In this document: positions 1 to 40,974 of the stretch, one piece after another | How positions within the stretch are numbered: the first letter of the stretch is position 1 | Layout of the letters: every line of letters begins with the position of its first letter | NCBI GenBank assembly: GCA_000992695.1 | Contig: LBUS01000011.1 | Location: 1-40,974, forward strand | DNA: 40,974 nucleotides | Source: Candidatus Peregrinibacteria bacterium GW2011_GWF2_38_29 | Lineage (GTDB): Bacteria > Patescibacteriota > Gracilibacteria > UBA1369 > UBA12463 | Direction of reading: 5' to 3' | Position numbers and translations under genes: made by a program | Notes under the pieces: generated by a model | The model's database searches: none | Told to the model about the DNA's origin: nothing | The model's input: only the letters and a program-made list of their open reading frames with translations

Positions 1-2
1 AT

Positions 3-131
3 TTAGCCGCCTGCAAACGCAAGCGAGGGATGTTTGGATTTGTTGTGTATGGCATGTCCATATTCTACAAGGGTGATGCAAAGGTATTGAACCATTACAA
101 GGACTTGACAATATATATTAAATTATTATAA
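3..131 (+). CDS. possible 3' tail of an upstream gene (partial)
   Basis: This frame is open from the window edge to a TAA at 129-131 and would encode about 42 residues, basic at first and then mixed hydrophobic. No family is recognisable. It could be the C-terminus of a gene that begins outside the window, or non-coding sequence. The promoter of the next gene overlaps its last codons, which is common in this compact genome. Confidence is low because the stretch is short. Confidence 0.2.
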   Translation, partial: LAACKRKRGMFGFVVYGMSIFYKGDAKVLNHYKDLTIYIKLL

Positions 132-132
132 T
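105..132 (+). promoter_or_regulatory. sigma70-type promoter for the 180-938 gene
   Basis: A consensus -35 TTGACA (105-110) is separated by 16 bp from a consensus -10 TATAAT (127-132). The predicted transcript starts near 139-140 and leaves a leader of about 40 nt before the ATG at 180. No ribosome binding site is seen in that leader. Confidence 0.6.
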
Positions 133-179
133 ATATTCACCTTAGTATTATTTATACTATAATTAACCAGCAATAAAAT

Positions 180-938
180 ATGGGAGTTGATGATGACTTA
201 CATTCAAACGATCCTCTATTGAATGATACTGTGGCACGTGAAGCTTTTAATGAATTCGATGAGCCAGATTTATCTGGTTATGGCTTTGATAGCTTGCCAT
301 CGCTTCATGATGCCGCTAAATTTGTTGATTATCAAGAACCGATTACAGTGCCAGTGCGAGATAAAGAAGCATATTTATTGAAATCTCCACTTATCACTCC
401 TGATCATCTGGAGCGAATGAATTATCAATATGATTATCTTGGGCGTGATATAGAAAATGGAAAAATTTCTATTCCACCAATGATCGTTAATGGGAAGCCG
501 GTTGCTGTTTACTCTTATGATGAATCCCGACCTGCTGATAAAATACTTTATTGTAATCTTGGAGATATGATAGATGCAATATGCGAAATTCTTGAAGATG
601 ATGGATGTTCAGGACCTATACAAATTGAAATTCCCGCTTTAACAGCACAGGCGATTTATTGCTTTTTTAATCCTGATGGTTCCAGAAGGATAGATGATTT
701 TTTTGAAAAAGCGTTTTTTGGTCAAATACCTACTATGATCCGCGAACAAATCGGACTGTTTGTTTCCTTTAAATTCGAAGATGGCTTGGAAATTGTGAGA
801 GCAAGGCGTTTGCCAATTCCAAATTATAAACTTACTATCGCAGTTGCCGATTCTTTGCCTAAATATACAATTCCAGGAATAGATGGAGTTGACTATAATG
901 ATGGCGACGTTCCCGGTCCCGGATCTCTCCCTAATTAA
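180..938 (+). CDS. uncharacterised protein, 252 aa
   Basis: Acidic soluble protein without signal peptide or membrane segment; I do not recognise a family. The first ~60 residues look disordered and acidic; residues ~70-230 look like a folded alpha/beta domain with the stretch LGDMIDAICEIL followed by a beta-rich part. The C-terminus is Gly/Asp/Pro rich. This core seems distantly similar to the gene at 4095-4715: both have a helix ending in MI-D/V, a T-x-A/S...Y segment, a phrase with IP-x-x-I, then GL followed by a strand with V/I-E. The start ATG lies about 40 nt after a strong promoter. The 3' end overlaps the convergent recJ by 8 bp. No SD motif precedes the start. Confidence 0.75.
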   Translation: MGVDDDLHSNDPLLNDTVAREAFNEFDEPDLSGYGFDSLPSLHDAAKFVDYQEPITVPVRDKEAYLLKSPLITPDHLERMNYQYDYLGRDIENGKISIPPMIVNGKPVAVYSYDESRPADKILYCNLGDMIDAICEILEDDGCSGPIQIEIPALTAQAIYCFFNPDGSRRIDDFFEKAFFGQIPTMIREQIGLFVSFKFEDGLEIVRARRLPIPNYKLTIAVADSLPKYTIPGIDGVDYNDGDVPGPGSLPN

Positions 939-2637
939 TTTTCAAATCAACCACGTTCATTTGAAGTTGAGTTCTGCCGTTGAAGGTGTTGTTTTGCAGA
1001 TTGAAAACTATGTCGAGAGATTCTGATTTTAGAATATCTTTTGCAAATGGGCCGAAACGAAAGCCGATTGTGTCGATTTGTTTTAAAGCTGACGTGGATT
1101 TGCCGCTTAAAAGTGAACGGAACTTGAGATGATCTTTATTTTTGCCGATCACAGAAACGTTTTGCGTCTTTATGTTTTTTATTAATAAAACAGGCGTTGG
1201 ATTTCCAATCCCAAAAGGTTCAAACTTATTTATTGTCTTTAAAGTTTCTGAAGTTATTTCATCGGCATTAATTTCCGCGTCGATTTCAAGAATATTTTCA
1301 TAATCAGCTTTTTTGATTTTTTTGTCTGCATAATCCTCCATGGCCTTTGTGAATTTTTTGAGATTTTCTTTTTTAATTGTAAAACCTGCGGCGGCTGCGT
1401 GACCTCCAAAATGCTCAAGCAAATGCCCAAACTCCGATATCGCGGCAACGATGTTGAAAAATCCCGGACTGCGACAAGAAGCAACTAGAACGCCCGCGGT
1501 TTCATTCATAACTATTGATGGAAGATGATGTTTATCCGTCAATTTTCCCGCAATCAAACCAATTATTCCACTATGCCATTCCGTTGAATGCGCAATTAAA
1601 ATCTTTTTCTTGTTGTCTTTTAAGAATATTTCCTCGGCTTGCCTAAGCGCTTTTTCGGTTATAGATTGTCGATTTGAATTAAATCCTTCAAGTTTTTGCG
1701 CGAGCGCATCTGTCTGGCCTTTATCTTCCCCGTCTTCAAGTAAAAGGCGCAAAGCATAATAAGGATGCGCAACTCTTCCTGCGGCGTTTATACGAGGAGC
1801 AAGCCTAAAACCAACCATTTGCGTATCGATAACGTCTTCCTGTTTTATGCCTGAATAATGCTTTAAATATTTGAGTCCGTCCCATTTTGAATGCTTCATT
1901 TTTTCCATTCCGTATTTCACGATAATGCGGTTTTCATCAGTTAATAAGCCAAGATCTGCAATCGTCCCAAGGCTCGCAAGATCAAGAAAATCTTCCGCAA
2001 ATTTATCAATTTTAGTTTCGTCTTTTTCATCGGAAAGCAGTGCATAAGCCAATTTCAAGGCCACTCCCGCACCTGTTAAATCTTTAAAAGGATAAAGAGA
2101 ACCCTCGCATTTTGGATGCAAAATCGCGTATGAATCTTTTGGCGTGTTTTCGGGAACCGTATGATGATCGGCAATAATCGTATCTATTCCAAATGATTTC
2201 GCGAGTGAAATTTCTTTTGCGCATGAAATTCCGCAATCAACGGTTATCAAAAGTTTAACGCCAAGCTTTTTAAATTCGTGAATAAATTTTTCGTTAAGGC
2301 CATAGCCGTCCTCTGTTCTATGTGGCAAACGATATGATACTTTCGCCTTTAAATGGCGCAGAACTCGCACCGCAATTGTTGTGCCGGTAATTCCATCAAC
2401 GTCATAATCGCCATAAATAATAATGCGTTCTTCATCTTTGATCGCCTGTTTTATACGATTAACCGCCTTACGCATATCACTCATCAAAAACGGGTTGTAT
2501 AAGTCCTTTATTGAAGGTTCCAAAAAAGTTTTTATCGAACGATGATCGCGCAGATTCCTGTTCGCAAGCAGTTTTTCAAGAAGAGACGCCGAAGCATCTG
2601 TGTTTTTTATATGCCATTTTTTGTTTAAAACAGACAT
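931..2637 (-). CDS. recJ: single-stranded-DNA-specific exonuclease RecJ
   Basis: 5'-3' exonuclease on single-stranded DNA, acting in recombination and mismatch/base-excision repair in the cytoplasm. The DHH phosphoesterase core is clear: motif I GDYDVDGITG (about residue 77), motif II VDCGIS, motif III ADHH, and the GTIAD motif that completes the metal site. A RINAAGR stretch and the DHHA1 domain with GGHAAAAGF (near residue 410) follow, then a C-terminal OB-like part. At 568 residues it matches usual bacterial RecJ length. It is the last gene of a minus-strand group miaA-mazG-recJ; mazG ends 37 bp upstream. The ATG at 2637 gives the expected short N-terminal lead to the core. Confidence 0.96.
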   Translation of the reverse strand: MSVLNKKWHIKNTDASASLLEKLLANRNLRDHRSIKTFLEPSIKDLYNPFLMSDMRKAVNRIKQAIKDEERIIIYGDYDVDGITGTTIAVRVLRHLKAKVSYRLPHRTEDGYGLNEKFIHEFKKLGVKLLITVDCGISCAKEISLAKSFGIDTIIADHHTVPENTPKDSYAILHPKCEGSLYPFKDLTGAGVALKLAYALLSDEKDETKIDKFAEDFLDLASLGTIADLGLLTDENRIIVKYGMEKMKHSKWDGLKYLKHYSGIKQEDVIDTQMVGFRLAPRINAAGRVAHPYYALRLLLEDGEDKGQTDALAQKLEGFNSNRQSITEKALRQAEEIFLKDNKKKILIAHSTEWHSGIIGLIAGKLTDKHHLPSIVMNETAGVLVASCRSPGFFNIVAAISEFGHLLEHFGGHAAAAGFTIKKENLKKFTKAMEDYADKKIKKADYENILEIDAEINADEITSETLKTINKFEPFGIGNPTPVLLIKNIKTQNVSVIGKNKDHLKFRSLLSGKSTSALKQIDTIGFRFGPFAKDILKSESLDIVFNLQNNTFNGRTQLQMNVVDLKIN

Positions 2638-2674
2638 AAGTGCAAATTTCTAAGTAATCTAAGTGCTCTAATTT

Positions 2675-3070
2675 CTATGCGCGTTTTGTGCTATTTTTCG
2701 CCTTCTCTTTTTCTTTGTTCTTCTTCCACATCGCAAGCGCCTCTTCAGCCGTTTTTACCTTGTTCTTGCCGAAAACCCAAGTGTGCCTTCTGCGAATTTT
2801 CTTATCTATATCGCGCAAAACCTGATTTATATTAAAAAGCTTTCTTTCTTTTGCAATCTGCGTGATCATCAGCATCGTAAAAATCAAATCACCAAGCTCT
2901 TCGCGAAGATTTTTATAATCTTTTTTATTCATTGCCTGCTTGACCTCATCCGCTTCTTCCAAAAAATGCTCGAGCATGGAATCAATGGTCTGCTTTTTAT
3001 CCCAAGGACAGCCATTTTTCGCTCGGAGCATAGCCGCAATTTTCACAAGTTTATTAAATTCTTTGGACAT
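2675..3070 (-). CDS. mazG: MazG-family nucleoside triphosphate pyrophosphohydrolase
   Basis: Hydrolyses (d)NTPs to NMP and pyrophosphate; family members clean non-canonical nucleotides. The protein (131 aa from the chosen start) is a single MazG domain: LRAKNGCPWDKKQT near the N-terminus, the metal-binding EExxE (LEEADEV) and the matching ExxD (EELGDLIF), then the RRRHTWVFG segment typical of the family. E. coli MazG has two such domains; this is the short single-domain type. A longer start at 3169 would overlap miaA by 55 bp and add a segment unlike the family, so I prefer the ATG at 3070, 44 bp after the miaA stop and preceded by GGATACGG. The C-terminal ~25 residues are a Lys-rich tail. 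Confidence 0.9.
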   Translation of the reverse strand: MSKEFNKLVKIAAMLRAKNGCPWDKKQTIDSMLEHFLEEADEVKQAMNKKDYKNLREELGDLIFTMLMITQIAKERKLFNINQVLRDIDKKIRRRHTWVFGKNKVKTAEEALAMWKKNKEKEKAKNSTKRA

Positions 3071-3114
3071 ACATCCGTATCCTATTTCGAATTTAGCCTG
3101 TGCGCAAGCTTTAT

Positions 3115-4020
3115 TTATTTCAAATCTTTCGGCTTCAGCCAAATTATCTTCTTTTCCCTCTTGAACCATGAAATCTGCCTGCGCGCATAATGATGAGTGT
3201 TGTATTTTAGACGTTGAATCATGTTTTCAAGAGTCTGTTTTCCGTTTAAATAAGGCAAAATCTCCTTGCAACCAATGGCAGTCATAGATGGAAGTTTTAC
3301 GTCATATTTTTTTGCAAGTTTTGCGGTTTCATCCAAAAGCCCTCTCTCAATTTGTATTTCCACGCGCTTATCAATCCTAGAATAAAGCTCTTCCCGGGGC
3401 CAATTAATGCCAATTAAAGCATAATTAAATTTTGATTTTCCTTTTTTATCAACTTTATTTGCCTTACTGAATTTGTTTATTTCAAGTGCACGAATGATAT
3501 ATCGAAGATTGTTTTTTAAAGTTTTTTTGGCAGTTTTTGGATCAACTTTCATAAGCTTCTTATATATATAAGGAGTACCGTACTTTTCTGCGAGCGCTTC
3601 CAAACGCTTCCTAAAGCCTGAATTTGGCGGAATTATTGGAATTTCGAAATTATAAATGACAGAGCTGATATAAAGTCCTGTTCCACCAACAATCATCGGG
3701 ATTTTTCCGCGTTTATGAATGTCTTCGATAACTTTTAGCGCATCCCTCTTCCATTCCGCAACCGTATAAACCTGATCAGGCTCAACAAAATCAATAAGAT
3801 GATGACGAATTCCTTGCATATCTTTTTCTTGAATTTTATCCGTACTGATTGTCATTTTTTTATAAATCTGACGTGAATCTGCGGAAATTACCTCGCAATT
3901 ATATTTCTTGGCGAGGCTTAAAGAAAGCGCAGTTTTGCCTGATGCCGTTGGTCCGAGAACAACAATCAACGGATTTGGCTTCTTTAATATTTTTGCTATT
4001 TCCGAAAATGCTTTTTTCAT
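3115..4020 (-). CDS. miaA: tRNA dimethylallyltransferase MiaA
   Basis: Transfers a dimethylallyl group to A37 of tRNAs reading U-starting codons. Features: P-loop GPTASGKTALS at about residues 22-32, DSRQIYKKM with the DSRQ substrate motif, IGG/VGGTGLY loop, and C-terminal RRQISWFKRE that contacts the anticodon loop. Length from the ATG at 4020 is 301 aa, the family norm. The frame remains open upstream to 4164, but those 48 residues have no family counterpart, overlap the divergent gene at 4095 and would run through the promoter region. A -10-like TACAAT (4026-4031, minus strand) ends 5 nt before the ATG, so the mRNA may be leaderless. First gene of the miaA-mazG-recJ operon. Confidence 0.95.
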   Translation of the reverse strand: MKKAFSEIAKILKKPNPLIVVLGPTASGKTALSLSLAKKYNCEVISADSRQIYKKMTISTDKIQEKDMQGIRHHLIDFVEPDQVYTVAEWKRDALKVIEDIHKRGKIPMIVGGTGLYISSVIYNFEIPIIPPNSGFRKRLEALAEKYGTPYIYKKLMKVDPKTAKKTLKNNLRYIIRALEINKFSKANKVDKKGKSKFNYALIGINWPREELYSRIDKRVEIQIERGLLDETAKLAKKYDVKLPSMTAIGCKEILPYLNGKQTLENMIQRLKYNTHHYARRQISWFKREKKIIWLKPKDLK

Positions 4021-4025
4021 GCGGC

Positions 4026-4031
4026 TATTGT
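4026..4031 (-). promoter_or_regulatory. candidate -10 box of miaA (leaderless transcript)
   Basis: On the minus strand TACAAT (5/6 to consensus) lies 5 nt upstream of the miaA ATG at 4020, which would put the first transcribed base at or next to the start codon. No convincing -35 hexamer is found at 16-18 bp. Confidence 0.35.
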
Positions 4032-4039
4032 ATCTGATC

Positions 4040-4068
4040 TTGACATCATTAGCTATATGACTTAGAGT
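4040..4068 (+). promoter_or_regulatory. promoter for the 4095-4715 gene
   Basis: Perfect -35 TTGACA (4040-4045), 17-bp spacer, weaker -10 TAGAGT (4063-4068). It is divergent from, and nearly abuts, the miaA -10 box. Predicted leader about 20 nt. Confidence 0.45.
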
Positions 4069-4094
4069 AATTTCTCGAAAATTAAAGAAAAAAT

Positions 4095-4715
4095 ATGGCA
4101 TACGAAGAACCAGAAAATGATTACCCTGATGTTTTTGCAGACTTTGATATGGCGACTTTGCCATTTACTTCAAGTGAATCCCCTGATTCAGGGAAAATTG
4201 GCCCAACTTTAGCTCAAAAAGCCGCAGGTCTACGGAAATATTTTGCAATGCGCTTAAATATTGCCAATATATCCATGCAAGCACCTCAAATTTCCGACGG
4301 GAACTTTCATCCAGCCTTTATCGATGAAACGCCTTTTGATTTGTGCAAAATAGATACGACTAATTGCAAACCTATTTTAAGAGGCAAAGATTTTGCCGAA
4401 ATGATAGTTGATGCGCTTTTATTTAAGGGCGAAACAACTGTTGAGGTTTCCGATACCACTCTTTCTTGCTATTTGGCTATGTCCGGCTTCCCCAACGACC
4501 TTTTTACTAACGCAAAAGGCTTTTTAGCTGAAAATATACCTGCTTTTATTTTTCAAAAATATGGTTTGCGTATAAAAGTTGAATCTTTTGACATTATCGT
4601 CCCTAAGGACTTTAGCCCTTACCGGCCTTCGACAATAAAAATCACCTATTCTTTAGGTAAAGTTGCTGATGATAAAAATCCCCTTGACTTTGTGGGCAAT
4701 AACTTGCTAAATTAG
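4095..4715 (+). CDS. uncharacterised protein, 206 aa
   Basis: Soluble protein with no signal peptide or membrane segment and no family that I recognise. An acidic first ~40 residues precedes a folded domain of about 150 residues. The pattern in residues ~90-195 (helix with FAEMIVDALL, a T-V-E-V strand, a hydrophobic segment with IPAFIFQKYGL, then strands ending IKITYS) resembles residues ~125-225 of the 180-938 product, suggesting distant paralogs placed on either side of the miaA operon. The start ATG (4095) lacks an SD motif. The last codons carry the promoter of the L10 operon. Confidence 0.75.
   Translation: MAYEEPENDYPDVFADFDMATLPFTSSESPDSGKIGPTLAQKAAGLRKYFAMRLNIANISMQAPQISDGNFHPAFIDETPFDLCKIDTTNCKPILRGKDFAEMIVDALLFKGETTVEVSDTTLSCYLAMSGFPNDLFTNAKGFLAENIPAFIFQKYGLRIKVESFDIIVPKDFSPYRPSTIKITYSLGKVADDKNPLDFVGNNLLN
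4684..4713 (+). promoter_or_regulatory. promoter of the rplJ-rplL operon, inside the preceding gene
   Basis: TTGACT (4684-4689), 18-bp spacer, and an extended -10 TGC-TAAATT (4705-4713) lie within the last 32 bases of the upstream gene, ending at its stop codon. Predicted initiation near 4720 coincides with the 5' edge of the L10 leader. Confidence 0.5.
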
Positions 4716-4822
4716 TCACGCGTCAGAGACAGTAGGCAAGGGACCGCGGAAGCGACAGCCCAATAAGACCTGCCGAGACACAAAATTTATTCTCAGTTGT
4801 CTTTGCGCAATTGAGATTTTTT
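4716..4822 (+). ncRNA. ribosomal protein L10 leader (rplJL autoregulatory RNA)
   Basis: Between the upstream stop codon and rplJ is a structured leader with the known L10-binding signature: the half CAGAGACAGTAGGC near 4725 and its partner ACCTGCCGAGAC near 4768-4780, which form the kink-turn stem bound by the L10(L12)4 complex. The family is known to repress rplJ-rplL when stalk protein is in excess. Immediately 3' is a hairpin, CTCAGTTG (4792-4799) with CAATTGAG (4808-4815), followed by six T (4817-4822), which looks like an intrinsic attenuator. Identified by eye; a covariance search with the Rfam L10 leader model would be decisive. Confidence 0.8.
4792..4822 (+). terminator. attenuator hairpin in the L10 leader
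   Basis: Eight-pair stem with one G-U pair, loop of 8 nt, then A and six T. The T-run ends 13 nt before the rplJ ATG, so the element could terminate transcription or, if read through, mask the translation start. Confidence 0.6.
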
Positions 4823-4835
4823 AACAATAAGCACC

Positions 4836-5516
4836 ATGGCACTCACAAAAGATCAAAAGAAAGTAATGTTGGACAAAGTCATCGACAAGTTCAAAAAAGC
4901 TAAAACTGCAGTTTTCTCAGGCTATAGCGGAATTGACGTCAAATCTATGACAACACTTCGCAAGAAACTCCGCGCTCAGAAGGTTGATTACTTAATTTTC
5001 AAGAAAACTCTTATTCACATCGGCGCAAAAGAAGCTGGACTTCCTGCAATTGATGAAAAATTACTTGAAGGCCCTATCGCCGTTGCAATCAGCTATGACG
5101 ATGAAATGGCTCCCATTAAAGTTCTTTACGCCGTATCAAAAGACAAGGCTCTTGAGGATAAATTGAAGATTTTTGGAGCTTATATGGAAGGAAAAGTCCT
5201 CACAAAAGCCGAAGTTTTGGAACTTGCCAAGCTTCCTTCAAAACAAGAACTTCTTGGTCAGCTCGTTTATATGCTCAATTCTCCTATTTCCGGATTTCAC
5301 CATGTTTTGCATGAAGTTATGCGCAAATTCGTTGGTGTTGTACAGGCATATGCAAAAACAAAGCCTGCGGAAGCTCCAAAAGCTGAGACTCCAAAGGTTG
5401 AAGCAGCTCCTGTGGTCGCAGTCGTCGAGGCTCCAGCAGCAGCCGTCGCTGAAACGCCTGCTCCAGAAGCACCAGCCGCAGATGCCGGCGCAGCTCCAGC
5501 TCCTGCAGCAGCTTAA
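4836..5516 (+). CDS. rplJ: 50S ribosomal protein L10
   Basis: L10 anchors the L7/L12 stalk to 23S rRNA on the 50S subunit. The N-terminal ~165 residues are a standard L10: the MALTKDQKKVML opening, SGYSGIDVKSMTTLRKKLR, and GPIAVAISYDD, followed by the C-terminal helix that binds L12 dimers. After about residue 172 there is an extra tail of ~50 residues made mostly of Ala, Pro, Glu and Val, making the protein 226 aa instead of the common 165-175. The tail resembles the flexible L12 hinge; its role is unknown. The ATG has no SD and lies directly after the leader attenuator. rplL follows after 54 bp. Confidence 0.97.
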   Translation: MALTKDQKKVMLDKVIDKFKKAKTAVFSGYSGIDVKSMTTLRKKLRAQKVDYLIFKKTLIHIGAKEAGLPAIDEKLLEGPIAVAISYDDEMAPIKVLYAVSKDKALEDKLKIFGAYMEGKVLTKAEVLELAKLPSKQELLGQLVYMLNSPISGFHHVLHEVMRKFVGVVQAYAKTKPAEAPKAETPKVEAAPVVAVVEAPAAAVAETPAPEAPAADAGAAPAPAAA

Positions 5517-5570
5517 TTTTAACAACTTAAAACTTTTAAATAATAATTTTATCATCTAATCAAAAACAAT

Positions 5571-5960
5571 ATGGCAGAACTTAGCACAGACGCACAAAAA
5601 ATCCTCGACATGGTCGAGAAACTCACAGTTCTTGACCTCGCAAGCTTGGTCAAGGCTATGGAAGAAAAATTCGGCGTTAGCGCAGCAGCAGCTGTCGTTG
5701 CCGCTCCAGCAGCCGGAGGCGCAGCAGCAGCCCCAGCAGGAGAAGAATCATCAACTGTAACAGTCGTGTTGACAGGATCAGGCGCACAGAAAATCAACGT
5801 AATCAAGGTTGTTAAGGAAGCAACGGGACTTGGTCTTAAAGAAGCAAAAGACCTCGTTGATGGCGCACCAAAACCAATCAAAGAGAACATCTCAAGAGAA
5901 GAAGGCGCAAAATTGCAAAAACTTCTCGTTGAAGCAGGCGCAACAGTTGAATTGAAATAA
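5571..5960 (+). CDS. rplL: 50S ribosomal protein L7/L12
   Basis: Stalk protein recruiting translational GTPases. 129 aa: N-terminal dimerisation helices, an Ala/Pro-rich hinge at about 37-58, and the canonical C-terminal domain with [20 protein letters not shown] and [20 protein letters not shown]. Co-transcribed with rplJ; the usual rpoB/rpoC neighbours do not follow, and a strong terminator closes the two-gene operon at 6011-6049. Confidence 0.98.
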
Positions 5961-6010
5961 TTCAAACGCATAGGCGCTTTAAAACGCTAGCATAAAAAAT
6001 CTAAAATTTT

Positions 6011-6049
6011 AAAAGCCCTTTTCATGAAAACGGATTGGGCTTTTTTTTT
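6011..6049 (+). terminator. rho-independent terminator after rplL
   Basis: AAAAGCCC (6011-6018) pairs with GGGCTTTT (6037-6044), inside a T-run that extends to 6049. It lies 50 bp after the rplL stop codon. Confidence 0.85.
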
Positions 6050-6081
6050 GTAATACCTATAATGCCGTCATGTTTTTACAC

Positions 6082-6110
6082 TTTACTTTGTTCCCATTTT
6101 CTGCTATAAT
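6082..6110 (+). promoter_or_regulatory. promoter of the pilus operon
   Basis: Extended -10 TGC-TATAAT (6102-6110) with a moderate -35 TTTACT (6082-6087) at 17 bp. Predicted start about 6117, leader of about 22 nt to the ATG at 6139. Confidence 0.55.
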
Positions 6111-6138
6111 TATTTGATAAATAAAAATCCAAATAAAA

Positions 6139-7500
6139 ATGGCAGACGAAAAACAGTTCGATATAACAATTGAGCCAGTCAAGACATCTGATTCCGCAAA
6201 GCCGGCTCCAGCCGCTCCTGTAAGCCTTCCGGGCCAAACCGCAAAACCTCAAGAAGATACGTTTTTGACAAATATTTTTGAGAAAAAATCAGACGAAAAA
6301 TCCGGACAGGCAAACGACAGCAAACTCATGGAAGGGCTCATCAAAATGGAAGAAAAAAATGTTGCAAAACAAAAATCCATTCTTGATAAAGCTCCTGAAA
6401 TTAACACAAGTTTGTTTATTGATATTGAATATCACCTCAAAAGAAAGCTTACGATTTTAAAGGGCGTTTTTGGCTCACTAATCGTATTATTTTTAATCGT
6501 TGGAGGCGTTTCTTATGCAACTCTCAGCCCCGATTATGATTATTTCAGCCCTCCAAATATTGGTACAAATTTTAATTTAAAAAGAGAAGACCTTACTGCA
6601 AAACAAAATGAATTGAACAAAATTCATTATCAAATTGTTAAGCGCGACCTTGACCTTTTCCTTTATAAAGGGCTTTTGTTTCGTCAAAAATACAATGAAT
6701 ATGATTCAAATCCAACACAAGAACTTGAAGCTGACTTAAAAGACGCGGAAAGCAAAGTCGCAGCCGCATTTGATGTTCTTGCAAAGGAATATACTGATTA
6801 TAAAAACTATCAAGATGCCTTGCTTGAAAGCGACATGAACGATGATGCCGCCAGAAATAAGTTTAATTTGTCTCTTATTGGACAATTAACCTCTAATCCG
6901 GAATTCATAAAAGGCATGGATCCTAAGGAAGTGAAGGAAATATTAACAATAGTTTCTCCTTCAAAAAATGCTGAACTTATAAAAATATTTAAAGATAAAA
7001 AATCTTCAGATATTACAACTCATGAAGATTATAATGCAAAAATCAAAGAAGTTAGCGCTTTATACTCAAATCCTTTGACAATATTTAATAGTATTAAAGA
7101 CTCAAGAATTCATTGGGCAAAATTTATTGGTGAAATAAATCGCATAACAAAATTAGTTGATGCGTCTTATGAAGCAACTACTTTTTCTTCAACATTTGTT
7201 ACCGGAACCGGTATAAAATATGTCTCATTCAATATAGACAATGACAATACGCTGAAAATTTCCGGAATAGCCGTAACTCCGGGTGTAGATACGTTTACAA
7301 TGCTTGCTTATCTTATAGATGGATTAAACAAGATGCAGGATCCTAAAACTCCCGGCGCTTTCACAGATGCTGAAATGCGCACATTCTATAAAAATTCGAA
7401 TACTACAGGCGGTTCTTCCGAGCAACAGGATTCAAAATATACAAGTAATTTCACGATTACAGCTAAATTAAATCCTAAATGGAAACCAACAAACAAATAA
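6139..7500 (+). CDS. PilN-like type IV pilus inner-membrane platform protein
   Basis: Bitopic membrane protein of 453 aa: a cytoplasmic Pro/Lys-rich disordered stretch (1-~105), one transmembrane helix (about 110-132, LIVLFLIVGGVSYATL), then a long extracytoplasmic part with helical, coiled-coil-like segments and a C-terminal fold. The end of the protein (W at ~330, strand pattern around LKISGIAVTPGVDTFTML, then NFTITAKL) follows the PilN/GspL-C ferredoxin-like pattern. It is longer than E. coli/Pseudomonas PilN (~200 aa). The PilO-like gene starts 1 bp after its stop, and ATPase and PilC genes follow, which supports the assignment. No PilM gene is present in the window. Confidence 0.65.
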   Translation: MADEKQFDITIEPVKTSDSAKPAPAAPVSLPGQTAKPQEDTFLTNIFEKKSDEKSGQANDSKLMEGLIKMEEKNVAKQKSILDKAPEINTSLFIDIEYHLKRKLTILKGVFGSLIVLFLIVGGVSYATLSPDYDYFSPPNIGTNFNLKREDLTAKQNELNKIHYQIVKRDLDLFLYKGLLFRQKYNEYDSNPTQELEADLKDAESKVAAAFDVLAKEYTDYKNYQDALLESDMNDDAARNKFNLSLIGQLTSNPEFIKGMDPKEVKEILTIVSPSKNAELIKIFKDKKSSDITTHEDYNAKIKEVSALYSNPLTIFNSIKDSRIHWAKFIGEINRITKLVDASYEATTFSSTFVTGTGIKYVSFNIDNDNTLKISGIAVTPGVDTFTMLAYLIDGLNKMQDPKTPGAFTDAEMRTFYKNSNTTGGSSEQQDSKYTSNFTITAKLNPKWKPTNK

Positions 7501-7501
7501 T

Positions 7502-8125
7502 ATGCAACAAAATACATCATTAACGCCGGCATTAATAAGACAACATTACTATTCAAGAAATGTAATGATTTATACAGTATTAATTGGACTTGCTGTCCTG
7601 TTGATGGGATTTTTCGTAGCCGTGCAATATCAAGACTATGACTATAAAACAATGTTTATCGCGACAATTGAAGACAGAATGAATACTGCTCGTGCGACAG
7701 AGTCAGACCTTACAAACAAAAAAATTGAAATTGATAAAGAATATGAAAGCACCATGCAAGAAGCTACCAAAGCTTTTTCCGACATATTCCCAAGCTCTGA
7801 AAGTTATACGGAATTAGTTCGCAAATTGGATTTATTTTTTAAGGATATAAATAAGTTGAATAATCCGGCTGTTGTCACGAGTATTAAATTTGACAAGCCT
7901 ATTCAGGAAAAAAATTCTCCTTATAAAATCCTCCCGTTTACTGTGAATATGAACATAACAAAGCCAAATTTCGATGAATTCTTAAAACACGTTTATACGT
8001 CCGGAAATGTTAAAGACTTGACCAGATTAATTGATATAAAGTCATTTTCATTGACAATGCCGGATGAAAAAAGTCAGATGAAAACATTGGTTTTGACAGT
8101 GAAGATGGAAGCCTATATGCAATAA
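7502..8125 (+). CDS. PilO-like type IV pilus assembly protein
   Basis: 207 aa. A short cytoplasmic tail, one transmembrane helix at about 22-42 (YTVLIGLAVLLMGFFVAVQY), a coiled-coil segment (~50-95, with ATESDLTNKKIEIDKEYEST) and a C-terminal alpha/beta domain. This is the PilO/GspM layout, and PilO partners PilN in the inner-membrane alignment complex. Gap to the upstream PilN-like gene is 1 bp, indicating translational coupling. A 119-bp spacer with heptamer repeats separates it from the ATPase gene. Sequence identity to known PilO is too low to see by eye, so the call rests on topology, size and gene order. Confidence 0.6.
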   Translation: MQQNTSLTPALIRQHYYSRNVMIYTVLIGLAVLLMGFFVAVQYQDYDYKTMFIATIEDRMNTARATESDLTNKKIEIDKEYESTMQEATKAFSDIFPSSESYTELVRKLDLFFKDINKLNNPAVVTSIKFDKPIQEKNSPYKILPFTVNMNITKPNFDEFLKHVYTSGNVKDLTRLIDIKSFSLTMPDEKSQMKTLVLTVKMEAYMQ

Positions 8126-8206
8126 AAACTCAAAACGCAAAACGCAAATCTCAAAACCACAGCTCAAAAGTCAAATCCACAAGTTAAAAGTTAAAACTCA
8201 ATGCGC
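8125..8206 (+). repeat. heptamer/13-mer repeat tract (copy 1)
   Basis: The tract can be cut into units of 7 nt of the form AAAANNY (AAAACTC, AAAACGC twice, AAATCTC, AAAAGTC, AAAAGTT, AAAACTC) with two interspersed 13-mers, AAAACCACAGCTC (8153-8165) and AAATCCACAAGTT (8173-8185). Very similar tracts occur at 13080-13126 and 33864-33917, each in the spacer upstream of a gene. Confidence 0.75.
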
Positions 8207-8244
8207 TAGAAACAAATAAAAGTCGTAATGCGACACCTATATAA

Positions 8245-9486
8245 ATGGAAAACGAAAAACTACAATCATTAAAGGATTCGATCATATCGGGCAATGTGCC
8301 TCAGCTTGTACTTAGCACGATCAGCCTTGCGATTGATATGAGATCCAGCGATATTCACATTGAGCCGCAAAAAAATCATGTAAATATAAGATTTCGTATT
8401 GATGGTGTGCTTAGCCCTATCGTCGAATATCCGATCAATATGCACCCTGCCGTGATTTCAAGAATCAAGATTATGTCGGAATTAAAGATCGATGAACAGA
8501 GAGTTCCGCAAGATGGAAGAACGCATGTTACAACAAAAGATAATAGAAGTATGGATCTTCGTGTTTCGACTCTTCCTACAGTTAATGGTGAAAAAGTTGT
8601 AATGAGAATTCAGGATAAATCAAAGAAAATTCCGGATTTGGGCGAACTTGGAATTGAAGAAACAAATCTTAAATATTTTGAAGAAGCTTTAACGGCTCCA
8701 AATGGAATTATTTTGACAACAGGACCTACGGGTTCCGGTAAAACAACGACGCTTTATTCTGCGTTAAGCCGCTTAAACAAGCCGGAAGTTAATATTTTAA
8801 CAATTGAAGATCCGGTTGAAATTCAAATGGAAGGTTTGAATCAAAGTCAGGTTCATCCGGACATAAATTACACATTTGCAGGAGGTCTCAGGTGCGCACT
8901 TCGCCAAGATCCAAACATCATAATGGTGGGTGAAATTCGTGATAAAGAAACTGCGGATATCGCAATGGAGGCTTCTTTAACAGGTCATTTGGTTCTCTCA
9001 ACAATACATACAAACAGCGCGATTGAAACAATCACTCGTATTATAAATATGGGAATTCCGGATTATTTGATTCCCGCGACAGTTGAATTGATTATTGCAC
9101 AGAGGCTTGTAAGAAGGCTTTGTGACTGCAAAAAACCGGTTGAGCCTTCGCCTGAACACAAAATACGCGTTGATAAAGTTCTCGCAAATATGCCGGAAAC
9201 GATTAAAACCGCGCATAAAGAATTATTTGAAAAAATACAGTTTTTTGGACCTGTTGGATGCGAAAAATGTGGCGGAATCGGATATCTCGGACGCGTTGGT
9301 TTATATGAAATGTTAAAAATGCATGACAATATCAGAAGACTTATTTTGGAAGGAAAAACATCAATAGATATTGAAATAGAAGCCTTAAAGCTCGGTATGT
9401 TAACTCTTGAATATGATGGAATCTTTAAAGCTTTGAAAGGCGTCACATCTGTTGAGGAAATTTATCGCGTAGCAAGAAAAAGCTAA
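8245..9486 (+). CDS. GspE/PilB-family type IV pilus ATPase (short form)
   Basis: Hexameric secretion ATPase powering pilus assembly. Seen: the N2-domain motif SSDIHIEPQ, Walker A GPTGSGKTTTLYSA (about residues 159-172), Asp box EDPVE, Walker B with IIMVGEIRDKETA, His box TGHLVLSTIHTN, and a C-terminal zinc-site group C293, C295, C339, C342 (the first pair is CxC rather than CxxC) ahead of GYLGRVGLYEM. At 413 aa it lacks the N-terminal MshEN-type domain of ~560-aa PilB proteins. The cysteine group favours PilB/GspE over the retraction ATPase PilT, which has none. Its TAA overlaps the ATG of the next small frame (TAATG), so translation is coupled. Confidence 0.92.
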   Translation: MENEKLQSLKDSIISGNVPQLVLSTISLAIDMRSSDIHIEPQKNHVNIRFRIDGVLSPIVEYPINMHPAVISRIKIMSELKIDEQRVPQDGRTHVTTKDNRSMDLRVSTLPTVNGEKVVMRIQDKSKKIPDLGELGIEETNLKYFEEALTAPNGIILTTGPTGSGKTTTLYSALSRLNKPEVNILTIEDPVEIQMEGLNQSQVHPDINYTFAGGLRCALRQDPNIIMVGEIRDKETADIAMEASLTGHLVLSTIHTNSAIETITRIINMGIPDYLIPATVELIIAQRLVRRLCDCKKPVEPSPEHKIRVDKVLANMPETIKTAHKELFEKIQFFGPVGCEKCGGIGYLGRVGLYEMLKMHDNIRRLILEGKTSIDIEIEALKLGMLTLEYDGIFKALKGVTSVEEIYRVARKS

Positions 9487-9650
9487 TGGAAAACAATGTA
9501 AACAAATTAGGGCTGGAAGGATTAAACGACACATTCAAAATGGGCGGTAACTCAAGTGCGCCTGCCACAAGCCAAAATCCAACATTGAATAATATTTCTT
9601 TTGATCAAGCGGCTCTGTTCCAAAAAAATTGCTTCAACTTGAGAAATTAA
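9486..9650 (+). pseudogene. 5' part of pilC in a shifted frame (54 codons)
   Basis: An ATG overlapping the ATPase stop (TAATG at 9484-9488) opens a frame of 54 codons, rich in Asn, Gly and Ser, that ends in TAA at 9648-9650. It overlaps the PilC frame by 22 bp. At the run of seven A (within 9621-9629) one extra A would join it to the PilC frame and give one continuous protein of 428 residues. It is therefore most likely the true N-terminus of PilC, separated by a frameshift, a slippery site, or a sequence error. It could instead be a short independent coupling peptide. Confidence 0.5.
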
Positions 9651-10771
9651 AGCAGATGAAGTTCACAGGAAATCCGATTATTGATTTCTTTTATAAAGCA
9701 AATGACTATCTTATTTTACATACAAAAATTAAGGCTGTAGATTTATCCACATTTTTCAGATTGCTCGCAATCATGATTAATGCCGGAGTTCCGCTTATTA
9801 AAGCGCTTGACACTTTGGCCGAACAGAATGTTAGCAATATTAGACTTGGAAAAATAATTTATGATTTAGCGCGAAAAGTTGAACAAGGTAAAAGCTTGTC
9901 TGATTCGATGAAGTTATATTCTGATGTTTTTGATGAATCGCAAATTGGCATGGTAAAAAGCGGTGAAGCTTCGGGTCAACTTGTAAAAACATTATCAAAT
10001 ATTGCCGGACATTTGGAAAAAAGCGTTGCTCTCGGCTCAAAACTCAAGGGCGCGATGATTTATCCGATTGTTATTTTGGTGGTTTTGGCTGCGGTTGTTA
10101 CAGCACTTATGATGTTTGTTATCCCGGGAATGAAAGACTTTTTCATGCAATCCGGCGGACAAGAGCTTCCTGCAATTACACAGGTTGTTATAGGACTCAG
10201 TGACTTTATGATCGCATATTGGTATTTGCTTTTTGGTGGTATCTTTGGAGCAATTTTTCTCTTTGCGGCTTGGAAAAAAACCGCAACAGGAAAGTATCTT
10301 TGGGATGGTTTTGTACTTAAAATCCCTGTTATTGGGAACTTGGTAAAGAAAACTGTTTTGGCTGAATTTGCAAAATCTTTTAGTGATTTGATCGGTGCTG
10401 GAATTCCTTTAATCAGCGCTCTCAAGATCATCGCGAACTCAACAAAAAATTCGATTTATAAAGAAAAAATAACTCTCGCGGCGAAAGATATTGAACAAGG
10501 TATCCCGCTTGCAGAAACATTTAATGACCCAAAATTAATTCCTCCAATGTTGACGGATATGATTGCAATTGGTGAACAAACCGCACAGCTTGAAAATGTC
10601 ACGGAAAAGGTTGCGGGCTTTTATGAAGAAGAAGTTGATAACATGGTTAAAGGCTTGCTTAAGGGCTTTGAGCCATTGATTATGGTTGTGATGGGTATTG
10701 TCGTCGGTGGAATCGTCGCGGCAATTATGCTTCCAATTATGCAGATGTCTTCGAGCGTCGGCAACATGTAG
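9629..10771 (+). CDS. pilC: type IV pilus inner-membrane platform protein PilC (GspF family)
   Basis: Polytopic platform protein that couples the motor ATPase to the pilus. It has two repeated GspF cytoplasmic helical domains, each with the F-x-R/S-x-L-x-x-x-I-x-A-G-x-P-L signature: FFRLLAIMINAGVPLIKAL near residue 42 and FAKSFSDLIGAGIPLISAL near 248. Transmembrane helices lie at about 145-170, 195-215 and 350-375, the last with GGIVAAIMLPIMQ. No ATG opens this frame before 9656; TTG at 9629 is possible but weak. Together with the frame at 9486 (one base out of register) the protein would have typical length for the family. Transcription ends at the hairpin at 10782. Confidence 0.92.
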   Translation: MLQLEKLKQMKFTGNPIIDFFYKANDYLILHTKIKAVDLSTFFRLLAIMINAGVPLIKALDTLAEQNVSNIRLGKIIYDLARKVEQGKSLSDSMKLYSDVFDESQIGMVKSGEASGQLVKTLSNIAGHLEKSVALGSKLKGAMIYPIVILVVLAAVVTALMMFVIPGMKDFFMQSGGQELPAITQVVIGLSDFMIAYWYLLFGGIFGAIFLFAAWKKTATGKYLWDGFVLKIPVIGNLVKKTVLAEFAKSFSDLIGAGIPLISALKIIANSTKNSIYKEKITLAAKDIEQGIPLAETFNDPKLIPPMLTDMIAIGEQTAQLENVTEKVAGFYEEEVDNMVKGLLKGFEPLIMVVMGIVVGGIVAAIMLPIMQMSSSVGNM

Positions 10772-10781
10772 ACATAAGAAA

Positions 10782-10817
10782 GAAAACCTTGTCGGTTTTC
10801 TCTCTTCCTCTTTTTCC
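10782..10817 (+). terminator. terminator after pilC
   Basis: GAAAACC (10782-10788) pairs with GGTTTTC (10794-10800) around a short loop, followed by a T/C-rich stretch to about 10817. The T-tract is interrupted by C, so efficiency is uncertain. Confidence 0.55.
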
Positions 10818-10852
10818 CTTCAATGTATTTTCCTCCTCCGTTCGTTTACGCT

Positions 10853-10902
10853 CTGCTCTCTAATTTCGAGAGCAGGCTTCGCTTACTTCGTGCGCTCGCA
10901 CG
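10853..10902. repeat. two small inverted repeats in the pilC-fic spacer
   Basis: CTGCTCTC (10853-10860) is the exact complement of GAGAGCAG (10868-10875), and CGTGCG (10889-10894) of CGCACG (10897-10902). This 220-bp spacer is richer in GC than its surroundings. No gene or T-tract is associated; function unknown. Confidence 0.4.
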
Positions 10903-10957
10903 CTACTTTCTACGTCAGAAAATGAGCTTAATTGAAACTTTATAAAATATTCTGAAA

Positions 10958-10986
10958 TTGACAAACTTTATAAAGTTTTGTATAAT
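10958..10986 (+). promoter_or_regulatory. consensus promoter of the HTH-Fic gene with spacer operator
   Basis: TTGACA (10958-10963), exactly 17 bp, TATAAT (10981-10986): a perfect sigma70 promoter. The spacer contains a perfect 16-bp palindrome AAACTTTATAAAGTTT (10963-10978). Its left part, AAACTTTATAAA, is repeated at 10935-10946, 28 bp upstream. The placement suggests repression by the HTH domain of the encoded protein. The ATG at 10993 is 7 bases past the -10, so transcription would begin at or beside it. Confidence 0.7.
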
Positions 10987-10992
10987 GGGTAT

Positions 10993-11913
10993 ATGACAAT
11001 ATCCGAGAAATTAAAATTGGTAAAAAGCCTTTCCGGGCTTACGCAGGAAAAACTTGCTCGAAAGTTTAATGTGTCTTTCGCAACCGTAAACAGCTGGATA
11101 AGCGGGAAATCCATTCCCCATCCAAAAGCACAAGTTTTAATTGATGAATTTTATAAAGAATATACGGGACAAAAAATCATTCCCGATAATATTTTGCAGG
11201 CAAAAAAAGACTTACTCATATCAAAGAGCAAAAAATACAAAAATATTCTAAAAATTATCGATAAGCCGGATATTATGAATGAACTGGTCCTTTTGCTCAC
11301 TTATAACACCAACTCCATTGAAGGAAGCACTTTGAGTGAAAATGAAACCGGAGCAATATTGTTTCATAATAAAGTTTTGCCTAATAAAAGCCTAATTGAG
11401 CAAATGGAAGTCAAAAATCATCAAGCCGCATTGCAATTTCTATTTAAATATTTATCTTTGCGCAGTAATAAAATAGATGAAAATTTAATATTAAAACTGC
11501 ATGGAATTTTGATGAATGGGATTAAGGATGACGCGGGGTTCTATAGAAGATATGGAGTGCGGATAGTCGGCTCAAACGTGCCAACGTCAAATTACGTTAA
11601 AATACCGGATTTAATGCTTGAATTGGATAAGTCGATAAATGCATCATCAAAAGATCGAATCAAGCAAATAGCGGAAATCCATAGCACTTTTGAGAAGATT
11701 CATCCGTTTGGAGACGGAAACGGAAGAATCGGACGGCTTATTATAAACGCGATGTTGATAAAAAATAATATGCCTCCGGCTATAATCAAACAAGAAAAAA
11801 AACAGCTGTATTATACGTTTTTGAATAAATCTCAATTGCAAAATGACATAAGCCTGCTCGAAGATTTCCTCTGCGATGCCGTCTTGGATGGATTTAAAAT
11901 TATAGAAATGTAA
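10993..11913 (+). CDS. HTH-Fic protein (probable AMP-transferase with XRE-type DNA-binding domain)
   Basis: Fic proteins usually transfer AMP from ATP to target proteins. Residues ~1-55 form an XRE/Cro-type helix-turn-helix (LTQEKLARKFNVSFATVNSWISG). Residues ~106-112 carry TNSIEG, matching the inhibitory [S/T]xxxE[G/N] motif of class II Fic proteins that blocks ATP until relieved. The core motif HPFGDGNGRIGR starts at H237 and has all catalytic residues. The ATG at 10993 is chosen over TTG 10978, which lies inside the promoter. The gene sits alone between pilC and the prepilin gene, each boundary with its own signals. HTH plus operator palindrome suggests autoregulation; targets cannot be told. 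A linked antitoxin is not seen. Confidence 0.93.
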   Translation: MTISEKLKLVKSLSGLTQEKLARKFNVSFATVNSWISGKSIPHPKAQVLIDEFYKEYTGQKIIPDNILQAKKDLLISKSKKYKNILKIIDKPDIMNELVLLLTYNTNSIEGSTLSENETGAILFHNKVLPNKSLIEQMEVKNHQAALQFLFKYLSLRSNKIDENLILKLHGILMNGIKDDAGFYRRYGVRIVGSNVPTSNYVKIPDLMLELDKSINASSKDRIKQIAEIHSTFEKIHPFGDGNGRIGRLIINAMLIKNNMPPAIIKQEKKQLYYTFLNKSQLQNDISLLEDFLCDAVLDGFKIIEM

Positions 11914-11920
11914 AAACCTC

Positions 11921-11948
11921 TGGACTTTCGTAGACGGCGTGATAAAAT
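11921..11948 (+). promoter_or_regulatory. promoter of the prepilin gene
   Basis: Extended -10 TGA-TAAAAT (11940-11948) with TGGACT (11921-11926) at 16 bp. It starts directly after the fic stop codon. Predicted leader about 26 nt. Confidence 0.45.
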
Positions 11949-11980
11949 GTTATTTAGTTAAAAAAATAACCCTCACAAAA

Positions 11981-12490
11981 ATGTCTAACAAAAAAGGTTT
12001 CACGTTAATTGAGCTCTTGATCGTCATTGTGGTAATTGGAATCCTAAGTGTTGCCGTAGCTCCAAAACTATTGGATTATCCTAAAAAAGCAAGAGACGCG
12101 CAAAGAAAACAAACTGTAGCCGCGCTTGAATCCGCTTTAATGGCATGGGCTGGCTCTACAAGTGGAGACGCTACCAACATTTCCGTTTTAAATGGTTGTA
12201 TCGACGGATCAACTGCAAATACTTTAGGACTTGTTTTGAAAGACTATATCACCATACCTTCTGACCCAAAAGCCCCTGCTGTTATTGGAGGCTCTGCTTC
12301 TGCTTGCCATTCGTGGTACATTATAGAAAGAGAAGCAACAACAAATATCCTTACGAATTATGCCTTTGCAATGAAAATGGAATTAGCTTCTGATGGCAAC
12401 GTTACGATTGACGCAACTCCTACGTTTGCCGAAGTTTCCAATCTTGGCACAACGGGAGATCATTACGTTGTAAAAGGAACTCTAAAGTAA
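11981..12490 (+). CDS. type IV prepilin-like protein
   Basis: Secreted pilin or pseudopilin of 169 aa. The N-terminus MSNKKG^FTLIELLIVIVVIGI is a class III signal: basic leader, cleavage after Gly, Phe at +1, Glu at +5, and a ~20-residue hydrophobic helix. The globular part has two Cys (in LNGC and SACHSW) that could form a disulphide, and a PSDPKAP phrase common in GspG-like and CPR pilins. The start at 11981 is chosen over 11939 because prepilin leaders are short. It lies downstream of the pilus assembly genes, with the fic gene between. A leader peptidase is not in the window. Its own promoter and terminator mark a single-gene unit. Confidence 0.92.
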   Translation: MSNKKGFTLIELLIVIVVIGILSVAVAPKLLDYPKKARDAQRKQTVAALESALMAWAGSTSGDATNISVLNGCIDGSTANTLGLVLKDYITIPSDPKAPAVIGGSASACHSWYIIEREATTNILTNYAFAMKMELASDGNVTIDATPTFAEVSNLGTTGDHYVVKGTLK

Positions 12491-12510
12491 TATCTTTTAT
12501 TTTTCTCTTA

Positions 12511-12539
12511 AGCCCTGCCAGTCTTGGTGGGGCTTTTTT
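12511..12539 (+). terminator. terminator after the prepilin gene
   Basis: AGCCCTGCCA (12511-12520) pairs with TGGTGGGGCT (12525-12534, two G-U pairs) around a 4-nt loop, followed by T's to 12539. Confidence 0.85.
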
Positions 12540-12591
12540 AATTCCCAACCTTTTACGCAAATTTGATTTAAAAACGGTTTCTGATATTATT

Positions 12592-12600
12592 GAAGTAATT
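12592..12600 (+). promoter_or_regulatory. extended -10 element upstream of the 12614 gene
   Basis: TGA-TATTAT lies 13 nt before the ATG. No good -35 is visible. The spacing would give a leader of about 6 nt. Confidence 0.3.
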
Positions 12601-12613
12601 TAACCCCATTTGT

Positions 12614-12988
12614 ATGTTAATTTTCCCATTGTTGATGGTTGTTCTGTGCCTTGTTGGGCTCGGACTTTTCATCAGCGCGTTCGTGTCTATTCTTAAAAAC
12701 GCAGAGATAGAAAGGAATTTTAAGCCAATGTGGCTAACGTTTTTATGCTTAACCGGACCTATTGGTGGAGTCACCTACTTTTTCATGTTCAAAAAGACAG
12801 CTCTTGCATGGGTTGGGCTCGTTGTCGCGATTTTATTTATTGTAATGTATTTCGTGACAATCATTGCCGCTGTTGGATATTCCGCGAGCAAGGCAAGCGA
12901 CGCCTTCAAATTGCAAAAAAATGTTCAATTCAACCTTGATTCATCGAAAAAAAGCAACAATTTTGAGTTCGATGATTATATGCAATAA
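12614..12988 (+). CDS. small membrane protein, 124 aa
   Basis: Three predicted transmembrane segments (about residues 3-27, 40-58, 64-90) followed by a hydrophilic C-terminal tail with Lys/Ser/Asn and a final acidic FEFDDYMQ. The second segment contains TGPIGGVTYFF. It resembles small PLDc_N/DUF-type membrane proteins in pattern only; I do not assign a family. It is bounded by its own weak promoter and a good terminator, so it is probably a single-gene unit between the pilus and surface operons. Confidence 0.7.
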   Translation: MLIFPLLMVVLCLVGLGLFISAFVSILKNAEIERNFKPMWLTFLCLTGPIGGVTYFFMFKKTALAWVGLVVAILFIVMYFVTIIAAVGYSASKASDAFKLQKNVQFNLDSSKKSNNFEFDDYMQ

Positions 12989-13011
12989 TATCTAGCGTTT
13001 TTGTCAACTGT

Positions 13012-13056
13012 AAATGCCGCGTTTTTGGCTTACTGCCTTTAAAAAGCGGCATTTTT
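13012..13056 (+). terminator. terminator after the 12614 gene
   Basis: AAATGCCGC (13012-13020) pairs with GCGGCATTT (13046-13054) and T's continue to 13056. The 25-nt loop contains a smaller possible hairpin (GGC...GCC). Confidence 0.75.
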
Positions 13057-13060
13057 CGTG

Positions 13061-13066
13061 TATAAT
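13061..13066 (+). promoter_or_regulatory. candidate -10 for the surface operon
   Basis: TATAAT directly follows the preceding terminator. A second TATAAT occurs at 13137-13142, 18 nt before the start codon. Neither has a convincing -35, so which is used cannot be decided. AAAAGGGA (13143-13150), ten bases before the ATG at 13161, is one of the few SD-like sequences in the window. Confidence 0.3.
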
Positions 13067-13079
13067 ATATTAATAAGTC

Positions 13080-13126
13080 AAAGCTCAAAAGTAAAAAGTC
13101 AAAACCACAAGTTAAAACTCAAAACT
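13080..13126 (+). repeat. heptamer/13-mer repeat tract (copy 2)
   Basis: Units AAAGCTC, AAAAGTA, AAAAGTC, the 13-mer AAAACCACAAGTT (13101-13113), AAAACTC and AAAACTA, same design as 8125-8206. It occupies the leader or promoter region of the giant surface gene. Confidence 0.75.
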
Positions 13127-13160
13127 AAGCTTAACTTATAATAAAAGGGAAAGACAAAAA

Positions 13161-16100
13161 ATGCACACAAAAATAAAAACTTTGTTGACGTTAAACCGAC
13201 TTATTTCGGGCTTTATCTTGGCGTCTTTTGTTCTGACCCAGGTCATTGGAATACAGACTGTTTCGGCTTTTAACTTATATCCAAGAGTTGATGCCGAAGA
13301 AAGTTTTATGGCGCCGAAAAATATCGAGCATTCGGATATGGTCGCCGTACTTGTTTCCAAGGATATTTATGATAATGACGACGATTTTGAAGGCTTAAAT
13401 GAAAAATATGACGGGCTGAAAAATAATACAATCAAATATCGCGTTGAAAGATATGCTGAAGATATCGCCAAAGTTTTACCTAAAACTAAGGTTAAAATCA
13501 TAGTTGCTGAAAATAACACAGACGCACCAAGGAAAATTTATGAAGTTTTGGATAAGCTTTATTTCGAAGGAGAAGAGGTTAAAAACACGGTCGCACAGCT
13601 TCGCGGAATCGTTTTAGTCGGCAATATTCCGCTTCCTGAAGTCGAAAAAAGCGGGAAAAAGTTTACTACAATTTTCCCTTATACGGATTTTGATGAGCGC
13701 GCATACGTTTATGATTATACGAAAAATACGTTCGTTTCAAATCCTTCTTCTCTTGATCCTTCTGCGGATGTTTGGCATGGCGTGATTCCCGGAACTCCGG
13801 ATGAAATCGCGACTTATCTTGATAAAAACCATTTATATCACACCGGGAATAAAGATTTTACGGACTTTGCGCAAAAGGTTTTGTATGCGGATTTGAATCG
13901 TGAAAATGAAACAATGACGCGCGCGATGTATAAAAATTATGAAGAATATACAAACAGCCTTGAGAAAATGGCTTATTACAGATATACGAAAGAGTGGCTT
14001 ATAGATTTGATGAAGAAGTTTAATGAATCGATTGCGGCGGATGTTGAGATGGATACCGCGGATCAAGAAGTACCGGCGGCCAGCGCAAATCAAAAAATTA
14101 AATCAAACGGCAAAGAACAAAGCGTTTCCGCGCTTATGAAAAGCTCAAACGACAACCTCAAAAAAGCGCTTACGCAAGGCACGGATATAAGCATTCCGGA
14201 CATATTCACGAAATTCTTGGTTGAAAAATATGCGTTTCCTTATTACAAACTTTTTGAAAAACATTTGTCCGAAGTGAATGATTTTGTTGCAGGATCCGGC
14301 AGATGGGATGAATCGAGCGTTGATACCGCTATCAGCTTGATAAGTAAAAAAGATCTTGATAGTCGCGAATTCTTGAAGCAAATCAATAATTCCGTTGAAA
14401 AGAAAGTTGATGAAATTGTTGAAAAATTGCAAAAACCAATTCCGCTGATTAGATATGTTGAAGTTTCCGGATATACAAATTTACAACACGATGCAACCGG
14501 AAAAATTATTAAAAGAGATGCCACAATGAATTTGGGATTTAAAAACTCTGAAATGTCACATAAAAGTGAGGCTGAAGCGTGTCTTTTCCCTTATTTTAAT
14601 AACAGCAAAAATCTGGTTTTTTTGGCTAATGGCCTTGATCATTATATGAAAGATGACGGCTGGAAGTCTTATATAAACGGTATTTCTTATGAAAATTTAA
14701 ACTCCGCGGAACAATGCTCACTTTGGCGTGGAAATGCTTTAAATGACGATTCTAAAGCTGCAAAAATGCTCCGCACGGGGAACTTATCAACCTTGAATAC
14801 ATATGAATATCCAAAAGAATCGCTTGCTGATCCAAAAAAGCCGCCTACTCCAAGAAAGTCTCCAAGCATTGGCGTTAATACAAAAATAATTGATAAAAAT
14901 TCACTTAATGGACTCGGAATTTCCGGAGATTATAATTATGGATTTGTTGTTGCACCTGATTTAAAAACCGGCGTGCCTGCGGTTTATACAGAAGCGGCGA
15001 ATGACGTGAGCAAGATTTTAGCAGAAGGCGACGTTTTGCTTAGTATAGACGGCAAAAAGCTTACTCAATCTCATGACGTTGCGGAAGCTATGAAACCGCA
15101 TCATCCGGATATTTATCAAATCACATATGGTTCAAGCGGTCTGCCTGAAAAAAATTATGACAATGCTGAAGTTGAATTTTGGCAAAAGTCTTCAGGTAAA
15201 ATTGTAACTGCAAAAATTGGAATAATCGATGCAAACAGCGGAAATGATTATGCAAGAAAGCCTTGGGAAGTTTATGAAAATAGACCTTGGTCTGCTGATT
15301 GTTATGCTATCAACATGACTACGCCGGAAAAATGCTTCCCTTCTTTCGCAACAATACCGGTTTATGATGAAGCCGGCGCTTATGCTACCAAAAATGAATC
15401 AAAAGATTATTTAAAAAGCCAATCTTCTTATAGGGCTTGTTATGATTTTAACATTTATGAATCCCCTTCAAACAGCAATACCGATGTTTCCGCAAGACAC
15501 ATAGGTATGGCTCAATATCTGTATGAAGCTAAATTGCGCGATGATACATTCCTTTACACATATGTGCCCGGGGTTGGCGAAGATCCTTGGACTTGTGGCG
15601 GAGTTACATATCGAAGCAATTCTTACATAAAGAATTCCGGTAAATATGGTCCTGCAAAAGCCGGAGAAGTGCCAAAAGCTCCAACTCAAGATCCAAAATA
15701 TCTTCCTTTGACATGGGATAATAAATTTACTCTTTTCGATTTGTTGAAAGCTTATGCGAGCTCACAGAATCTTGCTCCTATTGGATTTGATGGCTTCAAA
15801 AGTAAATTTCTGGAAACTGCAAAAACGGAAATCGTTTCAATTTCGATGAAAGCTGATGGCGGGTTTGAATCTAAATTTATAAAACCTGATGTTTTTGTTT
15901 TATTTGAGCCTCATTTTTATCCTGATGACCAAAATCCAAAAACAATTTCAAGTGTTATTAAACACAAAAATCCGACAAATGAAACGCTTGGCATACAATT
16001 AAAATCATATTCCGCAGAAGCATTGCCTGTTGATGATCCAAGATATGTTACGTTCAAAAATAAACTTGATAATAAAGAAACAACCTTACTTTATCCAAAC

Positions 16101-19100
16101 GCATTTAAGGCGACCACATACGATAATTTGATTATTCAATTAAAAAGCACGGAGGCTGATCTTGCAAAACTTTCCGGCGAAAATTATGACGGAGTTTTAA
16201 CAAGCATTTTGCAAAAAGACGTTGAAGCTTATTCAAAAGACAATGGAAGATTGCTTGGAATATTCGATATTGTTGATGAAAATAAGGCTAAAGACGCTGT
16301 CACTTGGAAAAATATGAGCATTGATGAAAAGCATGCTTATATGATACAAACATCTTCAAATCCGGAAAAGCCTTATGAGGTTATGTACCTTAACGCAAAA
16401 GGTGGAAATGATTTTATTGATATTAATTTTAATGGCAATGCTCCAAAAACCGATTCTGATGAAGAATATAACGATTTGATTTCACAAGCTAAGCTTGATG
16501 CGGAAGATAAGAAAATAGAAGAAGCGCAAGCTGCGGAAGAAGCTCTAAGCAATTCCCAAGATCAAGCAGCAAATACTGAAGATACAGACGCAACGAATGA
16601 ATATACAAAGCCTTATAAATATAATGGCGAAGATGCGGTTATAATTTTTAAATGGGTTCCGGCGGTCATGCAGTGGGTCAAAAATTTACAAAAACAAGCC
16701 GGACAAACTTTGTCTTTTGAAAATGGTCCAAGCGATTCTGATGATTCCGATGCTTCAAGTAAAGATAGCGCAAGTTTGAAAATCACTCCAGATAGAAATG
16801 TCTTGGGAGCAGATGGCGGTGACTCCATAACCGTTAAAGTTGAGGCAATGAACGGCAGTGGAAAAATTTCCTCAAAAGATAATGAAACCACGGTCACATT
16901 AAAAATAAATCCTGAAAATGGTCTTGAAACAAACATAAGCGGCGAAGACTCAATATCTTTATTTGATGGTTATGCAACTTTCAATATCATTTCCGGAAGC
17001 AAAATTGAGAATTTCACGCTTAGCGCAGTTGGAAAAACACCTGATGGAAGAGTTTTATCTTCAAACGCAATCCAGATGAGCGTTGTGAAAAAAAGCCTTT
17101 CAATTGTCACTCCTGAAGATCTCGTTAAAGCTGACAACAAAACTCCTTTTACAATAAAAGTTAATGTTTATGGCGAAGACGAAAAAATTGACGAAAAAGA
17201 CAGTAGCACTATTGCATTAAAAATTTCCGATGAATCAAAAGGCTTCGTAAAACTTTCAAAAAATAAAGTTAAAACAAAGAATGGTGTTGCTGAATTTATA
17301 GCTTATCCTACAAATAAATCCGGCATGATTGAATTTACGGCAAGCGTTACGGGCGGCGGCGCTCCGGATGCGACTTCTGAATTTTCAACATTACCGGAAG
17401 ATCCAACAAAGATTGAAATCGTTGCTTCGCCAAGCGTATTAAAAGCCGGTGGAGGCAAAACTAAAGTTAAAGCGGCTCTTTATGATTCAAGCGGAAACAT
17501 GTCCAATGGAGAGAGCTCTTCGTTTAAATTTGAAATCAGCGGACCCGGAAACATAATAGGCGCAAAAGAAACCGTTTCATTCTCGGGACAATCTGAAGTT
17601 GAAATTGAATCAACTGCTGAAACCGGAGAAATCAATCTTTCCGTTGAAGCAAAATATAGCGAAACAGCCTTAAGTGGTTCTATAAAAATTCAATCCAGAA
17701 ATGATTTAGTGATAAGCACTGAAACTTCTTCGTCTGAAATATTGGCTAATGGAAAAGCAAAAACAATAGTCATGGCCTATGTTAAAGATGGCTCCGGAAA
17801 AATTATAAACAATTATTATGGGCCTATCGCATTTGCTCCTAATGACAGCTCTTTTGGAAATGTTACTGAAAATTCTTCAGCTGAAATCCAAAATGGAATG
17901 GCTTCCGCTGAATTTATGGCGTCCAAAAAAGCAGGCACTGTAAAAATTGGAGCCGCTGTTCCGGGATTTGATCCAACTATCACGGAAATAAAAATACTTC
18001 CGCTTGATCCTCATTCCGTAGCCGTAACTTCTGATAAAAATTCGTTGATAAGTGACGGCGTAAGCACTGCGACTTTGATAGTTAAGCTTCTTGATGAGAA
18101 TAAAAATGTGATTACCGATGGTAAATACGCTGTCCAATTAAAGCTCACAAATGACACAAAGAATTATGGCAAATTCGCAGGTTCCGGAGCCACAAATCAG
18201 GCAACCGTTAATTATGAAAATGGAGCAGGACAAATTGATATTTCTTCAACTTTGATGAGCGGACCAATACATATAATCGCAAGCTCGGGCAATCTTGAGA
18301 AATCCGCTGTTGAAATATTTTCCGCAAAGAGATTTTTTGCCACAGATCTTGACGCAAAATTTACAGGATCACTTTATACAACCGTTCTTGGTGATAGTTT
18401 TGGGGATTTAAATAGCCAGAATTCACTCGCGAAAAAGATTCTTGTTAATGGAAAGACTCAGGCTGTTATGACGAGCCTTTCCGCGGACTGGATCCCCTAT
18501 AATGGCTATGGATTCACGGGTCAAAACAAATATGCGATGCTTCTTGCAGGTGGAAATATCGTTGGTGAAGCAACTTTGCCATACATTTCCGAGTACGCTC
18601 TTGTGCTTGGAGACCCAACCGTAAGACTTTCCCCTAATCAAGTTTCACAAACAGGATATACGAAAGATCTTGGTCAACAAATATATGGCGGAAATGAAAA
18701 AATCCAAACAATTATTCCAATTGATTATAATTCCGATAAAAAGAATGACTTGTTTGTGGCTTATGAAAGCGGAAAAATAAGGTTACTTGAAAATACGGGC
18801 GGAAATGAAAAGTTTAAAAATCGTGGAATAATTCTTGATGTTGTTAATGGAATAAATTATGCGACAGCTTCAGATATCAACTCTGATGGGCAAACCGATT
18901 TCGTCGTTGCGACAAAACGCGGATGTAAAAAAGAAGATGTTTGCGTGGATTTGTATAAAAATAATAATGGATACTTCACGCGTGAAAATTTCCCAATCAA
19001 AACATCCAAACGTGTGAATATGATTGCGGCTGAAGACTTTAACAAAGATGGATTTAAAGATTTGGCAGTATCTGACAGCGTCGGGACTGTTCGAATTTTC

Positions 19101-22100
19101 TATAACAACAATGGAAGCATTAATTCAACCGGACAAAAACTCGGCAACCTTGGAGTGCAAATTGATCCTGATGAAAATCTTTCGAGCAATGTTTTGGTTT
19201 ATCACAGCGGAATTAAAATAACTGAAGCTCCGCCTGTTCCAGGTAGGTACACATTGTCACTTCCGGATAAAAACAAAACTACTAATATTCCTGAAATGCA
19301 GGCGGATTATGCCGCGACTATGGCGGAGCTTGATAAATTTGAAGGCGAGCCTGATCCAATGGCAAAAACAATTGAAACCGACTTTGCAATTTATAATTCC
19401 GACAATGCAAAAAATGCAAATGTTACTATTGATAAACGCGTAAGTGTTTCCAAAGAAGAGCTTGATGTTGGCGATATTATAAATTATACGATTACAATTA
19501 AAGCGAAAACCAATGTTTCCAATTTATGGCTTGCTGATCGCCTTAATGGCTTTACGGAAATCGATAAAAATTCTATAAAATATAACTCTAAACCTTGTGA
19601 TACGACATTCAAATGCTATGAAACGGGTGATCTTGAGGCTCCGTATATTCTTGGTGGCGTTAGCGTTCCTTCCGGCACAACTATAAAAATAACTTATTCG
19701 GCAAAAATTCTAAGCTTGCCAAAAATAAATATAACCGCGATTAGGAATTCGCCGGATGTTCCTGTTGTTTCTGATATTCCTGCAATTCTTGCAAATCCTG
19801 AAGGAAATACTTCCGGATCTGTTGTTTATTTTTATCCAAATGGAGATCCAACTCCTACAACAGGCACAACTTCATTCACACAAATTTCCGTTGGTGGAAA
19901 AGAAGCAACGACTGAAAAAGCGATAGATCCCTTTAAGACTGTAACTGATTTGTTCAAAACGACTAAAACCACCCTCCAAGGCTTTAACCTTGCTGATTCT
20001 GATAATGAAGATGGCACAATTGAAATGGCCGGCGGAGGAGATTCAAACACACTTCCCGAAGGCATGAAAAAAGAAATGGAAGATTATAATAACCAGCTTA
20101 TGGGTAATGATTCGGATATGGACGGTACTCCTGATCTTCTTGATGATGTTAATAATGCTTATAACGCCGGCGCCGCGGCCTTGGGCGCTGTTGAAAATAA
20201 AGTTGGTGCCGCTCTTGATAAAACAGCCAATGTCGTTGAAAGCGGAATTGCAGCCCTCAGATGTTCCGGTGGTTGTATCCCAACACCAATAAATATCGCC
20301 TTCCTTGTTCCCGGCATGATAAATACGATGGGTGTTCCTTCGGGTTTTGTGGAAGGCCTTCCTGTTTTTGGAACAGGTTGTCCAAATATCGTTCCGATCT
20401 GGCCGCCAACGCCATATCAGTCTTCAAACGGATTCAGACTTTATGTTTCCCCAACATTAACAGCAAAAGTTGGGATGGGATTTTGCACAGGAGGCTCTTA
20501 CCTTACAGGCCAATGTTTTGCAGTTGCTCCGCCAATTCCAACGGGAGGCGCTTGCGACAAAATTGCAAGTGGCATGTCCAGCGCAGTTTCAAAAGCCGGA
20601 TCAATTGCACAATCGGGCGTTGATAGTATGACAACGATTGTTTCCGACCCTGCGGGAGACAGCAGTGGCACAACAAGCGGATTTAAATCCAGCGCAGCAT
20701 TCAAGGGATATAAAGTTGCAAATGTTACCGGTTCAAAAAACATATCGATACCGGGCTTTCCTGCCGTTATTTCAAAATGGCTTGATCGACAAATCGAAGA
20801 AGCTGTTAACAAGCTTGGTGACGGTCCGGATATATATTTTATTTATCCAAAATGGAGTTCGATAACCGGTTCAATTAAGCCTCAAAAAACGAATTTCACG
20901 GGAATAAAGCAACTTTTAACATACATAAACAGCATCCCTATAATTCAAATCGAAGGAAGAGATGTTATGATTCGCGTTCCAACTCTGACTAAAAAAGAAG
21001 TCGATAAAGCTGTGAATGACTACAAATCATTTAAAAAAGATTTAGATAATGAAATTGAAAGAGTAAAAAATAAAATAAAATGTAAATATGACGCTCAAAA
21101 AGGTGGATATTATGCACCGGAGCCATATGAACAACTTTGCGCAAAGTTAATGGTTAATGCCGCGGGCCTTTCCAGATCCATTGAAAAAAATATCGATGCG
21201 CTTGAACAATGGAAAATGTTCCCAAAGAAAGTCATTGAATTTAGAAATTTCGAAGCAAAGTATGCAAAGCAAATTATAAATTATTTAACCGTTATAACAG
21301 ACTATGTCGGCGGATACATGCAAAGACAGCAACACCGCATTGAAGCATGGATGGAAGCCATAAAAAAGATTAAAAAAATTCTTGAAAGCTGGCAATTGCT
21401 TCTTGATATCATGATCGATTATCAAACTTCTTGCGACTCTTGTAAATCGGATAGATTTTCCTTGCTTGAAATTTTGTTAAAGATTTTTGCTGCAATTCCT
21501 GAGCCACCGGTTGTGCAATTCCCAAAACTTCCGGATATCGTTCTTGATGTTTCACAAATACAAGCCGGAATAAAAATCATATGGCCGGATATGATATTCA
21601 TGCCTGAAAAACTTATCATTCCGCCACTTCCAAGAATAAGATTTCCTGATATTGTGCCCGGAATTGAAATTGAACTGTTTGAGCTTCCGATAGTTCCAGC
21701 CCCTCCACCGCTACCGGATCTTCCTAATTTGCCACCTTTGCCTTTGGTCAAACTTCCCGATCTTCCGCCTGCTCCAATAATTCCAAGCCTCCCTTCCTCA
21801 ATAAAGAAATCGAGCGACATTCTTAAGAAATTGATGAAAATACTTTGCCTTCTTAAAAAAGGATTTATTCCCGTCCCTGAAACAAGTTTAAAAACTGAGA
21901 TCGAAAACATTACGCAAAGATCACTAAATCCACCTCTCGCAATTGATCTTGCTATGCCAATTCAATCGCCTGCAATCTCTTATTCAATGATCGATAGAGT
22001 TACCGTTGAAGTCAAAATTAATGCGCAAGTCAAAACCGATAAAATCTATGATGCTGTAAAAGGCCTTGCCGATAAATTGAATGGTTATACCAGTTCGATC

Positions 22101-25100
22101 GTAAAAATCGTCAACTCAAGCGTTATGAACGTCAGAAACGCGGTTGATAAGGCCACACAGCCGGATATTAATGTTCCGGACATTCAACTTAATAAAAAGC
22201 TTGGCACCTTTAAAGAAAATAAGAATCCATATATAAATCTTGTTGCGACGCAAACATTCATAAATGCAAAGGATCTTCCTGTCTCTCCAAATTTAAAAAA
22301 TATTTCCGGAAATTCTTATATTGAAAATCTCAAATCTTCTTTGATCGCTTATACTGAATCCAGCAGGGGTCTTGCCTATGATGCTCCGCATATAAGCAGA
22401 TTCTTGGCTTCAGCAGGCGGCTTACCAATTCCCGATTCAATCGCAAAAATGCAAGAAGAGGCCGGTAAAACCGCTACACCAAGAGGAATATTTATTTACA
22501 ATGAAGAGCAAAATGTTAATGAAAAACTTGTTAATTATACCGAGGATATTAAAAATAACAGCCATATAATTTATTTTGACGCTGATAATGATAGTGATGA
22601 AGATGTGCTTTTATCCTTTAATGGCGATATTTATTTAAAAGAAAATCATAAAATTGCACACGAAACTGATAAGCATTTTACAGGGTTTGATGATGATGAA
22701 ATTGACGATCTTTTGCCTAATGCATCCTCTGTTAATGCTTTCGCGGCTGATTATAAAAATAAAAGCGCAACATTTACATGGATGCAATCGGGACAAAAAA
22801 ATCTTGCAGGTTATGAAATAACTTATCGCGGAACAGATGGCATTCATAAAGTTCGACTTGTTCTTGGCGAACCAAAAGAAGATGAAGAAAAACTTGTTGC
22901 CGGCACAAGTCCAACATATAGCTTGGCTCTTGAAAATGGCGTCTATTACGCGCAAATCGCGTCGTTTGATACGGACAATAATTACTCAACAATTTCCGGA
23001 GCAACTCTTCTTGCGCCACAAATATGTTCTGACACCTCGGCTCCAATGCCAAACGCAGGACCAAATAAAATCCGAACGCCGGTTCTTAAGCCTGTTCGAA
23101 TTGATGCAAGCGGATCAATTGATCAAGGCGGCGAAGTGACAAGTTACTTCATTGATACAAATCTTGAAAAAGATGACAACGGCGACTCTGATCCAACAAA
23201 TGATAAAAATATAAATAACGGTTCAAACCCAATATTTATAATGGGCCCTTATGAAGATCTTGGTATCCAAAATATAAAAGTTTATGCAGTTGATCAATCC
23301 GGGAATATGGCAGGTCAAAATATTGAAATTGAAGTTTATACACCTGATGTTGAGCTGACTGCAATCTCTTATGAAAGTAAAAATGCTTATGGAAAAACTA
23401 TCCCACCTGAAAGTGAAATGCCAATAACGCTTGTTCGTGATAGAAATGGAAAAGTCGATACTCTTGGCGAGTATATAACAAATTCCAAGGGTGAATTTAA
23501 GGCTGAACCATTAAGCACTGAAGGAAAAATTGTCATCAAAAATGCAAAAGGTGAGATTGTCGCCGAGTACGATGAAGCAACCGGGAAATTAACTCCAACC
23601 AAAGAAGGATATTATCTCGATATCACTCCAAGCACCGGTGGAATGCCACCGCTCGTTAATTTACGTGATAAAGACGGCAATATTTTGATCAGCATTTTCT
23701 ATATTGCTGATGCCAATACTGACACAAAACTTGATTCTTCAGATATCGAATATACACAGGAAGGTGTAAAAAACATGGTTGGTGTTCATTCAAAAGATAT
23801 CAACTATGAAGATGAATTTATATTCAAAAAAATTGCCGGCGATGATCCGACTTGGTTTGGTTCAACTGAAATTATTTATAAAAATAACAACAAAAGAATT
23901 GCTTTGATTGATACTCTTGGAAATGTTTATATTCTTGATCCAAGAGCGGGAATGAGGCTTAAGAGCGTGAACCCTGACGATCCTTACGTACTTGAGATTT
24001 TATTTGACGGCAAAGTTATTGGTGAAGTTTTTGTATCGATAAAACTCCCTGCGCCGCTTAATCTTGTTTCAAAAGATATGTTTGCAAAAAACTTTGGCAC
24101 AAGTGAAATCATAAAAAATCCCGGAAATAAAAACACACCTTCATTCAGAGATATTCCGCTTGATAGTAAATATTCAAATGCTGTTGAGACGCTTAAAAAA
24201 CGCGGAATCATCCAAGGATATAAAGATGGAACCGGAGAATATTTTAGACCTGAACAAAACATAACAAGAGCTGAATTTACAAAAATGATCCTTAGAATGC
24301 TTTGTATTTTCCCCGGAAAAGAAGCAAAAAGCGCTCCTGCAGTATTCAACGATATACCGTTTACAAAGTCTTTACCTTGGTATTTTGATTATACAAAAGA
24401 AGCATTCTTGCGAGAACTTATATTTGGATATCTTGGCGAACAAGATGCAAATGGAATGAATCCATTTAAGCCTCAGGCGAATATATCTCTTGCAGAAGCC
24501 GTAAAAATCGTTATCGAAGCGCTTTATATGCAAAAAATAATTGACTTTGAAAGGCCTGGCTTGCAAGCCCCTTGGTATAAACCATATATATTTATGGGAC
24601 AAGATTTAACACCATTCTTGAAAAGTGTTAATGACGTTAATGAAAGCTTTATTATAACAACCGGCCAAGCAAGAGATCCTGAAAAACTTCTTACAAGAGG
24701 TGAATTCGCGGAAATTGCGAATAGGGTTATTAGAGTTTACGACTGTTCAAATCTTGATTCTGATAAAGACGGTATGACTGATATTTGGGAAGCTGATCAC
24801 AATTTAAACAACTATTTAAATGATGCTGATGATGATCCTGATAAAGATGGACTTAAAAATATTCAGGAATATCAGAATCAAACAGATCCATTGAATCCTG
24901 ATACGGACGGCGATGGACTCAAAGACGGTGAAGAAATATTTACTTATAAAACTTCGCCAATCAATCCTGACACGGATGGCGACATGCTCACCGATGGCGA
25001 AGAGGTGCTTAAATATATGACAAATCCATTAAATCCCGATACGGACTTTGGCGGAGTTCCGGATGGAGTTGAAGTTAATCGAGGCACGGATCCTCTTGAT

Positions 25101-25319
25101 CCTCTTGATGACTTCGGAAAATCAGACAGCAAGTTGCCACCTGGAGTTTATGGAATTTTGGCTGACTGCAATGCTTGCCCATGCCCTGCAACAATCGAAC
25201 ACACAGCACAACTTTTACCTGGCGATATTATTTACGCAATGATAACAAATAAAAAACATGACAAAGTGTTTAGCAAGAGTAATGAAATAATTGTTAATCC
25301 AAAGCAACAAACCTTATGA
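13161..25319 (+). CDS. giant multidomain S-layer-type surface protein, 4052 aa
   Basis: Exported envelope protein. Signal peptide 1-36 ends VSA. Approximate residue map: 57-280 a region with IVLVGNIPLPE and a D-x-x-Y...G-x-P pattern reminiscent of the gingipain (C25) fold, catalytic His/Cys not identified; 583-685 PDZ-like (GDVLLSIDGKKL); ~1200-1740 four or five bacterial Ig-like (Big_1/invasin-type) repeats; 1850-1970 three FG-GAP/VCBS-like Ca2+ motifs; 2087-2180 DUF11-like; ~2316 a DSDMDGTPD loop; 2840-2885 Pro-rich; 3190-3276 Fn3-like; 3293-3393 PKD-like; 3660-3856 three SLH domains, the usual anchor to cell-wall polymer; 3865-3980 thrombospondin-3-like repeats (NPDTDGDGLKDGEE); a C-terminal CNACPCP. 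Its TGA overlaps the next ATG (ATGA). Likely roles are S-layer or adhesion; a protease function is only a guess. Confidence 0.93.
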   Translation: MHTKIKTLLTLNRLISGFILASFVLTQVIGIQTVSAFNLYPRVDAEESFMAPKNIEHSDMVAVLVSKDIYDNDDDFEGLNEKYDGLKNNTIKYRVERYAEDIAKVLPKTKVKIIVAENNTDAPRKIYEVLDKLYFEGEEVKNTVAQLRGIVLVGNIPLPEVEKSGKKFTTIFPYTDFDERAYVYDYTKNTFVSNPSSLDPSADVWHGVIPGTPDEIATYLDKNHLYHTGNKDFTDFAQKVLYADLNRENETMTRAMYKNYEEYTNSLEKMAYYRYTKEWLIDLMKKFNESIAADVEMDTADQEVPAASANQKIKSNGKEQSVSALMKSSNDNLKKALTQGTDISIPDIFTKFLVEKYAFPYYKLFEKHLSEVNDFVAGSGRWDESSVDTAISLISKKDLDSREFLKQINNSVEKKVDEIVEKLQKPIPLIRYVEVSGYTNLQHDATGKIIKRDATMNLGFKNSEMSHKSEAEACLFPYFNNSKNLVFLANGLDHYMKDDGWKSYINGISYENLNSAEQCSLWRGNALNDDSKAAKMLRTGNLSTLNTYEYPKESLADPKKPPTPRKSPSIGVNTKIIDKNSLNGLGISGDYNYGFVVAPDLKTGVPAVYTEAANDVSKILAEGDVLLSIDGKKLTQSHDVAEAMKPHHPDIYQITYGSSGLPEKNYDNAEVEFWQKSSGKIVTAKIGIIDANSGNDYARKPWEVYENRPWSADCYAINMTTPEKCFPSFATIPVYDEAGAYATKNESKDYLKSQSSYRACYDFNIYESPSNSNTDVSARHIGMAQYLYEAKLRDDTFLYTYVPGVGEDPWTCGGVTYRSNSYIKNSGKYGPAKAGEVPKAPTQDPKYLPLTWDNKFTLFDLLKAYASSQNLAPIGFDGFKSKFLETAKTEIVSISMKADGGFESKFIKPDVFVLFEPHFYPDDQNPKTISSVIKHKNPTNETLGIQLKSYSAEALPVDDPRYVTFKNKLDNKETTLLYPNAFKATTYDNLIIQLKSTEADLAKLSGENYDGVLTSILQKDVEAYSKDNGRLLGIFDIVDENKAKDAVTWKNMSIDEKHAYMIQTSSNPEKPYEVMYLNAKGGNDFIDINFNGNAPKTDSDEEYNDLISQAKLDAEDKKIEEAQAAEEALSNSQDQAANTEDTDATNEYTKPYKYNGEDAVIIFKWVPAVMQWVKNLQKQAGQTLSFENGPSDSDDSDASSKDSASLKITPDRNVLGADGGDSITVKVEAMNGSGKISSKDNETTVTLKINPENGLETNISGEDSISLFDGYATFNIISGSKIENFTLSAVGKTPDGRVLSSNAIQMSVVKKSLSIVTPEDLVKADNKTPFTIKVNVYGEDEKIDEKDSSTIALKISDESKGFVKLSKNKVKTKNGVAEFIAYPTNKSGMIEFTASVTGGGAPDATSEFSTLPEDPTKIEIVASPSVLKAGGGKTKVKAALYDSSGNMSNGESSSFKFEISGPGNIIGAKETVSFSGQSEVEIESTAETGEINLSVEAKYSETALSGSIKIQSRNDLVISTETSSSEILANGKAKTIVMAYVKDGSGKIINNYYGPIAFAPNDSSFGNVTENSSAEIQNGMASAEFMASKKAGTVKIGAAVPGFDPTITEIKILPLDPHSVAVTSDKNSLISDGVSTATLIVKLLDENKNVITDGKYAVQLKLTNDTKNYGKFAGSGATNQATVNYENGAGQIDISSTLMSGPIHIIASSGNLEKSAVEIFSAKRFFATDLDAKFTGSLYTTVLGDSFGDLNSQNSLAKKILVNGKTQAVMTSLSADWIPYNGYGFTGQNKYAMLLAGGNIVGEATLPYISEYALVLGDPTVRLSPNQVSQTGYTKDLGQQIYGGNEKIQTIIPIDYNSDKKNDLFVAYESGKIRLLENTGGNEKFKNRGIILDVVNGINYATASDINSDGQTDFVVATKRGCKKEDVCVDLYKNNNGYFTRENFPIKTSKRVNMIAAEDFNKDGFKDLAVSDSVGTVRIFYNNNGSINSTGQKLGNLGVQIDPDENLSSNVLVYHSGIKITEAPPVPGRYTLSLPDKNKTTNIPEMQADYAATMAELDKFEGEPDPMAKTIETDFAIYNSDNAKNANVTIDKRVSVSKEELDVGDIINYTITIKAKTNVSNLWLADRLNGFTEIDKNSIKYNSKPCDTTFKCYETGDLEAPYILGGVSVPSGTTIKITYSAKILSLPKINITAIRNSPDVPVVSDIPAILANPEGNTSGSVVYFYPNGDPTPTTGTTSFTQISVGGKEATTEKAIDPFKTVTDLFKTTKTTLQGFNLADSDNEDGTIEMAGGGDSNTLPEGMKKEMEDYNNQLMGNDSDMDGTPDLLDDVNNAYNAGAAALGAVENKVGAALDKTANVVESGIAALRCSGGCIPTPINIAFLVPGMINTMGVPSGFVEGLPVFGTGCPNIVPIWPPTPYQSSNGFRLYVSPTLTAKVGMGFCTGGSYLTGQCFAVAPPIPTGGACDKIASGMSSAVSKAGSIAQSGVDSMTTIVSDPAGDSSGTTSGFKSSAAFKGYKVANVTGSKNISIPGFPAVISKWLDRQIEEAVNKLGDGPDIYFIYPKWSSITGSIKPQKTNFTGIKQLLTYINSIPIIQIEGRDVMIRVPTLTKKEVDKAVNDYKSFKKDLDNEIERVKNKIKCKYDAQKGGYYAPEPYEQLCAKLMVNAAGLSRSIEKNIDALEQWKMFPKKVIEFRNFEAKYAKQIINYLTVITDYVGGYMQRQQHRIEAWMEAIKKIKKILESWQLLLDIMIDYQTSCDSCKSDRFSLLEILLKIFAAIPEPPVVQFPKLPDIVLDVSQIQAGIKIIWPDMIFMPEKLIIPPLPRIRFPDIVPGIEIELFELPIVPAPPPLPDLPNLPPLPLVKLPDLPPAPIIPSLPSSIKKSSDILKKLMKILCLLKKGFIPVPETSLKTEIENITQRSLNPPLAIDLAMPIQSPAISYSMIDRVTVEVKINAQVKTDKIYDAVKGLADKLNGYTSSIVKIVNSSVMNVRNAVDKATQPDINVPDIQLNKKLGTFKENKNPYINLVATQTFINAKDLPVSPNLKNISGNSYIENLKSSLIAYTESSRGLAYDAPHISRFLASAGGLPIPDSIAKMQEEAGKTATPRGIFIYNEEQNVNEKLVNYTEDIKNNSHIIYFDADNDSDEDVLLSFNGDIYLKENHKIAHETDKHFTGFDDDEIDDLLPNASSVNAFAADYKNKSATFTWMQSGQKNLAGYEITYRGTDGIHKVRLVLGEPKEDEEKLVAGTSPTYSLALENGVYYAQIASFDTDNNYSTISGATLLAPQICSDTSAPMPNAGPNKIRTPVLKPVRIDASGSIDQGGEVTSYFIDTNLEKDDNGDSDPTNDKNINNGSNPIFIMGPYEDLGIQNIKVYAVDQSGNMAGQNIEIEVYTPDVELTAISYESKNAYGKTIPPESEMPITLVRDRNGKVDTLGEYITNSKGEFKAEPLSTEGKIVIKNAKGEIVAEYDEATGKLTPTKEGYYLDITPSTGGMPPLVNLRDKDGNILISIFYIADANTDTKLDSSDIEYTQEGVKNMVGVHSKDINYEDEFIFKKIAGDDPTWFGSTEIIYKNNNKRIALIDTLGNVYILDPRAGMRLKSVNPDDPYVLEILFDGKVIGEVFVSIKLPAPLNLVSKDMFAKNFGTSEIIKNPGNKNTPSFRDIPLDSKYSNAVETLKKRGIIQGYKDGTGEYFRPEQNITRAEFTKMILRMLCIFPGKEAKSAPAVFNDIPFTKSLPWYFDYTKEAFLRELIFGYLGEQDANGMNPFKPQANISLAEAVKIVIEALYMQKIIDFERPGLQAPWYKPYIFMGQDLTPFLKSVNDVNESFIITTGQARDPEKLLTRGEFAEIANRVIRVYDCSNLDSDKDGMTDIWEADHNLNNYLNDADDDPDKDGLKNIQEYQNQTDPLNPDTDGDGLKDGEEIFTYKTSPINPDTDGDMLTDGEEVLKYMTNPLNPDTDFGGVPDGVEVNRGTDPLDPLDDFGKSDSKLPPGVYGILADCNACPCPATIEHTAQLLPGDIIYAMITNKKHDKVFSKSNEIIVNPKQQTL

Positions 25320-25903
25320 AAAAAATTATAATAACAATCTTGGCAGCCTTAATCATCTCATTATTTGGGCTTAATCATGCGATGAATTTTGCATTTGCAC
25401 AGGACGCGCCGGCGCAGGACCCCGCTCAAGATCCTGCTGTTGCCGATACATGCTTAGTTGGTATGAAAAAATACTTTGATGGAGAAGATGGTGAAAGCGG
25501 CGCAAACAAATCATTCCGCGACGATATTGAAGCCAACTTTAAAAATAAATCTGCAAATAGCTCTCTTTTAGGACTATCTGTACAACGATATGAAAGATAT
25601 AAATTGGATGCAGCTGCGGAATATGCCAAATTTGCTCCACAGACCGGTAATAGCCAAGAAGCTGAATATTCCGAGCAAAATCAATGTTATTATGAAATTC
25701 AAAAACAAATTCAAGACGCAAGAAAAATTATTATCAATGATATAAAAATAACAACCTATAAGAAAAAACAAACAATTCTGATTGAAAAATATGATTCGAT
25801 TTCGGAAAAAATGAGAAAATTTAACGTGTCCCTTGCTGAGCTGAAAGCCTTTTTCATGACATTCAAAGACAAAATACCGGGATTTATAAAAACATGCATA
25901 TAA
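25316..25903 (+). CDS. exported protein of unknown function, 195 aa
   Basis: Signal peptide at 1-29 (hydrophobic core IITILAALIISLFGL, A-F-A-Q cleavage region), then a short Gln/Asp/Pro repeat-like linker, then a mostly helical domain with three Cys (in CLVG, QNQCYY and the last-but-one residue). I do not recognise the family. Its ATG overlaps the stop codon of the giant surface gene by four bases, so the two are translationally coupled. It is followed within 5 bp by another exported protein. Three further exported unknowns follow in the same operon, suggesting parts of one envelope structure. Confidence 0.85.
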   Translation: MKKIIITILAALIISLFGLNHAMNFAFAQDAPAQDPAQDPAVADTCLVGMKKYFDGEDGESGANKSFRDDIEANFKNKSANSSLLGLSVQRYERYKLDAAAEYAKFAPQTGNSQEAEYSEQNQCYYEIQKQIQDARKIIINDIKITTYKKKQTILIEKYDSISEKMRKFNVSLAELKAFFMTFKDKIPGFIKTCI

Positions 25904-25908
25904 AATTT

Positions 25909-26586
25909 ATGAATAAAAAATATAAAATCATTATCGCCGGACTGATTGCAATAGGAGCCATTGCTCTGATAATGTTTTTTATCCCAAATAAGGCGCAAAC
26001 TTCCGGCAATGAGCCGCCTATTGATCCTTTAACCGCCCTTGATGTCGCTGATCAAAAAAGTTTTGACAGCTTAAAAGAGGTTTATCACGAATCGATGAAT
26101 ACGCTGTTTAATGAGGCATTTAGCAGAATAACCGCCGGAAACGCTTTAACTAAAGCTCCTGATGAAACCGACACAAAAGATGAAGCCTGCTTGCCAACAA
26201 AAGAACCTCTTAATGTCAGCACTTATTGCGTAGCTGTTCGAGCCGCAAAGCTTTATATGGACTACCAAGTCCGACTGGAATATGTGAAAGGCAGTATAGA
26301 TATAGGCCTCTTCAATAACTCAGGCGTTGTTGGCCAAGACGGCATTGTTGCCGACTTAGCTGCAAAAGGAAAAGCCGTCTTAAAAGAAATCGAAGATTCT
26401 AAAAAAGCTCTTGATGTGACTGTTAATGCATATAAAGAATTTCAATATGCTTATCCGATGCATAAAGCTTATGAAAAAACATTTAACCTACTTGTTAAAT
26501 ATAGAGATTTACTAGGCGAAATAAGGGGACAAGTCGAAGTCTTTCCTTCAAAATTTATCGATGCGACAACCTCAAAATGCGAGTAA
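25909..26586 (+). CDS. membrane-anchored or exported protein of unknown function, 225 aa
   Basis: The N-terminus MNKKYK plus a ~20-residue hydrophobic segment (IIIAGLIAIGAIALIMFFI) is a signal anchor or uncleaved signal, as no clear cleavage site follows. The remainder is helical, with Cys in DEACLP, STYCVAV and the penultimate residue. An alternative ATG at 25894 overlaps the preceding stop and adds five residues; the 25909 start gives a cleaner signal. The C-terminal Cys also occurs in its operon neighbours. No family is recognised. Confidence 0.8.
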   Translation: MNKKYKIIIAGLIAIGAIALIMFFIPNKAQTSGNEPPIDPLTALDVADQKSFDSLKEVYHESMNTLFNEAFSRITAGNALTKAPDETDTKDEACLPTKEPLNVSTYCVAVRAAKLYMDYQVRLEYVKGSIDIGLFNNSGVVGQDGIVADLAAKGKAVLKEIEDSKKALDVTVNAYKEFQYAYPMHKAYEKTFNLLVKYRDLLGEIRGQVEVFPSKFIDATTSKCE

Positions 26587-26587
26587 T

Positions 26588-28348
26588 ATGAAAAAAATCT
26601 TAATCACATCACTGGCAATCTTAATCCTCGGAATAGCTCTGAGTATGCCGGCATTTGCCGAAGATTCTTCAAGCTTGCCACTCAGCAATAAAAAGCTATT
26701 CACAAAAATGCTTAGCGCGGCAGGAATTGATAATCCTGAATATGAATTTAGCCTGTCTGATATTTTCGGTAGTGATGAAAAATCTTACGGTCAAAATCTA
26801 TATCTCGCGATGTATCAAAAAGTTGCTATTGAACCTCAAGAAACAGCTTTAAATAAAGTTGCTCAAATGAAAGGCTTGAGCGCTGAAGAAGCAAACTCGA
26901 TTCTTAATGGAAGCATAGAACCTCTTATTCAATCTCATCCAAAAATATCACAGGAAGATGCTTTAAGATGGGCCGCTCAAATGCGAGAAATTTATCAAAA
27001 CAACTTTGATACGGCCAGCCTTAGCGCCGAAGCTGAAGCCGAAATAATGCCTACTGAAATATTTGCGAATAACGATACTTCCGATTCAGGATTTGACCTT
27101 GTTGCAGACCTAAATGACATCGAAAAAATTATGTTTATTGATGTTGGCGCCGTTGATGTTATGCAAACATATTCAGGTGGACAGCCTTATAAAGATACGA
27201 AAAAGCCACAAGACATAGCTCCGGGACCTGAGCCTTCGATTGCGAATCCTCAAGCTGAGTCAAATTCCGGATCAGGAGGTGGAGCCGAACAAATATCATC
27301 AGCTTTAACTGAAACACCTAAAAATAAAGCACCAAAAGCAAAAATTGGGCCAAAACCGTTTGGCACTCTATATACGCCTGAGGCTGATAAAAGTGCTCTT
27401 GAGACTTCCGAGGCCCAAGTTGCCGTTGATAATGCCTGCCCAAGCGATCCTGCGCTTGATTCAGCAATAGAAGAATATGATCAAACACATGAAACTTCAG
27501 AACCAACGCTTTCTTCCGGGAACACAACGAATTCAAACGGCTCCACCGGATCAAAGGATAACGGAAGCTCCAATGGTACCACCGGCAATACCGGGAACGG
27601 CTCAAACAACTCGCCCAATTCCGAATCCGAAGATATATTTGCCGTAAAAGACATAGATCCTCTTCCGGATAAGATAGAAATGGCACCTGCCGGCCAACAT
27701 CAAACCACAGATCTTTGCCCTGATGGTGCGTTTTTCTGCATAAAAATATCCACACATTCCGCGAAATACAACACTTACTACCCTGCTGATCCTTGCATCG
27801 CATGTCATGTTGAAAAAATGAATGAAGCCATGAAAAAGCTAAATTCACGCAATTTAATGCCAAAAAAATTGACAGGAAATCTTATGGAAGTTGCAAAATG
27901 CAAAAAAGGATTTAGTCTTAGCAATTTACTTAATATCAACCTGATTACTGTCCCAATGCCAATCAGGACCCCGGAAGGCAAAGAAGCCTCATTTGGCAAG
28001 AATATAATGGATGAAATTAAGTATTTTATTAATAACTCCACGTTATTTAAGGTTGGCGAAGACTTTAATAAAGCCGCTGAAATCGTTGATACATGGAAAT
28101 CATCCGCAACAACACAAGAAGATCTTTACCTGCAAATCGAGCAAATGATTCAAGCCGCAAAAGCTAAATCTGAAATAAATCTTAAGGTAAATGAGGCGAA
28201 AATTGATAGTTACTCACAAGGCTCATTTTTCCAGCAATTAACGCGTCAACTTGAACAAATGAATGTATTTTTTGAAAGCTTTAAAACGCTTATTGAAGGA
28301 ATTAACGATACTTGCGGAGAAGTTGTTAAAAAAGAATATGTAAAATAA
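26588..28348 (+). CDS. exported protein with low-complexity linker and single CxxCH, 586 aa
   Basis: Signal peptide at 1-24 (ending MPAFAED). N-terminal helical domain to about residue 150, a Pro/Lys-rich stretch, then a Ser/Gly/Asn/Thr linker at about 310-350, and a C-terminal helical domain with several Cys (DLCPDGAFFC, DPCIACH, VAKCKK, NDTC). CIACH matches the haem c attachment motif CxxCH, but it is single and no distal haem-ligand context is evident, so a disulphide or metal role is equally possible. The start ATG 26588 follows the previous stop by 1 bp and is preferred to 26561, which lies inside the upstream gene. Function unknown. Confidence 0.85.
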   Translation: MKKILITSLAILILGIALSMPAFAEDSSSLPLSNKKLFTKMLSAAGIDNPEYEFSLSDIFGSDEKSYGQNLYLAMYQKVAIEPQETALNKVAQMKGLSAEEANSILNGSIEPLIQSHPKISQEDALRWAAQMREIYQNNFDTASLSAEAEAEIMPTEIFANNDTSDSGFDLVADLNDIEKIMFIDVGAVDVMQTYSGGQPYKDTKKPQDIAPGPEPSIANPQAESNSGSGGGAEQISSALTETPKNKAPKAKIGPKPFGTLYTPEADKSALETSEAQVAVDNACPSDPALDSAIEEYDQTHETSEPTLSSGNTTNSNGSTGSKDNGSSNGTTGNTGNGSNNSPNSESEDIFAVKDIDPLPDKIEMAPAGQHQTTDLCPDGAFFCIKISTHSAKYNTYYPADPCIACHVEKMNEAMKKLNSRNLMPKKLTGNLMEVAKCKKGFSLSNLLNINLITVPMPIRTPEGKEASFGKNIMDEIKYFINNSTLFKVGEDFNKAAEIVDTWKSSATTQEDLYLQIEQMIQAAKAKSEINLKVNEAKIDSYSQGSFFQQLTRQLEQMNVFFESFKTLIEGINDTCGEVVKKEYVK

Positions 28349-28351
28349 AAA

Positions 28352-29482
28352 ATGAAAAAAACTATTAAAAAAATATTGGCTTTCACTCTCATAACGGCTT
28401 CGCTATGCGGATTTATGGTTGTTCGCGATTATAGCGAGCCAACTCTCACAAAAGCTGAAAGCTGCTCTGCTATCAACTATTACAATGATTTTGATATATT
28501 TTTGAGCAATCTGGTCAGCTATGATGATTTCTCCGAATATTTTAAGGACATCTTTAGCAGAAATTCATGCCAAAGAGATGATATTTTCATGCTTGAAACG
28601 CAAATACAAAAGCAAACAAAGCTCATTAGACAGGCTTATGAAAATTGTAATCCCGGAATACTAACCAAGCTTATACCAAAAGTATATACGCTTCAGGTTG
28701 AGCTCATGTATCTTCGAAAATTTGCTATAAACAATCCAAATAAAACCGCCGGACAACCTGAGATGATTCCGTATGAGACATATCGTCTTTATACTGACCT
28801 ATCTAAAGAATTTGTTGTTAATAAAAAAATATTTAAACAAAACGAATTTGATGCCGTTTATGACACAATAGCCACAAAATATGCTACAAAATTGGATGAA
28901 TATAACAATTGCGTTGATGTTTCATGGAAAGAGCTGAATGAAAAATGGGACGAATTTGTTGCAATGCGCGCAGGTATGACTCCTGCTGTGGATAAAATGA
29001 AACAAAGCATTCAGAACAAAGCTAAGAAGATAAACGAAGCTCCTCCAAAAGGCCGTGGCGAATTACTTGAAAGTCTTTTTGCAATAGGCATAAACGGAGT
29101 TGATGCCCCACAAGGCTTAAGCGAAATAGTCCAAGAATATCAAAAAAATAAACCCGGATTCATGCCGGATATTGATGATCCAAACAATCCCGTCAAAGAC
29201 AAACCTAAAACCGAAGGTAGTTCCAATACAACAGGCGTAACATTCGACAATATTGTAAGCGGGTATGCCAGCGCAAACGACAAATATGAAAAGGATAAAG
29301 AGGCCACGGATATACTCACAAAGTACCGCTTTTTATATAGAGACGACGCAGACGAATCTATAAAAACCTTAATTGAAAAAATAGACGACCTCAATAAAAC
29401 AATCGAAGGCACCTTCCCTGCCGAACAAAACTTCTTCAAATGCGCAAAGGCAATCAAGGCGAAACAATGCCAAAATAAGTAA
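28352..29482 (+). CDS. exported protein of unknown function, 376 aa
   Basis: Signal peptide at about 1-36 (ILAFTLITASLCGFMVV, then a less hydrophobic part ending KAES). The mature part is mainly helical, with paired Cys (SCSAINYY, RNSCQRDD, YENCNP and two near the C-terminus, FFKCAKAIKAKQC). The gap to the upstream gene is 3 bp. It is the last gene of the 16-kb surface operon and is followed by a strong terminator. No homologous family is recognised; the shared pattern of secretion signals and terminal Cys with its neighbours suggests they act together. Confidence 0.85.
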   Translation: MKKTIKKILAFTLITASLCGFMVVRDYSEPTLTKAESCSAINYYNDFDIFLSNLVSYDDFSEYFKDIFSRNSCQRDDIFMLETQIQKQTKLIRQAYENCNPGILTKLIPKVYTLQVELMYLRKFAINNPNKTAGQPEMIPYETYRLYTDLSKEFVVNKKIFKQNEFDAVYDTIATKYATKLDEYNNCVDVSWKELNEKWDEFVAMRAGMTPAVDKMKQSIQNKAKKINEAPPKGRGELLESLFAIGINGVDAPQGLSEIVQEYQKNKPGFMPDIDDPNNPVKDKPKTEGSSNTTGVTFDNIVSGYASANDKYEKDKEATDILTKYRFLYRDDADESIKTLIEKIDDLNKTIEGTFPAEQNFFKCAKAIKAKQCQNK

Positions 29483-29515
29483 TTGCACATACGCTCTCGG
29501 TCTTCACAGACGGCC

Positions 29516-29545
29516 AAAAACCCTCTGAGGGGTTGAGGGTTTTTA
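29516..29545 (+). terminator. terminator of the surface operon
   Basis: AAAAACCCTC (29516-29525) pairs perfectly with GAGGGTTTTT (29535-29544) around a 9-nt loop. The A-run on one side and T-run on the other mean it could also work for minus-strand transcription. Confidence 0.9.
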
Positions 29546-29549
29546 TAGC

Positions 29550-29565
29550 TTTTCTAGGGCTAAAG
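29550..29565 (+). repeat. direct repeat copy 1 (TTTTCTAGGGCTAAA)
   Basis: Identical 15-mer to that at 29650-29664, exactly 100 bp apart. The intervening 85 bp is pyrimidine-rich on the plus strand and carries no gene. Confidence 0.55.
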
Positions 29566-29649
29566 GTTCTAATTTTACTGTTTTACTATTGTCTTTCTTT
29601 TGTGGTCTTCCTTTTGTGTTTTGGTTGTTTTTTTATCGTAACTTTCGGT

Positions 29650-29665
29650 TTTTCTAGGGCTAAAA
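29650..29665 (+). repeat. direct repeat copy 2 (TTTTCTAGGGCTAAA)
   Basis: Second copy of the 15-mer at 29550, located just after the stop codon of the minus-strand zinc-ribbon gene. Confidence 0.55.
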
Positions 29666-29678
29666 GTAATCTGATTTT

Positions 29679-29876
29679 TTATTTATGAGCATAGCGCAGC
29701 ATTACACCGAGAATCGCGCCTTTTAACTTATTCTTGAGAATTTCCTTATAGTTCTGCTGTACAACCGAAGCTGTCATTTCACGAAGCAGAGCCTCTTCAC
29801 ATTCCCATTTGCAATAAGGGCAATTTCGCATATTCGACGAAACTGACTTCCCGCAATTTAAACAATTGACTATCAT
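29679..29876 (-). CDS. zinc-ribbon protein, 65 aa
   Basis: Two CxxC knuckles, NCLNCGKS and NCPYCKWEC, 15 residues apart, form a rubredoxin-like zinc ribbon at the N-terminus; a basic helical tail (KEILKNKLKGAILGVMLRYAHK) follows. The ATG at 29876 starts just before the ribbon, as usual for this class. An upstream TTG at 29930 would extend it by 18 basic residues and overlap the HTH gene by 8 bp, which would couple the two. Probably co-transcribed with that gene. Nucleic-acid or protein binding is likely; exact role unknown. Confidence 0.75.
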   Translation of the reverse strand: MIVNCLNCGKSVSSNMRNCPYCKWECEEALLREMTASVVQQNYKEILKNKLKGAILGVMLRYAHK

Positions 29877-29922
29877 TTTTGTTTGTTTATTGACCTTACG
29901 CGCTTTTTGCGCTCCAGGCCTT

Positions 29923-30204
29923 CTACTCAATCACGAAATGATCTCTACCCGAACTAGATTTTATAATTCTTAAGGCACTTCCCTCAGTCTTGGCTACCCC
30001 TGTTGGTTTGCGCTTAGCAGATGTATCCTCGACTTTTTGGCTTAATGACTCCGTAAAATTCTCTAGATCCGCTTCTTTGATCCTATACATACGTCCAATC
30101 TTGATCGCTTGCAGGCGTTTTGATTTTATCAATTTCAAAACTGTGAAAGGGTGAACCTGCAATATTTTTGCGACTTGTTCGGATGTCAAAAAATTCTCTG
30201 TCAT
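29923..30204 (-). CDS. excisionase-family (HTH_17/MerR-like) DNA-binding protein, 93 aa
   Basis: Residues 1-~55 form a winged helix-turn-helix of the excisionase type: FLTSEQVAKILQVHPFTVLKLIKSKRLQAIKIGRMYRI followed by the acidic D-L-E-x-F end. The rest is a basic, Ser/Lys-rich tail ending in SGRDHFVIE. Such proteins are transcription regulators, phage excisionases or small-plasmid factors. No integrase is in the window. Directly upstream lie two arrays of 10-bp-spaced ATTAAA units, its likely operator region, with a -10 TATAAT 25 bp ahead of the start. Confidence 0.9.
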   Translation of the reverse strand: MTENFLTSEQVAKILQVHPFTVLKLIKSKRLQAIKIGRMYRIKEADLENFTESLSQKVEDTSAKRKPTGVAKTEGSALRIIKSSSGRDHFVIE

Positions 30205-30210
30205 TTTTAA

Positions 30211-30310
30211 TTGTTTTAAATTCCTGCTGATTATACTACATTACATTCAATTTCAGCAAATTTTATTAAACTTTATTAAATTACATTAAATTTCTGACAA
30301 CTTTATTTAA
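30211..30310. repeat. decamer array A: about ten units of TTnnATTAAA in 10-bp phase
   Basis: Read in steps of ten from 30211, successive units end in AAA or a near match: TTGTTTTAAA, two weak units, TTACATTCAA, TTTCAGCAAA, TTTTATTAAA, CTTTATTAAA, TTACATTAAA, TTTCTGACAA, CTTTATTTAA. No insertions break the phase. The array covers the promoter of the HTH gene (-10 at 30230-30235). One helical turn per unit would put the AT tracts on one face of the DNA. Confidence 0.75.
30230..30259 (-). promoter_or_regulatory. promoter of the HTH-zinc ribbon unit, inside array A
   Basis: On the minus strand, -10 TATAAT (30230-30235) and a weak -35 TTGCTG (30254-30259) at 18 bp. Predicted leader about 18-20 nt to the ATG at 30204. 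The upstream DNA is entirely phased AT units, which could act as an UP element or as operator sites. Confidence 0.5.
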
Positions 30311-30327
30311 AAGAACATTATTTCGTG

Positions 30328-30368
30328 AAACCACTATATACAATTTAACACAATTTTTCAAGTGGTTT
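30328..30368. repeat. 8-bp inverted repeat between the two decamer arrays
   Basis: AAACCACT (30328-30335) and its exact complement AGTGGTTT (30361-30368) enclose 25 nt that hold two copies of ACAATTT. It is the only non-periodic segment between arrays A and B. Confidence 0.45.
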
Positions 30369-30370
30369 GT

Positions 30371-30510
30371 AAAGTGAATTTAACTTAATTTCATTAAATT
30401 ACTCTTAATTTTGTTTAATTTTATTAAATTTGGTTAAATTCTATTAAATTTTAGATAATTATATTAAATTCTAATAAAGAATATTAAACTTTATTAAAGT
30501 TTGTTAAACA
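30371..30510. repeat. decamer array B: fourteen units of nnATTAAATT in exact 10-bp phase
   Basis: Read in steps of ten from 30371 the units include TCATTAAATT, TTATTAAATT, TGGTTAAATT, CTATTAAATT, ATATTAAATT, ATATTAAACT, TTATTAAAGT and TTGTTAAACA; all fourteen share T/A-TAA at the same place. The phase is kept over 140 bp without indels. It fills most of the 347-bp gap between the 88-residue gene and the HTH gene. No ORF is credible here. Confidence 0.85.
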
Positions 30511-30551
30511 ACATTAGCACAAGTATGTTGGCAGTGAAAAATAAAAAATTA

Positions 30552-30818
30552 TTACATCTCTTTGTAATACCTTACGTCATCTGTAAATGTAACCGAATGG
30601 ACAAGTGGAGCTATTGACGCTTCATATCGCACAAGCAATCCTCCGTCGTTAGTGGTTATTGTCATTGATTTTCCATTTAACTCTGCTGTAAGTCCCTCGC
30701 ATGATCTAATCGTTCTTAAATATCCTTGTGCCAATACCGCACTTTTAAAATCTACAACCATTTGCGTTGCTTTTGATAAACCGCACTCCATTGGATCATC
30801 GTGCACGTTTAAACTCAT
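30552..30818 (-). CDS. uncharacterised small protein, 88 aa
   Basis: Soluble protein with several Cys (MECGLS, IRSCEGL) and a C-terminal beta-like half (GKSMTITTNDGGLLVRYEAS, SVTFTDDVRYY). No family is recognised and no signal or membrane segment is seen. It lies upstream of the decamer arrays on the same strand as the HTH gene, 41 bp before array B. ATG at 30818 is preceded by an AT-rich stretch with TATATT as a possible -10. It may be co-regulated by the array, but this is inference. Confidence 0.6.
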   Translation of the reverse strand: MSLNVHDDPMECGLSKATQMVVDFKSAVLAQGYLRTIRSCEGLTAELNGKSMTITTNDGGLLVRYEASIAPLVHSVTFTDDVRYYKEM

Positions 30819-30865
30819 AATCTATCAAGTTACATTAATATAATAACATAAACTGATGATTTAAT

Positions 30866-30877
30866 CAATTTAAATTG
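30866..30877. repeat. 12-bp palindrome downstream of uvrA
   Basis: Perfect palindrome CAATTTAAATTG, 11 bp past the uvrA stop codon. It has no following T-run on the minus strand, so it is not a normal intrinsic terminator; it could be chance in AT-rich DNA. Confidence 0.3.
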
Positions 30878-30888
30878 CCTCCGTCCCT

Positions 30889-33807
30889 CTATTTTTGAAG
30901 CCACTTCCCGGTCAAGGAGTCTTTATTCTTCATAATCTCTTCAGGAGTGCCTTTTGCAATGATTTCACCACCAAGGTTGCCACCGGCCGGTCCAAGGTCA
31001 ATTACGTGGTCAACCGACTTAATCACGTCCAAATTGTGCTCAATCGTGATGATTGTATTGCCTTTATCGGTTAAGCGATGCAAAACCTCAAGTAATTTCT
31101 TAATATCGTCAAAATGAAGGCCTGTAGTCGGTTCATCGAGAATATATAGGGTTTTACCCGTAGAACGCCTTGAAAGCTCTGTAGCGAGCTTAATTCTTTG
31201 CGCTTCACCTCCTGAAAGGGTTGTTGCAGGCTGTCCAAGGTGAATATAACCCAGTCCAACGTCTTGAAGCGTTTCCAGCTTGATTTTGATGTTTGGTATA
31301 GCCGAGAAAAATTCAACCGCCTCATCAACTGTCATATCCAGCACTTGTGCGATGTTTTTGCCTCTATAACCGATCTCAAGAGCCTCTGAATTGTATCTCT
31401 GGCCCTTACATTCTTCACAAGTGACATAAATATCAGGCAAGAAGTGCATTTCTATCTTTTTTGTACCTTCACCTGCACAAGCTTCACAACGGCCACCTTT
31501 TACATTAAAGCTGAATCTACCGGCTTTATAACCGCGAAGCTTGGCTTCCGGCGTCATGGCGAAGATGTCTCTGATATCAGTAAAAACGCCTGTATATGTT
31601 GCCGGATTTGAGCGCGGAGTGCGTCCAATTGGAGATTGATCTATATTAATAACTTTATCAATATTCTCAACTCCTTCGATTTTGTCATGTTTTCCCGGAT
31701 TTGTGCGTGAACCATAAACATCCTGCATTATACGTTTTACAAGAACGTCATTTACAAGTGTTGATTTGCCTGAACCTGAAACTCCGGTGACGCCAATGAA
31801 CATTCCAAGCGGAAATGAGACCGTTAGATTTTTGAGATTATGTTCACGAGCACCTGTTATTTTAATAAATTTACCATTTCCTTTACGTTTTGGTTTTGGC
31901 TCATAAACAAGCTTTTTGCCACTTAAATATTGACCCGTGGAAGATTTTGCATTTTTCATGATTTCAGCCGGCGTTCCTTGTGCGACAACCTCTCCACCGT
32001 GCTTACCTGCTCCCGGACCAATATCAAGAATAAAATCTGCGGATTTCATCATGTCTACGTCGTGCTCAACGACAATGACCGTATTATCAAGATCACGAAG
32101 CTGCATTAATGTTTGAATGAGTTTTTCATTATCATCCTGATGAAGCCCAATTGTTGGCTCATCCAAGACATAAAGCACGCCTGATAGCTTTGAACCGATT
32201 TGTGTTGCGAGCCTGATTCTTTGCGCTTCACCTCCTGATAACGTATTTGCCGAGCGATCAAGCGTTAAATAAGGCAAACCGACATTCATAAGGAATTGTA
32301 GGCGATTTTTTATTTCAGCGAGTGGAAGTTTTGCGATTTCCGCCTCGTTTTTTGATAAAACTAAAGTTCCCGCGAATTTTAAAGCTTCATCAATCGACAT
32401 TTGCGAAACATCGACAATCGACTTTTTATCAATTGTGACAGCCAAAACTTCAGGTTTTAACCTTGCGCCGTGACATGTCGGACACTCAAGAATGCGCATA
32501 AAACCTTCTATTTTCTTGCGAACGTAATCCGAATCGGTTTCCATATATCTTCGCTCCAAATTAGGAATTACGCCCTCAAAAGTTGTGTTGTAATCGCCCT
32601 GAAAACCGCTTACCGCAATGTCATCATCTGAATCGTCGTCCGAATCGCGTGAAATAGATCCGCCAATTCTGACTGTATATTTTTTATCTCCTGTGCCTTG
32701 CAAAACCAATTCCATGGCTTCTTTTGATAATTGCCCTACCGGCATTTCCATGGAAAATTTGTTTGCCTTGGCAACCGCTTCAAGAATTCTGTTATACCAA
32801 GTCAAATGCGAAGTTGTTGAAGACCAAGGCATAATCGCGCCCTCTCCAAGTGTTAAATTCTTATTTGGCATAACAAGATCAGGATCAATTTCCAGCTTTG
32901 TTCCAAGCCCATGGCATGTTGGACACGCGCCATGCGGACTATTAAAAGAAAACATTCTTGGTGAAATTTCCGAAATACTTATATTACACGTTGGACATGC
33001 GTATTTATCCGAATAAATTTCTTCTTTTTTTGTATCGAAATCCTGAACGATTATTGTGCCTTCGCCATGTTTTATGGCTATTTCAACTGAATCTGCAAGC
33101 CTTGAACGATCCGGATTTGGCATATCAATCTCCTGCCCTGAAGGAAGAACTTTTTTGATTGGTTTGAAGTTTTTTACAACTAAACGGTCAACGATAATAT
33201 CAATTGAGTGTTTTTTATTTTCATCGAGCTCGGGAACTTCAAGAATGCTATATGCATTACCATCAACGCGCGCCCTAACAAAGCCAAGTTTCTTAATTCT
33301 TTCAAAAACGGCTTGATGCGCACCTTTTTTATCACGAATCATTGGCGCCATAATCATAATTTTGGAATCTTCTTTCATATCTGAAATTATTTCCACAATT
33401 TGGCTGACACTTTGACGCGTAATAGGCTTGCCGCATTTTGGACAATGAGGATGTCCAACTTTGGCGAATATAAGCCTTAAATAGTCATAGACCTCTGTTA
33501 TTGTTCCAACCGTTGAACGTGGATTTCTTGGCGCTGATTTTTGATCTATTGAAATTGCGGGCGAAAGTCCGTCGATGGAATCCACATCCGGCTTTTCCAT
33601 TAATTGCAAAAATTGTCGCGCATAAGTTGAAAGCGATTCGACATATCTTCTCTGGCCTTCCGCATAAATTGTATCAAAAGCCAGAGTTGACTTACCTGAG
33701 CCGGAAAGCCCTGTAATAACTGTTAATTTGTTCTTTGGAATCTCTACTGAAATGTTTTTCAGGTTGTGTAAACGCGCGCCTTTTACTGTAATTTTATCAA
33801 TCGGCAT
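30889..33807 (-). CDS. uvrA: excinuclease ABC subunit A (UvrA)
   Basis: DNA damage sensor of nucleotide-excision repair; a dimeric ABC ATPase that loads UvrB. 972 aa, close to the usual ~940. Two ATP sites: Walker [10 protein letters not shown] (about 31-39) and GVSGSGKST (~650), with signature [14 protein letters not shown] and [14 protein letters not shown] and Walker [12 protein letters not shown] and [11 protein letters not shown]. Zinc modules: CPTC...CPTCHG (about 265-300) and CEAC...CEEC (about 755-785), plus an early HPHCPKCG. A small acidic Ser/Asp insertion ([14 protein letters not shown] near residue 390) is unusual. Transcribed from a promoter with TTGACT/TAAAAT inside repeat tract 3; single-gene unit. 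Confidence 0.98.
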
Positions 33808-33841
33808 AAGTTTAAATTCGAATAAAAATTAAGTGTGTGTA

Positions 33842-33871
33842 ATTTTAGCACGAGATTCACACGAAAGTCAA
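33842..33871 (-). promoter_or_regulatory. uvrA promoter
   Basis: On the minus strand TTGACT (33866-33871), 18 bp, extended -10 TGC-TAAAAT (33842-33850). The -35 falls inside heptamer repeat tract 3. Predicted leader about 28 nt. No LexA-type CTGT-N8-ACAG box is evident. Confidence 0.6.
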
Positions 33872-33917
33872 AACTCAAAGGTCATAACTCAAAACCACAA
33901 TTCAAAAATCAAAAGTT
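33864..33917 (+). repeat. heptamer/13-mer repeat tract (copy 3)
   Basis: Units AAAACTC, a 14-mer AAAGGTCATAACTC, the 13-mer AAAACCACAATTC (33891-33903), AAAAATC and AAAAGTT, the same design as the tracts at 8125 and 13080. Here it lies upstream of a minus-strand gene (uvrA), so the orientation relative to the gene is opposite. Confidence 0.75.
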
Positions 33918-33989
33918 TAAAAAGGTTTAATGTGGCGATTTTTGAGATCAGCCTGCCGTGAGTCGACCCAAGAAATATAACAAAAATAA

Positions 33990-34030
33990 GACTTATTGCA
34001 CAATATAGATTTTTGCTTCGAAGCAAGCTC
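33990..34030 (-). repeat. 41-bp inverted repeat, left copy
   Basis: The reverse complement of this segment matches 37437-37477 at 39 of 41 positions. It includes the palindrome TTGCTTCGAAGCAA and overlaps the stop codon of the 34029 gene. The pair brackets the PrsW operon exactly. Confidence 0.85.
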
Positions 34031-35189
34031 AGTTTTTAAAAAATGATTCCGCGTGAATTGTTTTTAAAACATCTAGTGGACCTAGCCCCTGCTCCAACAA
34101 CGCTTCAACTCGCACCAATAAAGCGTCGTGCTTGGCTTTTAAAGCTTTGAAGTCGGAATTATTTTGATAATCATGCACGACGTAGCCATCGCTCCATATG
34201 CTAAAGTTAAAATCCGGCTGAGGTTGTTGCACAAAAGATGAATAATTTAAAACTGATTCTCTGTCATATCCCAAAAGCAGTCCAAGTCCTTTATCGTTAT
34301 CAGTCCCTATATTTGCACTATTCCTAGCATCACTTTTGTTTAATATTTCACCTACCGCTCCATCAACATCTCCTTCCCCAACACCACAACTTTCAAAAAT
34401 GTCAGCGTTGCCTCTAGTTACACCTGAAACTGCATGTTCATTATAAAAAACCGATTCATAAAAAACAACATTTTTCGGTATAGTCTTTAATAAATTTTGC
34501 CCCAAAAAGTTTCGTGAAATAACATGCGTTTTATGAAAAACTTTTTTTATACCCGGCATTATAGAGGCTATGTAATCTAAAAAATCATCAGCCTCAACCG
34601 ATTCCGCATATATGTCCGTTCTTCTAGAATAATTCGCCGCATTAATGCCTGCTAAAACAAGCATTATTGCTTTATACCAACTCTCTCCGCATAAAACTTT
34701 TACGGCTCTTTTTTGCATCTCTATATCTTTAGCATTTGCGTTTTTTGTAAGCCATTTTTTTGATAATTTCTCAACCTTTTCTCCTCTCTTCCTTACTCCG
34801 TTTTGAGCCTTTATTCCATCACGAGCCGATGCCGGCATAATATATATTACGTTCCCATCCGATGTTGCAATTTCTATTCCACCCTTTATTGCGTTTTGAC
34901 CATGAGCGCAAAGATCTTTGTACGTTCCTCCCTTAAAAAACTCTTTACATTCCGGATCGTCTATCTGCTTTGATGGATATGAAAATATTTTTAAACCTAA
35001 AAAATTTAATATTTCTACATTTTTAAATTCATTCTCTCCATTCTCATAAAAAATTATCGGATGCTCACCTATGTTTGTAGCTAATGTTGTTTTTATGTTC
35101 GGTAAATACCTTTGCAAAAGTGCTAAAGCGGCTTCCGCGCACTCTACTTCTCGCAAATCCTCAATTGGATCCGGTTCATTAATTCCCAT
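34029..35189 (-). CDS. uncharacterised protein, 386 aa
   Basis: Soluble, without signal peptide or transmembrane segment; no family is recognised. An acidic start (MGINEPDPIEDLREVE) is followed by a mixed alpha/beta region and a C-terminal helical segment (ALKAKHDALLVRVEALLEQ). Cys residues at DDPEC, DLCAHG, VLCGES and FESCGVG may be structural. It is last in the operon PrsW-199aa-217aa-386aa; the gap to the preceding gene is 1 bp, so translation is coupled. Its TGA lies in the left 41-bp inverted repeat. Its conserved neighbours may be lineage-specific. Confidence 0.8.
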   Translation of the reverse strand: MGINEPDPIEDLREVECAEAALALLQRYLPNIKTTLATNIGEHPIIFYENGENEFKNVEILNFLGLKIFSYPSKQIDDPECKEFFKGGTYKDLCAHGQNAIKGGIEIATSDGNVIYIMPASARDGIKAQNGVRKRGEKVEKLSKKWLTKNANAKDIEMQKRAVKVLCGESWYKAIMLVLAGINAANYSRRTDIYAESVEADDFLDYIASIMPGIKKVFHKTHVISRNFLGQNLLKTIPKNVVFYESVFYNEHAVSGVTRGNADIFESCGVGEGDVDGAVGEILNKSDARNSANIGTDNDKGLGLLLGYDRESVLNYSSFVQQPQPDFNFSIWSDGYVVHDYQNNSDFKALKAKHDALLVRVEALLEQGLGPLDVLKTIHAESFFKN

Positions 35190-35190
35190 T

Positions 35191-35844
35191 TTAGCCTTTT
35201 ATTACATCCTTTAATCCAGTTCTGATTTTATCCATTATTGCGCCAATTGGAGTCGCGCCGTTTCTTCTTGCCTCGTCTGCTTCAATCAATATATCCCACA
35301 AAAGATCCCTGTCTTTACCAACGTTCGTAGATACTATTTCTTCCGCTGAAATTACCCCTTGCATCTGCCTTGTAACCGCCACGGAAGCTATCTTTTTTCT
35401 ATATGCTTCTTGCGATTGAGTGTTCACTGCGGCTTCTTTTGTTCTTTTTGTTAATTTAGTTCCTTTCTTTTCGAGTTCTTGAATTTGCTCAATATATCCA
35501 TTTAAATTTTTAATAACATCAATCTTTGATATCATCTGTGCTTCTTCCGGACGAACCATGAAACGAATATCCAAATTTTTAAAATAATTTATAAAAACTG
35601 CCTGAGTAAGCTGATCCCTGACTCTTCTATCTGAAGAACTGCCTTCCATTATCCTTTTTACATCTCTAATATTTGTTCCATCTTTTTTAAAATTTTCCGC
35701 TATTTCCGTCGCTACGGCTTGCATATCCTGTTTTGCTTTTAATCCCGCAATTTTTCCGCCGAGCTGCGCTAAAAAATTATTTGGTTCAACGAACACCTCA
35801 TCGTCCACTCCTGCTGCGCTCGCTAATCTTGGATCTGCAACCAT
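35191..35844 (-). CDS. uncharacterised helical protein, 217 aa
   Basis: Nearly all helical, highly charged and without Cys, Trp-poor; a possible coiled coil at about 120-150 (NLNGYIEQIQELEKKG). No signal peptide or family is seen. The ATG at 35844 is 21 bp after the previous stop. The next gene starts one base after this stop. Likely cytoplasmic partner of the neighbouring gene products, which is inference from coupling alone. Confidence 0.78.
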   Translation of the reverse strand: MVADPRLASAAGVDDEVFVEPNNFLAQLGGKIAGLKAKQDMQAVATEIAENFKKDGTNIRDVKRIMEGSSSDRRVRDQLTQAVFINYFKNLDIRFMVRPEEAQMISKIDVIKNLNGYIEQIQELEKKGTKLTKRTKEAAVNTQSQEAYRKKIASVAVTRQMQGVISAEEIVSTNVGKDRDLLWDILIEADEARRNGATPIGAIMDKIRTGLKDVIKG

Positions 35845-35865
35845 TTTGTTTTTGTTTTAATTTTA

Positions 35866-36465
35866 TTATAAAGGCCTTACGCTTGTCGTTCTTTTGCCTA
35901 ATGCTCGCATGCCTGCCATTCGCTTTTCTATACCGTGACCTTTATCATTCTCCGCTTTTAACCTATCGCGAGTTTCTTTTAAAATGCCTTGAATAACAGG
36001 ATTTCCCGCAACTTCAGCAGCATCTTTTTTAGGCAAATACTCAGCTAATGCAACGATATTTTGATACATAGCCTTTTCTCCAACAGAGACAACTTGTGGC
36101 AAATTCGCCTTACCGCCTCCGACAGGGCTTGTTCTTGCTATTTCCATCATAAGTTGAATAGCAACCTGCGAAAGAACTTTATTTGCTATTGCGTCACGAT
36201 CTTCATAGCCACTAATTCCTGTTAGAATTGGCATTGTCATGTCCAAAATGACTTTAACGTCTTTTGGGCTTGCCATAACCGTTTCCGTTATAACCCTTGC
36301 CGTTTCATTTAAGGCTTCTCTTCGTTCAGCGGAGTCATCCATAAGATGCATTATTCCCACCTTTTTCGACTTTGGTGAACGAATTGTTTGTGATGGCTTA
36401 ATGTATTCGTGAAATTTTTCTCTTAACGTTTCTCTAAACGATGGCGTTTGTGGAGCTGTATCCAT
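35866..36465 (-). CDS. uncharacterised helical protein, 199 aa
   Basis: Basic at both ends, helical in the middle; contains a Gly-rich VGGGKAN loop that is not a P-loop (no GKT/S). No signal or membrane segment. The C-terminus is Arg/Lys-rich (KRMAGMRALGKRTTSVRPL), possibly nucleic-acid or membrane interacting. It is 36 bp after the PrsW gene and 21 bp before the 217-aa gene, in the same orientation. Family unknown. Confidence 0.78.
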   Translation of the reverse strand: MDTAPQTPSFRETLREKFHEYIKPSQTIRSPKSKKVGIMHLMDDSAERREALNETARVITETVMASPKDVKVILDMTMPILTGISGYEDRDAIANKVLSQVAIQLMMEIARTSPVGGGKANLPQVVSVGEKAMYQNIVALAEYLPKKDAAEVAGNPVIQGILKETRDRLKAENDKGHGIEKRMAGMRALGKRTTSVRPL

Positions 36466-36501
36466 AATAATTATTGTTATATTTTATTTTTGTTTTAACT
36501 T

Positions 36502-37323
36502 TTAACTCGCGACTTCTCTTGTTTCCAGCATGCCGTACTGCTTGTGATTTTGCTTTAAATCAAACAAATGATTGATATATATAAATCCGGCGACAAGATA
36601 TGGAATTAAAATGAATGTCCAGTTGAGTTCCAAAAATACGTTATAAATGGCATGCAAACCTGCCGCAATCACAAGCCCTTTTGCGATGTTTATCTTTCTG
36701 AAAAGAAGGTCTGTATCTTTAATGCGCCATCTGTATAAAAGTTCGAAAAAACTGTCTAATTTGCGAGTTTTAAGCTCTTCTTTGAGTATAGGTTTTGCAA
36801 AGCAAGCAAGGCCATAAAAATAGCCAAAAATACCGGAGAACATGACGTGCGCAAAGCTTGAAAAAATCGATCTGAAAACAAAAGGCGCAAGAATGTTTTG
36901 ACCACCTTGATGAATCCAAATGTTATAAAAATACATGATGTTTTCCGTGAAAGAGAAGCCAAGAGCGGCAATTATGCTGAATTGAATAACATCATCGATA
37001 TTCTTGAAATCATCTTCTTCGTCCGCAACGCGAACCGCAAAGTTCTTCATTGTTTCTTCAATAATTCCGACGATTATAAATGTGATTATGACGCTTAAAG
37101 GAACCGTAATAAATCTTGAAAAACCGATGTAATCATCGCTGAATGCCTGTGTATAGCGGAAAAAATTGAGCCATGGAAAATATTGCCATGAGAATTTATA
37201 GAGCAAAATCGGGAAAACCGAAGTTGCTCCCGCTAAAAATGTAATCAAAATCATACTGCGTCTTTCCGGCTTTTTGAGGTAAAAAACATATCCCCATACC
37301 AAAACCGGTACGATCGCAAGCAA
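36502..37323 (-). CDS. PrsW-family intramembrane metalloprotease
   Basis: Multi-pass CAAX/PrsW-type protease; PrsW of Bacillus starts regulated cleavage of an anti-sigma factor. Catalytic motifs are all present: IIEETMKN (EExxK) at about residue 85, GFSFTENIMYF (FxxxEN), SSFAHVMFSG (His), and GLHAIYNVFLE (HxxxN). About eight hydrophobic segments. The only start in this frame is a TTG at 37323, which cuts the first transmembrane helix short: the frame stays open for 15 more codons upstream (including SQIVQIIGSI), with no ATG, GTG or TTG. First gene of a four-gene operon with three unknown soluble proteins; substrate unknown. Confidence 0.88.
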   Translation of the reverse strand: MLAIVPVLVWGYVFYLKKPERRSMILITFLAGATSVFPILLYKFSWQYFPWLNFFRYTQAFSDDYIGFSRFITVPLSVIITFIIVGIIEETMKNFAVRVADEEDDFKNIDDVIQFSIIAALGFSFTENIMYFYNIWIHQGGQNILAPFVFRSIFSSFAHVMFSGIFGYFYGLACFAKPILKEELKTRKLDSFFELLYRWRIKDTDLLFRKINIAKGLVIAAGLHAIYNVFLELNWTFILIPYLVAGFIYINHLFDLKQNHKQYGMLETREVAS

Positions 37324-37383
37324 TATTGAGCCTATGATTTGAACTATTTGGCTGTTTATTTTGGTTTTTGTTTAGTTTGTGTA

Positions 37384-37412
37384 ATTATAGCACGAAATGC
37401 TAAATTTAGCAA
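37384..37412 (-). promoter_or_regulatory. promoter of the PrsW operon
   Basis: On the minus strand TTGCTA (37407-37412), 17 bp, extended -10 TGC-TATAAT (37384-37392). The -35 lies 24 bp inside the right copy of the 41-bp inverted repeat. Predicted leader about 54 nt to the TTG at 37323. Confidence 0.6.
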
Positions 37413-37436
37413 GATGGGGACGGAGGAGGTAAATCC

Positions 37437-37477
37437 GAGCTTGCTTCGAAGCAGAAATCTATATTTTGCAATAAGTC
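37437..37477 (+). repeat. 41-bp inverted repeat, right copy
   Basis: 39/41 identical to the reverse complement of 33990-34030. It lies upstream of the PrsW promoter, so together the two copies enclose promoter, four genes and the final stop codon. Confidence 0.85.
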
Positions 37478-37495
37478 GAAAATTTCGTAATATTT

Positions 37496-37513
37496 TTTTG
37501 CCCCGGGGCAAAA
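37496..37513. repeat. 18-bp perfect palindrome
   Basis: TTTTGCCCCGGGGCAAAA, no loop, in a very AT-rich divergent spacer and 18 bp from the right 41-bp repeat. The T-run precedes it on the plus strand, so it does not look like a terminator for either direction. The rest of the 311-bp spacer 37324-37634 holds the two divergent promoters and no credible gene. Confidence 0.55.
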
Positions 37514-37597
37514 GAGAGTAAGCTTAAGAATCTATAAAAAATCCCCGCCGACGTTTTTATTTATATCCGCCTGTGTTCGCCTTCGTCGAACGGCGTG

Positions 37598-37606
37598 TGT
37601 TATAAT
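37598..37606 (+). promoter_or_regulatory. thrS promoter (extended -10)
   Basis: TGT-TATAAT forms an extended -10; no good -35 at 17 bp. Predicted leader about 22 nt. There is no T-box signature ahead of thrS. Confidence 0.5.
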
Positions 37607-37634
37607 TCCCTCGCTTTATCGTTAACTTATATGT

Positions 37635-39380
37635 ATGGAAAAAAATAAAGAACAATTGGAGTTGGAAAAAATGAGACATTCGTGCGAACACGTGCTTCAC
37701 CAAGCAGTGACCGACCTGTTTCCCGGATTAAAAAGAGCGATGGGACCGGCGACTGATGAAGGTTTTTATCATGATTTTGATTATGATGGAAAAGTTAGTG
37801 AAGAAGATTTTCCAAGAATTGAAAAACGCATGCAAGAACTTATCGATAAAGATTCGCCTATCGTTCGTGAAGAAATTTCGATTGAAGATGCAAAAAAACT
37901 TTTTAAAGATAATCCTTATAAATTAGATTGGATTCGAATCATTGAAGAAAAAGGAGAAAAAGCTACTGTTTATTGGACAGGCAAGCCAAGAGAAAAGGGT
38001 TCGGATGTTGATCTTTGTAAAGGCCCACACGTTGAATCAACAGGCAAAATCGGTCCATTTAAACTATTAAAAATAGCCGGAGCTTATTGGCATGGGGATG
38101 AAAAAAATAAGATGCTTCAAAGAATTTATGGCACAGCTTACCCAACGCAAAAAGAACTCGACGATTATTTGAATATGATTGAGGAGGCAAAAAAGCGCGA
38201 TCATAAAAAACTCGGAAAAGAACTTGGACTTTTTACTTTCTCGGAATTGGTTGGAGCGGGATTGCCTTTGTGGACGCCAAAAGGAACACTTCTTCGAAAT
38301 ATTTTGGACAACTTTGTTTGGGAATTGCGCCAAGCAAAAGGTTATCAAAAAGTAACGATCCCTCATATTACAAAAAAAGATTTATATGAAACGAGCGGAC
38401 ACTGGGCAAAATTTTCAAATGACTTATTTAAAATTACAACTCGAGAAGGACATGAATTTGCAATGAAACCAATGAACTGCCCTCACCACACACAAATTTA
38501 CGCATGCGAACCGAGAAGTTATCGCGATTTACCTCATCGTTATGCGGAAACAACAATGGTTTATCGTGATGAACAAACCGGTGAATTGAGCGGACTTTCT
38601 CGCGTGAGATGCATCACTCAAGATGATGCGCACTGTTTTTGCCGAGAATCACAACTAAAAGATGAGTTCTATGCGATTTGGGATATTATCGAAACTTTTT
38701 ATGCGAGATGCGGATTTCCGGAATTAAAAATCAGACTTTCTTTGTCCGATCCGGAACATATGGAAAAATATTTGGGCACGAGAGAAGATTGGGATAAATT
38801 TGAAGAACAACTTCGAGGATTTATTCGTGATCGTGGCGCGGAATTCACGGAAGCAGCTGGTGAAGCGGCTTTTTATGGCCCAAAAATCGACTTCATGGCG
38901 AAAGATTCGCTAGGTCGTGAGTGGCAAGTTGCAACGATTCAGGCTGACCGAAACATGCCAAAAAACTTCAAATTATTTTGCACAAATGAAGACGGAAAAG
39001 AAGAACAGGTTGTTATGATTCATGCCGCAATTATGGGCTCGATTGAGCGCTTTCTTTCGATTTTGATCGAGCATCACGCAGGAGCTTTCCCGTTTTGGAT
39101 GGCGCCCGTTCAAGCAAAAATTCTTCCTATAAGCGATAAATTCATGGACTATGCAAATAAGGTTGCGAAGGAATTAAAAACCGCCGGAATGCGCATTGAA
39201 ATTGATATTTCAGCGGAAGGTCTTGGCAAAAAAATTCGCAATGCGGAAATGCAAAAAGTTCCATATATGGTTGTTGTCGGCGAAAAAGAACAAGAAGCAG
39301 GAACGATTGCCGTCCGCGATTATGCGACAAAAAAGCAGGAGGTTATGGCGGCAAGTGAATTCTTGAAAAAAGCAAAATAA
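37635..39380 (+). CDS. thrS: threonyl-tRNA synthetase lacking the TGS domain
   Basis: Charges tRNA-Thr. 581 aa versus ~640 in E. coli: the N-terminal TGS (N1) domain is missing and the protein begins near the editing domain, whose Zn/editing residues HxxxH (RHSCEHVLH) and CxxxH (DLCKGPHV) are present. The class II core follows: motif 1 region GTLLRNILDNFVWELR, motif 2 TMVYRDEQTGELSGLSRVR, motif 3 GSIERFLSILIEH, catalytic zinc ligands Cys in MKPMNCPHH and His in QDDAHCF and IEHHAG. A C-terminal anticodon-binding domain follows (AKILPISDKFMDYANKV). ATG 37635 is used; an ATG four bases earlier is out of frame. It converges on the next gene with 5 bp between stops. Confidence 0.97.
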   Translation: MEKNKEQLELEKMRHSCEHVLHQAVTDLFPGLKRAMGPATDEGFYHDFDYDGKVSEEDFPRIEKRMQELIDKDSPIVREEISIEDAKKLFKDNPYKLDWIRIIEEKGEKATVYWTGKPREKGSDVDLCKGPHVESTGKIGPFKLLKIAGAYWHGDEKNKMLQRIYGTAYPTQKELDDYLNMIEEAKKRDHKKLGKELGLFTFSELVGAGLPLWTPKGTLLRNILDNFVWELRQAKGYQKVTIPHITKKDLYETSGHWAKFSNDLFKITTREGHEFAMKPMNCPHHTQIYACEPRSYRDLPHRYAETTMVYRDEQTGELSGLSRVRCITQDDAHCFCRESQLKDEFYAIWDIIETFYARCGFPELKIRLSLSDPEHMEKYLGTREDWDKFEEQLRGFIRDRGAEFTEAAGEAAFYGPKIDFMAKDSLGREWQVATIQADRNMPKNFKLFCTNEDGKEEQVVMIHAAIMGSIERFLSILIEHHAGAFPFWMAPVQAKILPISDKFMDYANKVAKELKTAGMRIEIDISAEGLGKKIRNAEMQKVPYMVVVGEKEQEAGTIAVRDYATKKQEVMAASEFLKKAK

Positions 39381-39385
39381 ATATT

Positions 39386-40756
39386 TTACGCTTTACGTTT
39401 AGCCGCTCCTTTCCTGCCAAGCAATCTTGAAATTTCACCCGGAGGAATACTAAGACTTGCTCCTATTTCTCTGAATCTTTCAATTAGAATTGCTTCTCTA
39501 TCGCGACCTTTACTCTCAACGACGCCATCGACTCTCTCTACTACTTCGGCCATCAATCTTGCTATATCGACTTGTGGCATCCCTAAATTTTCAGCCACTC
39601 TTCTAAATTGCGCTAAATCTGCCGCCACTTCTTCTTCTCCCACCACTGCTTTAACTCTACTAGCCGTTATCTTCAGTCTTGCTCCAACTTTTGCCACTTG
39701 CCTTGCTTCATACGCCTCATGCTTTACATCGTCCCAAACATCTGATCTTTTAGTCCAGTTTCTTTCTGCTGTTTTTCTATCCGCAACTTGAAACTCAACC
39801 GGATAATTTATAAACAATGTTTGAATTTCTCCATTTTTAACTACTGTAATCGGTACTGGAAATTCAATAATCCATGAAACACATTGAAAACCATCGCTTG
39901 AAGATTCGTTAATGCCTTTACCTTTTTTACCCTCTGTTTTTTTAATAACCTTGATACCATCAATCGCCTCCGGATCCTCCATAAGTCTTTTAATAAATTC
40001 TTCCGCTTGCTCCGGATGCTTTATCAATTCTTCGATCCTTCTAAAATCCAACAACTCTTGTTTTGGCTTTCTTGGTATGGAATTATTCCATGGTATTCGA
40101 CATTCTCTAACTAAAGAATATAGCAATTTTAAAATATCTACGACTGTTTCCGTTATCACTCTAACCCTAACGTGATCAACCATATTAGCCGCCGTAACAT
40201 CATCTTTAACCATTAATTTTCTTGCAGTGGAAGGCTTGCTTTTTTTACCGCTCTGCACATAATAAATTGCCGGAACAACCTTGCTATCCGGATTTGCTAG
40301 AAATTTCCATTCTCCGGCATCAGTACTCTCAAAATTATTGCCTAAAAATCTCAAAACTTCTTCATATGCTTCATCTTGGAATATAAATTCTGTAGATCTT
40401 CTTATATAACTCTCTACAAAAATATATTTTAATATTATACAGGCTTGTCTATTTACATTTGGATGAAAAGGAGGTTGGTGAGTTCCAGCTGCTATTTCAA
40501 ACAACTCTTTAATACTTGCGGACAACAAATTATCATCTATTTCCCTTGGAAGACTTTTATCCAGATTCCCTGCTGAACTAAGCATGCCAAGCTGGGCATC
40601 AGCATACATTATTGCCTCTTCCTTAATAGATTCAAGCTCGGCTCTATCTTTCGGATCCCTAATATCATATCCGTTTGCCCTTAAGAGCCTCATAAAGCTC
40701 TCATGAGTCGTGACTGTCGGACCAACAAAATCAACTAAAGACTTGCCTTGAAGCAT
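39386..40756 (-). CDS. uncharacterised protein, 456 aa (possibly RelA/SpoT-like centre)
   Basis: Soluble and highly charged, without signal peptide. Residues ~265-345 contain SSSDGFQCVSW, a strand, then VEFQVADRKTAERN and KHEAYEARQ, an order reminiscent of the RelA/SpoT synthetase motif (G-Y/F-Q-S...VE-x-Q-x-R...H..Y), but no firm match, so no function is given. The C-terminal third has three short helix-turn-helix-looking repeats, the last ending SIPPGEISRLLGRKG. ATG 40756 is the first start in frame; the frame continues open for 20 codons upstream and the first ATG after the promoter (40809) is out of register by one base. The neighbouring 5' region suggests a frameshift. Confidence 0.75.
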   Translation of the reverse strand: MLQGKSLVDFVGPTVTTHESFMRLLRANGYDIRDPKDRAELESIKEEAIMYADAQLGMLSSAGNLDKSLPREIDDNLLSASIKELFEIAAGTHQPPFHPNVNRQACIILKYIFVESYIRRSTEFIFQDEAYEEVLRFLGNNFESTDAGEWKFLANPDSKVVPAIYYVQSGKKSKPSTARKLMVKDDVTAANMVDHVRVRVITETVVDILKLLYSLVRECRIPWNNSIPRKPKQELLDFRRIEELIKHPEQAEEFIKRLMEDPEAIDGIKVIKKTEGKKGKGINESSSDGFQCVSWIIEFPVPITVVKNGEIQTLFINYPVEFQVADRKTAERNWTKRSDVWDDVKHEAYEARQVAKVGARLKITASRVKAVVGEEEVAADLAQFRRVAENLGMPQVDIARLMAEVVERVDGVVESKGRDREAILIERFREIGASLSIPPGEISRLLGRKGAAKRKA

Positions 40757-40839
40757 CCATGTTGTAACGGCTAAAGCGTCTTTATCATATTCAACTTCCG
40801 GTTTGGCATTTTTAGCTTAATATTAAGTTTTGGTTAATT

Positions 40840-40868
40840 AGTGTAATACAAAATAATAGCTATGTCAA
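40840..40868 (-). promoter_or_regulatory. promoter of the 39386-40756 gene
   Basis: On the minus strand, perfect TTGACA (40863-40868), 17 bp, TACACT (40840-40845, 4/6). Predicted start about 40833. The first ATG downstream (40809) is out of frame with the gene. From 40869 to the window end nothing is identifiable. Confidence 0.55.
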
Positions 40869-40974
40869 TAGCGCGGGGTAATGTGCACACACCTTTTGCA
40901 CTTTTTAGGGAGAGAAGTAGGCTGAGGGCATGTCAAAAACAATGCCAAATACACCACAAGAAGAAAAATACAGA

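Follow-up and report, generated by a model that had tools for sequence, protein, structure and literature searches.

Background

In the ParR-parC system, two arrays of direct repeats with a spacing of about one helical turn flank the promoter of the operon that encodes the binding protein itself, ParR, which is a ribbon-helix-helix protein with ParM as its motor partner. Streptomyces BldC was reported to bind head-to-tail to direct repeats that contain AATT and are spaced by about one turn, and to form a filament; the AATT tract is required, and Phe21, Trp31 and Leu43 form the basis of the head-tail contact (PMC5859096). BldC-like filaments have been described in crystal structures with short sites. 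The excisionase RdfS is reported to oligomerize on DNA (PMC11963761).

We analyzed a window of 40,974 bp from Candidatus Peregrinibacteria bacterium GW2011_GWF2_38_29 (contig LBUS01000011.1), a member of a group of uncultured bacteria of ultrasmall size, in which a long array of 10-bp direct repeats was found just upstream of a gene encoding a BldC-like winged-HTH protein. The features of the locus are as follows:

25894..29482, plus strand: conserved exported-protein genes (clusters 3, 0, 1), convergent and downstream of the HTH/zinc-ribbon pair, linked to it by synteny only
29679..29930, minus strand: small zinc-ribbon protein, whose gene overlaps the HTH gene or directly follows it
29923..30204, minus strand: HTH_17 / BldC-Xis-type winged HTH protein of 93 aa, the proposed array reader
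30245..30304, minus strand: array block A with 6 phased units in a row, over the leader and the second candidate promoter
30259-30230, minus strand: TTGCTG-N18-TATAAT, a second promoter candidate within block A, kept in the related genomes G001 and G002
30328-30335 / 30361-30368: 8-bp inverted repeat AAACCACT...AGTGGTTT, with one arm on either side of the gap promoter
30361-30333, minus strand: TTGAAA-N17-TATAGT, a candidate sigma-70 promoter located in the gap that separates blocks A and B
30373..30502, minus strand: array block B with about 10-12 units of 10 bp in phase, located upstream of the main promoter candidate and kept in relatives
30889..33807, minus strand: uvrA, the usual upstream neighbor (43 of 70 loci)

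Phased Repeats Upstream of the HTH Gene

A preliminary description of this DNA had reported about 24 ten-base units, written ATTAAA on the plus strand and in strict phase over 240 bp. The claim that the phase exceeds that of shuffled AT-rich sequence was borne out by autocorrelation: identity at lag 10 within 30205-30515 was 0.571, whereas dinucleotide shuffles gave 0.359 ± 0.026 (z 8.2; 0 of 5000 shuffles), and this was the strongest 10-bp phasing within the window. Both blocks contributed, block B with z 7.0 and block A with z 4.7. The count proved too high, as some of the units are degenerate, and a profile trained on relatives recognized about 17-20 units in a single orientation and in two phased blocks spanning 30245-30502, with additional degenerate block A units near 30224 and 30309. 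Phase was strict within either block but lost over the gap: the blocks are shifted by 2 bp relative to one another, as the TTAA phase differs between them (mostly position 4 (mod 10) in block B and 6 in block A). The repeat itself was confirmed, but its conserved direction is that of the minus strand, the sense strand of the HTH gene, on which the unit consensus is AAA(A/G)TTTAAT. The region between the HTH gene and the small upstream ORF is 83% A+T.

Block A had also been said to cover the promoter of the HTH and zinc-ribbon genes. A second candidate promoter does lie inside block A. A good promoter match was found in the gap, and this match is kept as TTGAAA-N17-TATATT in G002 (locus L004) and as TTGAAA-N17-TAnnnT in many other loci. 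The inverted repeat already noted in the gap was found in G001 as well and is lost in G002. Comparison of G001 with the window showed a nearly identical array and leader, next to unrelated DNA just upstream. An 88-aa small ORF (30552-30818, minus strand) sits between the array and uvrA in the window, and the G001 sequence in its place looks unrelated, despite the near-identical adjoining array. An RNA element was considered and rejected, with no Rfam match and an array that reaches upstream of the promoter.

The HTH Protein

The protein encoded just downstream of the array carries the family label HTH_17 or 'excisionase family' (TIGR01764 'excise' domain). A profile of 26 orthologs searched against PDB gave the BldC-DNA structures 6AMA and 6AMK first (E 3e-5). 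The AlphaFold (AF2) model had pLDDT values exceeding 90 for most of residues 1-50, and Foldseek likewise ranked the BldC-DNA complexes at the top, with prob 1.00 and a TM to target of about 0.8, followed by phage Xis and RdfS, with RacA, TubR and pSK1 Par lower on the list; the E-values were modest (0.005 and up), as expected because only about 50 residues were compared. As in the BldC family, the protein is a small MerR-like winged HTH without a dimerization coil.

The three BldC residues of the head-tail contact correspond to L15, L25 and I36 in the window protein. Homologs mostly have F or Y at L25 and L at I36, and the core positions were hydrophobic in all 71 homologs (L/I, L/F/Y and I/L/F/V, respectively). 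Besides, BldC Thr27, Arg48 and Gly44 are invariant among the 71 homologs, while His46 and Arg47 are not conserved. The guanine reader Arg30 of BldC is replaced by Lys in 65 of 71 homologs, which is in keeping with an array unit that has no conserved C-G.

Conservation and Copy Number

Orthologs of the HTH protein were found in 50 of 59 relatives and in 43 of 46 high-quality genomes, the protein at locus L032 (GW2011_GWC2_39_14) being 98% identical to that of the window. The array profile was learned from 625 units at the 69 orthologous loci in Ca. Peregrinibacteria and relatives that were usable, and the spacing between successive units was exactly 10 in 467 cases. At least three phased units were present in 69/69 orthologous upstreams, as compared to 11/345 shuffles and 1/189 upstreams of other genes; at other spacings this was seen in 1/69 (lag 9) and 3/69 (lag 11), and the sense strand was preferred, with the reverse complement passing in 31/69 upstreams only. 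Since the profile was trained on the same real loci, on which unit recognition was also tuned, the shuffles, other lags and other upstreams, all scored with the profile held fixed, are the meaningful comparison. Thus, the array is found beside orthologous HTH genes in related genomes, where the preliminary description had proposed to look for it. In the named genomes, in which loci of up to about 8 kb each were searched, the best 4-unit match lay upstream of the HTH gene, at a distance of at most about 400 bp, and nearly always on the sense strand. The array was absent at L103 and L107, two BldC-like genes of other phyla, and no comparable array was seen at sampled BldC-like genes of other classes. 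The open literature searched, with most subscription journals outside its scope, contained no report of such an array in CPR bacteria.

A four-unit sequence model had a match in 40 of 44 genomes of the order, and nearly all matches with E below 0.005 in these genomes fell at the HTH locus. The array is essentially one per genome. A regulon of short arrays was rejected, as lag-10 pairs and triples were not above other lags in G054 and in large parts of G014, G020 and G023. Arrays elsewhere in the phylum were also searched for (380 genomes) and rejected; matches outside the order were few, mostly weak and away from BldC-like genes. As a separate observation, another Patescibacteria family, f48 (L255, L257, L258; G493, G576, G569), contains several 10-bp arrays of 3 to 6 units, more than one in some genomes and none beside a BldC-like gene.

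AT-rich phased direct repeats that adjoin the gene of a DNA-binding protein and occur once per genome also recall an origin of replication whose iterons the HTH protein would bind, as had been proposed, but we regard this as very unlikely. No DnaA-box cluster was found at the array in the few genomes examined, dnaA is located elsewhere, and the cumulative GC skew was inconsistent, with no switch at the locus in G014 and G020 and a local minimum there in G023; local skew flips around many loci are explained by the convergent gene order. In G054 the skew is monotonic and therefore uninformative on an origin. This genome (L108-L157; PGYE01000001.1, HGW-Peregrinibacteria-1) is a single contig of 998,424 bp in which the cumulative GC skew falls monotonically with a mean of about -0.30, genes lie on both strands (316/275 ORFs) and the third-position skew is -0.61/+0.64. 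Such whole-chromosome strand asymmetry suggests unidirectional replication or an ori next to ter; it has been reported for some Microgenomates by authors who found complete Peregrinibacteria genomes typical in skew (PMC7143001).

Gene Neighborhood

The typical order at the locus is uvrA, array, HTH gene, zinc ribbon and convergent exported-protein genes. The zinc-ribbon partner was kept in at least 42 of 70 loci, and its true start is probably an internal ATG rather than the listed ORF start. In the window, the genes of the locus close a gene run containing a 4052-aa SLH/FG-GAP surface protein; this giant protein (13161-25319) has SLH, FG-GAP, invasin/Big_1 and TSP3 domains. A dispersed repeat around CTCAAAACCACAAGTTAAAA was also observed in the window (8125-8197, 13070-13126 and 33864-33930) and in more than 20 further places in G000, the genome carrying the window; it gave 27 matches (up to 3 mismatches) versus 0 in the reversed control, is mostly intergenic-looking and has a unit step of about 7 bp.

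No recombinase was found among the conserved neighbors at 70 loci, and chromosomal synteny was stable. An excisionase/RDF acting with a tyrosine recombinase at the att sites of a mobile element was rejected on this ground.

Since each genome has essentially a single array, a role like that of a centromere or anchor comes into consideration, in which the HTH filament would handle the chromosome (segregation or anchoring) and autoregulation would be a by-product. This reading fits an HTH gene that is near-universal in the order and a lack of enrichment of 2-3-unit sites elsewhere, and plasmid loci provide a precedent for iterons of a DNA-binding protein around its own promoter. However, no cytomotive NTPase (ParA/ParM/TubZ-like) was recognized beside the array, where the conserved neighbors are uvrA, the zinc ribbon and exported proteins, and the partner of the HTH gene is the zinc ribbon. 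RacA, TubR and pSK1 Par do occur in the fold list, but winged HTH folds are common; likewise, ParB_N was detected in only 9 of 44 genomes of the order, mostly in ORFs of 370 aa or more, but many bacteria lack ParB, and its absence proves nothing. We consider this role unlikely. A related version, in which the array and the HTH protein would form a structural filament-nucleation site (centromere- or membrane-anchor-like) and the same filament would control its own promoter, in a lineage where a canonical ParB is mostly not detectable, is conceivable, though improbable.

Unit Letters and Recognition-Helix Residue 20

Residue 20 of the HTH protein aligns with BldC Lys26, a base-contacting residue. 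The unit was found to differ with this residue at a constant 10-bp phase: loci with F have TTTAA, loci with Y have TGTAA and loci with L have more A. In g2 (G003, G004, G005 and G007), a sister genus within the window's own family, the recognition helix is HQYTVLKW or HQYTILKW as compared to HPFTVLKL, and AAARTTTAAT is replaced by AAARTGTAAT in the array with the 10-bp step retained. Units were called with positions 5 and 6 masked (numbering from 0). With statistics that ignore shared ancestry, the difference was p 6e-5 for G against T in Y20 loci and, calculated per locus, p 2.5e-8 (position 5) and p 2.4e-6 (position 6) for more A in L20 versus F20 loci. The F/L state of residue 20 showed about 5 changes on the neighboring-protein tree, at least 3 of them forced by well-supported branches. 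The two nested single switches were each weak, with p 0.007 at L104 and p 0.09-0.38, not significant, at L073. Since the p-values ignore shared ancestry and the nested switches are weak, the covariation of unit letters with residue 20 is only suggestive of binding by the HTH protein. At four loci (L082, L088, L092 and L099) the homologs have Asn for Lys24 and the arrays share TTTAATTAAATTGGGT-like double units.

The covariation also bears on a further reading, which takes up the curved-DNA and UP-element proposals of the preliminary description, that the array is intrinsically curved or promoter-activating DNA (phased A-tracts, an UP-like element or a nucleoid-protein site) that is not read by the HTH protein. 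AT tracts one helical turn apart would bend DNA, and promoter matches lie within the array. However, the consensus exceeds AT content, strand direction is conserved, the array follows the HTH gene and not other promoters, and the units of a locus shift jointly from TTTAA to TGTAA along with the recognition helix of the HTH protein, a correlated change that curvature or an UP element leaves unexplained. We consider this reading quite unlikely.

Proposed Mechanism

The adjacent HTH protein had been named as the natural candidate binder, and one unit per helical turn had been taken to suggest a protein filament; this prediction was strengthened by BldC as top match, by the co-occurrence of gene and array and by unit letters that track the recognition helix. 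It seems likely that the HTH protein forms a head-to-tail polymer on the array that flanks the promoter(s) of its gene and in this way regulates itself. The array would be a long operator for the BldC-like protein encoded just downstream, with one protomer per 10-bp unit, all in the same direction; adjacent protomers would touch head-to-tail, so that the filament would extend along the array and cover or flank the promoter(s) of the HTH gene itself. The simplest outcome would be cooperative negative autoregulation of the HTH and zinc-ribbon pair. We infer binding of the array, filament formation and promoter repression from the fold, the correlated changes and the BldC precedent (PMC5859096).

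A regulator with itself as essentially the sole visible target is odd, and the near-single-copy array raises the question of the purpose of a filament that targets only its own gene. Long ordered arrays, mostly of 6 to 20 units and present lineage-wide, make the head-to-tail filament model directly testable, and unit letters that move with one recognition-helix residue would amount to a comparative specificity code for the BldC-like fold. In addition, few regulatory pairs of protein and DNA are known in uncultured CPR bacteria, and the locus provides a predicted one.

Comparison with Known Systems

ParR-parC shares oriented repeat arrays that surround the promoter of the gene for the binding protein but differs in its ribbon-helix-helix fold and ParM motor, neither of which was seen at the array locus. 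The same holds for type II/III partition systems (parMRC, tubZRC) in general, where the iteron array has a counterpart here and the cytomotive NTPase does not. pSK1 Par and RacA show some fold similarity, weaker than that of BldC, and no coiled-coil tail was evident in the HTH protein. Excisionases (phage/ICE Xis, Pukovnik Xis 4J2N, RdfS 8DGL) share the TIGR01764 'excise' domain and the fold, but the array locus has no conserved recombinase neighbor and keeps synteny with uvrA and the exported-protein operon across the order.

BldC (6AMA, 6AMK) is the nearest PDB relative of the HTH protein by both sequence and fold, and the two share AT-rich direct repeats one turn apart and hydrophobic head-tail core positions. 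The repeats agree with those of BldC in their single orientation and step (about 9-10 bp), whereas AATT is present only in the A variant of the unit, at position 4, and the C-G pair that follows the BldC AATT by 4 bp and is read by Arg30 has no conserved counterpart. The HTH protein further differs from BldC in the replacement of Arg30 by Lys, an extra C-terminal tail and a zinc-ribbon partner. The BldC sites studied hold 2 to 4 repeats in regulon promoters, as compared to up to about 20 units at essentially one site here. The earlier statement that no described system combines these features was thus too broad, as the mechanism class, a BldC/Xis filament on direct repeats, is already known; on the other hand, the length of the array, its near-single-copy placement at the promoter of the HTH gene itself, its lineage-wide conservation and its changing unit look new.

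Follow-up and report, generated by a model that had tools for sequence, protein, structure and literature searches.

The window, the whole stretch of 40,974 nucleotides that was analysed, contains a gene for a PrsW-family protease between uvrA and thrS, together with three further genes on the same strand and two inverted copies of a short sequence, here called arm 1 and arm 2. This genome (G000) was compared with its sister species, Peregrinibacteria GW2011_GWC2_39_14 (LBWJ01000009.1; G001), and with the third member of the genus (G002). The features of the locus are as follows.

30889 to 33807, minus strand: uvrA, conserved left neighbour
33956 to 33968, plus strand: near-palindrome TGAGTCGACCCA upstream of arm 1, found by reading and by comparison with its sister orthologue TGGGCCGGCCCA
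33969 to 34032, plus strand: arm 1, a repeat unit of linker and palindrome TTGCTTCGAAGCAA (about 34013 to 34026); 71.4 bits with cmsearch model R1
34029 to 35189, minus strand: D386, unknown protein, missing from the sister at this place
35191 to 35844, minus strand: C217, unknown protein, seen in two genomes only, this one and the sister (83% identical)
35866 to 36465, minus strand: B199, unknown protein, at the PrsW locus seen in no genome other than this one and the sister
36502 to 37323, minus strand: PrsW-family intramembrane protease (Pfam PF13367, 2.2e-24); TTG start as listed, the true start may be upstream
37417 to 37426, plus strand: REP motif GGGACGGAGG, of the type flanking the RAYT gene, directly adjoining arm 2
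37435 to 37499, minus strand: arm 2, a repeat unit of linker and palindrome TGCTTCGAAGCA between prsW and thrS; 75.5 bits with cmsearch model R1
37496 to 37515, minus strand: upstream palindrome of arm 2, TTTTGCCCCGGGGCAAAA
37635 to 39380, plus strand: thrS, conserved right neighbour

The first-pass annotation had placed a PrsW-type protease in this operon, and the identification held. PrsW was the sole recognisable protein, matching PF13367 with 86.5 bits against a curated cut-off of 23.5. Its score with the equivalog model NF033739 (glutamic-type intramembrane protease) was 46.9 bits, well below the 225-bit NCBIfam cut-off. Judged by its sequence, the protein is a member of the PrsW family, not necessarily one with the Bacillus function. 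The operon was also put forward in that annotation as a possible membrane-signalling system. The comparison of B199, C217, and D386 with Pfam, NCBIfam, and PHROGs gave nothing better than weak matches below cut-off, and the predicted structure of D386 (mean pLDDT 61.6, low confidence) had no fold match with E <0.001. Four genomes of the order had distant relatives of D386 at different places. Of 99 relatives, 98 carried PrsW, and the order and orientation of uvrA, PrsW, and thrS were kept across the family wherever one contig spans all three; the gene content of the PrsW-thrS interval varied among genomes. Beyond uvrA, positions 30230-30518 are rich in A+T and repeat an ATT...TTAAA motif with a 10-bp period; they lie upstream of a gene for a 93-aa protein that resembles a helix-turn-helix DNA-binding protein. 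This region (29924-30502) was 96% identical in the sister, compared with 90% in the flanks, and may consist of curved DNA or serve as a regulatory array.

Direct reading confirmed that 33990-34030 and 37437-37477 are inverted copies identical at 39 of 41 bases. Ungapped extension gave 33990-34036 and 37431-37477 (47 bp, 91%), and gapped extension reached about 33970 and 37498 (about 67 bp, E 1.3e-13), while the next best inverted pair within the window was 38 nt long with 74% identity. The placement of the arms was also as first described: arm 1 overlaps the stop codon of the 386-aa gene D386 (34029-34031), which adjoins its downstream side, and arm 2 lies just upstream of a sigma-70-like prsW promoter recognised by eye, about 25 bp away. 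The statement that they enclose exactly one operon is true of this assembly but means little as a sign of a unit: with 8-13 copies in 1.23 Mb, random placement would give about 0.16-0.44 locus pairs no more than 3.5 kb apart, and the bracketing is therefore weak evidence. At no more than three mismatches, the 41-mer occurred twice in the 1.23-Mb genome and in none of 290 relatives, and a profile of the unit found about eight further, diverged copies in the genome. A second dispersed, low-complexity repeat (AAGTCAAAACTCAAAA...) was seen at 33865-33914, 13075-13124, and 8127-8196 of the window, one copy adjoining arm 1.

The genome was searched with patterns, DNA queries, and a covariance model, and the stretches around the matches were then inspected. 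Of the readings first offered for the arms, a dispersed repeat was the one that stood: both belong to a dispersed family limited to the genus (71 and 75 bits with model R1). The unit consists of an A+T-rich linker of about 45 bp and a palindrome of 10-22 bp, often in tandem, so that the common plan of the copies is palindrome, linker, palindrome, often followed by a second linker and palindrome. A search with the sister's arm first brought up several copies besides the arms, and model R1 then found about 10, 16, and 7 copies in this genome, the sister, and G002, respectively. Across 37 other genomes of the order, the model returned matches at chance level and no credible copy, and two unit patterns had no match in viral contigs. 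The cores include CCGCGCGG, CTTCGAAG, GTCACGTGAC, CCCCGGGG, ATTTCGAAAT, GGGTCGACCC, and GGGCCGGCCC. All 23 loci inspected were extragenic. About 14 of them lay within 31 bp of the 3' end of a gene and none so near a 5' end, as counted on mechanical ORFs, with some loci being orthologous pairs and the direction of the unit relative to the gene being mixed. Four loci were examined for empty sites; for two of them the sister had orthologous flanks, and no clean empty site lay between these: at one the sister keeps the element without most of the linker and at the other it has a gene instead.

The sister aligned with the window over uvrA and over PrsW-B199-C217 at 90-92% identity and in identical orientation. 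It carries orthologous arms at both positions with a different core, the one beside C217 being ACTTATTGCTTGATATAGATTTCTGCCGCGCGGCAAGCTCAG and the one upstream of thrS ACTTATTGCTCAATATAGATTTCTGCCGCGCC... Since both sites are occupied in the sister, both arms are older than the split of the two species, and the genes that adjoin them differ. Inside the bracket D386 alone distinguishes the two genomes; thus the four-gene order put forward for the operon is kept in the sister for PrsW-B199-C217 but not for D386. On the thrS side, the sister has in addition an orf297-PIG-L pair, which was missing at the PrsW-thrS place in other relatives, and both a loss here and a gain in the sister are possible. 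Arm 2 of the sister is interrupted by an IS30-family transposase element and its original form is readable in halves only, the other half touching the PIG-L stop codon. The sister contigs C9 and C15 share an overlap of 99 identical bases inside this element, which lies in the palindrome of the arm (stretch L093, 3814-4644, and the end of L085) and has ends like AATCCGAACACTC.

The palindromes proved to be the variable part of the unit. The expected places held 32 perfect palindromes with a length of 8 bp or more, and 29 of these had a CG centre, compared with 45 of 240 (19%) in the window background (p 2e-18). The pairing positions covaried: 8 double-changed cells were counted, whereas shuffles gave 2.6. 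For ten palindromes at six loci, aligned by hand, the cores of the sister species differed at 27% of positions and the linkers at 8.7% (p 5e-6). Moreover, 13 changed pairs were still complementary where 4.3 were expected, a number reached in none of 20,000 simulations. At the PrsW locus, the arms of the same genome were identical at 29 of 31 bases, while orthologous arms agreed at 24-26 of 31. This suggests a concerted change of the two arms, for which gene conversion would be the simplest cause. The core CTTCGAAG is common to both arms and absent from the other copies of this genome, and some exchange of sequence between the arms therefore probably occurs. An identical swap of the upstream palindrome (CCCCGGGG / AGCCGACT) at two other loci also points to concerted change.

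Both arms are thus very probably copies of one short palindromic repeat, non-coding and dispersed between genes, that is confined to the genus, rather than the termini of a mobile or invertible segment. Their inverted orientation would arise because repeats at the 3' ends of two diverging transcription units face each other, namely the leftward PrsW operon and a rightward orf297-PIG-L operon that is present in the sister and absent here. The repeat would be a non-autonomous element that formerly spread and now persists, its palindromes being renewed via hairpin-templated repair and gene conversion between copies. Such renewal is proposed to explain why the cores change rapidly with no loss of symmetry and why the arms of each genome have a core in common. 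It is only tentatively suggested that cores are renewed at the DNA level throughout the genome, either by hairpin-templated replication errors together with gene conversion or by an enzyme that recognises CG-centred palindromes. If so, whole cores would be replaced in concert at dispersed loci, and sister species would differ at the same sites with the symmetry always kept. The repeat gives a small and clean example, from a candidate-phylum bacterium with a compact genome, of palindromes diverging about three times faster than linkers while staying symmetrical, and the comparison of more strains makes hairpin-templated change and gene conversion separately testable. It also illustrates a trap in calling cassettes from a single genome, as an apparent mobile operon resolved into dispersed repeats that meet at one locus.

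The repeats could instead act as RNA, as terminators or mRNA-stabilising hairpins at the 3' ends of transcripts, which would agree with the 3'-end bias of the loci and with the covariation of the stems. We consider this unlikely. RNA and DNA folding of the arms was equal to or only slightly better than that of shuffles (z -0.4 for the RNA fold of arm 1, which is no better), the symmetry reaches into the CG centre, which cannot pair in the loop of an RNA hairpin, and the window had no Rfam family at the gathering threshold.

A mobilisation of the units as REP/REPIN elements by the RAYT of the genus was also considered. A RAYT-type Y1 transposase was present in the three repeat-bearing genomes and in none of five other members of the family, and REP motifs of the RAYT type adjoin arm 2 and stand beside several other units. 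This co-occurrence is no more than a hint of a link between RAYT and the repeat. The gene is single-copy here (G000:C1:68652-68984, L173) and also occurs in both other genus members; the RAYT-like protein scored 69.8 bits, below the 80-bit NCBIfam cut-off. However, its flanks carry inverted GGGGACGGAGGT motifs, not palindromic units, and no such unit was found near the Y1 transposase genes. In addition, no constant tetranucleotide tag of the GTAG/CGTC type was seen by eye beside the stem across 13 aligned units. Mobilisation of the units by this enzyme is therefore doubtful.

Like REP/REPIN elements (PMC3116915, PMC3733652), the units are short, extragenic, palindromic, dispersed, and clustered, have a RAYT in the same genomes, and show compensatory changes, which are already known in REPINs (PMC3116915). 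They differ in their size of about 65 bp, the long A+T linker, the few copies, the CG-centred palindromes of many sequences, and the other motif that flanks the RAYT. With MITEs they share a non-coding, dispersed nature, and the copies in G002 (L158, L159, L160, L162) end in GTTTATACGAAC...GTTCGTATAAA, which are possible terminal inverted repeats; in the window copies no such ends were recognised, and no target-site duplication, empty site, or partner transposase was identified. The repetitive hairpin-forming and double-hairpin elements of sponge mitochondria, in which stems are conserved and loops variable (PMC2800124), are likewise hairpin units that are dispersed through intergenic regions and often occur in tandem, whereas the units described here are bacterial and have the palindromic stems as their variable part.

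The proposal that the arms are ends for a transposase acting in trans, which moved the operon as cargo, is very improbable: the genes beside the arms do differ between the sisters (D386; orf297-PIG-L) and a REP motif stands at a junction of gene content at two loci, where such motifs may mark variable content, but PrsW is a core gene in a fixed place between uvrA and thrS, its sister orthologue is already flanked by orthologous arms without D386, B199 and C217 are present there as well, the operon and arms show no joint variation in presence or orientation, and no target-site duplication was visible by eye at the outer edges (33989/37478). An expression switch by recombination between the arms, flipping the PrsW operon, has equally little probability: the inverted arms are long, nearly identical, and near the promoter, and their homogenisation within a genome means that they exchange sequence, but the orientation is the same in both species with no inverted form in two assemblies, the promoter lies within the segment and would be carried along in an inversion, none of the ORFs nearby was noticed to encode a recombinase, and the arms belong to a dispersed family. 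Inversion between the arms may occur rarely. A reading of the arms as integron-like cassette sites, considered because stop codons abut them, was set aside, as the units are repeats that lie between genes and point in mixed directions.

At another locus (L150 near 1457, L184 near 1950), GGGGGACGGAG is common to both species and is followed by total divergence, with repeat units in this genome and a gene in the sister.
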